From Pocillopora verrucosa (Eukaryota > Cnidaria > Anthozoa > Scleractinia > Pocilloporidae): 64,000 nucleotides of DNA. Where the stretch lies: the NCBI RefSeq assembly GCF_036669915.1, contig NC_089321.1:15367792-15431791 (forward strand), in the 5' to 3' direction. The number at the start of each line of letters is the position of its first letter. Within the stretch, counting starts at the first letter, position 1. The notes under the pieces were generated by a model. The model saw only the letters and a program-made list of their open reading frames with translations. It ran no database searches and was not told the origin of the DNA. Positions 1-64,000 of the stretch are shown here, piece by piece. A program made the translations under genes and the position numbers.

Positions 1-90
1 TGACGTCAAACACAGCTATTCCCACCATTTTCTTTCCAACTCCACAGAATCAATACATATCCACTTCATACAGTATTTTTCGCGAAAATC
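1..90 (+). promoter_or_regulatory. Distal upstream region with CRE-like and E2F-like palindromes
   Basis: Two perfect palindromes lie 440-530 bp upstream of the peptide start codon. TGACGTCA, the full cAMP-response-element consensus, is at 1-8, and TTTTCGCGAAAA, which resembles an E2F site, is at 77-88. The same pair occurs upstream of the other A units: TGACGTCA at 6477-6484, 11859-11866 and 17152-17159, each with a TTCGCGAA core about 70 bp nearer the gene. The sites are seen directly; a regulatory role is inferred, because recent duplication alone would also keep them. Confidence 0.35.
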
Positions 91-452
91 TTTTATGATC
101 AGATTTCACCCTAATTTAGTTCGACATTAAGCTGAGGCCAGGAGATTTCTTTGTGGGGTAAAGAACATTCACTTACAATATGGGGGACAAAAAGTGATAT
201 ATAGAACAGAAATTAAGCAAAACAAAATGCGCGTTATGAAAGACATGATTAGAAAGACTGTGAAAAATATTGAACGTTGTACATTTTTAGTAGTTATAAA
301 TACCTGGCCTTGGGAGACTGCATTGGGATCATGTTTTTATCGGGACGCTTACAAGCGTACAAGAGGTACTTGCAAATACTCTCAACTCATGATATTGTTA
401 CAACTATTTGCAGCTGATATTTAGAAATTTTTCATGTTCTAGGACCAAAAAA

Positions 453-486
453 GGGGTGTCAACGCCCCATTCAAAAGGGTATAAAT
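453..486 (+). promoter_or_regulatory. Core promoter of peptide copy 1 (TATA box and GC hairpin)
   Basis: TATAAAT lies at 480-486, 45 bp before the ATG at 531, so transcription should begin around 510 and leave a very short 5' leader. Just upstream, at 453-468, GGGG and CCCC flank an 8-nt centre. The same arrangement precedes copies 2, 3 and 4 (reverse-strand TATA at 6002-6008, 11382-11388 and 16674-16680). The diverged copy near 20.4 kb keeps the GGGGCG part but has no clear TATA box. Confidence 0.6.
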
Positions 487-530
487 TAAGTCATTTGGAT
501 CCACAATTGATCATCGCAGAAGACTTCGAG

Positions 531-988
531 ATGAACAAGCTGCTGTTGATAGCCCTTTTTGGATTGGTGCTCGCTATAGGCTTAGCGCTTTCGTTTGATG
601 ATGATGAAAACAATGAGGCCAGAGGCGATTTAGAGAGGTAAAATGAAACTTTTTTCTTGGTATTCTGTTTTGCCTTTGATAATACGAGTTTTTTTTTTTT
701 TAATGAACTTTATAAATTTGGAATACGGATTCGACAAAACTGATATTTGCTAATCTATTTGACCAAAGTGAGTTCTACTGGAATGGTGAGGAAGAGGACG
801 GAGACGATGAGGAGCCAGAAGAGGAGAGGGAAAAGATAAATGGCTACAGTGTTGAGGAAAAACATGATAAACCCTTATCCGGTCCAATGCAGAAATCAGC
901 CGATCCAATCCTACCTTTCATAGGTTTGCGCCTACTGAGGCGAGCCTTTCGCCGTCGCCGTCGCCGCCGAAGACGGAGATTTGGTTAA
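531..988 (+). CDS. Arminin-like cationic secreted peptide precursor, copy 1
   Basis: Exons 531-637 and 769-988 (GT-AG intron, phase 2) encode 108 residues. Residues 1-20 are a hydrophobic signal peptide (MNKLLLIALFGLVLA...). Residues 23-57 are strongly acidic (D/E runs). The C-terminus from about residue 79 (SADPILPFIGLRLLRRAF) leads into ten arginines, then Phe-Gly-stop. There are no cysteines. A terminal Gly is the usual substrate for peptide amidation. Signal peptide, acidic pro-part and cationic tail are the layout of Hydra arminins, which are antimicrobial; family membership is not proven by sequence and the function is inferred. The ATG is chosen because it starts the signal peptide and is shared by all copies. 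Alternatives are an RFamide-type neuropeptide or another bioactive peptide. Confidence 0.85.
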
Positions 989-1475
989 TTCATCGAAACT
1001 AGTCACAAGGACAGAGATAAGGTGGCTTAAAACGGTAAGAGAACGAAGTGTAAGTTTTCGACGAAAATAGTCTAAGACAGGATTTGGGTGAGATAAAGGC
1101 TTCGCTAAGTTTCTAACTAAGTTATAATAATCGTCCAAAACTTCTTTTATAGGCGTTCGCTTGGGTAATTCGTATATTGCTGCAACCACCGAACTGGGAA
1201 TTTAAAGAAAAATCAAATCATTTTTATGCTCGAACTTTAAACAATTGACAGTTACACTTATTCTAACTTTTTGAATCTTTTGCCTGAAGCATGGGATCTT
1301 TATCTTGCAGGCTTGCAGTAAACTGGAGGAAACAAAGACCTTTTTTCTATTGCTGAGTTTCTTTGCGTTTATATGAACAACGAGTAAAGTTTGAAGGAAC
1401 TAAGTTGAAAACGTTTAATTTACATTTAAATGACACTCTTTGATTTGAATAAAATAAAATGCTTAGCTCAAAATC
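989..1475 (+). other. 3' UTR of peptide copy 1 with a likely intron and poly(A) signals
   Basis: A strong splice donor (AACG|GTAAGA, cut after 1034) lies 46 nt after the stop codon. A matching acceptor (TTATCTTGCAG, exon from 1311) follows, so the 3' UTR is probably split. Overlapping AATAAA signals are at 1448-1453 and 1453-1458. Donor, acceptor and AATAAA are conserved in copies 2-4. They are also present in the diverged copy (reverse-strand donor near 19930, acceptor near 19455, AATAAA at 19311-19316), which argues that they are used. Confidence 0.6.
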
Positions 1476-2236
1476 GTTTGTAGCGTATTTGATTTTCCGC
1501 CAAACAACTCATTCTTCCTTACCAATAAGATTATGGTGATGCTTGCGAGGTCAAGAGTTTTATGTTATCCTCTCATCTTCGTTTCATTTCTTTAAAATTA
1601 CTCTAAAAGAGAAAAAACAAAAAAAAAACAAAAAAATACTCATTCTTACGAAATCCTTAACAAAGGGAACCACACTATCGTCAGGGACTCTGTTCGGTGT
1701 TTTACCTAGAACTTACAGACTCCTCATGAGATAAGTCACCATGAAGAAGTCTTATTTTAGAAATGAATAAGAAAGAAGAAACATGTGTATGGAAGAAAGC
1801 GAGAAAATGATTTTAAACAGCTTCCTTCAATTAGTCAGTTAAACTAGCATGATTTTTTATAAGTGACAGTCGATATTTGCAAGAGACCATCATACTATTC
1901 ATTGTTACTTGATGCACCACAAGGGCATCAAGTAAGGATGTTTTTATACCAAACCATTACCAGTTTTTGGCAATAATTCCAGTGTTTATTTCGTATAACA
2001 TACGAATCAAGTCGTTTTATTTGACGAATCCAAGAGAAGCTGAATAGATTGCCTGTTTTGTGGCCAGGCTATCGATATTAGTTATTTGACCATCGGGAAA
2101 TGAGCAGGTGGATAGAGAAATATATACTCGTCAGGCCGTGCAACTCATTTCTTTTTTCTGGTCGTTTTGCAAGATTATTTCAAATAAAGATGTGCTACTT
2201 TATTAATCAATTAACAAACGCAAAGAAGGCTTATCA
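1476..2236. other. Intergenic part of unit A1
   Basis: No gene is supported here. The stretch includes A-rich runs near 1610-1640 and the inverted-repeat hairpin at 1905-1935. The block around 2055-2100 (GGCTATCGATATTAG core) recurs in diverged form near 21390, 23050 and 24150. Confidence 0.6.
1905..1935. repeat. Perfect 11-bp inverted repeat with 9-nt loop
   Basis: TTACTTGATGC and its exact reverse complement flank ACCACAAGG. The arms are unchanged in A2 (4547-4577), A3 (9923-9953) and A4 (15212-15242), while the loop differs by one base in A4. It lies between the peptide poly(A) site and the sister ORF. Function is unknown. Confidence 0.7.
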
Positions 2237-2502
2237 TCGAATGTACTATTCTTCTTGGCTTTGGTCTGGTTTGTCTTGGCCACAGGCCTTGCTCTTCAAA
2301 GTGACCAAGATGGAAAAACTAGCATGCAAATAATGGAAGCATTTGGAATTCTCAAACACAAAGGCAACGATAGAGTAGATATAAGTATTGATTTAACTTC
2401 AAGACGTCTAAACATAACGAGGAAAGAGAACCTTTGAGAGAGTCGAAGTAAAGAATTGCAATGAATTGGAATAGACACATTAAACAATCTCAGAACAATA
2501 AA
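2237..2502 (+). pseudogene. Start-less sister of the peptide precursor, unit A1
   Basis: An open frame from 2237 to the TGA at 2435-2437 encodes a hydrophobic leader (NVLFFLALVWFVLATGLAL) followed by QSDQDGKTSMQIMEAFGILK and a basic end. The leader aligns without gaps to the start of the cationic precursor, sharing V-L-A-x-G-L-A-L at the same distance from the start. However, the codon at the ATG position is TCG. The nearby ATG at 2241 is in a different frame and gives no signal peptide. AATAAA at 2497-2502 follows the stop. I read it as a paralogue that has lost its start codon, unless an upstream exon supplies an ATG, which I could not find. Confidence 0.55.
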
Positions 2503-3412
2503 CGACACGGGCAAAGAACCCCACCCTTTAAAGCTATAAATGCGTGCACAAACAAACTCTATTGCTTGTCCGCTGGTTTCAAATGAGATATTACTTTTGA
2601 AAACAGTATATTTTTCAACCAGCATGCATTTATAATTTTATTCTTTCTCATTAAATCAAATTCAAAAGTTGAAATTTCCTAAATAAAGAGGTCATTAAGA
2701 TGTTGAGAGCTGTTTCTGAGTTTGGTAAGAGAACCATTGGTAATGCCACTACTGTATCTGTATACAATGTTATAAAAATTTGCTTTTTAGAATGTGTCTT
2801 CTTCGTCTTCTAGATGTAAAGATCTCTGTGAGTTTTATAATGGTCCTTAATTTTGGCTCCAAGTTTGCTTTCGCCAGCCACGATCGTGAAAAACCGTGGA
2901 GTATTCTATATTTAGGTTTATTTTGTGTAACTTAGAATTCAAATACCCCAGCCGGATAAACTATTCGTGGTTTTTGGCCTTATTTTGTTTTCCTTTTCTG
3001 GAGGATTAGTTATTTTATTCGGTATTCGAAAAAAAAAAAAGCGAAATAAGCAAACAGATATATCAACGGATCCGTATCAAATTTATAACATCTAGTCAAC
3101 GAACTCTTTGTAAATTATCCATTAATGAATGGTCAAAAAAAGTTACTTCATTAAACGCAACAGTAGGGAAATGGATAATCTATACTTGTTTCACGAAATT
3201 TCGTCCGTCAGCGATGTCAAAGGAAAATATAGAGATTAGCTCCCTAACTTAGTTATGTTTTCGTTTCGTCGTTAAGATTTATTTCCTTATTGTCAAAATA
3301 AGCCCCACCAATATCACTGACCCTCCACAACATAAGATACAAGTGAGAAACACAAAAAAAGGAGAAAAGATGTAGATCTCAAATGCTATGAGAAATACTC
3401 GTCAATGATTAT
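2503..3412. other. Gene-free end of unit A1 and inversion centre
   Basis: No coding signal is seen. The stretch holds block X (about 2780-3150), which recurs in diverged form inside the B units. It also holds the asymmetric centre of the inverted repeat: about 140 bp (3274-3412) present only on the A1 side. Confidence 0.6.
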
Positions 3413-4059
3413 TCTCAACGACGAAACAAAAACATAACTAAGTTAGGGAGCTACATCTCTATATTTTCCTTTGACATCGCTGACGGACGAAATTTCGTGA
3501 AACAAATATAGATTATCCGTTTCCTTACTGTTGCGTTTAATGAAGTAACTTTTTTTGGCCATTCATCAATGGATAATTTACAAAGAGTTCGTTGACTAGA
3601 TGTTATAATTTTGATACAAAAGCGGGTTGAAGATTTATGAGAGATCTCCTGCTCCTATTGATTCTCTCTAATCATATCTTCGAATACTGAACAAAATAAC
3701 TAATCCTCCAGAAAAAAGGAAACCAAAATAAGGCTAAAAACCACAAATAGTTTATCCGGCTGGGGTATTTGAATTCTAAGTTACACAAAATAAACCTAAA
3801 TATAGAATACTCCACGGTTTTTCACGATCGTGACTGGGGAAAGCAAACTTGGAGCCAAAATGAAGGACCATTAAAAAACTCACAGAGATCTTCACATCTA
3901 GAAGACGAAGAAGACACATTCTAATATGCAAATGTTTATAACATCTTATACAGATGGTGGCATTATCAATGGTTCTCTTACCAAACTCAGAAACAACTCT
4001 CAACATCTTAATGACCTCTTTATTTGGGAAATTTCAACTTTTGAATTTGATTGGTGTTT

Positions 4060-4194
4060 TTATTGTTCTTGGTGTTTGAGTATTCCAAAAGCTTTCATTA
4101 TTTGCATGCTAGTTTTTCCATCTTGGTCACCTTGAAGAGCAAGGCCTGTGGCCAAGACAAGCCAGACCAAAGCCAAGAAGAATAGTGCATTCAA
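4060..4194 (-). pseudogene. Truncated start-less sister ORF, unit A2
   Basis: This has the same leader as the 2237 ORF (LFFLALVW...LATGLALQGDQDGK) but with TTG at the ATG position, and it ends early at a TAA (4060-4062). The cause is the roughly 340-bp deletion that joins it to downstream sequence; a short GGTGTTT repeat sits at the join. Confidence 0.55.
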
Positions 4195-5514
4195 TGATAA
4201 GCCTTCTTTGTGTTTGTTAATTGATTAATAAAGTAGCACATCTTTATTTGAAATAATAGATCGTGCAAAACGATCAAAAAAAGAAACGAGTTTCACGGCC
4301 TGACGAGAAAGTTTATCATTTGTTTTTCAGTTGATACTTGATTTGCCGCACGAAGTATATATTTCTCTATCCACCTGCTCATTTCCCGATGGTCAAATGA
4401 CTAATATCGATAGCCTGGCCACAAAACAGGCAATGTATTCAGTTTCTCTTGGATTCATCAAATACAACGACTTGATTGGTGTGTTACATGAAATTAATAC
4501 TGGAATTATTGCCAAAAACTGGTAATAGTTTCGTATAAAAACATCCTTACTTGATGCCCTTGTGGTGCATCAAGTAACAATGAATAGTATGATGGTCTCT
4601 AGCAAATATATACTTATGTCACTTATAAAAAATCATGTTAGTTTAACTGACTAATTGAAGGAAGCTGTTTAAAATCATTTTCTCGCTTTCTTCCATACAA
4701 CGTTTCTTCTTTCTTATTCATTTCTTAAATAAGGGTTCTTCATGGTGACTTATCTCATGAGGAGTCTGTAAGTTCTAGGTAAAACACCGAGCAGAGTCCC
4801 TGACGATAGTGTGGTTCCCCTTGTTAAGAATTTCATAAGAATGAGTATTTTTCGTTTTTGCTTTTGTTTTGTTTTTTTCTCCTTTAAGGTAAATTTAAAA
4901 AAAATGAAACAAAGATCACAGGATAACATAAAACTCTTGACCTCGCAAGCATCACCATAATCTTATTGGTAAGGAAGAATGAGTTGTATGGCGGAAAATC
5001 AAATACGCTACAAACGATTTTGAGCTAAGCATTTTATTTTATTCAAATCAAAGAGTGTCATTTAAATGTAAATTAAACGTTTTTAACTTAGTTCCTTCAA
5101 ACTTTACTCGTTGTTCATATAAACGCAAAGAAAACTCAGCAATAGAAAAAAGGTCTTTGTTTCCTCCAGATTACAAGATCCTTTTCAAGCCTGCAAGATA
5201 AAGATTCCATGCTTCAGGCAAAAGTTTCAAAAAGTTAGATTAAGTGTAACTGTCAATTTTTTAAAGTTCGAGCATAAAAAAATGATTTGATTTTTCTTTA
5301 AATTCCCAGTTCGGTGGCTGAGCAATACACGAATTACCCAAGCGAACGCCTATAAAAGACAGTTTTGGACGATTATTATAACTTAGTTAGAAACTTAGCG
5401 AAGCCTTAATCTCACCCAAATCCTGTCTTAGACTATTTTCGTCGAAAACTTACACTTCGTTCTCTTACCGTTTTAAGCCACCTTATCTCTGTCCTTGTGA
5501 CTAGTTTCAATGAA

Positions 5515-5957
5515 TTAACCAAATCTCCGTCTTCGGCGGCGACGGCGACGGCGAAAGGCTCGCCTCAGTAGGCGCAAACCTATGAAAGGTAGGATTGGAT
5601 CGGCTGATTTTTGCATTGGACCGGATAAGGGTTTATCATGTTTTTCCTCAACACTGTAGCCATTTATCTTTTCCCTCTCCTCTTCTGGCCCCTCATCGTC
5701 TCCGTCCTCTTCCTCACCATTCCAGTAAAACTCACTTTGGTCAAATAGATTAGCAAATATCAGTTTTGTCGAATCCGTATTCCAAATTTATAAAGTTCAT
5801 TAAAAAAAAAAAACTCGTATTATCAAAGGCAAAACAGAATACCAAAAAAAAAATTGATTTTACCTCTCTAAATCGCCTCTAGCGTCATTGTTTTCATCAT
5901 CATCAAACGAAAGCGCTAAGCCTATAGCGAGCACCAATCCAACAGCAGCTTGTTCAT
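5515..5957 (-). pseudogene. Arminin-like peptide precursor, copy 2, broken by a 13-bp deletion
   Basis: Exon 1 is 5864-5957 and exon 2 is 5515-5734, with intact splice sites. Exon 1 is 94 nt against 107 nt in the other copies. Thirteen bases are missing after the sixth codon, between two TTG triplets, so the frame shifts and meets a stop a few codons later. Exon 2 itself stays open and keeps the acidic segment, the arginine run and the Phe-Gly-stop end. Promoter, donor, acceptor and poly(A) signals (near 5033-5043) also remain, so the break looks recent. An assembly error at this one site cannot be excluded from sequence alone. Confidence 0.8.
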
Positions 5958-6484
5958 CTCGAAGTCTTCTGCGATGATCAATTGTGGATCCAAATGACTT
6001 AATTTATACCCTTTTGAATGGGGCGTTGACACCCCTTTTTTGGTCCTAAATCATGAACAAATTCTAAATATCAGCTGCAAATAGCTGTAATAATATCATG
6101 AGCTGAAAGTATTCGCAAGTACCTCTTGTACGCTTGTAAGCGTCCCGATCAAAACATGATCCCAATGCAGTCTCTCAAGGCCAGGTATTTATAACTACTA
6201 AAAATGTACAACGTTCAATATTTTTCAGTCTTTCTTCTCATGTCTTTCATAACGCGCATTTTGTTTTGGTTGATTTGTGTTCTATATATCACTTTTTGTC
6301 CCCCATATTGTAAGGGAATGTTCTTTACCCTACAAAGAAATCTCCTAGACTCAGCTTAATGTCGAACTAAGTTAAGGTGAAATCAGATTATTAGAGATTT
6401 TCGCGAAAATACTGTATGAAGTGGAGATGTATTTATTCTGTGGAGTTGCAAAGAAAATGGTAGAAATAGCTGTGTTTGACGTCA

Positions 6485-8460
6485 TACATCGTTTCCTAAC
6501 GAGCCTAACTTCTCCGGTTTATTAGTTTTATGACATTATTTTTTAACTTTGTTTTTCTGATACAAATATTGGAATATCAGTTTTCGTTACTTGACAGTGT
6601 TTGTCTCATCTGAAAACTTAGAGACTCCAAACAATATCAATGTTTTTTTTCTGAATACTCCTAAAAAATTCCTCATAATTATTTGAGAAATTACTTTAAT
6701 TACTACACTAAAAGGTAAATAGGGAATTTCAAGACTACACTGCTAACAATACACCATTAAAAGACGTTCACTCTTAAGCTGTACGGTGCATTTCCCATAA
6801 TTGACGCCATTCTTAAAAGAGGAAAATCTAATGATATTTTTGTCACTTGTATATTTTTATTAAACAAAAAAATTATATTGACCTTTAGCCTGATACCCTT
6901 AACGTTTTTCTTACTATTACATTTGACGAAGGAAAGTTTTTGACCATTCGTCGATGGATTTAATGTGCGTCTTTAATGTGCGTCTTTTACTTTTATTTTA
7001 TGTTGGTACATATCTTTGCTTTTTTTTTTCGGATTTTCAAAAATAATTAATCTTAAAAAATAGTAAAACAAAATTTGACCAAAAACCACAAATAATAAAA
7101 ATCCGGCAGCAGTATTTCAATGGTGAGTTACACAAAATAAGCCTAGAAATAGAATACTTGACGGCTTGAATATTATTTCTGACATGGGAATGATGGAGGC
7201 TGCTGAAAATTATAAATGGACAACAAATCACCAATAAATAGATTAGTAATAACATTTTCCCGCTTTCTTCCGATACAACTTAGAAGACGATGAGTTAGAA
7301 TAAGGAAAAACAAATTTTGGAAGTCAGAGTTAAAGTGAAATTTGTCGATCGACCGGCATTCAATTTTATAATCGTAAAAAAATTATTTTTTAAACCCTCA
7401 CGACCCACTAAGGTTACGTACTGAATTTAACTTTAGAGAAAGCATGGAGTTTCTTTTTGGCTTTTTGACATGTAACGACGCAATACATGTGTTGTGTTAA
7501 ATTGTGTCGATATACAATGCAGTCTCCCACTGCCAAGTATGTTAAGAGTTGCTCTGTGTTAGATGCCAAACATCGTTTCCTAATGAGCCTAACTTTTCCG
7601 GTTGATTATGTCTCATCATATCATTTTATGCGTTTTTTTTTTCTGCTAGAAACATCAGAATATCATTTTTCGTTGCTTGACAGTTTTCATCTCATTTAAT
7701 GGCTTAGATACTCGAAACAATATCAAAAATTACCTTTATTTTTAAACATTTACAAAATTTACTCACGCATTTCCTCCGAAATTAACTCAACGTACCGGCT
7801 AGATGCGTATTTCAAGACTACACTGGCTACACTATTTAGGACATTCACTCTCTCTGAGAAGCTGCACGTTGCACTTCCCATAATCGCCGCCTTTCTTAAA
7901 AGAGGAAAATTTAATCATTTATTTGCTAGTTGTATGTGTTTCCTCTCAACAAAATTGTATTGACCTTCAGCTTGATACCCTTGACGTTTCCTATCGCCCT
8001 CTTGACAACGTCTAAACTTATCGGTTATTGCATTGTAAGTGAAGTTTATAAAATATAAATACAACATGCAACTAAGTAATCTTCTCCACCTTTAGGAATC
8101 GGGAGAGTCCTCAGGAAAAACAAATGCATCCTGGTTTTGAATAAACAGTATAATACTTGTTCGCGCAAAGATCTTCGTTCCTCAGTTGTGCGACAGAATT
8201 AGTTACATAATATAAGTGGCAATCGAATATTAAAACGAGGGCAGGGAATTCCATGGAAACGGAAATATCCTTAAAGGTGAGAAAAAATAAAAAGTAACAC
8301 GGAAAAGGAAATGAATGAATAATCATTTACGAGTATTTCTCATAGCATTTGAGATCTACATCTTTTCTCCTTTTTTCGTGTTTCTCACTTGTATCTTATG
8401 TTATGGAGGGTCATTGATATTGGTAGGGCTTATTTTGACAACAAGGAAACGAGTCTCAAC
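6485..8460. repeat. Spacer unit B1
   Basis: This is the first of three B spacers. It has internal structure: block Y' (about 6485-6920) and block Y'' (about 7567-8060) are diverged copies of each other, sharing the CATCGTTTCCTAA and TGAGCCTAACTT cores. Block X' (about 6920-7260) is a diverged copy of unit A sequence at about 3540-3910. No gene is supported; an open frame on the minus strand at 7037-7255 lies in AT-rich block X' and looks fortuitous. Confidence 0.8.
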
Positions 8461-9369
8461 GACGAAACAAAAACGTAACTAAGTTAGGGAGCTACATCTC
8501 TATAATTTCCTTTGACATCACTGACGGACGAAATTTCGTGAAACAACTATAGATTATCCATTTATTTACTGTTGCGTTTAATGAAGTAACTTTTTTTGGC
8601 CATTCATTAATGGATAATTTACAAAGAGTTCGTTGACTAGATGTTATAAATTTGATACAAAAGCGGGTTGAAGATTTATGAGAGATTTCCTACTCCTATT
8701 GATTCTCTCTAATCATATCTTCCTAATATATTTCTTAATCCATCTTTCATAATTATCCGTTGATAAATCTGTTTGCTTATTGCTTTTTTTTTTTTTCGAA
8801 TACTGAATAAAATAACTAATCCTCCAGAAAAAGAAAACAAAATAAGGCCAAAAACCACAAATAGTTTATCCGCCTGGGGTATTTGAATTCTAAGTTACAC
8901 AAAGTAAACCTAAATATAGAATACTCCACGGTTTTTCACGATCATGACTGGCGAAAGCAAACTTGGAGCCAAAATTAAGGACCACAGAGATCTTTACATC
9001 TAGACGACGAAGAAAACACATTCTAATATGCAAATGTTAATAACATTGCATACAGATGGTGGTATTATCAATGGTTCTCTCACCAAACTCAGAAACAGCT
9101 CTCAACATCTTAATGACCTCTTTATTTGGGAAATTTCAAATTTTGAATTTGATTTAATGAAAAAGAATAAAATTATAAATGCGTGCTGGTTGAAAAATAT
9201 ACTGTTTTCAAAAGTAATATCTCATTTGAAACCAACGGACAAGCTATAGAGTTTGTTTGTGCACGCATTTATAGCTTAAAAGGGTGGGGTTCTTTGATCG
9301 TGTCGTCTATTGTTCTGAGATTGTTTAATGTGTCTATTCCAATTCATTGCATTCTTTACTTCGACTCTC

Positions 9370-9570
9370 CTAAAGGTTCTCTTTCCTCGTTATGTTTAGA
9401 CGTCTTGAAGTTAAATCAATACTTATATCTGCTCTATCGTTGCTTTGGTGTTTGAGATTTCCAAAAGCTTCCATTATTTGCATGCTAGTTTTTCCATCTT
9501 GGTCACCTTGAAGAGCAAGGCCGGTGGCCAAGACAAACCAGACCAAAGCAAAGAAGAATAGTGCAGTCAA
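9370..9570 (-). pseudogene. Start-less sister ORF, unit A3
   Basis: The leader (TALFFFALVWFVLATGLALQ) is followed by GDQDGKTSMQIMEAFGNLKH and a basic end, open to the TAG at 9370-9372. The codon at the ATG position is TTG (9568-9570), and an in-frame stop lies upstream with no ATG between. The poly(A) hexamer seen in A1 and A4 is AATAGA here. The preserved reading frame after the leader is notable for an unexpressed copy, but the duplication may simply be young. Confidence 0.5.
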
Positions 9571-10887
9571 TGAGAAGCCTTCTTTGTGTTTGTTAATTGA
9601 TTAATAAAGTAGCACATCTTTATTTGAAATAATAGATCTGCAAAACGATCAGAAAAAAGAAATGAGTTGCACGTCCTGACGAGAAAGTTTATCATTTGTT
9701 TTTCAGTTGATACTTGATTTGCCGCACGAAGTATATATTTCTCTATCCACCTGCTCATTTCCCGATGGTCAAATGACTAATATCGATAGCCTGGCCACAA
9801 AACAGGCAATGTATTCAGTTTCTCTTGGATTCATCAAATACAACGACTTGATTCGTGTGTTGCATGAAAAAAATACTGGAATTATTGCCAAAAACTGGTA
9901 ATAGTTTCGTATAAAAACATCCTTACTTGATGCCCTTGTGGTGCATCAAGTAACAATGAATAGTATGATGGTCTCTAGCAAATATATACTTATGTCACAT
10001 AAAAAATCATGTTAGTTTAACTGACTAATTGAAGGAAGCTGTTTAAAATCATTTTCTCGCTTTCTTCCATACAACGTTTCTTCTTTCTTATTCATTTCTA
10101 AAATAAGGGTTCTTCATGGTGACTTATCTCATGAGGAGTCTGTAAGTTCTAGGTAAAACACCTAGCAGAGTCCCTGACAATAGTGTGGTTCCCTTGTTAA
10201 GGATTTCGTAAGAATGAGTATTTTTCGTTTTTGCTTTGTTTTGTTTTTTTCTCCTTTAAGGTAAATTTTAAAAAAATGAAACAAAGATGACAGGATAACA
10301 TAAAACTCTTGACCTCGAAAGCATCACCATAATCTTATTACTAAGGAAGAATGAGTTGTATGGCGGAAAATCAAATACGCTACAAACGATTTTGAGCTAA
10401 GCATTTTATTTTATTCAAATCAAAGAGTGTCATTTAAATGTAAATTAAACGTTTTTGACTTAGTTCCTTCAAACTTTACTCGTTGTTCATATAAACGCAA
10501 AGAAACTCAGCAATAGAAAAAAAGGTCTTTGTTTCCTCCAGATTACAAGATCCTTTTCAAGCCTGCAAGATAAAGATCCCATGCTTCAGGCAAAAGTTTC
10601 AAAAAGTTAGATTTTGTGTAACTGTCAATTGTTTAAAGTTCGAGCATAAAAAAATAATTAGATTTTTCTTTAGATTCCCAGTTCGGTGGTTGCAACAATA
10701 CACGAGTTACCCAAGCGAACGCCTATAAAAGACAGTTTTGGACGATTATTATAACTTAGTTAGAAACTTAGCGAAGCCTTTATCTCACCCAAATTCTGTC
10801 TTCGACTATTTTCATCGAAAACTTACACTTCGTTCTCTTACCGTTTTAAGCCACCTTACCTCTATCCTTGTGACTAGTTTCGATGAA

Positions 10888-11337
10888 TTAACCAAATCTC
10901 CGTCTTCGGCGACGACGGCGACGGCGAAAGGCTCGCCTCAGTAGGCGCAAACCTATGAAAGGTAGAATCGGATCGGCTGATTTCTGCATTGGACCGGATA
11001 AGGGTTTATCATGTTTTTCTTCAACACTGTAGCCATTTATCTTTTCCTTCTCCTCTTTTGGCTCCTCATCGTCTCCGTCCTCTTCCTCACCATTCCAGTA
11101 CAACTCACTTTGGTCAAATAGATTAGCAAATATCAGTCGACTCCGTATTCCAAATTTGTTAAGTTCATAAAAAAAAAAAATCTCGTATTATTAAAGGCAA
11201 AACAGAATACCAAAAAAAAATTGATTTTACCTCTCTAAATCGCCTCTAGCGTCATTGTTTTCATCATCATCAAACGAAAGTGTCAAGCCTATAGCGAGCA
11301 CCAATCCAAAAAGGGCTATCAACAGCAGCTTGTTCAT
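10888..11337 (-). CDS. Arminin-like cationic secreted peptide precursor, copy 3
   Basis: Exon 1 is 11231-11337 and exon 2 is 10888-11107 (107 and 220 nt, GT-AG intron), encoding 108 residues. It differs from copy 1 at a few positions, for example an L-T-L-S-F leader end, N-D-A for N-E-A, S-E-L-Y-W for S-E-F-Y-W, and P-K-E-E-K-E-K in the acidic segment. The ten-arginine run and Phe-Gly-stop end are unchanged. TATA box 11382-11388 and reverse-strand AATAAA signals at 10405-10415 frame the transcript. The changes fall mainly in the leader and pro-part while the cationic end is constant. Probably secreted and processed; antimicrobial activity is an inference from the layout. Confidence 0.85.
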
Positions 11338-11866
11338 CTCGAAGTCTTCTGCGATGATCAGTTGTGGATCCAAATGACTTAATTTATACCCTTTTGAATG
11401 GGGCGTTGACACCCCTTTTTTGGTCCTAAAACATGAACAAATTCTAAATATCAGCTGCAAATAGTTGTAATAATGTCATGAGCTGAAAGTATTCGCAAGT
11501 ACCTCTTGTACGCTTGTAAGTGTCCCGATCAAAACATGATGCCAATGCAGTCTCCCAAGGCCAGTTATTTATAACTACTAAAAATGTACAACGTTCAATA
11601 TTTTTCACAGTCTTTCTTCTCATGTCTTTCATAAAGCGCATTTTGTTTTGGTTGATTTGTGTTCTATATATCACATTTTGTCCCCCATATTGTAAGTGAA
11701 TGTTCTTTACCCTACAAAGAAATCTCCTAGACTCAGCTTAAAGTCGAACTAAGTTAAGGTGAAATCAGATTATTAGAGAGTTTCGCGAAAATACTGTATG
11801 AAGTGGAGATGTATTGATTCTGTGGAGTTGCAAAGAAAATGGTAGGAATAGCTGTGTTTGACGTCA

Positions 11867-13838
11867 TACATCGTTTCCTAACGAGCCTAACTTCTCCGGT
11901 TTATTAGTTTTATGACATTATTTTTTAACTTTGTTTTTCTGATACAAATATTGGAATATCAGTTTTCGTTACTTGACAGTGTTTATCTCATCTGAAAACT
12001 AAGAGACTCCAAACAATATCAATTTTTTTTTTCTGAATACTCCTAAAAAATTCTTCACAATTATTTGAGAAATTACTTTAATTAGTACACTTAAAGGTAA
12101 ATAGGATATTTCAAGACTACACTGCTAACAATACACCATTAAAAGACGTTCACTCTTAAGCTGTACGGTGCATTTCCCATAATTGACGCCATTCTTAAAA
12201 GAGGAAAATCTAATGATATTTTTGTCACTCGTATATTTTTATTAAACAAAAAAATTGTATTGACCTTTAGCCTGATACCCTTAACGTTTTTCTTACTATT
12301 ATATTTGACGAAGGAAAGCTTTTGACCATTCGTCGATGGATTTAATGTGCGTCTGTTGATTCCCTATTATTTTCATAATATATTTCTTAATTTATCGTTC
12401 ATATTTTTATTTTATGTTCGGATATATCTTTGCTTTTTTTTTCAGATTTTCAAAAGATAATTAATCTTAAAAAATAGTAAAACAAAATTAGACCAAAAAC
12501 CACAAATAATAAAAATCCGGCAGGAGTATTTCAATGGTGAGTTACACAAAATAAGCCTAGAAATAGAATACTTGACGGCTTGAATAGTATTTCTGAGATG
12601 GGAATGATGGAGGCTGCTGAAAATCATAAATGGACAACAAATCACCAATAAATAGATTAGTAATAACATTTTCCCGCTTTCTTCCGATACAACTTAGAGG
12701 ACAATGAGTTAGAATAAGGAAAAACAAAATTTGGAAGTCAGAGTCAAAGTGAGAATTGTCGATCGACCGACATTCAATTTTACAATCGTAAAAAATTATA
12801 TCAAAAAAAAAAGGACGAACAAAAAAAAAAAACATCAGCCATCATTGAATTTCCACTGTGCTTTTAAACCCTCACCACCCACTAAGGTTACGTACTGAAT
12901 TAAACTTTAGAGAAAGCATGGAATTTCTTTATAGCTTTTTGACATATAACGACGCAATACATGTGTTGTGTTAAATTGTGTCGTTATACAATGCAGTCTC
13001 CTACAGCCAAGTATGTTAAGAGTTGCTCTGTGTTAGATGCCATACATCGCTTCCTAATGAGCCTAACTTTTCCGGTTGATTATGTCTCATCATATCATTT
13101 TATGCGTTTGTTTTTCTGCTAGAAGTATTAGAATATCATTTTTCGTCGCTTGACAGTTTTCATCTCATGTAATGGCTTAGATACTCAATATCAAAAATTA
13201 CCTTTATTTTTAAACATTTCCATCATTTCTTCACGCATTTCCTGCGAAATTACCCCAACGTACCGAATAGATGCATGGCGTATTTCAAGACTACACTGGC
13301 TACACCATTTAGGACATTCACTCTCTCTGAGAAGATGCACGTTGCACTTCCCATAATCGCCGCCTTTCTTAAAAGAGGAAAATTTAATCATTTATTTGCT
13401 AGTCGTATGTGTTTCCTCTCAACAAAATTGTATTGACCTTCAGCTTGATACCCTTGACGTTTCCTATCGCCCTCTTGACAACGTCTAAACTTATCGGTTA
13501 TTGCATTGTAAGTTAAGTTTATAAAACATAAATACAACATGCTGCTAAGTAATCTTCTCCACCTTTTGGAATTGGGAGAGTCCTCAGCAAAAAAAATTCA
13601 TCCAGGTTTTGAATAAACAGTATAATACTTGTTCGCGCAAAGATCTTCGTTCCTCAGTTGTGCGACAGAATTGGCTACATAATATAAGTGGCAATCGAAT
13701 ATTAAAACGAGGGCAGGGAATTCCATGGAAACGGGGATATCCTTAAAGGTGAGAAAAGAATAAAAAGCAACACGGAAAAGGAAATGAATGAATAATCATT
13801 GACGAGTATTTCTCATAGCATTTGATATCTACATCTTC
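11867..13838. repeat. Spacer unit B2
   Basis: This unit is a direct repeat of B1 with the same Y'-X'-Y'' blocks. Its right end differs: about 170 bp present at 8350-8540 is missing at 13838, with TTCGTG at the join, so B2 runs straight into A4. No gene is supported; open frames at 12442-12835 (minus) are AT-rich and lack support. Confidence 0.8.
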
Positions 13839-14685
13839 GTGAAACAAATATAGATTATCCATTTCCCTACTGTTGGGTTTAATGAAGTAACTTTCTTTGA
13901 CCATTCATTAATGGATAATTTACAAAGAGTTCGTTGACTAGATGTTATAAATTTGATACGGATGCGGGTAGAAGATTTATGAGAGATCTCCTACTCCTAT
14001 TGATTCCCTCTAATCATATCTTCCTAATATTTCTTAATCCATCTTTCATAATTATCCGTTGATATATCTGTTTGCTTATTTCGCTTTTTTTTTTCGAATA
14101 CCGAATAAAATAACTTATCCTCCAGAAAAGGAAAACAAAATAAGGCCAAAAACCACAAATAATTTATCAGGCTGGGGTATTTGAATTCTAAGTTACACAA
14201 AATAAACCTAACTATAGAATACTCCACGGTTTTTCACGATCGTGGCTGGCGAAAGCAAACTTGGAGCCAAAATTAAGGACCATTATAAAACTCACAGAGA
14301 TCTTTACATCTAGAAGACGAAGAAGACACATTCTAAAATGCAAATGTTTATAACATTGTATACAGATACAGTAGTGGCATTACCAATGGTTCTCTTACCA
14401 AACTCAGAAACTGGTCTCACCATCTTAATGACCTCTTTATTTGGGAAATTTCAACTTTTGAATTTGATTTAATGAGAAAGAATAAAATTATAAATGCATA
14501 CTGGTTGAAAAATATACTGTTTTCAAAAGTAATATCTCATTTGAAACCAGTGGTCAAGCAATAGAGTTTGTTTGTGCACGCATTTATAGCTTTAAAGGGT
14601 GGGGTTCTTTGCTCGTGTCGTTTATTGTTCTGAGATTGTTTAATGTGTCTATACCAATTCATTGCAATCCTTTACTTCGACTCTC

Positions 14686-14886
14686 TCAAAGGTTCTCTTT
14701 CCTCGTTATGTTTAGACGTCTTGAAGTTAAATCAATACTTATATCTACTCTATCGTTGCCTTTGTGTTTGAGAATTCCAAAAGTTTCCATTATTTGCATG
14801 CTAGTTTTTCCATCTTGGTCACCTTGAAGAGCAAGGCCTGTGGCCAAGACAAACCAGACCAAAGCCAAGAAGAATAGTACATTCGA
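14686..14886 (-). pseudogene. Start-less sister ORF, unit A4
   Basis: TCG is at the ATG position (14884-14886), followed by the same hydrophobic leader and GDQDGKTSMQIMETFGILKH, open to the stop at 14686. A reverse-strand AATAAA lies about 60 nt past the stop, as in A1. It is nearly identical to the A1 ORF. Confidence 0.5.
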
Positions 14887-16174
14887 TGATAAGCCTTCTT
14901 TGTGTTTGTTAATTGATTAATAAAGTAGCACATCTTTATTTGAAATAATAGATCTTGCAAAACGATCAGAAAAAAGAAATGAGTTGCACGGCCTGACGAG
15001 TATATATTTCTCTATCCACCTGCTCATTTCTCTATCCACCTGCTCATTTCCTGATGGTCAAATAACTAATATCGATGGCCTGGCCACAAAACAGTCAATG
15101 TATTCAGCTTCTCTTGGATTCGTCAAATAAAACGACTCGATTCGTATGTTGTACGAAATAAACACTTGAATTATTGCCAAAAACTGGTAATGGTTTCGTA
15201 TAAAAACATCCTTACTTGATGCCCTTATGGTGCATCAAGTAACAATGAATAGTATGATGGTCTCTAGCAAATATCGACTGTCACTTATAAAAAATCATGT
15301 TAGTTTAACTGACTAATTGAAGGAAGCTGTTTAAAATCATTTTCTCGCTTTCTTCCATACAACGTTTCTTCTTTCTTATTCATTTCTAAAATAAGACTTC
15401 TTCACGGTGACTTATCTCATGAGGAGTCTGTAAGTTTTAGGTAAAACACCGAACAGAGTCCCTGACGATAGTGTGGTTCCCCTTGTTAAGGATTTCGTAA
15501 GAATGAGTATTTTTCGTTTTTGCTTTGTTTTGTTTTTTCCTCCTTTAAGGTAAATTTAAAAAAATGAAACAAAAATGACAGGATAACATAAAACTCTTGA
15601 CCTCGCAAGCATCACCATAATCTTATTGGTAAGGAAGAATGGGTTGCATGGCGAAAATCAAATACGCTACAAACGATTTTGAGCTAAGCATTTTATTTTA
15701 TTCAAATCAAAGAGTGTCATTTAAATGTAAATTAAACGTTTTTAACTTAGTTCCTTCAAACTTTACTCGTTGTTCATATAAACGCAAAGAAACTCAGCAA
15801 TAGAAAAAAGGTCTTTGTCTCCTCCAGAATACAAGATCCTTTTCAAGCCTGCAAGATAAAGATCCCATGCTTCAGGCAAAAGTTTCGAAAAGTTAGATTT
15901 AGTGTAACTGTCAATTGTTTAAAGTTCGAGCATAAAAAATGATTTGATTTTTCTTTAAATTCCCAGTTCGGTGGTTGCAGCAATACAACAATAGTTACCC
16001 AAGCGAACGCCCATAAAAGAAGTTTTGGACGATTATTATAACTTAGTTAGAAACTTAGCGAAGCCTTTATCTCACCCAAATCCTGTCTTAGACTATTTTT
16101 GTCGAAAACTTACACTTCGTTCTCTTACCGTTTTAAGCCACCTTATCTCTGTCCTTGTGACTAGTTTCGATGAA

Positions 16175-16629
16175 TTAACCAAATCTCCTTCTTCGGCGGC
16201 GACGGCGACGGCGAAAGGCTCGCCTCAGTAGGCGCAAACCTATGAAAGGTAGAATCGGATCGGCTGATTTCTGCATTGGACCGGATAAGGGTTTATCATG
16301 TTTTTCTTCAACACTGTAGCCATTTATCTTCTCCCTCTCCTCTTCTGGCTCCTCATCGTCTCCGTCCTCTTCCTCACCATTCCAATAGAACTCACTTTGG
16401 TCAAATAGATTAGCAAATATCAGTTTTGTCGAATCCGTATTCCAAATTTATAAAGTTCATTTAAAAAAAAACTCGTATCATCAAAGGCAAAACAGAATAC
16501 CAAGAAAAAAGTTTCATTTTACCTCTCTAAATCGCCTCTGGCCTCATTGTTTTCATCATCATCAAACGAAAGCGCTAAGCCTATAGCGAGCACCAATCCA
16601 AAAAGGGCTATCAACAGCAGCTTGTTCAT
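16175..16629 (-). CDS. Arminin-like cationic secreted peptide precursor, copy 4
   Basis: Exon 1 is 16523-16629 and exon 2 is 16175-16394 (107 and 220 nt), encoding 108 residues that are nearly identical to copy 1, including the leader ending G-L-A-L-S-F and the acidic E-E-P-E-E-E-R segment. Ten arginines precede Phe-Gly-stop. TATA box 16674-16680, CRE-like palindrome 17152-17159 and reverse-strand AATAAA signals at 15692-15702 are in place. Its closeness to inverted copy 1 rather than to neighbouring copy 3 suggests that A1 arose from an A4-like unit, or that the two have been homogenised. Confidence 0.85.
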
Positions 16630-17159
16630 CTCGAAGTCTTCTGCGATGATCAATTGTGGATCCAAATGACTTAATTTATACCCTTTTGAATGGGGCGTTG
16701 ACACCCCTTTTTTGGTCCTAGAACATGAAAAAATTCTAAATATCAGCTGCAAATAGTTGTAATTATATCATGAGTTGAGAGTATTCGCAAGTACCTCTTG
16801 TACGCTTGTAAGCGTCCCGATCAAAACATGATCCCAATGCAGTCTCCCAAGGCCAGGTATTTATAACTACTAAAAATGTACAACGTTCAATATTTTTCAC
16901 AGTCTTTCTAATCATGTCTTTCATAACGCGCATTTTGTTTTGCTTAATTTCTGTTCTATGTATCACTTTTTGCCCCCAATATCGTAAGTGAATGTTCTTT
17001 ACCCTACAAAGAAATCTCCTGGCTTCAGCTTAATGTCGAACTAAATTAGGGTGAAATCTGATCATAAAAGATTTTCGCGAAAAATACTGTATGAAGTGGA
17101 GATGTATTGATTCTGTGGAGTTGGAAAGAAAATGGTGGGAATAGCTGTGTTTGACGTCA

Positions 17160-18157
17160 TAAATCGCTTCCTAACGAGCCTAACTTCTCCGGTTTATTAG
17201 TTTGTTGATTCCCTCTAATCATATCTTCATAATATATATCTTAATTTATCGTTCATACTTTTATTTTATGTTGGTACATATCTTTGCTTTTTTTTTTTTT
17301 GATTTTCAAAAATAGTTAATCTTAAAAAATAGTAAAACAAAATTAGACCAAAAACCACAAATAATAAAAATCCGGCAGGAGTATTTCAATGGTGAGTTAT
17401 ACAAAATAAGCCTAGAAATAGAATACTTGACGGCTTGACTATTACTTCTGACATGGGAATGATGGAAGCTGCTGAAAATATTAAATGGACAACAAATCAC
17501 CAATAAATAGATTAGTAATAACATTTTCCCACTTTCTTCCGATACATCTTAGAAGACGATGAGTTATAATAAAGAAAAACAAATTTTGGAAGTCAGAGTC
17601 AAAGAGAGAATTGTCGATTGACCGATGTTCAATTTCATAATCGTAAAAAATTATATTAAAAAAAAAAAAAAGGATAAACAAAAAAAACATCAGCCAACAT
17701 CGAATTTCCGCTGTTCTTTTAAACCCTCACCACCCACTAAGGTTACGTACTGAATTAAACTTTGGAGAAAGCATGGAATTTCCTTTTTGGCTTTTTGACA
17801 TATAACGACGCAGTACACGTGTTGTGTTAAATTGTGTGGTTATACAATGCAATCTCCCACAGCCAAGTATGGTAAGAGTTGCTCTGTGTTAGATGTCATA
17901 CATCGTTTCCTAATGAGCCCCGGTTGATAATTTCTCATCATATCATTTTATACATTTGTCTTTCTGCTAGAAATATCAGAATATCATTTTTCGTCGCTTG
18001 ACAGTTTTTATCTCATGTAATGGCTTAGAGACTCGAAACAATATCAAAAATTACCTTTATTTTTAAACAATTCCAACATTTCCTCACGCATTTCCTGCGA
18101 AATTACCTCAACGTACCGGCTAGATGCATGGCGTATTTCAAGACTACACTGGCTGCT
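17160..18157. repeat. Spacer unit B3, shortened
   Basis: This matches B1 and B2 but lacks about 440 bp of block Y' (join near 17205). It stops at about 18157 inside the sequence shared up to ACACTGGCT, where the young array ends. No gene is supported. Confidence 0.75.
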
Positions 18158-18352
18158 GGCTTCCTTGTTAAGATATTAAACCACAAATACCCGATAAGAA
18201 GAGTTGAAATTATGGCATTTTCCTATTGATTTAAATAAACATTTACATTTTGATTTATAAGCGGAAAGGGAAATTACTCAAGTCTTAACTAGAAGCTCAA
18301 GCACAAATAAAAATATTATTATTCTACTATACTATGTAAAACATAAGGCTTT

Positions 18353-18389
<37 letters not shown>

Positions 18390-19310
18390 CATTATTAAAT
18401 AAAAATAGTAGAGGAGATATCATCAAGATTTTGAAAGGTGTTCCTGATTATGAGTTATGGTGCTCTTAACTTGACAATTACCTCTGTATGAAATATAATA
18501 AACGTTGCATGTTATAAGTCATGTTTTCATCCCCTAAAACGTGTGAGTTTGTTACTCTTCACCGCTAGAATAGAATAATTTTTTTCATGTTAATTTCGCC
18601 ATTTTTCGATATTGCTGAGTGTACTTATTAAATTTTCTTTCCTACTGAAAACTTTCTAAATCAAACACTTTTTCCAAACTCCAAGACCACAAAATAATCA
18701 CATAATATTTTTATTGTTTTTCGACCCGAGCTGAAAGAATAAATAAGAATGCAGCGCTAAGCAGTGTACTCAGTGGGGTCTAAATATTAATTTTACTCGA
18801 AATTCACACGTGATTTCAAATCCAAGTAGTGTGTTCAACTGTAAGAGGCAAGTTCGGAGGATGGGGTCTAGAGCAGCCTGCGTTGAAACTTTACAACCCT
18901 AAGCTCAGTATCTTGCTCCGAGCTACGAGTTAAAACTTACTGGGAGGAGGACTCGGTTCAGTTTTTAAAAAGTCGAGATTATTCCGAAGCTTTATGCACA
19001 TTGGCAAACGTTTTCCTTAGTGGTAGCGAACGGAGGAAGCCGAGATCATTTATGGTTGCTTTAAAGGAATATAAAAATTCATAAATGAGCCGCAAGTTTG
19101 ATAACACGGGGCAGGTCAAACACTAAACATAAACTCAGGGCAATCAATAGCGTAGTTTCTTTTGAATATAAGATACACTGAAAATATTTGCATTTCAATC
19201 AACGTCGATGGGAATGATTGATTGAAAGTGTAATCTCATTACCAAAGAGGAGTAAGTTGCAAGATGGGTAAATACATTACAGAGAAGACAAGTCGTTATT
19301 TTGCTTTCCG
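18158..19310. other. Gene-free stretch right of the array
   Basis: I see no coding exon or recognisable element here. It is AT-rich and contains the AT microsatellite at 18356-18385. Confidence 0.5.
18356..18385. repeat. (AT)n microsatellite
   Basis: Fifteen AT repeats in a row. Confidence 0.95.
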
Positions 19311-20431
19311 TTTATTGAAATTAACCACCATCATTTAAAAACATATCATTAAAATTGTTGAATCAGCTTACTACAAATGTTACAGACTCAGCAATAAGAA
19401 AAAGAAGAGTTGTTTCGCTTTCTCCAGATTAAATGATCCTTATCAAGCCTGCAAGGTAACCATTACATACGTTAGACAAATTAAGGTCTAGTTACGTGTA
19501 GTTACTTAAGGTGTAACTACACATAAGAGTGGCTGTTGCCACTACGTCTTAAAAAGATAGATCTTTTAAAAAGAAATTATTCTGGATATTCTGGTGAGAT
19601 AAAGTCCAGTAAGTAAAGCAAGTTTAAAACATAAGAAAAAACGAAAGAAACGTATTTCAAACAGTTCTTCTGACAATTGTTTAGAGTTCGAGCAATAAAT
19701 AATGATTTTTTTTTTTCTCTAAATACCCAGTTCGGTGGTTGTAACCATACACAAATTACTATTGGTGAGGGAGTCGGCAAAGGATGGGAAGGGCCTCTGA
19801 TTTCTTTGATTTAAATTTATGATAAACTATGATACAAAAATGATTCAGTTATTTAGTAGTTTAGCAAAGTCTCTAGTTCACTCAAATCCTGGCTTATAAC
19901 ATCATCTATCTCATGAACTTTTTTCTCTTACCATTTAAAGCCTCCTTATCTCCTTGCGATTGGTCTCAATGCATTAGCCTTGTCTCCTTCGACGACGTCT
20001 TCGGCGGATGCCCAGTGGATTAAGCGAGAAATGACCGTGAAGATTGGATCAGCTGATTTCTGCAGTGGGCCGGACAAGGGTTTATCAGCTTCGCCTTCAA
20101 CGATGTACTTCTCTACTTTTGGCTCATCGTTGTCTTCGTCCTCGTCCTCACTATTCCAGTCGAAGTCACTTTGGTTCAAACGAAAAATATCTCAGTTTTT
20201 CTGAATCTGCATCTATTAAGTGCATCAAAAAACCTACCATAATTCATGGTGCAAAGGATAATAAAGATGATAGAGATTTAAAAATATATTTTGATATATT
20301 TACCTATCTAAATCGTCTCTGACTTCCTTTGTCGCGGTATACTTCGCCTGGTTTTCGTCCTCGTCAGACAAAAATCCCAAGCTTATGGCAAGCATCAAGC
20401 CAAGCAGAGCTTATAAGAGAATCTTGTTCAT
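19311..20431 (-). pseudogene. Ancient diverged copy of the arminin-like peptide gene
   Basis: Exon 1 (20304-20431) and exon 2 (19946-20168) keep the same intron phase, splice sites and start context as copies 1-4. Shared parts are the M-N-K start, an acidic D/E segment and the block DKPLSGPLQKSADPI. Two faults are visible: TAA at codon 7 in the signal peptide, and an apparent one-base loss just before the cationic end. After that loss the exon-2 frame reads acidic residues, while the neighbouring frame still shows an arginine run ending Gly-stop. The 3' intron signals and AATAAA (19311-19316) are also conserved. It shows that the family predates the recent amplification. Without the stop it might be read as a different, acidic paralogue. 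Confidence 0.65.
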
Positions 20432-20929
20432 CTCGAAGTCTACCTCGATGATCAATTTTTGATTCAAGCGGCACAACTTTTACGCTTTGGATGGGGCGTG
20501 GGCAGACCTTTTTTGGTCCAAAAACAACAAAAAAAATACTAATTACTGTCATGATAGATATTGACTCAAGATTATATACAAATACTTCTTTTACGTCCAT
20601 GAGCATCAAGATCAAAACATGATTTCAATACAGTATCCCGGCTAATTATATAACTACTGAAAATGTTAAACGAGCAATATTTGTCTTAATCTTCATTTCA
20701 TCTTAATATGGCCTTCACATCGCAAATCCTTTCTTTTTTTTCTGTCCATTTTTTCTTGTTTTGTTCCTGAGTTTGCAAAGAGAGCCTCAAGTCTCAGCTT
20801 TAGGTGTAAGTGTGAAAGGTAAAACTAATGCACTCCAATCATCGGGATAATATCAAGTGTACATAAAATATTAACTCAGTTCTTTTGAAAAGAAGACGCG
20901 CCGATGGCTAAATTTTGGTGTTTGATAAA

Positions 20930-21300
20930 ATACAGCGTTTCCAAATGAGCCTGACTATTCACGTTTTGTTTTTTGGTTCATTATATTTCATTCCATCATT
21001 TCCATTTTTTGACAGTAAAATCTATGTACTAATTTCGCTGTTTAACTGTTTTATCTCGTGTGGATTAAGTAAAATTGGAGACTTCCACCTCTCATCGTCA
21101 AGTGTATTTGAAGGCTACAATGACAGTTATACGCCATTATTGACGCAACCCTTAACGACTTGAATTTTTATCCTTTTTAGAAAGGAAACTTTGATCATTA
21201 TTTTCCTTGATATAGGCTTCGTCTGTTTTTCCTTTTACCAAAATTGTAACAACCTTCGGCCTAATACTCTTGAAACCTTATAATGCCCTTTTCGACTTTG
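20930..21300. repeat. Diverged block Y beside the ancient copy
   Basis: The order of matching cores (ATGAGCCT, TGACAGT, CCATTATTGACGC, GACCTT/AACCTTcGGCCT, ATACTCTTGA) parallels block Y of the B units. The ancient gene copy is therefore flanked by the same spacer as the young copies, and the whole unit, not only the gene, is old. Confidence 0.5.
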
Positions 21301-24300
21301 TCAAAACGTACAGTTATTTATATTTCTTCCTAAATTTTTTTCGATTCTAAAGGTGTATCAATTTTGTTATTGTTTTTGTTTGTCGCCAGGGCTATCGGTA
21401 TTAGAACGGACGTGGCCTTCACGATGGGCAAATGAAAATCAATTAAGAAACGGAAATCATCACATAAAAAAGCATAGTTCGAGAATGAAACTTCCTTAGA
21501 CAACTAGATTATCTATATTCTTCATGCTGCAGATGACAGGATGAATTGTTTTTACCATATTTATGACAAGAGTTCATTGAGGTGAAGTTAAAAATTTAAT
21601 CTAAACAAAAATTAATACCATTTAATCCTTCAGTCAAATTCGCATCAATCTTTCACTTTAATTTAAAGGATAAAAACAATCCTTCTGACATGTTACGTTT
21701 ATTATATCATATACAGAAACAGTTATCAATGGTTTTAACATTAACAATAAGGAACTGCTCTTTAAATTTAATGAAATCTCTTCTAAAGTAGTCTTTGCAA
21801 CTAAAATGTTAACTTTCTTTGCATGGTTCAACCTTGAACTTGAGTATCTTTTCCACTCCTCTGCACTGAAAATGTACCGTCAACGTTTCGATCATTACTC
21901 GCTGGTTGAGGACTCCATTCTTTACGTTATAACAGGAATACCTTGTTTCTTAGCTACTTAAGTCGTACGAAAAGATTAAAAACGCTTGACTCCTCAGGAG
22001 TCATAAGTTCTTTTGGATTAATAGCTTGATGGGCTACAGTGCACCAGCGACTGTGTTCACCATGTAGAAATTGAAATTTGAAAAAAAAACAACAACAAAA
22101 CGAAAATACAGTTCAAACGTGCCTTGTGTGGAGCGTTCTTTAGTCTCGCTTAAACGAGCAAAAAGGGGTTTGCTAAAAAATTCCCAAAGGCATGATCTGG
22201 TTTGTAGAAATAAGACAAAATACAGATCAATGAAAACTCTACTAACAGCTACAAAATTCATTCGCTAAATAACATCCCCCTTTCACATTAATGAAGGGTA
22301 TTTAAAAACAATTACGTTTTTATGTTGTTTTTCTGTTTTTCTCTAAACGTACGTAATGTGATGTGGATGTTGCTATGAACTACAAGTTTCTTATGTTGCT
22401 GCACATTGAAAAAAAATTGTTTCTGAAGCTTAGTTTGATTTTTTAACAAGGAAAACAGTTTTGGCAAGCTTAAGCGGCATATCAGGGGAGTGTCCAATTT
22501 AACCATGCTCTGCGTACAATCGAGCCGAAGAACCTACGAGAAGATCAAACGAACCTGATATGTTTTACATACATGTACAAGACAGTGGCACAAATTTTTG
22601 AAAACGTTTACCTGCACGGTGAACTAAAACTCAAAACATACTGAAATATTTTTCCCGAACGTTTCAAACATTTGGGAGTACTCTAACTCGTGTAAATATT
22701 CTTTTCCAGCTTTGTAATTGCTTCACGTTGAAAGTGTTCAACTTTAGGTCATCACATTGAAGTAACTAAAACGATCGATGTAGGTGCAAAAGTCTTTTGT
22801 CTTCAAGTTATGCGACGCAAATCCTACTTTAAAAATAAGTCACCCTTGATGATAAAACGAAAAGAACATGTTTAAATATTCTTATCGCTGAGGACAAACT
22901 GGGGAGAATAGGAGAAAAAGAAAAAGAAAAAGGAAGATGTAATGGCGTAATATACTTTCCACCTATAATATTTCTCAACAACTTTGTGCCTTTTTTTTTT
23001 TACTTCGTTGTAAAATTGTCAATATATCTCATTTTTTTTCTTTTTTTCGTGCGGGCTATCAATTTGGACATGGGCCTAGGATTCACGATAAGGATGTACT
23101 ATACAGCAATAGTCGATGAAGAATAAATAAAATAATGAGTACAAGGTTCACTTTTCAAACAATGTCAATAGTTAACGAGACGGAAATTGATGTTCCAATA
23201 TAATCAAACTCATTCATTCCTTTTACTTGCAAATCGTAAAAAGATTGTTTCTTTTCGCTGGAATAATATTAAAATATTGAGGAAAATATGAAAGGGGGAA
23301 TGAAAAGCATCGTCAAAGTGCAAATCAAAGCTTTTGTAAATTCTGATTAAGTCACCAATCTTTTTCTTTAAAAACAAAAGTTAATGTTGTCTATATTTTA
23401 AATTGCCTCTGTCTTCCCAAGGGCCATCGAGAATGACTCCGTCATTGTAGTTTCGGCCAAAGGGAAATACGTCTCAATTCTGTGATCGTCAACTATTACG
23501 TCAAAATTAAATTAAACAACCGTCGGTAATAGTTGACGTAATAAATTTTCATTCGGACCACCTACTGGTGTTCGCTATTAATGCAACGATCTGACTGACC
23601 ACGCCACTCGCTATCTCTGTGACAGATAGCGAATAAAACGATTAGCCTAAAATTGTGCGACCCGTAAAAAGGATTAAAGTAAAAATATGATTTTAAGTTT
23701 TGAACGACCTGTATATTTATACTAACTATAAAGACAATTACCTCGTTCGCTCTATATTTCTTTGCGTCATGGTTGAATCGGGCTTCACCCTTATTAAATA
23801 TCACGCGATAGAAATCTCGGGCTATAATTTTTAAATAGTTGATGAATAAGAGCACACGGTTGCAAAGGATTGAAGTTCAATTTGAAAGTAAAAAATGGGA
23901 CATAATTAATGCTAGTGATTCCCTGTTCCTTCGATCATACAACTTAATCTGATATAAGTGCCTGTGTTTCCAAAGTGAAAAAAAAAAACTCCCTTTTCTA
24001 AATAAGAACAAAACACAAAGGAAATGCAAAGGTCCAAGTAATTGCAAACCAATATACTTACGATAAACTTAATGATCATTTTTATTTCTTTTGAAATCGT
24101 TTTTGTTCATGAGATTGTTGGTGTTTTTGAGTTATTTCTGTTTCTCTCTAGGGTATTTGATATTGGCATGGACGTAGTTGTGACGATAGGGGAATAAGGA
24201 ACAATTGAGAAGAGGGAAATTGTTCCGGATGTAAATGGCCGCTAGTTTATAAATATCATTCTCCATATCAATGAGTATTTCTTTGAAGTGCAGGGAACAT

Positions 24301-25036
24301 GCTGAGTACGAAGATTCAAACAGGGCCTTTACTTTATCATTATAGTTATTATTGAAATTATTATAATTATAATTATTGTCATCATTATTTTTAATGTTAT
24401 TATTGTTATTATCGGTGATGTTGTGAGGTTTTAATAGAGAGAAATATAAGTAATTACATACACAGCTGCTTGAATATTTTGATGCGAGAGGACACTTATG
24501 TTGACCTCCACACTGAGATGATAAATTAAGAAAATTAACATATTTAAGTTTCATTTTCTTTCTGTGTGTAAACTTTATTACAGTTGTGATAGGTGATGCC
24601 TAATTGGCGTATTTATCATTTATCGTACAGTTTTTTTATTGTTGAAGTGTGCATGCGCTCTTGGTCCTTTCCTTTGTTGGGTCAAACTTGTTATCCAAGA
24701 ATATATTTTAATGTTTATTTCTCTCCTGTTTCGATTAGCTCGGCTACCTTGCGGGAAGGGATTGTTAGACATGTATTTTAATTGTTGTTATTGATGATAC
24801 TTGACAGTCAAAGAGTTCAAGGGTACTTTGTGGGAGTCAGCCTAGATGAGAAAGTCAGTTTCATCTCCAGGATAGATATTCAGCAAATGCACAAGTGAAT
24901 AGATTGATTTTCTAGATTTTAATGTAAAAAGGGGAGTGGAAAATTTAGTGAGAGAACCATCATGCAGCTATGATTAAACTTATGTTTATAACTTTACTTG
25001 TAAACAGTTTGTTCGAAACTAGGTCAAGTTCATTTT

Positions 25037-25315
25037 GTGGTCTCTAAGATTAACTTTTTTCACGGTCATTATGATTCATATTTTTTCAAGAATCTAGCAA
25101 TACGTGTATTTAAAGAAGTGACTTTAAAGCCTCTTGAATTCTCCTTCTTTGTATTATTCACCAAAGCAATGATTGGAAGTGTTTTGAATCGGAGTGAAAA
25201 CAATCATGTCTTCGGGTATGTAAAACACTCGTTGAAAGGAACGAAAATCATCTCAGGACTGGAGTTTAGGGTCTTACGGCCGGTTACGGTCACTCATAAG
25301 GTCATTAGAGACCAC
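25037..25315. mobile_element. MITE-like element with 11-bp terminal inverted repeats
   Basis: GTGGTCTCTAA at 25037-25047 and its perfect reverse complement at 25305-25315 bound 279 bp with no transposase. The size and ends fit a MITE. No clear target-site duplication is visible, so the boundaries are tentative. Confidence 0.35.
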
Positions 25316-25789
25316 CTTAACTGTTGACAAGACAAAGCGCAAGCTGGGTAAATCATGCTATCATTTTAATTCTTTTCTATTCATCAATTTTTCTTGCATT
25401 TGCCTACAATTGAATTTTTGCACTCATAGTTACATTTGCTTTAGTTATGTCTACTTACATTTCTCTTTCATTTAGAGACATCAATTTTGTTCGCACCTAA
25501 ACATGAATTTAACATGCAAGAGTCGAATGAAGTGGAACAAATCACGATCTATATTTAATCAAAATTCTCATTAGGAGAAAAACATAATACTGCGATATGT
25601 AAACTGCATTCAGCGTTAACCAGGCAAGTAAAAGAACAGACTAGATGTTCACTTTATACCTTCACTGTTTTAAGCAAGTACCTAAAAAAAAATGCAAAAC
25701 AGTAGCCACTATGATTACCAAGAACTGCACTTACGATATTTAATGTATATTTAAGTGTCACCTTGACGACTTTGTTAAAAATAGGGACG

Positions 25790-26040
25790 CAGAAAGCCTC
25801 TCCTTGAGTAAAGGGGGTAATTTTTTGAAGAAACTGTGGTACTGCGTCCTAGGGAGAGTATAACAGGGAAATTTAGTCTTATCAACTGCGTTTATAACGT
25901 AGATCGGCCACCGTAAAGAGTTTAAAAGCTGGCGTTTTGAGTGTTAGCTCTTTTTCAGAGCGATATTAAAGAGCTAACGCTCGAAACGTCAACTTTTAAA
26001 CTCTTTACGGTAAATAATTTACGTTATCAACGAAATAAAT
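25790..26040. mobile_element. Palindromic dispersed element
   Basis: Inverted arms around ACCGTAAAGAGTTTAAAAG (25910-25928 and about 25992-26011) enclose GAGCTAACGCTCGAAACGTC. Its left part (from about 25813) matches the reverse complement of 47500-47660 in this window, including the core GAAGAAACTGTGGT. It is therefore a dispersed, non-coding repeat family. Confidence 0.6.
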
Positions 26041-26505
26041 CATAATAATAATGATAATAATAATACTAAAGGTGTCTGTTTAGAATGTATTTCTGCGCTA
26101 CTTCATGATGTAACTCAATTGCTCTCACCGAGTTTTTGAGCTTTGCGATAAAGTAATAAAAAGGAGGGGACGCAGATAATAAAAAGTTTCCTGTAGGAGA
26201 TCCTAGATCTTTTTTACATGAAAGGATCCTTAAGCGCGTTAGGTTCTATTTTATATCCTGTTTCATGTTTTTGTTGTTTTTTAACCTTTGATTTATTTAT
26301 TATTAATTTTTTATTATTTGTCTGGTTTTTGTTTTCGTTTCTGCTCTGCTTTTTTTGCCTTGTTTGATCTGTTCTGTTTTATTCCTAAAAGGTTTTTGCA
26401 ATGAAACAATTATAGGTCGTCTACAATAAATTAACAAAAAGGACACAGCGTGGTAATAAAAAAAATGTTCTTTTGTGTAATCTGACATAGCTTATTACTA
26501 CTACC

Positions 26506-29500
26506 TTAGGCAGGAGGTGGCAGCTGTAAGATTTTCGTTGCAGAAGAGATGGCTTCCGCCACTAACGTCATCTGCTTTTTCACTTCATTTATGTCTCCTT
26601 CTTTATATGCCTGGAACACCCCTGGGAAAGGTAAAGCTGTGCGCGAAAACAAGTGTCGGGATATAAAACTTTCGGAAAGCGTCGAAGAACTGATGAAAGC
26701 CTTCTCAATTTGCACCATTTGATCATTGACCATGCGCACGCGCAATGGATCAGCAGTGTTCAGATTAATTTTTGACTTGGCTCGTTCGAAAGTATGGCTG
26801 GCATTCATAAAGTCATAAATTGCTCTTTGAATGTATTTAGTCGGAAGTGTTTCGCTATGCATTTTTGCGGATAGTACTTCATAGCCGGCTAGTAGAGCAT
26901 TTGCGTAACGCTTGACATCGAATGGTAAAATAGAGATGTCTGACAGTTCTATCAGTAAGCCTCCTTCAAATTTTGTAACAGCCTCGTGAAACTCAAATTT
27001 AGGATCGATGAATGTTTTCATCCAGTAAAAGTTGTCTTCTTGCGTGTGATAGACAGGGTACAGTTCCATTCCAGGCCCATAGAAATAGCTGAAATCGGCA
27101 GAAGGTATCCCCAGATACATATAAAAAGGGAAGTAATCACTGAGAAAAAAGTAAGGTACAACATAGGGCTCGCTGGGATTGTTGGGTGAAGGCATTCTTT
27201 CCACCATTATGTCATACAGGCTTGTTTTATTCCCATGTGCGTTGGGATCTTTGACTTTCTTAGCCCAATCAAATATGGCTGTCGAGAGAAGGGGGCAATT
27301 TTGGGTTGCCAATACGTAATTGCCACCAACGGCCACGTCTGTGTTCAAATAAACAACGGCTCTATCGGATAGAATCTTCTGATTTTGTTCTACCCATTCT
27401 ATTGAGCCAATCAGGCCAAACTCCTCCGCCCCCCAACTACAGAACTTCAAGGTTCGTCGAGGTCTCCATCCTTCTCGAAGCATCTTGCTGACAGCGCGCG
27501 ATATTTCCAATAGAGCTGCGGTGCCACTCGAAGGGTCAGCGGCTCCCAAAAACCAAGCATCTCGATGACTGCCGATTAATACGTATCTGTCTGGTTCCTC
27601 ACGACCATAAATTGTTCCAATAACATTATAAATGGATTTTATTTCTACTGCGTTATTAACATGAAGTCGCGCGGTGCTGTTAGGCGTCCGAAAACCAGGA
27701 CCAAATCCAAAAGAAAATTTTAGAGCTCCTTGCCAATCTCTGGGAACAGGATTCCCTGCAAATCAAACAAACCCTTAAGATTTTTCATAAAACCGAATGA
27801 AAATGATTTTCTCCAATTGAAATCAGGATGGAAAGGGAAAGAAAACATTCATTCGCATAAAAACAACAACAATAACAAAAACAAACAAAACTAAACAAGA
27901 CCTCATAAAAACAGAGGGCGTTTTGAAAATCACTGCATTAAGGAGGTCACGTACGAGCTTCAAAAACAAAGTGGAAGAAAAGTTTTCGCTAACATAAATG
28001 CTTGTGACCGGTGATCAAAATTTTAATAACTCCAAAAGGGATTAACAATACACAAAAAATATTGTCTTTTTCTCTTTTCTATATTATTTGTGTTACCTCA
28101 AGAACTAAATTTGAATATGAAAAAAAGGTGGGTATCCTAGTGAAAGTTCTAGTTTAGACAAAATATACATTTACCAGTCACCTTCCTAGAGACGATGCAC
28201 AGTTAGTTTCTTTATTTAAATACCGTTTCTCTAACCTCGAAGCTGTTTCAGCAATACCAGAGCATCGTTGTAGGAGATGGGCTGTGATGGTATTATTCCG
28301 AAAGCAGTCATATTTCTGGCACCTCGGTACAACCCGTCAATAGATGGAATCTCGGGAGTGCGCGAGTCACCCCAATTTGTGGCCACTGTTTTTTCGAATA
28401 CAGCGTCACCAGAGATCTTTGATGTGTAAGGGTAGGTATTATTTGGTCTGGATGAGTGCACGTCTGGAAATATTAGTGCTCCAACAGCACCAAGTCTGGC
28501 CGCCAGGTGAATCTTTCATGAATGTGGAAATATATTTTAGAATATTAACGTAAAGAAATGGGCATTGCATGATATAACATCAGATTATTCCCATAAACTA
28601 TCAAATAAATTACAACTTTTAGTGTTTGTCCCTTAAAAATCACCTGAAACAAGTTTTATTTCTGAGAATTAATTTTTGACTGGACGTGGTCTTTAGTACG
28701 TTACCTGACAAAAAGGCTTTTGTTTTAGCGATTTTAACCACGAGGTCGAAAAAAATATTTATCACTTACCTGTGCTTGAATTCCTCTTGCGATGACAATT
28801 TTGTTTGTTAAAGACACATTGTTATGGTTGAGAAGAGCGATGTCAGCCTTAGATCCTTTATTAATGTATACAAGTTCACCCTCAACAGTTCCGTTTGGTG
28901 AGTAAGCAAAATACGGAAAATGGTCAAATGCTTTCGTTGCAGTAGGCTCAGGTTTTGCCTGCAAAAACAATGAAAAAAAAAATGGCGATACTCGTTGTGA
29001 GTAGCGTTCGAGGCGGTTCTACTTATTAAAACTGCTAGACATTCCCGCAACCCGGGAAAAGGTTTGCAGGGGATCACACAGTGTTAAACCCATTGTAGAC
29101 TTCTCGCCGCCTCGCGTTGCCCAAGCCGTCGTTCATAAAAGGCAATGTACAAAGAGCAGTACGGAGAACACACACGCTAATTTTAAGGTGTAACGAGTTA
29201 CTTGCTTGTTTTGTTTTGTTTTTTTGCATGTATGTACTATCCAAGAAAAGCCCATGGTAATTGTTAATCTCCAGTAGACCTCCTACCTTAATTTTCCCTG
29301 TAATTGTATGAGCGATAGTCCCGTTCACAACAATTTCTACTTTGTTTGGATTGTTCTCCTGAGGGAGAGAGAGTGGCACTTTGTACTCCGGCATTTCTAC
29401 TGCATCAAACCCATACGTCCTCCAATTTTCTGCGATATGTTCAGCAAGGTCACGCTGACGCTGCGATCCAGCCATGTGAGGCTCGGAAGTAATAAACCTG

Positions 29501-32500
29501 CATTGCAAAAATGATGTAAAGATAAATTATTAAAGATGAAATAACGAATGAGTCCTTATTGCCGTGTATCTCTTCGGCAACAGATTACAGATGACTTTAA
29601 AATGTGAAAAAAACGACCACAACAACAACAACAACAAATTAAAAAACAACAAAACAAAACGCCACAGCCGAGTGTATCGATCACTGATCTTCTCATCTTG
29701 TATATGTATGCAAATATATATATGCGAATTCAAAATACTTCTCGTCTACCCTCTTTTAATAAATAGCGCTAACGTCCAACACGAAGGATCATCTACGGCA
29801 ATTCACCCTTTTTTCAATAAGAATCCATATTTCTTCCTACATTCATTTGGTGATCAAAATTTAACCCTCTAGGAAAAAAGGAAGAATAAAAAAAAAAATA
29901 ATAAAAAAAAAACCACGGTGCCCTGCACGTGCGTTACAACAATAATTATACCAGTGCAAAAATATTTACTTCAGTAGAAAAATACTTGCTCTGAATACGA
30001 AAATGTAAATCCCAGTTAAAAATATTTAAAGATATTCTATCAAGGTATATGACTCGTAGCCTTGGTTTCTATACTATTTTTGTCTTTCAAAATAATTTCT
30101 TTGTTCGTTGGAAAGAAAGGAAATAGTGACAATTCTTTTTACTTTAATTTCCTTTCAGTGGTCTTTGCATTAAAGGCTGTGTTAAGGCTCAGCTGATATC
30201 TGTTCCAGTGCACTTATTTGATACAGCTGTTAAGTTTGGCTAAATGGCCAAATTTGTCATATTATGATTATCGGGAGTGGAAGCTGAATAATGGGACCTC
30301 GATTGTTTATTATTCTTTGTTTCTTTTTCGAATTAATTCATTATTCTTTTTCAAATTTTTTTTGGTATTCATTCTTCCCTATTCCTTGAACGTAAGCAAG
30401 ATTTTTCCTTGATTTCAGGTTTCATTTCATGATTATACATTTGCGGTGGCTCATAAGTGTCTTGGTGGCCAAGTCAACTCACACAGATTCTGCCATAGTT
30501 CACAAAAACATATTATGGCCTGTAATGGAATAGTTATTAGGTTACATCCGCTGTGGCATTTCACTTCCGCGTGGCTTCTCACTTCCGCAGTGAAAAATTG
30601 GCGTTGTCTTGCCGTGAGTTCGTTGAGTTTTGCCGTGAATTGTGGTTGAATTACAGTCTTGTCGTGAGTTCTCTTTGTCCTGTTGTAAGTTTTGTTTTTG
30701 CCGTGACACTAATGGTCCGCCGTATACATTTGATTATAGGTATCACACTGTCGCATCATACTATTTGTCAAACTAAGGTGATATTGTATTTTTCGGTGCT
30801 ATGGTTATTATTATCACAACGTAATTTTCTCTTTAACGGCAATTGTCTCTTCTGCAAGCAACTCTATCGTCGCACATGCCTTTCTTGCCCCAGTTATTAA
30901 TGACAAATCTATACAAACAAAACCTGAATGATGTTTGGAAAAATTACAAAATAGGCGAAAGATAAGAAGCATCTGTATGGAGCTTTTGCATGATGAGGTG
31001 GGACTTTGTAGGTAAAAAATAAAAGACCCCTCTCAATTAACAAGCATAATGCTTGAGTTTGTGTTCACTCGTTTATAGCTTATCCCACTACCCCACGCTG
31101 ATACTTAAGTTAAAGGAAAACTATTCATTACAAGATATCATATAAATTATCTCTTTCTGATATTCTTGATGGAAATATGTAGCTCCAAATGTAATATGAG
31201 TGGCTGTTTTTCCAAACTTGAGGTTGACCCCAAACCTTCAAGCATGTAGATCGGAAAATCTGTCAAAAGACGACAAAAAAATAACTATGATGCCTATCTC
31301 GAGAGGTAAAATGGGCCAAGTCATGCAATTCGAAGTAATGTAACAATCCCGAGGAGGTTACAAAATCCACCGAAACATTTCAATAACAGCTCAAAACGTC
31401 AAAAGAACGTCAGAAAAAAGGTAAAAGCCGAAAAAAAAAGACACAAGTGTAGAAAACAGGAGGAGATCAGAGTGGACTGTTACCGAAGATAAGCTTGACA
31501 AACACCAGACCAATGTTAGTCGCGTTGTTATCTATTACTACGAACGTGAAAATTACAAAGCTTTAGAATCTACTTGTTCATTAACTTCCCGTGATTTCGG
31601 CAATGTAATTGCTACATTTCCAGTTTCATTTTAAGGTTTATAATTACTGATAAGAAGTGCGTGACCTAACCTGTTTATCCGCTCTACCTATTTTGAACTA
31701 GCAAATGGTATCTTCAACATGTCTGGTTATAAATCAAAACAGCTGTAAGCGTGTTGCTGAACGCCTCGACCTTGTGCTGGCAAACACTCGTTTGGGAGGT
31801 TCATACAGAAAATGCATAACCAGGACAATCGAATAAGAAAGCGGTCATTATTATTCCATTGGCATGACTGCGTTATTCATTATTCCCGAGGTTTACAAAC
31901 CCAATTATTCATTATTTACTTAAAGCCGTTATTCACTATTCATTATTCAGCTTCCACTCCCGATAATTAGCATATCAAACAGACATGTATTTTCGCATCG
32001 TAGTCCGGTTCGATTCGCTATAGCTTTAGGGAATTTGTCAAGCTCATACAACTACAAGCACAACTTTTCCCTTCGTTGAAAACTGCCGTATTCTCCCGAT
32101 AGAGATCTCTATCACATTATTTGTTATGTTATTCATTTCGGCCAACGAAATTAGGAAATCTAATAATGATAGAAAGAGTTTCTTTGACTCGGTTCGACCT
32201 GTACATGAATTGTGTCTGGTGTCTGAAACACTGTGTCGGAAACTCTGAACACTAAATTAACTTACCTATCTTCCTCTACAATATGATACTCAGATCACTG
32301 ATAGACATCATGCAACAAGAGGAAATCATTATCGAATCTTTAGGGGTTTATTAAACTAAGCGTTTTTCTCTGAGTAGAGGAAATGACCCTCTCGGAAACA
32401 GATTTCCAAGCGCACTAACCTGAGGTTTTCTTCGATGTTTTTCGCCTGTATCTCCCCTTGAAACATCTCGTGGTATTTTTCCTTGCCAGGTGCTCCATTA

Positions 32501-32673
32501 ACGGTTCGGCATATTGCAGTACCTTTTTCAGCCTTCACTGCGAAATAACCTATAAGAAACGCCGCAACTGAGAAAAGAACAACTAAAATAACGACAATGA
32601 AGACATTACGGCGTCTGGTCGATCGTCGTGGGATAATTGGAAGTTCCATCTCCATCTCCGGTGAGGTTCGCAT
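26506..32673 (-). CDS. NAALADase-like M28 peptidase, downstream tandem copy, possible frameshift
   Basis: Exons are 32420-32673, 29287-29497, 28770-28958, 28236-28513 and 26506-27755, all GT-AG. The product is a type II membrane protein: short basic cytoplasmic end (RRSTRRRN), one membrane helix (VFIVVILVVLFSVAAFLIGY), protease-associated region, then the M28 domain. Zinc ligands of the glutamate carboxypeptidase II family are visible: His and Asp in HRDAWFLGAADPSSG, Glu-Glu in GAEEFGL, Asp in LNTDVAVGG and His in YHTQED. The family cleaves C-terminal glutamate or similar residues from extracellular peptides. Oddity: exon 4 has 278 nt against 277 in the other copy because of an extra base in GCGGGCC. 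The predicted frame breaks there, and no other acceptor repairs it. This is either a pseudogene or a sequence error. The first intron hosts a 1.7-kb element. Confidence 0.75.
30267..31967. mobile_element. 1.7-kb element with perfect 27-bp terminal inverted repeats
   Basis: The 27 bases at 30267-30293 (core CGGGAGTGGAAGCTGAATAA) recur exactly, inverted, at 31941-31967. The element lies in the first intron of the downstream peptidase gene. No open frame inside resembles a transposase, so it looks non-autonomous. Inside, at about 30600-30720, are several TTGCCGTGAGTT-type repeats also present at the ends of the foldback element at 33279-34196. Confidence 0.65.
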
Positions 32674-33278
32674 GAACCTATAAGACAAGGTCTAGTCTTT
32701 CCTTAGTTCTTCGAACGCATTACTTCGATGCGGTTTCCGATCACATGCCCTTGTTAATTGAATTATGTAGCGGCAAATTCCTGATTTGTAGGGTGGGGAA
32801 GGGGAAAGCGGAATAACATCTCGCTGCGATGTGAAGTTGTGAAACTTTCTTTTCTCCTGAGACTTATCTTACTAGGGTTGTTTTAAGGTACAGACTAAAC
32901 AACATTCTAAAGACCATTTTGTGGCCAATAACCACAGTCTTGGTGGAAAATCCAATCTACTCTGCTCATTTTCTGCATTCCGTGCTCATCATTCCTCGTT
33001 TCCCCCCCGTAAAATTAATGTCATTAAAATTCATTCAAACGCTAAAAAGTAAGCATCTCTTTTGTGCAACTAGCTCCTGGAAAAAAAAAATCGCATTATC
33101 AGAATCAATGAACAAGTAGGAAACAAGAATTTGCAACTCATTGAAGTCACTCCCCACCAAGTGAACACAACTGAATGATCAAGTAACCAGCAAACCGCGC
33201 TTTGTCTTTTTGATTTCATATCCTTTTGAAACGATCTGCGGGATCCGCGATACCTAAATTTTGCATAACGCTAAGTAG

Positions 33279-34196
33279 CACGGTGGCCCACAACTGTCAC
33301 GGCAAAACAAAAAAGTCACGGCAAAACAAAGAAAACGAGTTGGCCAGCGGTTGGTCAGCGGTTGTTATTTGCATCTGAAATGGTACGTTGTGTAACAGTA
33401 ACACACGGCTCGCTCGAAAAACTGCCATTTTTCGAGCTCACAATGTTTTGCACCGCGTGTGGTTCAGTAGTAGATGAAGATGCAAACTTTTGTAAAAACT
33501 GTGGTAGAGGTACGTTTCTTTATTTAAAGTGTTCGTATTTGCATTTCTTTTAGTTCCAAATAACGATAGGCGTGAGAAGACACTGCTACAAATTAGCTGA
33601 TTAGCGTGTTTCTGGAATAAGATTGTGCATGTAGTCTGCGTATAATCTATAGGCCTTGATGAAATAAGGATTTTTCAACAGGTGGAAAGTACTGTACGCC
33701 TGCAAACAGTCAGAGAGCACGAGGTTAAAGGCCAAAACATTCCTGATTATTTTTAAAATCATTTATCTTGAGTTTTACTGATGTTAAACAGACTTAAGGA
33801 AATAACACTGTTTAAAGTAAAGTTTCCTCTGAGGTGTAAGCTACATTATTTTGCTTCATTGTTTCTTTTCCAATTGATTTGTAGCAGCGTCTTCTCACGC
33901 CTATCGTTATTTGGAACTAAAAGCGTCGCTTGTTCAAACTAAAACGAATAAATATAAACTCTTTTAAGATTATCATTGGCTTCTTTTTTACCCCTCCACT
34001 ATTCTTAGCAACAAAGGTCGCCATTTCAGATGCAAATAACAACCGCTGACCAACTCGTTTTCTTTGTTTTGCCGTGAGTTAATTTTGTTTTGCCGTGAGT
34101 TAATTTTGTTTTGCCGTAAATTAATTCTGTTTTGCCGTGAGTAAAGTTTGTAGTGCCGTGACTTTTTTTTTTGCGGTGACAGTTGTGGGCCAGTGC
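33279..34196. mobile_element. Foldback element carrying a zinc-ribbon exon
   Basis: The ends GGCCCACAACTGTCAC are inverted to each other (33284 and about 34178-34193). They are followed by GTCACGGCAAAAC repeats on the left and TTTTGCCGTGAGTT repeats on the right. Further inside, a stretch ending in TTATTTGCATCTGAAATGG is inverted at 34021-34040, and about 40 bp at 33553-33595 are inverted at 33881-33925. The left arm has about 170 bp (33381-33552) that the right arm lacks, and this contains the zinc-ribbon exon. No transposase is seen. Confidence 0.6.
33443..33509 (+). CDS. Candidate first exon of a zinc-ribbon protein
   Basis: ATG at 33443 opens MFCTACGSVVDEDANFCKNC, a treble of cysteine pairs (CxxC...CxxC) typical of short zinc ribbons. 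It ends at a perfect donor (AGAG|GTACGT after 33509). I cannot find the following exon in this window. It may be the 5' exon of a real gene or a gene piece carried by the element in which it sits. The zinc-ribbon fold is clear from spacing; the role is unknown. Confidence 0.4.
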
Positions 34197-35246
34197 AGGG
34201 TAGTACATAAAAAAATCATTTAGAACTAATTTTAAAATTCCTGAAATATTCTCATTTAGGTATTATAAGGCGAATTAAGAAATATTGGTCCCTATGCCAA
34301 ATGACGGGTGCATTGCTAAGTAACAGCTTTGGCATATTAGGAGATCAGAGAGAATTCAGAGAATGTTGTTTAAGGTGGTTGTTACCAGTTTTCATCTTTT
34401 TGATGGTTTGTTACTTTGAAAAAATATAACAAAAAGATTGACCAAGGCCAGTTGAACACATTTACAAGATTGAATGATACAATCATTGGTTATCCAAAAA
34501 TAGGTGTCATTGTGTCACTAGCAGTTTCCATGGCAACGCTTTCATAGCATTATTCAGACGCATTTTTTAGCTTATGGCTCAAATAATTTGAAAACTAACT
34601 CGGTGACCCCATGATTTTTCTTAGTGATTGCTTTTGGCACTTAAAAGGAAAATGCATAAAGATTTTTAAAAAATTCTACGGAGCGGAATTTCAGAAAATT
34701 TAGAAAAAGGGAATTTTCACGCATCGCAAATGTCCTTCCGTAGAATTTGCTAGTTTTTTTTCTGACGATTCCTTTCCAAGTAATTATTATATTGGAACAT
34801 TAAAAAGAAGGGGTCACCATACTATTTTTCATGCAAAAGCTTTCGTGAGTTTAGCAATTCCCACGCACGTTCTCGCGCATCTAAAAATCCGGATTCTATA
34901 AGATCGACAAATGCTCATGATCTGTTACGGCTACCGCTGACAATTGCGTGTGCTCGCGCGAGCTCCTACGGCATCCGATCACAAACGTTCGGAAACGTTT
35001 ACTGCTCAGAAAGTCATTCAGCAGCCGTTAAAGACAGCCCTCCAGGCTCACCTTGAAATATTTACTTCCAACCTCTGACTATATTAGCCATATTTTTATT
35101 GAAAAACAACAGGCGTAAGTTTGAAATGGACTAAATTCCATGGAAAACACGTGTTGGTTGGCGCTTCGATCGGAATGTTTGTTAAGAGATTGTGAGTCTC
35201 CTAATAGGTAAAATGTTATGCCTGAGATTTTTTCGGGCATCGCTCC
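34197..35246. other. Gene-free stretch
   Basis: I see no coding, RNA or repeat feature that I can support. Confidence 0.4.
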
Positions 35247-35756
35247 TTATTCTTCGTTGCTGGTTTTTTCGAAGTGTTTAACTATGGCGGCCAATATCCT
35301 CTTGGTCCGTGTGACTCGTGGTGTCTTCGCCGATGAAGTTGTTAGTGGATTAGACAATATGGCGACTAGTCCTCTTTTTCCAAACCTTGTGTACAGTTTG
35401 TGAAGTTCATCGTAAGAGAGACCACTGTCAGCGATGTTTTGTGCCATTGATCTTTTAATTGGTCCGGTGTCGGTTACGTTGAACAAGTTATCACTGAATG
35501 TTAGAAGAAGTTCGTGGCGTTGATCTAGGTAGAGCATGTTTGCCACTGCGTGGGGAGCACTGATGACACTGGAATTCTCAATTATGTTTTTCCTGGAGAG
35601 GCTTAATGACGATTCAAAAAGAATTTTTCTCAGCGCCCTGACATCCTCTAAAGCATCATGGGCGTCAAATTGTTCCTTGAACAAATGGTTATAAATGCTT
35701 CTTTGGTTTGGTTTGCTGTATGATTCATTGTTGGTACATTCATTGTAGAGAGTAAA
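35247..35756 (-). pseudogene. C-terminal part of a DEDDh-type exonuclease-like protein
   Basis: An open frame of 169 residues to the stop at 35247 begins directly after an in-frame TAA, with no ATG that would give a whole domain. Near its start, FDAHDALEDVRALRKIL carries the H-x(4)-D end of the DEDDh 3'-5' exonuclease fold. A helical tail follows, with MAQNIADSGLSYDELHKLY and TPRVTRTKRILAAIVKHF. The earlier exonuclease motifs (first Asp-x-Glu and second Asp) are absent, so only the last third of the domain is here. It could be the last exon of a gene whose other exons I cannot see, or a remnant of a dispersed multicopy gene. No splice acceptor is clear upstream. Confidence 0.5.
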
Positions 35757-38700
35757 TTATTTAGGTGGGTATTCCCCATGCCAGCATGTAGGGATCCCAA
35801 TACTACCCTTGTGTTGATATCGCTAACAAGAGGACCACAGAGGATTTTACTTCATTTAGGTGACCACAGAAGCTGCATTTAATGCTGAAGATACTACTGA
35901 GACCACTTTGTTTTTCTTCAATAATGTTTACAAGGGATAATGGACCTGTGGGTGAAATAAATGGCCTAGTGATTAAATTCGTTTATTTATGCATAGAAGC
36001 AAATAGTTAGAGGAAAGCAAATACAATTTTTTGAAGATAGGGGAAGTTCAAGATGACGGACGGTAAGATATTGTACTCTGAAAGTCCTAAATGTAATAAC
36101 AATGGTCTAGGATCTATTGCATGGAAGGCTTATTACATTTAGGACCAAATGTTATTACATTTAGGACTTTATTACATTTAGGAGAGTTATTATATTTAGG
36201 AGAGTTATTATATTTAGGCCTTGAACACCTGTAATGGATCCTTTCTAAATCAAAACACGATTTCTCCCAGCAAAGTACAAATACATACGAGTGCTTAGAA
36301 TCACTTACAAAGTTGCTGAAACATTAAATTTTTCAACCTCTTCTAAATTTTTCTTTTCAAGCTAGAATTAGAAACTCGATTTCCGTTTGATACACGCGCA
36401 TGCGATAAACACTAAACCAATATAGGATCTTTTCTTTCTTTATTCCTTTTCCTATTCCTTTTCCTACTCCTTGGGGCGTTCTTATATCGAAGTGGACAAC
36501 TGAAATCGTTACATGAAGAAATTACCTAAGTACTGTGATCATAGCTTAAGAATAATCTCCATTTTGGAAACGAGCACGTGGTAATTAAAAGAACCAAAAT
36601 AAAGTTTACAACGAGCGACGAGTTTCGCTTTGAGTAACGACTACAAGTTAGGTAACATAATCACAAAACAAGTTATTGCTTACTAACGTTCGCGGGTCTT
36701 GCTAACTTTATAGAGGATTACGATCTAACTTGTCTTCTATTCAAAAACGATCTTGATCACACAGGGTCTTATCCTGAACTAAAACGCTAACTATAATTTT
36801 CCGTCTAAAAGGAACTAATCACGGAGGTGTCAATCTAACCGGGAAATATTTCGCAGCTTTCCTCGGAAGCGGTTACATTTAGCTTCAACGGAAGTAGTTA
36901 CACCTCTTATTTCTTTAATTCTATCTCCATGCCCTCGTTAAGTTAAACTATTCCCCCTCTTCTCCCCAAATAATGTTGTATCGTGATTTCGTGATCTTCA
37001 AGCCACATACAGACAACATTAAATTGGGGAGGGGGTCTTGTCAATAATTTAGAGTGTGGTAGGAATAGGAGTATTACTCTACACATAAATAGAACTTTCC
37101 AAACATGATGCGTCAACTATTAATAATGCTGGTTGTAAATATTGGATGAAACAAGAAGCCAAATCTTGTCAAACATATTTAGGAACCGCGAACCGCTATT
37201 TATGCATTACCCTTTCATTTCTTTAGGGGTTGCAAGTTATCGAATAGAGCTAATTAAGCTAGTCAGGAATTAATAATGGGCTTTAAAAAAAAGAAACCGA
37301 AACGAAACAAAAACAGACAACCAAAAATTCATGAACCGAAATAACAGGCTCTTTGTCGTTATATACAAACATCGAATGTTTTAACCAACTTCGATCAAGA
37401 GTTTTCTTGCTTTAATGCAATATGAAGAACTGTGTAGTTAAACCAAAAAACTTCGCAAATTACATTAACTGTTGCTCAAGCGAAAAAAAAGAAAAAAATA
37501 CACTGCTGTTTCAAACAAATTGGATGTTTTGGATTGACACGCAGTTTACTTTGTTGCTGCTCTGACCTGAAGGCTCATTTTTCCAGTAAAAGTGGGAAAG
37601 AGGTTCATGTGAAATCAATTTTGGCTAGGTTTCGCGTGGAGTTTGTGGCGTGGCTCGAGCCATCGGAAGTTGAGTCTGATTTTCTTCACTTTGAGAACGG
37701 GAATTTTCTTACGTAGCCGTAACCCGCCAAAAACTTTTTCACTCGCCTCTAAGCCATTTCTACAAAAATCGTGACCAGTGCTACCTTTCAAGCAATTTTC
37801 CTGCTTAAAGTCGTAATTTCAGCCATAGGTCGTTCATCAATTAGTCCCACTCTATCCTCAAGGAGATCTTGGAACAGTCCAAACGTATGTAGACTATCTA
37901 AAGTGATCTCAAGAGATGTTCAGCTTATACTTATGAGAATTAATTTCCCTCTAAAATGCTTCTAAGTGTGGCAAATGTATGTATTCATTGCAATCTAAAC
38001 CTCATTCCTAAACTCATCACGAGTATTGCAAGGTCTTACGATGATTCCTCGATATTGCACTGCGCACCCTGTACTGCGTATAAAAATCACATATAGAGGC
38101 GATAAGCGCACGCATTCCGAGAACACGGTATTGTTTTTTCAATCAATGGACAAGGTAAAGATGTACGAAAATCTTTAGCTCTTGAACGAGCACGGTGACC
38201 AATATCTTTTGGATTGCATAACTTTGGTGCACAAGTTATCCCCTATTAATTTGAGAAAATAAAATAACGCTGATCGAAGAAAAAAAGGGAACAGCTAAAG
38301 TGTGCATGAAGTCCGTCACTGGAGGATGCAAAATAAGACTTAGAACGCAAAGACACTAGCAATCTATTGAGTCGATGTCATTTAAAATTCTGTGATTTTT
38401 TCTGAAATTATATATGAAATGGTTTCATACGCTCGAAATTTTCTGCCTATCAAGCTTTTTCTTCCAAGTTTTACTTTAAAAATCCTTGCTTCCAACTACC
38501 GTAAAATGTGCCGATAAATGACACGCATAATTTGTGACAGAAAGGGCACAAACAGGCATAAATGTCAATATTCGCAATATTGAGACGATGTTTGCTATTT
38601 TCATTACAAAAGGCGGTTGAACAGGACAACCCTCTTTAACGGTCTAAATGTAATTAACTGTCTCAATGGCGTAAACTGGCTCAAGGATTATCGAAGATTA

Positions 38701-39065
38701 TGTAAAAGTTTGTGCAGCGAAAAGGTAATCCGAAAGAGGAGACAAAACAAGAAAGGTAGAAATTAAGTACTAAACAAGTCAGCTAGCGAGCCTCCATTTC
38801 AGGAGTCCTTTTATTAACATGCTTTGTGCAACCACTCTTACATAGCCCTTCCCGTAGACTGGTTTAATGAGTAATGCTTCTTAACTTGACCTCCTTTTTT
38901 CTTGTGCTTAAAAGCGCCAATCATAAAACATTATAACTATTATAACATGATAACTAAAAATAAAGCCTATTGAGAAAAAAAAAGCTAGGGTCTAACTAAA
39001 ACAGCATCGATAACTTCTCGTGTAACCATAAAATTTTCGCATTACGATGCTCTGTCTCTGCTTTC
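35757..39065. other. Intergenic stretch with a short tandem repeat
   Basis: This is the 3.3-kb gap before the second peptidase gene. A tandem repeat of about 15-18 bp lies at 36130-36220. No exon is supported; open frames at 37534-37965 (plus) have no ATG context, domain or splice support. Confidence 0.45.
36130..36220 (+). repeat. Short tandem repeat, TTATTACATTTAGGA unit
   Basis: About five copies with 15-18-bp spacing; the last two read TTATTATATTTAGG. One inverted copy (GTCCTAAATGTAATAAC) lies at 36084-36100, so the block can fold back. Confidence 0.8.
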
Positions 39066-42000
39066 TTAGGCAGACAGCAGTGGCTGTAATATTTTTGCCG
39101 CAGAAGATATCGCCTCTACTACCAGTGTCATCTGCATTTTTACTTCATTTATGCTTCCTTCCTCGAATGCCTTCAAAACCCCAGGGAAGGGTGAGTTTGT
39201 GCTCAAAAACAAATGTCTGAAAAGAAAAATATCTGAGAGCATTGAAGAACTGATAAATGCCTTCTCGATTTGCACCATCTGATCATTGACCATGCGCACT
39301 TGTAATGGGTCAGCAGTATCCGAGTTCAGTTTTGACTTTGATCGTTCGAAAGCTTGGCTGGCTTTCATGAAGTCGTAAACTGCTTTTTGAATGTACCCAG
39401 TCGGAAGTGTTTCGTTATTCATTTTTGTGGGAAGCGCTTTATAACCAGCTAGTAGGGTATTTGCATAACGCTTGACATCGAATGGTAAAATAGAGATGTC
39501 TGACAGTTCTATCAGCAAGCCTCCTTCAAATTTTGTAACAGCCTCGTGAAACTCAAATTTAGGATCGATGAATGTTTTCATCCAGTAAAAGTTGTCTTCT
39601 TGCGTGTGATAGACAGGGTACAGTTCCATTTCAGGCCCATAGAAATAGCTGAAATCGGCGGAAGGTATCCCCAGATACATATAAAAAGGCAAGTAATCAC
39701 TGAGAAAAAGGTAAGGTACAACATAGGGCTCGCTGGGATTGTTGAATGAAGGCATTCTTTCCACCATTATGTCATAAAGGCTTGTTTTATTCCCATGTGC
39801 GTTGGGATCTTTGACTTTCTTGGCCCAATCAAATATGGCTGTCGAGAGAAGGGGGCAATTTTGGGTTGCCAATACGTAATTGCCACCAACAGCCACGTCT
39901 GTGTTCAAATAAACAACGGCTCTATCGGATAGAATCTTCTGATTTTGTTCTACCCATTCTATTGAGCCAATCAGACCAAACTCCTCCGCCCCCCAACTAC
40001 AGAACTTCAAGGTTCGTCGAGGCCTCCATCCTTCTCGAAGCATCTTGCTGACAGCGCGCGATATTTCCAATAGAGCTGCGGTGCCACTTGAAGGGTCAGC
40101 GGCTCCCAAAAACCAAGCATCTCGATGACTGCCGATTAATACGTATCTGTCTGGTTCCTCACGACCATAAACTGTTCCTATCACATTATAGATGGATTTT
40201 ATTTTTACTACGTTATTGACAGAAAGTCGCACAATGGTGTCAGAGCTGTTGAGACCTGTGGCATTCCTAAAAGGGACGTTAAGTTCTTTTCGCCATTCTT
40301 CTGGAACCAAGTTGCCTGCAAATACGAAAAGGAATGTTTTGGGCTCGATTCCATTTCTCCAAACGAAAGCAAGGATTAAACGACATAAAAAATAGCAGTG
40401 ATACATGATTAGAGAAAAAGTTTCTCTTAAATGTTTTTGGAAAATAGAAATTCAGTGGTACTTGTCATGCAGTTGGAAAGTTAAAAAAATTGAGGATGAT
40501 AAGTTTTCTCCTTTACTATTTTTTCGAGTTCGAAGTCAAATTCTTCTCTTACTTTGAAGGTGACTAAGCAACTTTAGTGCATCATTGTAAGAGATTGGTT
40601 GAGTTGGTATTGCTGCGAAGGCCGTCAAATTTTTGGGTCCTCGGTACATTCCTTCAATAGAGGGTATTCTGCGAGTCAGTGGGTCACCAAAGTTTGCGGC
40701 CTCTGGTTTCTCAAACACAGCATCGCCAGAGATTTTTGACGTATACGGATAGGTATCATTTGGTCTGGATGAGTGCACATCTGGAAATACCAGTGCTCCA
40801 ATAGCGCCGAGGCTGACTGCCAAGTCAGTCTGTAATGGAAGGGAAGAATTTTCAGAACAATCAGTCCATGTTAACTTAACATTGATTTCGCAGCCAACGA
40901 AGTACCTCTATTTATCAACAAAAGTGAGTGCAACGCATAAAATGGACGATATATTTAAATGGACAACAACAGCGGCATCGTTCATCATCCACCATTTAGC
41001 TTAAATGATCCTATTATGGATTAATGATAAAAGGTGACGCTCCTTTTCAGAACATTCGTCCTTCTTTGGGCGTTCTATCTGCCTCGCCCTTCAGGCCGGA
41101 TTATGTGTTCTATTTCCCTCCAGCTCTTTAAATGGTCTCCCTCTCTGTCCCTTCACCCTTTGGATTTTATTGATTTTAGACAGGGAGGGGGGGGGAGGGG
41201 GGCTGTTTCAGCTGACTGCCTCTCAAACTACATAGCTAATCAATGTTCATATGTTATATAACACCTTTAACCCGAAATCCGCGTGAAACCATACAGGTTC
41301 TCCAATCACGAAAAGAAGTACAAAATGGCAGTCACTCGATATTACCTTTTGATTCAATTTGATCCAGCGCGCAAAAACTTTGCTTGTTTCGTTTTAATAA
41401 ATTTTTTAAACAAAGCTTGAAGTACTTTTACTAGTTATAGGTCTCATCAGGAGATGAGCTTGACGGGTCATAATTATTTGTTCCAGAAGGGGAAGAAAAG
41501 GAAATAATTTCCTTTTTGGAATATATATATTTTTTTATTTGATGTATCGTTTAACTACATTGGGTCGTGCACCATGACTGCTTGCTTGAAATAAAGTTTG
41601 CGTGTACTTACCCGTGCGTAGATCCCTCTTGCAATGACAATTTTGTTTGTTAGAGACACATTAGTGCGATTTAAGAGAAGATTGATGTCATCCTCGGATC
41701 CTGCCTTTATAAAAACGAGTTCACCCTCTACAGTTCCGTTTGGTGAGTATGCAAAATACGGAAAATAGTCAAATGCTTTCTTGGCTTTAGGCTCAGGTTT
41801 TGCCTGCAAAATGGTACAACGGAAAGAAAAGGATAAATATAAAATTCAAAAATATAATATATCATGATATGGACAAAAACTAATTATTTGTTTCGTTGCG
41901 TTCAATAAATCGTTTCTTGGAAACGCGAGCCTTAACGTCCATGGAATAATAAGTTTTAGGTGCGTTTTCTATAAGCATTATCCTAACATTATAAATCGCT

Positions 42001-44602
42001 ATGTACGAGGAAGATATTTATTTCTTCCTAAGTGCTTAGATGTGGCCGTGTTTGACATTGTTTTGTTTGCTATAGTTGAATTTTCTTTCCTTTATTGCTT
42101 TGCTCTTTTAACCATTCATCGAAAAAAAGGGCTCTGAATGCCAATGTATCATACCGAGAGAGGATGATATCCCAGCAGAGTATTTTAATACGATAATGCA
42201 CCAATTGGAATAGTCGCTTGCCTTTAATTTTCCCAGAATTGTCAGCTTTTTAGTTCCGTTGACGACAACCTCTACTTTGTTTGGATTGTCTTCTTGAGGG
42301 AGAGAGAGTGGCACTTCGTACTCCGGCATTTCCACTTCGTCGAACCCATATATCCTCCATTTATCCGCTATGTGTTCTGCAAGGTCTCGTTGACGCTGCG
42401 ATCCAGCCATATGGGGCTCTGACGTGATGAACCTGTATTGTGGTGGATCAAATGAGCGATAACAGTGCTGAACGTGCTATTAACCCTTTACCCCCAATAT
42501 CTGATTATTAATTCTCCCTTCTAGCTGCTGCACATTTCCTTGTATCTAAGTTAACGAGAATTTGGTGTCAGATCGAGGTAATAACTTTGACCTGATAAGT
42601 ATGAACATTCTCGTGACCTGTTTGCTAGATTTTGTTTCGACATTATGCGGAAAAGATACTTGTTAATCACTTCTGGAAGTTAAAGGGTTGATTAACGGGT
42701 CATTTTTAAGCATACGTAGATTGGATAGGTTAGTCTGTGACTACGTCACGTACAGAGCCGGGTTAAAAATTCGAAAAGGCAGCTATATTAACCCCTTGGC
42801 TCCCAGAAATGGTGAACACGCTACTTCTCCTCATAATATCTACACATTATCCAGCAAGCAGGTAATGAGAATACTCAAACTTATTAGGTTAAAGTTGTCA
42901 TCTTGATCTAACATCAAATTCTCCCAGCTGCCTCACAAGGAAATGTGTAGCAGCTAAATGGGAGAATCAACAATCAGGTCATGGGAGTGAAAAGGTTAAC
43001 TGGGTTAGGCCTTCTATCCACAAAACACCGGGGGAATCTGTCGCCGAAAACGAAGCGTTTTGAAAACACCGGCTAGAATGGATAAATTTGAAATCTTCTC
43101 GAGAAATTTTTGTAAACGAAAACGAAAACACCGACGTCACGCACTTGACCGATCTTTTAACCCGAGGCCTCCTCAAATGACAATTTCAAAGTGGCGGACA
43201 ACGTAATTGCTGCAACTTTATTTTCGTCTGTTTTAGCTTTATTTTCGTCTGTTTTAATGATTCCGCTCCATCACGTGAATAGGATAGTTCATCTTATCAA
43301 CGGTGTTCTACTTTCGATCTTTTTGCAACATTTTGTTAAGATTATTAACGAATTTTCTGCTGCAACTGTACAACTAACAGATATTACAACAATTTACAAA
43401 ACGACGCTCACAACCGGCGAGGAGAGCACGCATGCTCAAAGGTGCATTCAATCGTTTATCACGTGGCTCATCGTTGTAATGTGAAAGCAAATATTTTCAT
43501 CTTTTCCTGTGTGGACGCAGATCTTTTGATGCAGATAAAATTAAAAACGCCGTTTTCAAATTTAACCGGCACAGTGCGGGTGTAGTCTGTATTTGCATTG
43601 AAACAGAGAATGCCCACCTAAGGGGTAAGCTACGAAAAGTCGTAACTCGTTTACAGATGCGCTTACCGTCACAAATACTGCACGGAATTGATCTTTACTA
43701 ACACTGAAAATTGTCTGTTGAAGACAATTTAAGTTTTAAGTTCCTCATCCTTTGCAACTTTTAGTTTTGGTTGGCATCAATTCTTTGTGAACGGAAATAA
43801 CTCGATTTACCTTTCAATATCTAAGTCAGACTCGTTACCATAGCTTGCAAAGCATTTGGTTTATGTTTTATCAAACTAAATCAAAAGAAAAATATTTATT
43901 ATTTGAAAAGAAAACACGTTATTCAATGGCTCTGTATTCCCTTTTCTAGTTGCGAAATACATGGTTTAAGGGGGTTGTTTGACCTTAGTTCCCCAAAATA
44001 ACATTGTTTGGAAGACAAAAATCATGTCGGCTTGTAATCGAATGGATATTTCAGTTGGTATCCCTCAAGAGGATTGTTAAACCAAACATTAAAAAAAAAT
44101 CACTATACTTACGATTGCCTTTAAAGACAGCTGTGGCAGTGTTTAGGTGAATTATAAAAATTGGAGTGAAGTTATGCTTAAACATTTATTTTTTAATCGC
44201 TTTATGTTTCCTATCACCCAGATATGTATTTTGTCAAAAAAGTCTGTGGAACCCTCCATGATATCATCATCAAGGCGATAAACAATGCGAGTAGATCCCT
44301 TTGTTTCTTAAACCTTTAGCATAGGTAAAGAGAATTAAGGAAAGCTCTCACCTGAGATTTTCTTCGATATTTTTGGCCTTTACTTCCTCTTGAAACATGT
44401 CATGGTACTTTTCCTTCGGTTTCTTACCGTTTCCATCTCTTCCATCGCCTGAACGGCATATTACAGTATTTTTCTCAGCCTTCATTGCGAAATACCCAAT
44501 AAGAAATGCCGCAACTGAGAAAAGAACAACCAAAAGAACGACAATGAAGACTTCTCGGCGTCGTGTTGATCGCCTTCTAACTCCTGAAATTTCGAGCTCC
44601 AT
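39066..44602 (-). CDS. NAALADase-like M28 peptidase, upstream tandem copy
   Basis: Exons are 44352-44602, 42222-42432, 41612-41803, 40553-40829 and 39066-40315, giving 2181 nt or 726 residues, close to the roughly 750 of the glutamate carboxypeptidase II family. The ATG at 44602 follows no in-frame alternative and precedes RRRSTRRREVF and a membrane helix (residues about 17-40). Exon 5 holds the M28 zinc site: His about 374 and Asp about 384 in HRDAWFLGAADPSSG, Glu-Glu in GAEEFGL, Asp in LNTDVAVGG and His in YHTQED. Expected role: extracellular or lumenal carboxypeptidase on acidic peptides; the substrate is not inferable. Intron 2 has a GC donor (AAAG|GCAAGC), whereas the tandem copy has GT there. 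Exon 5 and its flanks are nearly identical to the other copy, pointing to recent duplication or gene conversion. Confidence 0.85.
42480..42689 (-). mobile_element. MITE-like repeat with TTAACCCTTT ends, first copy
   Basis: About 210 bp runs from TTAACCCTTTACCCCC to GTTAAAGGGTT. Its interior (ATTCTCCCTTCTAGCTGCTG, CACATTTCCTTGT) is the reverse complement of the second copy at 42788-42999. It is non-coding and sits in intron 1 of the upstream peptidase gene. Confidence 0.65.
42788..42999 (+). mobile_element. MITE-like repeat with TTAACCCTTT-type ends, second copy
   Basis: This is the same family as 42480-42689, inverted and 98 bp away. It begins TTAACCCCTTGGCTCCCAG and ends GTGAAAAGGTTAA. An interior piece (CAAGGAAATGTGTAGCAGCT) matches the first copy inverted. 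Together the pair can form a long hairpin in the pre-mRNA. Confidence 0.65.
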
Positions 44603-44812
44603 TTTGGCTTTGTTGACATTCAAACTTCGAAGTTTGAACTTCTTAATTCGTTCAAACGCACTGCGAAATATTTTCCTTTCGTCGAAGACTCAACCGCATA
44701 TCTTTGTGACAGACCTGTCAAATGAAATGAGTGCACAGTATTACAATTTTAATTAAAGTTTTAAAGTATTCAAGTGCTATGAGGCAAATAGCGTTCTGTG
44801 CGTTGGAAATTT

Positions 44813-44952
44813 TCAGCAACTGAGCAATTTTATGAGTTTGTCAAGATCGTCGAATTTGTAGATTGGGGTAAATGGATCCTTGTCGTAACTTTCCTTCAAC
44901 TGACAAAACGTCATATCGACTGGTCTTCCGTTTACTTTCGGTTCCCCCGTTC
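44813..44952 (-). CDS. Possible orphan terminal exon, unknown protein
   Basis: After a plausible acceptor (TTGTTAAAAG, exon from 44952) an open frame reads GTGEPKVNGRPVDMTFCQLK, then ESYDKDPFTPIYKFDDLDKL and a short end before TGA at 44813. The composition looks like real protein rather than AT-rich noise. I do not recognise the family and see no partner exon upstream on the minus strand. It may be a last exon or a decayed fragment. Confidence 0.25.
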
Positions 44953-47252
44953 CTTTTAACAATAATAATCGAGTGTTTTCGAATAAACACAACACCAGCA
45001 ATCGAGAAGCGTGAGTGAATGTGAGAGAAAAAGCCTATCAAATGATTTAGTTGGCGGGGAATGCAAAGTTGCACGAAAGAAAATCATCTAATCCTTTTTA
45101 ACTCAGGAGAAGTTTTGAACGGTCTTTAGACTGATATAACACATTTTGACCGCCTAAGCCATAACGAAGATGAATGTACAACACAAAACACTATAAGCTA
45201 CGCTTAAAGACCGAGGATCAAATTGAGTTGTTTGACTTCTACACTCAACAACCTTGTTATCAAAATAAACTTTCCCACGGTTTTTCTTTCTACTGTTTAC
45301 ACGACCTTCCTTTGGACCTCCATATCAAGTTATAGCTCTTTTTCTTCAAGTTTGAATAATCTGAACTACTTTTCTAAGTGCGTGTGAATAACAACTGAAA
45401 ATTCCTTTAAAATTATGAGCAATTCTAGCCAGTAACTCTTCGAGCCAAAAATTCTTTAATTGCTGTCGCACAATAACTTCTGGCTATCTTTCTTAATAAA
45501 ATCTCTCCCGTCTTATAAAGTTATTACTCATATGCTATAATTAGTCATAGACACCTTGTTAAGTGTGGAAAATTCCGGAAATATATATGTACCCAACGTT
45601 TTAAAAACAGCCTTTTTTATCGATCGGTTTAAGATATGCACAGTAAATTGTAAATGGACAAGAAATTAAAAATTTCCAATCCATAAGCGTTTATTTTCAA
45701 ATGTTTTAATTAATTTCATCGTCTTGAAACTTTTCATATGTTTTTTTGTAATCAAATGAATAGACACATTAGATTATCATTATTATCATTATCATTATTT
45801 TTATTATTATTAATTTCACAATATTTATCGCAACTCTTTTGTTTCCTTGCCTTCTGTAGCAATTTCTTATATAAAAAATATAGAAAATTAGACGAATATC
45901 TAGAAAATGAGACAAGATTTGAATAAAGCAGATATAAGCTTCTTTCCTGTAGATAGATTTAGATTTGCTAGACAATTTAGCCTTTCCAAGTTCCTCAGTC
46001 ACGATACATAGAAAACGTAGGTCCGAGCGATTTCTTTCTCTCCTTGGTCATCATGGTTATGCAAAATAAGTTTCATTAAAAGAAATAGTAAAAAGAAAGA
46101 AACGCATGTGTCGGGAAATTCTTTTTACCCTGTAAATAAATAATTAAAGCTTCTTTAGCTGAGATAGGGCCCTCGATTCTAACCAGTATTATTCGTACCA
46201 GGAATAAATCAGTGAGTTAAGGGATGCAATCCAAACCCGCGAAATAATTTATCAATACCATATGGAGGCGGAATTCAACTTAAATTTTTCACTTTTTTTT
46301 TCGATTTTCGAGTCAGCTCTTAATGTGTTGCAATAAACGGCAAAATTAAAACCGATGCTGTTTAAAGTTGTATTATTTTGTTCAAGAAAGTACTCTCGTT
46401 GCTAAATATTTCATTATTTTTTTCTTTTGTAGCGTTTTCATCTAATTCACAGCTACGAATGGAGTTCTTGCGGTTACTTAAAAATTAGGCTTAAATATGT
46501 ATGAATGAAAAGTTTAAATATGGTCAAACACCAGGGGAAGCAGTTTAGCAGTAATTCTGACCATGTTTGAACAGCAGCTAAAAAAGGAAAGAATCATTTC
46601 TCGCTTACTCTTTGTTTTAAAAGATGTCCCTCGCGTTTGGTAAACGTGCTCTCCTTCCTTAACTTGTTTAATTGATACAAGGAAGACTCGACAATTAGTT
46701 TTTGCATATTCAGTGTCGATTGATTATCTACTCACAATATTTGTTCTCCAACCCCCTTGTGCTAATATCGTTTTTATGTTTACTTTTAATATGTCAGCTA
46801 TGCAAAGAAATATTGCGCTAAGTGATTAGTTTGTAAAGGTCTTTTGATGCTATTTAGTTAGAACATCCTTCTAAAATGATGGCAATAAAAAAAATTCCAA
46901 CCAAAATAATTAGATAATTGCAGGGAGACCATTTTTCTTCGCGCGCACTCTTCGATAGGAACTGTCATCTGCATTGGGCAGAAATTCTACCCAAATGGTA
47001 TTATCGCTTCGGATTTATCCGCTCAATTCATAAACATGTTGTATCAAAGACTGTCAAACAATGACAATCCATGGACAAGAAAATGTAATAAAAAAATGAA
47101 AATCTAACCAAGCGTGTGGGAATAATCCATCGCTTAACAGGAGGGAGGAAGAAGAAGTAAAATTAAAGGGTAAAGAGAAAGCGAAAGACCTGTGTTTACA
47201 TTGTCACAAATGTTAATTGACAGAAGACAAATAGGAATGAGAAATTCATACC

Positions 47253-47397
47253 AAATTGAACATCTTCGCTGTCATAGCAACGTGCGCTTGGTATACACGG
47301 AAGCGAATTCAGCAAGGCCATGATGCTTAAGCGTGCACCATACGAAGAATTTTGCACTGAATTTAGAATAAAAATCGCACCGTAAACATTCCAGCCA
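47253..47397 (-). CDS. Possible orphan internal exon, unknown protein
   Basis: It is bounded by a good acceptor (TTTGCATTTTTAG) and a donor (TTTG|GTATGA). The frame reads GWNVYGAIFILNSVQNSSYG and then ARLSIMALLNSLPCIPSARC before YDSEDVQF. Balanced composition and both splice sites suggest an exon, but no other exons of the same gene are found nearby and I do not recognise it. Confidence 0.25.
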
Positions 47398-47499
47398 CTA
47401 AAAATGCAAATCGATCGACAGAAGCACACAGAATTAGTTAAGGCAGATCTCTTGTTCTGTTCGTCAATTCATTAATACTTACACAATCTATTTTGCTAA

Positions 47500-47505
47500 T
47501 CGCTC

Positions 47506-47538
<33 letters not shown>

Positions 47539-47660
47539 TTTACACTTTACGGTGGCCAATTTACGTTTTAAACTCAGTTGTTAGCACCAGATTACCTGCT
47601 ATACTCTCCCACCGACTCAGCACCACAGTTTCTTCAAAAATCTACCCCCTTTATTATTTT
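47500..47660 (-). mobile_element. Copy of the dispersed palindromic element
   Basis: This matches, in reverse, the element at 25790-26040: GGGCTAACGCTTGAAACGTC and TTTACGGTGGCCAATTTACG at its left, and ACCACAGTTTCTTCAAAAAT near its right end. It is non-coding. Confidence 0.6.
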
Positions 47661-48493
47661 GCTAATTGAGTGGATGGCCCTATAATACTCAAAATTTTGT
47701 TAAAATTCATACTTTGTGGACTTACTATGAATTTCTTTTGTAATGCTATAGGTTATACTTTCTGCCGAAATTTAAACACACTTTTATTATACAGCTCTTT
47801 TCCTTTTTACAAACAGTGGCATGTTCCTGTATCACCATCACTTTTACTTTAAATAGTGGCGAGTCATTTATTTGTGATTAACGCAATATTTGGAAAGACT
47901 TTGTCAGACTATTTCACAGCTAACAACTGTTCAAATACCACCCTAATGCTACTGCCGTACTCTATTGTGTTAATTACTACTTTGCTGACGACTTTGCATT
48001 GAAAAGCTTTGGCCTTTGTTCCAAGTACCATTAAATTTATTCGCTTTATCACCCAGTTGACCTGATGGTAAAATAAACTTTTCTTGACCAATGAATATTC
48101 AAGCACTCTAAGACAGTCTTTGACATATTAAATTTTTACTCACTTCGTTTTTATCTCTGGCCTTCTCCCTAGTAATTCATGATGAGTGATTCTATTTTTA
48201 TAACACCTCAGCAAAGAAATAAATTTGAACAGCTTACCTTTACAGGATGTTTAGGGCTTTAAGGAAACAAATTTTTGTTTCATGATATAAATGTGAGATG
48301 ACCTATCTATGCTGTAACATTTACGCTCGCGACATTCAACTGCTTCATTTGTTTCCTCTAATTTCTTCTGCCACCCGAAGGTTCTGGTCAAGTGGGTAAC
48401 TAAGTTCAATAAAATGTTATTCTGTTTCCTTTCACTGTTTAATTTTTTTTTTTCCTTTTGAGTATCAAAATTTGAATTTTGTCTATAGATGCA

Positions 48494-51400
48494 ATGAAGC
48501 TCCTGCTTGCTGTACTTGCGTTGTGGTTTTGCCAAGCTACATCGGAAACACGAATTCGATCTGGTGGGTTGCATAAATATTTTATGTCTGGAGAGCATTT
48601 TCATTATTATTCATTTTTTTTTTTTTGTAGGTCCTTCGAGGTCAGAAAATACGGGAGATATACAAATATTTAATATACGAATACTGCGTCAAGATTCGGC
48701 TATTTCCAGAAATCTGTGCGTCGTCTATCGATTTTCCACGTAAACGCTTTCGAGGAAATTAGATATCTGAGGTCTAAAAATAACTAATAAATAGCAGAGA
48801 TGCCCCTATCACAAAGTTGACATTGAAGAACTAAACGAAATCGAATCGTATCTTTTGTAGGTGAAATATTTGAACTTACTGGAACAAAACATTTCTACGA
48901 GCCAGGAGGAACTGAAATTACGCTGAAAGGTAGAGTTCTTTAGGCTCACTTGTCTTAAATAGATGAAGCTCATCCATTGGATTTTTTACACACCTTGTTC
49001 ATTGATAAATTATGTGAGTTATATCGCACTTCCCTTGTTTTGTTTTACCTCTGGTTTGTAGGTTATTTAAAGTTCTGCAAGCCATATTACTGTCCTTCAT
49101 GTATTCGCATACCTTATTTGCAAGTGGGTGATGAAAGTGTATGCATGACGGCACGAATTCCTGAAAGAATGTGGAATTGTTGGAAATATAAATTCAGCCA
49201 TAAAATGAAACTTCCAACGAAGTACGGGAGCTACAAAATATATGTACGTAAAACTAATACTGAGAGACCAAAGTTTATTTGTGACCTTTACCGTAAACGT
49301 CATGATCGATCTCGCAACCACTATTACATCTTTGTTAAATTTTTAGAACTAAAATCTCGATCGCTAGTTTCCTTGCCACTTGATCTCGACTCCATAAGTG
49401 TTCTTCATGTTCTCCTTAATTATTTTATTTCTGTCGTATAGCTGAAATTGCTACATATTTGAAATGCTCATATTTATTTTCAAGGCATACAGTTTACTAG
49501 AGTACAATTGTGGTACAATTCCTGACAACGCACATAGAGTAGTTCTTGGAACTGTTACCGTTGGAAGTAAGTAAACATTTCCAAAAATAAATTAAAAAAA
49601 CAACAAAATAATATCCCTTTAAAGAAATTGAAATAGCCTCGGTATTTAAGGGAATATCTGGGAATATATAGAGAATAATACATGGGCGCGCGTAAATATG
49701 GAATTTCTCTTCGAGTTGAACACGAGAAGAGAAATTGCACATCTACATGTATTACTTTGTTTATTATATAAACAGGATAGTCCTTTACTAAGAATAAAAG
49801 CAGACTTTATTTATGAATGAAAGTAAATGAATCGACAATCCCCGAACAACAATCGTAAAGTGCGTTGGCGCTAACTCTTAAGATAGAAAATGCGTTGAAT
49901 CATGATTACAAAAACAACAATGGTCGTAATTTTCAATTTACAAAAATCTTATCTATTGACTTTGTCCTTACTGACAGCAGAAGTCTTTCAGGTAAACGGC
50001 CAATCCTTCCAGTTGTCGATTTTCATTCTCAGCCGAAAGAAATGGTTACACCAAAGCCACTGAATAAGTAACTTTCTGTTTTTCTTTTAGTAAATTGGTT
50101 TTCTTCCCCTTCTAGGAACGTTTGAACTTTACTGTCTGTCAGCAATACGGTTTTTTTAGTGTTTTAGCCGCCATAATTCGAGGAAGCTGAGACAAACAAC
50201 TTTTGTTGAGAATCGTGAAGGCTTTGCCGTTCATTCGTCAACTTGACCGGGTGGCGCCAAAGGCGAGTGACGTGTCAGCAGCTGATTGGCTATATCAACA
50301 CACGTGAAAAAATAAGACTTTTTTTCACGTGTGTTGTAACGGCTTTTCTCAGGGCCGGAAATACTTGTATAACACTGCAGTTTATGCGATTAAAGGATAT
50401 ACATACTTATGGTGTGTTTCATATCGAAACATAGTCTCCATAAATCTAACTTGCAGATCCACTTTTCTGGCTTGAGGGTAAAACTTACTTCAGTGCGCCC
50501 CAAGGAGGGACAATCTCAGTGAGAGGTAAATAAATACACTAAAAGGAATCTTACTGGAGACTGCTGGTCTTTCGCTGCATGTGTATATACAATTGAAATC
50601 TAGAGATATGTTGATGACAATAATAATGACAAGGATAATGATGATAATAATATTGATTATAATAATGTTGATAATACTAATAATACTAACAATAATGATG
50701 GTAATAATAACAATACTTTTCTTAATGATTAGCGAAAAAAGACATCAACGTTTCGGGAAGATCGAATCTTAACGTAAGTAAAATGCTTCTGAAGGGTATA
50801 GCCTCTTAATATTTGACCTCCAAGGTTTACACTTCCAGGTTTCACTTGCAATTGCTTTGATTTTATATAACGACAGGCTGCTACAAATATTGTCGTAAAG
50901 ACATCTACTGCCCCACATGCATTCGGCAAGTATACTTCCACGCAAGAGCTGGTTCGAGCAAGTGTGCTGGGCATATTCATGCCGAGCGTGATCTTGACTG
51001 CAAAGCGCACTGTGCCACAAGAGATGTGAAGGTTCCGAGTGTTCCTGGGAAATACCATGTCAGGGTAAGTATAATCTTATGAAAAATTTCATAGAAACAC
51101 AGTGAGTTTACCGATTGATCAGCAGACCTTAAAATCTGGTAGAGGGCTAAAGAAGTTTATTTTCTGAATGCTATTGCGCGTTCATTTGTTGTCTTTGGAT
51201 ATCGTTTCATTTGTTTAGCTTTAGGTACAAATTGATTTTTGATCAAATGGAAGAAATCACGTGTATCAGTTCGCGTATAAAAGCTGAAACCACACTAGTG
51301 ATAGATGGCAGAAGTCTGTGGGTGACAAGCTCTACAGTCAATAAATGTTGACATTTTTAATATGAACTAAGTTAGTGGAGGCTAATAAGACCTAATCAAG

Positions 51401-54400
51401 ATGGTCTATTAGTGAACTTAATTAAGTTTTACCAAGTGTTTTCTTTTCTTCAGATCTATGAGCTTTTGGAGTATAAATGTCGCGAAAACAACTTTGATGG
51501 TGGCGTTCCTGTTGGGACTGTTCATGTCTCAGGTAAAAAAATAATATACCATTTCCACAAGTATTATTGTTGTCATGATCATAATTATTCTGGTTGCAAT
51601 TTTCTCCAAATATTCACTTGCTTAATCGCTTATGGAACATTTTATGAAATTTGTTTCTCTAGATTTGTGTCGGGAAGAACACTCTCTGTGAGAAAAATCA
51701 ATGTGTCTTAACATTTCACGCGTTTTTTTTTTAAGTTCCATCTTTTAATAGATCCCAACATCTTAGTACATTTACATTCCTCTATATCCTAACTGATAAC
51801 ATCATAACCGCACCAAATTATGTTGCAGACATCGATGAATGTAAGGCGGGAAATCCTTGTAAGAATGGCGGAACATGCGTCAATACCATCGGATCCTACA
51901 AATGCCTTTGTCCCAAAGAATTCACCGGTAAATTCTGCGGGGATGGTGAGTTATTATGACAAAAGTGCTGTCTAGTTGCTTTCTATTCTCATTACGCAAT
52001 GTCAAGTAAAGAGAAAAAGAAACAAAGCAAGCAAACACACGAACAAACGGAAGCTGAAAGAGCAGAAACGGTAGAGTCAATGAAAAAAAATGGGGTAGCA
52101 TGTTGACTCAGCTTTGGGTCGATATCAGACTCAACTCCGATGTTTGGCTGGAAGGGGTTTGGGTAGGTACATTAACGTATAACCAGGAGAAAGAAAATTT
52201 ACTTTTTTAAAATTTCTGCTAGTCGTCTCGAGAATAAAACTGTAGGGAGAGGTCCCAGCATATCTCGCTATTTTGTAAGGTTACGCTATCTTTATCTGTC
52301 TGGTTTCAACAGATTTGAATGAGTGCAGCAGTAAGCCCTGTAAGAATGGAGGAAGTTGTCAAAATAAGATTGGTGGATACAGTTGCAGCTGTACATCAGG
52401 GTGGGCCGGAACGAACTGTGACCAAGGTGACAGTTCTTCTAATTTTTTTGACGAATCATAAACATAAACTTAATGAAGACGGAAAGTGTTAGATGGCCTG
52501 TCTTGAGCTCATCTAGTTTAGGAAGCACACTTTCCAATTTTTAGTAAGGCTTTATTTTATAAGAGTTGAAGATAGACAAAATGAGATGATAAGTGGTTAA
52601 AATAGTATGGGGGTAAAAAATCATAATAGGATACCTAGGCCTGCTAATCATTTTGAAGTCGTATTTTTGAAACAGGGTATCTGAGGAAATTTGCATCTAA
52701 CCCACAGATATAAACGAATGTTTAAAAGATCCCTGCAAGAATGGAGGCACCTGTAACAACAACGATGGAGGATACAGCTGCTTCTGCTTCAAAGGCTGGA
52801 CAGGAAAGAATTGTGACCAAGGTGAGTTCAACAAAAAAAAGAGATTGAACAAGAGTACAGATGGGACTGTTATGCGTGGGGAAATAGGTTCCATGTAGAC
52901 TCGTGCGACAAATTCCAATTTTTAAAGGGGTGGAGGAACGAAAGAACTCTCAAAGACGTGCAAATTATTGATTTATTATGCAAGAAAATATCTAGCTTTA
53001 CATTATTTCCTTTATTCATTTCACATCCAGATATTGATGAGTGTTCACTTGCAAGTGGAAATCCGTGTAAGAACAATGGAAAATGTTTCAATCTGTTAGG
53101 ATCATACAAGTGCACATGCGCTTTAGGTTTTACCGGCAAACATTGCGAAAATGGTAGGTTTGATTGGTAATGTTTTTTCAGAGTTTGATTTATTTAATTT
53201 TTTATCAGACTCTTAACATTACCTAGGCACTTAAGTGTACCCTGAATGAAAAATCACCCGGCACCTTTCCTCTCAAGTGTGTCTGTATCAATTGAAAAAT
53301 GGAAAGTCGACCCTCCATTACTATTAATTCTGAACTGTGTTACTCTGACAAAGCTTTATCATCCTTCACGGGTTGCAAAATGACAAGTTTCTTTCAAGCG
53401 TGCCGAATAGATAATCAACTTACGAGAGACTTGGGCTGAGGAAAAAACAACTACGATGACAGCGACCGTCGACGACTCCTAGAATATTGCTAAAGTAACT
53501 TGGTGTGATCATGATTATTGATTCAGATTTGGATGAATGCCTTAGCAATCCTTGTAAGAACGGAGGAGCTTGTACAAACAAACCTGGAGGATACCGTTGT
53601 AGCTGTGTAACTGGGTGGACAGGGGAACATTGCGATGAAGGTAAGATCTAATAAGTTTTCTTTCTTTCCTTTATTTTAAACCAGTTAAATCCAAAAACCG
53701 ACTGCTTTTATGCGGCCTTAATCTACTGAAAACTTTTTAAAACACAGCATTTCTGTTATTTTGCCGTGAGAATCGAGCAGTTAGGTATTTTAATAGCATT
53801 TACTGCCGTTTTAACCGTTTTTCTTTTTTTTTTTTTAATTTTAAAAGACGTCAACGAGTGCGACAAAAATCCGTGTCAAAATGGCGGACAATGTACAAAT
53901 CAGATCGGTTCACATGTATGTAACTGTCCGAAAGGGTGGACTGGGAAGAACTGCGAAGTAGGTGAGTGATCGGAAGCGTTTCTTTCTTTCTGAGTTTTTT
54001 TTTTTTTTTTTTTTTTTTGTTCTTTTTTTTGTCAAATAAATCCACTGAAAATTAAATTTTCTTCACTTAAGATCTCGATGAATGTTTGGACGGCCCTTGT
54101 AAAAACGGTGGCTCGTGCGTCAATAAGGACGGGGGTTTCAGCTGTACGTGCGCTGCTGGTTGGGGTGGAGATTTCTGCGACCAAGGTTAGTGAATTTTGG
54201 GAATAAAATGGTAAATGACCTTTATTGAAATTTCTACCTTCCCTTTTTCTCCATAGATATAAATGAATGCGACAACAATCCTTGTCAAAACGGAGGAACC
54301 TGTGAGAACAAGGATGGAAGTTACAAGTGTAAATGCGATAATGGATATGGAGGAGAAAATTGCGAGGAAGGTAAACGTATACGTAATTGGAAGCAGACTG

Positions 54401-57400
54401 ATAAATTCTGCACTAAACCTTAGTAGTTTGCATCGCTTTGTTTCTTTGTTTGTTTTTTGTTTCTTGTCTTTGCTTGTTTGTTTTTGGTTACTGTTTATTC
54501 TTAACTTTTGCTTTCGTTATCTTTTTTGACCTTATAAGAAAAGGCGTAGCTATCAAGTAAAGTCAATTCTGAGCTGATCGCAGACGAGAAGTTTCTTAAG
54601 GGAGGGGCTGAAGGGGTTGGCTGATGCTCTGTATATTTAGGCCATATCTGTTCCATCGATTAGCTCACACGCGGTTAGCGAAGGCTTTGCTACATCTCAT
54701 TCATCACGAGGTATGGTATTCCCCTTTCAGTGCTTGACTTATGTAAAAAAAATCCTTGTAAGAATGGAGGAACGTGCAAAAGCGACCAAGGAGGATATAC
54801 ATGCAGCTGTGTCCCACAATGGACTGGAAAAGATTGCGAGCAAGGTATAGTGGTTTGTAATGTCACGAGACGAGGAAAATTGTTTAGGCTCAAAAGGTAA
54901 TATTTCCAGGCTAATTAAAATTCTCTTTCAACTAAATTGTCACCTATCCATGAAAAAGCAATAGTGAGGCTTTTCTCTGGATCCTTAAAAGATTGCAATT
55001 CTTATATCATTTTATCTCCAGATGTGAATGAATGTAATAACAACCCATGTCGAAACGGAGCCAGTTGTATCAACTCACATGGGGGATACACTTGTCAATG
55101 CGCCGCTGGATGGACAGGAGCCAAATGTGATCAAGGTAGGTTATTAATCTAACTTTAAGGACATAAGTAAAACATGAATAACAAAATAAAGTAAATTTAA
55201 ACTTTCATTTTGTGCAAGATGCATTACATTTTTGTTCGTATTTGTAACTAAATGTCTTTACAAACGTAACAAGACAGAAAGACCCTACTATCGTTAGTTC
55301 CTCGCAGCCTAGTTTCTGTGTAATGAAAAGAGTTTTCACTAAGAGTGTTATCGTCATGATTATTATTATAATTTTTATCATTATCGACTTACCAATCAAT
55401 ATTTTATCGCCATTTATCGTTTTTGTTAAGCCTCGGAATAAAGATATTTAAAAGGCCCTTAAGTCTGATCTGACTACGATATATAAACATCTTACACTTA
55501 TTCAGACATTGATGAATGCATGAACAACCCCTGCCAAAATGATGGAGTTTGCACAAACACCCAAGGAGATTTCACCTGTCAGTGTACAAACCAGTGGACC
55601 GGAAAAGCATGCGACAAGGGTTGGTTTACAGCTCAATGATATTTCTCTATAGCTTTCCAATGGGGAAGTCGCGGTGAGATCCTCTTTTAAGCTAATGTTT
55701 TAAGATTTGTTGGAATGGATTGAGTGAAGTCACGTGCGTTAGCTATTCCATCGAGCCATATTTGTGGTCAAAATACTTTCCCAAAAACTAACTTCAGTTA
55801 TTTCCTTTACTAATGTCTAAGGTTCCAACCACCGGGTGGTTACTCGAATTTTATGTAACGACATTAAAATTTTAATCTGGCCGGCCAAACAGATGCCTTC
55901 ACGAAGAGAAGTCCATACTAAGTACAAACTCTTAGGTCAATTCATGATCAATGTAAAGAAGCTTTTGTCCTTTTAAGATGTGGACGAATGCGAACTTTTC
56001 CCGTGTCAAAATGGAGGTACCTGTCGCAATTCAAATGGCGGTTACGTTTGTGAATGCATGCCTGGATGGGAAGGGAAAGATTGTGAAAATGGTGAGTAAA
56101 ACTGAAAGCTCCATTTAGTTATGAGCAGACTGGCTGACAAACAAAGCATGTGATGGAAAATGTTTTTTTTTCGCTCGATTCCATAAGTTTCGAGTAGGCC
56201 CTTTAATTTACTTACACCACAACCGTGAATATTGAGGTGTTCATTGTTTAGTAGAGTAGATATTTTCTCTTTTTTCAGACATTGATGAATGTGCCAGTCA
56301 CTATTGTCAAAATGGTGCAACATGCATAAATGACATTGCTGGGTATAGATGCATCTGCCCATCTGGATACGAAGGTTTCTACTGCGATCAAGGTTTGGAA
56401 ACTTTGATCCCATGCTCTTTGCTCTATGTATAAGTGAATTGAGGATAAAATAGTTACAGCAGTGTGTAAAAGTTTAAATCGACAATCAAAACCTAACAAA
56501 CGTAGAGGAGTCAAAAAAGAAGATAAATTCCGATCCACAGGCGGACGTGAAAAAAATCGATTCAACTTGATTACGTTTTGCGGTTAGAAGAAAATCCCCC
56601 ATAAAAAGTTAAAAAAAAAAAGACATGTCAATAAGCCCGACTAGTAAAATTCCGGTATAACATTAACGTCCAAAGAGTAAATATTTACATTTTTTATGGT
56701 TAAAATGTTTACAGGAATAAAGGCTTTTGATGGAGTTATTTTTCATAAAGTTTATATATTTTTTTTATTTTTCAGCCCAATCCATGCCAACACCCGCCAT
56801 CAGTAAGTGTGGTAGACCTATCCTCACATTTTCCGGTTAAAAGAAAGCGGCATGAATACATAATAATTGAAACAGTACTGATGATCGCTGCAACCTTTCT
56901 TTTTTCTGTAGGGAACTCTTATGAACCTGTGGGCTGTTTCCATGATAAAGGAGTGGCGCCGCGCCCCTTACCCGAATTTCTTGGGAGCTTCCGCAAAGAA
57001 ATAAATTGGAAACACGTGGAGCTTACAGTCGACAAGTGCGCAAAACTGGCGCAGAAAAAAGGGTAATATGATTCAAATGAAAAGCTACATTAACGAATAG
57101 GAATAAAAGAGATCAATGTTCATATAAAAGCCTTGATTTGGATCTTCCCGCGGGGATGATCTACAATCTAATTTGAGATCGCACAGTATTTCTTCTTGCA
57201 CTGGTTGTGAACTACATTCTCCCAAAAGTTTAGGCCTTTTAGATGGGATGTCAGAAATACTTACAAGTCAACTACCAACCTATATGTATGGACGTTGACG
57301 AATCAGCTGCAAGGCTATCCCCATTATTTTGTCAGCATTACTTAGCAATGGCGGTTTACCCTGAAGTGAATAAGGGAACATAAGTGTAATGTCGAGGCAT

Positions 57401-57677
57401 GGACCTAGGCCTCTTCACCTGGTGTCCAAAACAATAACCACTTATCTAGCAGGCCCCACATGAGAGATGAGGAATACAAAAATAAGCAGGAAAGTATGTT
57501 TTGTTTTTGTTTTTTTTGCTTTTCAGGTACGCATATTTTTCTGTCCAGTATTATGCGGAGTGCTGGTCAGGTCCTGAGGCTGGAGATACTTACGCTAGAG
57601 AGGGAAAAGCTACCAACTGCCTTAATGACGCTGTGGGAACATCGTTCACTAATTATGTTTACCGCTTTGTAAACTAA
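48494..57677 (+). CDS. Secreted protein: signal peptide, two novel Cys-rich modules, 13 EGF domains, WSC-like domain
   Basis: Twenty-three exons give 2562 nt, 853 residues. Exons: 48494-48563, 48861-48929, 49062-49243, 49485-49566, 50457-50525, 50877-51064, 51454-51532, then thirteen EGF exons between 51829 and 56392, 56776-56802, 56912-57062 and 57527-57677. All junction phases close. Residues 1-18 are a signal peptide ([18 protein letters not shown]). Residues 24-134 and 135-246 are two copies of an unrecognised cysteine-rich module. EGF domains follow to about 744, then a WSC-like domain at 754-853. No membrane helix follows, so the protein should be secreted, probably an extracellular-matrix or cell-surface binding protein. 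ATG 48494 is preferred because it opens the signal peptide; the ATG at 48489 stops after one codon. It faces a similar minus-strand gene. Confidence 0.85.
48861..51532 (+). other. Duplicated cysteine-rich module, six exons
   Basis: Module 1 (48861-48929, 49062-49243, 49485-49566) and module 2 (50457-50525, 50877-51064, 51454-51532) each use three exons of nearly equal size (69/182/82 and 69/188/79 nt) with the same phases (1, 0, 1). Shared sequence marks are a glycine-rich start ([12 protein letters not shown] and [13 protein letters not shown]), then a C-x(4-5)-YCP[ST]CIR core, a C near the middle, a C before KxxxxxK, and a final Y-x-LLEY-x-C. Six cysteines correspond and module 2 has two more. 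I cannot assign it to a known domain family. Confidence 0.75.
50618..50730 (+). repeat. AAT/GAT low-complexity tract
   Basis: An imperfect run of AATAAT, GATGAT and AATACT triplets in the intron between the first exon of cysteine-rich module 2 (ends 50525) and its second exon (50877). Confidence 0.85.
51829..56392 (+). other. Thirteen tandem EGF exons
   Basis: Each exon is one EGF domain, phase 1 at both ends, mostly 114 nt (117 and 123 for the first and fourth). Starts: 51829, 52313, 52708, 53031, 53527, 53848, 54072, 54257, 54731, 55022, 55506, 55978, 56279. All have six cysteines. Twelve begin D-[ILV]-[DN]-E-C, the calcium-binding start; the ninth begins V-L-D-L-C and lacks it. Symmetric exons explain easy gain and loss of repeats. 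Confidence 0.9.
56912..57677 (+). other. WSC-like domain, two exons, and gene 3' end
   Basis: Exons 56912-57062 and 57527-57677 encode about 100 residues: [10 protein letters not shown], then [33 protein letters not shown] and YVYRF before TAA. WSC domains are small carbohydrate-binding folds. This form shows four cysteines rather than eight, as does the minus-strand paralogue, so it may be a distinct subtype. Confidence 0.7.
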
Positions 57678-58989
57678 GGCTCTCCGAGCAGCTTTAAGTT
57701 TTAGTAAAGTAAGTAAGGACATGAAAGAAAATCAATAAATCATTTGCCTCAGGGCTGACCATAAATGTGTGTGATCGCTTGTGTTTCAGGAGGCGGTCCA
57801 CCATGTTTACAAGGTAAATTTCTCGACAAGCAGTGTAATGAATTGTAGTATATTTTGTGGGATCGACTTCTCTGGATTCTCTTACCGAGATACAAGCAAC
57901 TTTAGCGATCGTTTTTCTTTTGTTCCCTGCGAAATCGAAAGTTCATAAAAAGCAAACACTTTTTATTGCCATTTTGCTGATTTTTACTACTTGTGCCTAA
58001 ATGGGTTGCGATAAGATGGGAATTTCGAAAAAGTCCTCATCACTAGTTAAAATATACGACATTCAGACCTCTTCGGTTTAAACCTCTCTTTTATTGTTGA
58101 CAGCTTTGTTCATCACAGTTTTCTTAAGCTTCAAGTTAAGTACCATCAGTAGATAAGCCCTTGATTAGCTCACTTCTGCAATAAGTTTTAGAAATAGAAC
58201 TGTGAGTCAACTAGAAATCAAGAAATCAAGGGTTTGTACCTACTTGTTGTAGGGTAAGACTGAAAAGGAATGTTGTCGGTGACGCAGAAATTTCGAAAAC
58301 TTGACCCAACGTTGTTTTTCGGGGAAATTTGTTAAGTCGTGGAAATTGATTACTCAGCTACTTCGCCTTTTTAATTTTGTGATGTGACGATAGAGCTACA
58401 AACCGATATGTTCAGTTTGCAGTGGATTATACTGGTTTAGTAACTAAGTCACGTGTACGGTTTTTTGTCGTTATCAGAATATGTTGAGAGGAATCTGCTC
58501 TAATTCGTTAGTTTTTGAACAAGGTTTACTTTCACCCGAACTATCACGCTCCACGGAAGAAATCTGGGTAATGTTGTCTTAGGGTCCCCCATAAGATTAT
58601 GCAATTCTATGTTACAATCCTTCGTTAGAAATCTGATTTAAAAACTCTTTAGTCACAAACTGCACTAATAATGTATAGCAGGTGAGTACAAACTGTCATA
58701 TTGAACACAATTTCAGACCATTTCTGGCTACCACCTGCCCGTAAACTTTTCGAGTAAATCGGTAGTTTTCAGAACGTGTCTTTTTTAATTCGAAACATAT
58801 CTCTCTGCCCTTGTTGAAATTCCTGTTTTTGTTGTTCGGTTCCATATCTGGTGTGTATGTATACAAGATATTTCAATTATTGATCGCCCCGAGTAAGACA
58901 AAAGGCTTCGGCCACAGAAACACCGTAAATTTCGTCTACTGTTGATGGTTTTAAATAAAATGATCTTACCTCTCAACCTCTCAATAGCT
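57678..58989. other. Gap between convergent genes
   Basis: This should hold both 3' UTRs; AATCAATAAATC near 57733 is a plausible poly(A) signal for the plus-strand gene. No exon is supported. Confidence 0.4.
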
Positions 58990-61900
58990 TTAATATAGCG
59001 TGTAAACGAAGTTGCTGTTAGCTCCTCCCACACCGGACCAGCAGTTGGATGCTCGGCCAAATTTATCATACTTGGTACCCTCTGGCGCACCGAAACACTC
59101 TCCGTAATATTGAATCGCAAAGTAGTAAACCCTATGAGCAGAATACACGAAAAAAAAAAAAGGTCAATAATTTATGTAAACCGTGAATACAATGTACCTT
59201 GGATGCTCAGGTAAATGTTCTATGAAGTAGCCTTCCTTCCATCATTTGGAGGTACAAGTTTTATAACATGTTATGAGTAATTATTGTTGTACATAAAAGC
59301 TTCTCGAAATCTCCACACTGCTTAGTCATGCTGACATGCGTACCATAGAACGGCTTTCACACATTTATTTCGTAATACTTCTATATTGTTCTTTTGTAAG
59401 CTTCTGGAATGTTCCAGCACACTTTGTGAATGTATATCAGGACTCAGGTATGCAGTAGTAGTAGTTGTTGTTGTCAGGAGTGACCAACTGTGTAGAAAGT
59501 TATACCGTGAGGGTGAGCTATAGTGGAAGATTGCTAATTTCAAGAAACGTTGGAGGAAACTGTGAGTTTGGTATAGTGCTGAGCTAAGATATAGACTGTG
59601 GTGGGCTTAAGTAAATTTATCGAGGATAAATATCGTACTGCCTTTAGGAGTCGCTCCTCATTAAGATTATCACTCTTTGTTTAATAAAGTTGTCGAGTCT
59701 GTAGGATTGCAGTATTTTTCTGTCGGTTAGCTTATACCGTAACAAACACAATGTAAAATAAATAACAGAGCAATGAATATGCTATGTAACAGAGGAAACT
59801 AATTAAGGCCAGCAAACTGATCACATTTTGCCAAAGCTACTTACCCCGGTGTGCCTCTTGCAATCTCAGAACAGTTTTTGACTGTCTTGGACATGTCGCG
59901 CCAGTCAATGTACTTTCGTAGGTTCTTTAGCAAAGTCATTGTACGGTCGTTGGACCTGTCTCTAAAACAACCAAGCTCTTTGAAAGATATTTCTGAAAGA
60001 AACAAGTGGCCATGGTAAACACATAGAGGGTGATTTTCAAATAAGAATTAATGTTGAAATAAAAAGAAGACGAGGAGGACGAAGAAAAAGAAGATGATGA
60101 AAAAAAAGAAGAATAAGATGATGATAATGGAGAAGAAGATGAATAAGAAGAAGACGAATATGAAGAAGGATAAGAGGAAGAAGAATAAAAAAGAAGATGA
60201 TAATGAAGATGAAGATGAAGAAAATGAAGAAAAGGAATAAGATGCTGATGAAGAAGGATAATTAGAAGAAGAAAGAAGAAGATGAACCAGAGGAGGAGGA
60301 AGAAGACCTTTTAGCATGAGGAACAAAAACAGTCACATGGGAGTTCAAAAAACACAGAAGTGAAATATTTGTTATCATCCAGGCTGCTCACTCTGATAGA
60401 TTATACTTAATTCATACATTTCCCTTTCATGTTTATGACATACTTATCTCGCAGTTAAAGCCTGTAATTCCATCTGGACATGAGCAATGGTAGGTGCCTT
60501 TCTTATTTTGACACGTGCCACCGTTTTGACAGGGCTTGCTCCCTTTACATTCATCTACATCTAAATGAAATGAAGAGTGTGTGTTAACGATCGATCGTAG
60601 GCTAACATTCCTTATATTTCTCTCTGTAATAATCATGGCTAGCCGATGAAGCCATTCTGTCCATGGAACGCTTCAACTGTGTGGTAATTTCGACCTGACT
60701 CTTGATGAACTGCCTCCCTGTTTACCTTATCAAGCTGACATATTACGCTCATGCGAAAATTAGGACGAAGTTCATAATCGTACTGCATTTTGAAACAAAA
60801 ACACTTAGAATAAAACATTACACGAAATACTTATTATTTCAGCAAGTTTTAACTTTCACTTCTATTTATTGTCTGGTATGAGCAATTTCTTTCATTTTAG
60901 CGGGACAAAAGTAAGGCTAGGTGTCTGAGTAAAGTATTTAATGACGGTGTAACAATGATGCCACCTCACAGTACTCCAGTAACTCAAGTACAATTCGGCC
61001 TTTTAAATTTGGATTATACCTCACTCTTTTTGTCACTGTGTCAAAGGAGAGCTTTCCATTGGGATGATTAGCAAATTGTGATCTCAAAACCTAACTGAGA
61101 CGTGATACAGGGTTAAAGGGGGTTTTCATGGTTCATCCGCTACTCCTCCGCATAACGACGTTCACTAAGCTATAACTCCCAAAGTTAACAGAGATACATA
61201 CCCTTTTCGCAGTTTTTGCCCTCAAATCCCTTGATACACTCGCATTTGTAACTTCCAGGAGTATTTGAGCAGTTTCCAGAGTTCAGACAAGGGTCTCCCA
61301 CACACTCGTCAATATCTGTCATTGAATTCAGTGTTGCAATTTAATCCTCATCTCTCCCACAAATTAAGTGTGTAGACATATTTGATTTAAAGAATTATTT
61401 TACTGGTATACCCAAATTCATCAAGAGATACGTACCCTGCTCGCATACATCCCCTTGAAAGCCTGGTAAACATTTGCATTCAAACCCACCAATCAGATTG
61501 ATACACGTAGCACTATTCTTGCATGGGTTCACCTTGCACTCATCCTTATCTGGAAAACGAAACATCGTAAAGACTCTTAAAATCGCAAAATATTAAAGTG
61601 GACGTTTCGTCTACAAATAAAACTAACCAGTGTGGAAAATTGGTGGTCAACTATTACATGTAACTGGCATCTCTCCTTTCTTGAGCGTTGTGAAATGTGA
61701 TATCATTGAAACTACTTTGAAATCTCATTTAGCAAAATATAGTTTATAAGCAACGCTAAACGATTGAGCTTGTAACATGTGCGCGGGCCTATATAGACGC
61801 TGCTACAGACCGTACTTAACGATAATTCCCCGAAGTGGAGGTGACTATTTTTCCTCTTTGGTATGTATCAGAAAACAGAAACAAACAAAATAAATAGTTT

Positions 61901-63520
61901 ATTTAAAACTTTCAAACCAGAAAATCAGCGCGCGCGAAAAGCACTATTTAGCTGTGTGGTATTTGCTAAATTAATATATTACAACGTTTCACGCAGAGAG
62001 TACTTATCATAAATACTCAAGAAATGTCTAGCGGAATGCCTAATTTTCAATACAAATTTGCACAATAAAAGAAAGGTACCTTGTTCGCAATATTTCCCAT
62101 CGAATCCACCTGCGCATGAACACTGGAATCCGCCAATTATGTTTATGCAAGTGGCACCATTTTTGCATGGGTCTTTGGTAGCGCATTCATCGATATCTAG
62201 AAAAGAAGATTATCCGAAAGACCTAGAGACCTCAATATGTTCACGAAATTACGTGCACGCCGACTGGTGATCAGATAGGCAAAATATCTTTAATTATCAG
62301 ACAAGGTATTCATAACAGGAAATGTTTCACGCATCATACTAGCTTTATAATTTCTCGACAAACGTTATATCATTTTAGTTGAAAGGTTATGAGCGAATTA
62401 TCTCATTTACCCAGAATCAACAGGAAAACAGCTATTTTATGCCATAGAGGCTCAGACTAAAGCTCATTTGAGCGTCAACTAACAAATGCTTTATAATTTG
62501 ATATCTAACTTTGTGCTTTATATACCATTTTCGCAGCGCTCGCCATCATATCCATCAGGACACTTGCATTCAAAGCTGCCAGGCTTGTTATAACAAGTTC
62601 CACTGTTCACACAAGGACCGCTCTTACATTCATCAATATCTAAAATGGGTAATAGAGGTAAACAAAGTGAAAAAGCTCCATCACGTGACTGTTAATTCAG
62701 ATCTTTTATAAATTCCTTTTCTATTTGCCACTATTAAATTGCCCTTATTAATTATAGCTAAAGGATATTGTTTTATTGATACGCTTTACCTTGATCACAA
62801 TGTTCCCCCTCGAATCCACTGGCACAAGAACACTTGTATCCTCCGATCGTGTTTGTACAGGTGGCGCCATTTCTGCACAGACTTGATGAAGAACACTCGT
62901 CGATGTCTAAAACAATATATAAAAGCTTTTACACTGTGTTTACTAAGGCTATTTATTTTGGGGATGGAAAAAAAGATCAGATGAAGCATCGTGACATCGT
63001 GACGCGTTGATTGTGCAAGCTAGTACTGATGCCATAACTTACATCTGAGGTCTTCTGCTCAATTTTTTTCTGTGTCCCAAACAGTTACTTGAGACTTCAT
63101 TGGAGGCATTTGCTTAGGTTTCATTACACTGAATTTTCAATGCTGGTTTTAGTAAAGGGTCGATATACGTATACCTTGATCGCAGAGTAATCCTTGGTAT
63201 CCACTGTCACAGCGACACATATAGGAACCGATAGCGTTTATACACGTTGCACCGTTCTTGCATGGTTGAATCGTTATGCATTCATTTATGTCTGTGAAAT
63301 ATATAAACATACATGTGCATACATCTAGCTGTTAAGTCACTGTAGTCTGTAGGACGGTCGAGTGTATATCAAATGCAAAAAATTTATAAAAAAATCGCTA
63401 GCAAACCTTGTTTGCAGTGTTTGCCTGTAAATCCTTTAATGCAGTCGCATCTATAACTCCCTTTAAGGTTCATGCAACTTCCACCATTTTTACATGGACT
63501 GTTCGCGCATTCGTCCACAT
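58990..63520 (-). CDS. Multi-EGF protein with WSC-like domain, 5' part beyond the window
   Basis: Ten exons are visible. Eight are EGF exons (63407-63520, 63175-63291, 62790-62906, 62526-62639, 62080-62196, 61436-61549, 61202-61315, 60444-60560), each one domain, phase 1, 114 or 117 nt, with D-[IVK]-[DN]-E-C starts and six cysteines. Then come two WSC-like exons, 59845-59992 ([23 protein letters not shown]) and 58990-59131 ([28 protein letters not shown]-stop). Domain order, exon sizes and phases match the end of the plus-strand gene, so the two are inverted paralogues. The start and signal peptide lie beyond 64000. It is probably a secreted, calcium-binding matrix or adhesion protein. Confidence 0.85.
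60061..60305 (+). repeat. Purine-only (GAA/GAT-rich) tract in an intron
   Basis: About 245 bp is made almost wholly of GAA, GAT, GAG and AAA triplets on the plus strand, within the last EGF-WSC intron of the minus-strand gene. Such polypurine tracts can form triplex DNA. It produces a meaningless open frame on the other strand. Confidence 0.85.
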
Positions 63521-63606
63521 CTGATGAAATGATGTAAGTAAGGATGAAATTTACCTTATCCCACCGTAGGGCTCTGTAAAATTCTAATAATCCTTTCCCC
63601 CAGTAA

Positions 63607-63654
<48 letters not shown>

Positions 63655-64000
63655 ATCTTTTAACGACGGCTGATCCTTGTTATGTTCCCCTTGTAAACTA
63701 TGTGATACACCTAATATCCCCCCAGGCGATCGGAAAATGACTGGTCCGTAGGTAATCACATCCTGTAGCTGGTGGCTATAAAAAGTTTAGAATATCATGA
63801 ACCTAAATAAAGGGAACATGATTTAGACCTAGAACCTCGTTTAATTATATGTTATCACTCATATTTCTACGTGCGCGAGCCCCTTAAAATTGCTTTGAGC
63901 CCTTGATATGTGTCATAAGACTTCGAAAATTTCATCTCGAGGCTAGAAGTAAAGACAGTATTTTGATTTAACTAAAAGCAAAAAGCTAAGCGCTTGGAAC
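63521..64000. other. Intron at the right edge
   Basis: No further EGF exon or other exon is visible on either strand apart from the TA microsatellite. It is presumed to be intron of the minus-strand EGF gene. Confidence 0.5.
63610..63649. repeat. (TA)n microsatellite
   Basis: About 20 TA repeats in the intron upstream of the last visible EGF exon of the minus-strand gene. Confidence 0.95.

Follow-up and report, generated by a model that had tools for sequence, protein, structure and literature searches.

The 64-kb stretch of coral DNA analyzed here (the window) contains members of what looks like an undescribed coral peptide family, in which a poly-arginine tail ends in an amidation signal. 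From the organization of the genes and their predicted products, we consider it probable that these genes form a multigene family, lineage-specific and anthozoan, whose products are cationic host-defense peptides with an amidated C terminus. To our knowledge, no coral poly-arginine peptide family with an amidation signal has been described; a literature search of open-licence papers did not find one, and four sequence fragments of the family did not occur in such papers.

Gene copies in the window

Four two-exon genes of nearly identical sequence lie in the window, three of them intact and one (c2) broken, together with a fifth, divergent and broken copy, c5. An earlier note on this DNA had placed the exons of the four genes correctly and had missed the fifth copy (20431-19974, minus strand). 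The features are the following:

480..486, plus strand: TATA box (TATAAAT) of c1
531..637, plus strand: c1 exon 1, signal peptide and start of the acidic pro-region; donor AG/GTAAAA
769..988, plus strand: c1 exon 2, acidic pro-region, DKPLSGPMQKSADP block, cationic tail with ten arginines (R10), FG-stop
2240..2434, plus strand: group IV-like leader relic, about 1.25 kb downstream of c1
About 4194-4060, 9570-9373, and 14883-14689, minus strand: copies of the 2240..2434 leader relic
5957-5864, minus strand: c2 exon 1, disrupted, signal peptide with a 13-base deletion
5734-5515, minus strand: c2 exon 2, open, R10-FG-stop
11337-11231, minus strand: c3 exon 1, intact
11107-10888, minus strand: c3 exon 2, intact, R10-FG-stop
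16629-16523, minus strand: c4 exon 1, intact
16394-16175, minus strand: c4 exon 2, intact, R10-FG-stop
20431-20304, minus strand: c5 (group I-B) exon 1, TAA stop at codon 7
20168-19974, minus strand: c5 exon 2, conserved DKPLSGPLQKSADPI block, with an R8-Q-G-stop tail in another frame

Splicing of c1 (exons 531-637 and 769-988) gives a product of 108 residues, identical to that of c4; c3 has five differing residues (19, 29, 38, 53, and 56). The ten-arginine run described in the earlier note is real. Runs of at least six arginines in the six frames of the window comprised four of ten residues and one of eight (c5), all within the copies, and otherwise only four of seven, which lie antisense to four of the copies. 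The two further I-B copies in the genome share the codon-7 stop of c5. The relic at 2240..2434 lacks an ATG where the leader starts, and no second exon was seen for it.

Extent of the family in the genome

Searches of the window's own genome (353 Mb) gave 12 copies of the poly-arginine group (group I), 7 of them intact, over a span of 82 kb. The nine group I-A copies comprise seven full genes and two second exons. The amplified family proposed in the earlier note is supported, and its poly-arginine genes form, judged by sequence, a single branch within a larger family of arginine-rich peptides. This wider family has at least 28 leader loci, a number that takes in broken as well as partial ones, within 332 kb of one chromosome (C10), with at least 21 readable second exons and at least 12 intact genes, all of these counts being lower bounds. 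The intact genes encode products of 104 to 165 amino acids. Outside C10, leader searches at E values up to 10 gave a single match, on C12 (E 2.4); one earlier genome search recorded matches to E 0.001 and the later ones to E 10. With group V exon 2 as the query, nine group I copies were recovered at E 0.010 to 0.28, weak matches to which charged composition may contribute.

Gene organization and precursor architecture

Members have in common a signal-peptide exon and a phase 2 intron that interrupts a Ser codon; their acidic pro-region is set off from an arginine-rich tail by an xDP boundary. Groups I, II, III, and V are alike in exon layout, intron phase, and leader type; signal peptides were judged by the hydrophobic core and the -3/-1 rule, without a trained predictor. 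The TATAAAT box precedes all eight group I-A copies in which exon 1 is retained; c5 has lost it. TATA-like boxes are found upstream of groups I, II, and V. An AATAAA signal lies 438 to 472 bases past the stop in 7/7 intact I-A genes.

The intact group I precursors contain the signal peptide, acidic pro-region, and cysteine-free cationic tail read from the DNA in the earlier note. Indeed, none of the seven intact group I-A precursors has any cysteine; L027 and the second group III exon have cysteine in the tail. The net charge of group I is about -18 in the pro-region and about +13 in the tail, and this charge split is present in all four groups (I, II, III, and V), with tails ranging from +13 to +28. 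The acidic part is N-terminal to the tail in 12/12 intact genes, and each precursor has one tail. No dibasic site is present at the pro/tail boundary of group I. The His of A3, an intact gene outside the window, interrupts its arginine run (R8-H-R).

In 20 of the 21 readable second exons, the tail closes with Gly-stop, which is an amidation signal that the earlier note does not mention; the count includes c5, whose tail is out of frame with its block. The exception, L035, is an intact member that ends in NN. The residue preceding the terminal Gly differs by member and may be F, Q, W, C, K, R, or N.

An amphipathic helix was considered for the hydrophobic stretch of group I and was dropped, its hydrophobic moment being within the range of shuffled sequences (at the two lengths tried, 16% and 26% of the shuffles reached its value). 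AlphaFold placed a helix at exon-2 residues 49 to 65 with low confidence (mean pLDDT 64.7, one sequence).

Sequence constraint

The seven intact group I genes gave pN/pS values, pooled from pair counts that are not independent, of 0.23 overall, 0.18 for residues 98 to 108, and 0.08 for residues 70 to 84 (KPLSGPMQKSADPIL), the strongest constraint in group I-A. Gene conversion could mimic constraint in this group. The conserved block is nearly identical in I-B and I-A. Between the two, six of the eight aligned Arg codons differ and all seven base changes are silent, the terminal Gly codon being likewise altered silently. As read from these codons, the arginine run is preserved by silent changes.

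The earlier note had contrasted a constant cationic end with a variable leader and pro-part. This holds within the window, but across the nine I-A copies the contrast is not significant (Fisher p 0.37): amino acid changes affect 11 of the 69 codons that precede residue 70 and 3 of the remaining 39; group I-A is slow-changing, and its tail changes no faster than its pro-part. Between groups, identity is 48 to 76% for signal peptides, 26 to 51% for pro-parts, and 39 to 61% for tails, the last raised by shared Arg.

Relation to known peptides

The sequence had been called unfamiliar, and no known family matched at cut-off in the libraries searched. The best Pfam match of group I was FAM176 (E 0.046, short of its curated cut-off), and three group II and III proteins gave one match (E 0.14), also short of cut-off. 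No PDB chain was found at E ≤ 1, and no relatives were found at E ≤ 1e-3 among viral contigs or among prokaryotic genome contigs, two collections that by design contain no animals.

The likeness to Hydra arminins put forward in the earlier note stands for the layout and not for the sequence. Arminins, as described in the cited sections, have a signal peptide, an acidic N-terminal and a cationic C-terminal part, clustered paralogues, and a C-terminal Gly thought to be amidated (PMC12013895, PMC10945409, PMC4820302). A BLASTP comparison of the group I precursor with the mature peptide of arminin 1a, the one arminin compared, gave no alignment at E ≤ 100, and membership by sequence was set aside. 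In the part of the source cited, arminin genes are reported only from the genus Hydra, whereas the present family lies in a genome whose Antho-RFamide gene points to an anthozoan, in line with the cnidarian origin assumed in the earlier note; Hydra antimicrobial peptide genes are described there as clustered, tandemly duplicated, and lineage-restricted (PMC10945409). Moreover, arminin 1a is given a mixed tail (PMC12011183), in contrast to the runs of 8 to 10 Arg in group I, and arminins are reported to combine a conserved acidic with a poorly conserved cationic part, a contrast that was not seen within group I-A.

Similar features are described in other animals. According to the cited section, AMP1 to AMP4 of Trichoplax have a signal peptide, a highly acidic N terminus, and a basic C terminus with an amidation Gly; they were named arminin-like on features, not homology, and, compared by description, are longer (about 150 to 250 versus 104 to 165 amino acids) (PMC12013895). 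Damicornin of the coral Pocillopora damicornis is likewise described with a signal peptide, an acidic pro-region, and an amidated cationic C-terminal peptide; group I lacks both its six cysteines, which are joined in three bridges, and the dibasic cut that separates its pro-region from the peptide (PMC4306955). The myticalins of Mytilus, compared by description from the cited section, are Arg-rich, linear, and cysteine-free, with consecutive Arg in subfamily C, amidation predicted for at least subfamilies A and B, and hyperdiversity with pseudogenes; in these molluscan precursors, an acidic extension lies C-terminal, behind a dibasic site, whereas here the acidic part precedes the tail (PMC12294457).

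Proposed function and alternatives

The family is best read as arminin-like in its working, and a host-defense role can reasonably be proposed from the sequences; the peptides may act on microbes living on the coral. Expression, processing, and activity are what we infer. The precursor would enter the secretory pathway through its signal peptide, which is seen in the sequence, with cleavage near ALS/FDD. The charges suggest that the acidic pro-region shields the cationic tail in storage; it would be removed near the xDP boundary or adjoining acidic residues, and in group I the freed tail would start near ILPFIG. The terminal Gly would then be converted to an amide, as the Gly-stop endings suggest. 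In the weakest step of the scheme, the released polycation would bind anionic surfaces of bacteria or symbionts, and the short hydrophobic stretch of group I may aid insertion or crossing. A long poly-arginine peptide may not survive, since the tail is rich in Arg pairs and convertase cuts are expected. The low-confidence helix, the NN ending of L035, the cysteine-bearing tails, the slow change of group I-A, and the lack of a dibasic site at the boundary also count against the proposal. Tandem and inverted duplication, copy loss, and divergence of tails between groups would yield a mixed peptide set.

Arg pairs are convertase sites, and the arginine run could itself be a processing or trimming tract, with the conserved middle of group I (DKPLSGPMQKSADPI and the hydrophobic stretch) as the mature product. 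The strong constraint on residues 70 to 84 and their near-identity in I-B fit this proposal. However, groups II, III, and V share just the xDP of the block and yet keep Arg-rich tails and, mostly, Gly-stop, and a dispensable run should not retain eight Arg codons, or its terminal Gly, by silent changes only, which makes this explanation unlikely. Quite improbable, in our view, is a nematocyst or gland-cell component, either a venom peptide or a polycation packing with the anionic capsule matrix, with no part in defense. Venom peptides from multigene secreted precursors with an acidic pro-part and a cationic tail would also fit, and nematocyst capsules contain poly-gamma-glutamate; against this, though weakly, count the absence of cysteine from the seven intact group I precursors and the lack of a Pfam match at cut-off and of a PDB match.

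Chance reading frames or a functionless, decaying array could explain the many broken copies (c2, A4, the three I-B copies, L028, L030, L031, and L034) and the leaders L023, L033, L036, and three of group IV, for which no second exon was found in the 2 to 2.5 kb downstream, a check that left out two further group IV leader matches. We regard this as very improbable given the matching splice sites of the 12 intact genes, the TATA-like boxes and AATAAA signals, the silent changes in the arginine run, and the overall pN/pS. A signaling precursor (neuropeptide or hormone), in which the RRF-amide end of group I would act on receptors as RFamides do, has in its favor the signal peptide, the Gly-stop amidation site, the upstream acidic residues, the RF before Gly in group I, and an Antho-RFamide precursor encoded in the same genome (a separate gene on C9, with five matches in one 327-amino-acid frame). 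We lowered this explanation, and now find it rather unlikely, because the residue before Gly is not conserved between members, so that there is no fixed receptor-type ending; the tail charge of +13 to +28 is also, in our judgment, unusual for a neuropeptide. Multicopy Antho-RFamide precursors, as described from anthozoans in the cited section, have many QGRFG repeats, in contrast to the single tail per precursor here, though single-copy Antho-RFamide precursors exist (PMC7523074).

A bolder form of the host-defense reading is that the coral evolved an amidated, cell-penetrating poly-arginine arsenal from one founder, with group-specific tails for bacteria, fungi, and algal symbionts. This is unlikely as a whole; its role would be comparable to that of the cationic peptides by which legumes control their rhizobia. 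If expressed, the family would offer 12 intact genes with which to probe anthozoan control of the microbiome and perhaps of algae, and it raises the question of whether common descent or convergence gave rise to the arminin layout in animals other than Hydra.

Poly-arginine genes in the window

The four two-exon poly-arginine genes, three of them intact, that the earlier note had described are present in the window, where c1 to c4 can be placed by their coordinates. A divergent fifth copy, c5, absent from that note, was also found.

531-637 and 769-988 (+): the two exons of c1
5957-5515 (-): c2
11337-10888 (-): c3
16629-16175 (-): c4
20431-19974 (-): c5

The introns of c1 to c4 run from GT to AG over 123-131 bases, a TATA box lies ~50 bases upstream of the ATG, and the precursor has 108 residues in c1, c3 and c4; the signal-peptide exon of c2 is missing 13 bases. 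Copies c2, c3 and c4 form head-to-tail units of ~5.3 kb, and the c1 unit is inverted. The run of ten consecutive arginines was recovered in c1 to c4 and is written in mixed codons. Across the six frames of the window, runs of at least six arginines are confined to the five copies and to the antisense of four of these.

Copy c5 (DNA identity ~65%) is interrupted by a stop at codon 7; its R8-Q-G-stop tail lies in a different frame from the conserved middle block (residues 70-84). In two sister copies of c5 elsewhere in the genome, tail and block share one frame, which indicates that the ending of poly-arginine, one residue, glycine and stop predates the split of the two branches.

The window also holds the following features. 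The two peptidase copies, which we take to be of the glutamate carboxypeptidase II type, are ~90% identical across 1.18 kb.

26506-29526, 39066-42476 (-): two peptidase M28 gene copies that include a transferrin-receptor-like dimerisation domain
35247-35756 (-): open frame matching the PML C-terminal domain (E 2.4e-11)
52826-53170 (+): EGF-like exon, Pfam match
59936-60332: long purine/pyrimidine tract of low complexity that contains internal repeats
63384-63659 (-): EGF-like exon, judged by eye

Extent of the family

When exon 2 of c1 was compared with the genome (353 Mb, 52 contigs), at least 12 matches were obtained at E <= 0.001; among the matches listed, all fall in C10:15306033-15387961, on the contig whose positions 15367792-15431791 form the window. 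The 12 listed matches belong to the poly-arginine branch (group I), nine being of type I-A and three of type I-B. Seven of the nine I-A copies are intact, c2 is broken, and the copy A4 is without exon 1, none being found within 520 bases upstream of its exon 2. At the expected place of that exon lies a tRNA-Thr(GGT)-like sequence (L004, 1939-2011), perhaps a tRNA-derived short repeat. A histidine interrupts the arginine run in the I-A copy A3, and the three I-B copies have a stop at codon 7 in common.

The leader exon alone retrieved six further weak matches (E 0.18-0.50), each on C10 and beginning at residue 1, and one on contig C12 (E 2.4). Retrieval of these loci, then of two more exon matches and of additional leader matches, revealed a wider family of arginine-rich secreted peptides, divided here into groups I to V. 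Leader queries from groups I, II, IV and V gave at least 28 loci between C10:15055989 and 15388222 (I, 11; II, 4; III, 1; V, 7; IV, 5), a count that takes in leaders interrupted by a stop or lacking a start, as well as one 23-residue fragment, and leaves out the five group IV-like relics that lie next to group I. Second-exon searches gave at least 21 readable second exons (I, 12; II, 3; III, 2; V, 4), plus one cut short at L034 of group V; the sole listed match beyond the C10 family stretch is on contig C8 (E 0.85). At least 12 genes keep an uninterrupted reading frame between ATG and stop and have GT-AG splice sites.

Intact and broken genes of the family
Group I: seven intact
Group II: L022 and L027 intact
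Group III: L026 intact
Group V: L032+L029 and L035 (C10:15216441-15218541) intact
L028: broken, stop in the leader
L030: broken, stop at the end of exon 1
L031: broken, end of exon 1 disrupted
L034: broken

L023, L033, L036, L024, L025 and L037 showed no second exon in the stretches examined. The last three are group IV leaders on the minus strand (L024, L025 and L037 at C10:15080935, 15105124 and 15142281), whose stretch before the ATG differs. Group IV-like leader relics, lacking both ATG and second exon, adjoin each poly-arginine unit of the window, and a fifth lies at C10:15323402.

2240-2434 (+): group IV-like relic
~4194-4060 (-): group IV-like relic
~9570-9373 (-): group IV-like relic
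~14883-14689 (-): group IV-like relic

Shared anatomy of the precursors

In groups I, II, III and V the intact members share a leader beginning MN(R/K/S)xLL (MSRFLL in L035), a phase-2 intron that divides a serine codon as AG|T, and an exon 2 opening with S(D/E)(F/L/I), for which the broken L028 has SEY. The acidic pro-region carries a net charge of -9 to -18 up to an xDP boundary (SADP in I, SSDP/LSDP in II, AEDP in III, SPDP in V), and the arginine-rich tail one of +13 to +28. Immediately 5' of the ATG stands GACTTCG in groups I, III, V and part of II, with the variants GTCTTCG in L027 and GACTTAA in L028. Comparison across groups gives 48-76% identity for signal peptides, 26-51% for pro-parts and 39-61% for tails, the tail figure being inflated by the common arginine. 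Exon 2 of group V matched nine group I copies (E 0.010-0.28), which supports common descent of this exon, the matches being weak and perhaps partly due to charged composition. The description of the peptides as cysteine-free holds for the seven intact group I precursors and fails for L027 and the second group III exon, whose tails contain cysteine.

The arminin-like layout proposed earlier was confirmed, being the same as that of Hydra arminins, of placozoan arminin-like peptides and, its cysteines and dibasic cut aside, of damicornin. Comparison with the mature arminin 1a peptide revealed no sequence relation. In line with the suggestion of an undescribed family, Pfam gave no match that reached a family's cut-off and the PDB no matching chain. 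As far as anatomy shows, the family would work like these three kinds of peptide, and we assign it to none of them.

Selection

Over the seven intact I-A genes pN/pS amounts to 0.23, a value from pooled, non-independent pair counts in which gene conversion could reduce divergence. By part it is 0.36 for residues 1-22, 0.22 for residues 23-69, 0.08 for residues 70-84 (KPLSGPMQKSADPIL), 0.35 for residues 85-97 (PFIGLRLLRRAFR) and 0.18 for residues 98-108 (nine arginines and FG). Once the second exons of two broken copies are included, the number of variable codons is 28, of which 14 vary silently. An alignment of I-A with I-B anchored at the stop shows that six of eight arginine codons differ, by seven base changes that are all silent (chance ~5e-4 if a random change were silent one time in three), and the glycine codon also differs silently; the residue before the glycine and the two preceding the common arginine block do change. 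The contrast previously drawn between a constant cationic end and a varying leader and pro-part was not significant (11/69 versus 3/39 codons, Fisher p 0.37). The gene family is real, partly intact and constrained, and is bigger and more structured than the earlier note had it.

C-terminal glycine and proposed mode of action

A Gly-stop ending is present in 20 of the 21 readable second exons. FG closes nine of them and QG three (out of frame in c5); group II has WG, CG and KG, group III has RG twice and group V has NG three times. Because the groups are related, a binomial figure is only a rough guide. The exception is L035, whose 71-residue Gly/Arg-rich tail ends in NN and which may have moved to another function. 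The ending fits a predicted amidation signal. Because the glycine is fixed and the preceding residue variable, an amidated peptide would fit, and a receptor ligand such as an RFamide is disfavoured. A QGRFGRED repeat precursor of the Antho-RFamide type does occur in this genome, on contig C9 (five matches within a single 327-aa frame, best E 8e-7); precursors with such repeats are described from sea anemones, stony corals and relatives (PMC7523074), so an anthozoan is the most likely source of the genome.

The same source places acidic residues N-terminal to peptides in cnidarian precursors, where processing is proposed (PMC7523074). Cleavage after the Asp of xDP would release tails starting with proline in all four groups, predicted as PILPF (I), PKWRK/PEWRK (II), PKSRK/PKLRK (III) and PRVPR (V). 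AlphaFold2 placed one helix in exon 2 of c1, at low confidence, running over the hydrophobic stretch into the first arginines. This stretch is no more amphipathic than its shuffles, so charge binding is better supported than neat insertion of an amphipathic helix. With a signal peptide, an acidic shield and a cationic tail that bears an amidation signal, the precursor is probably built to be stored and secreted as a polycation. The family may serve an antimicrobial function.
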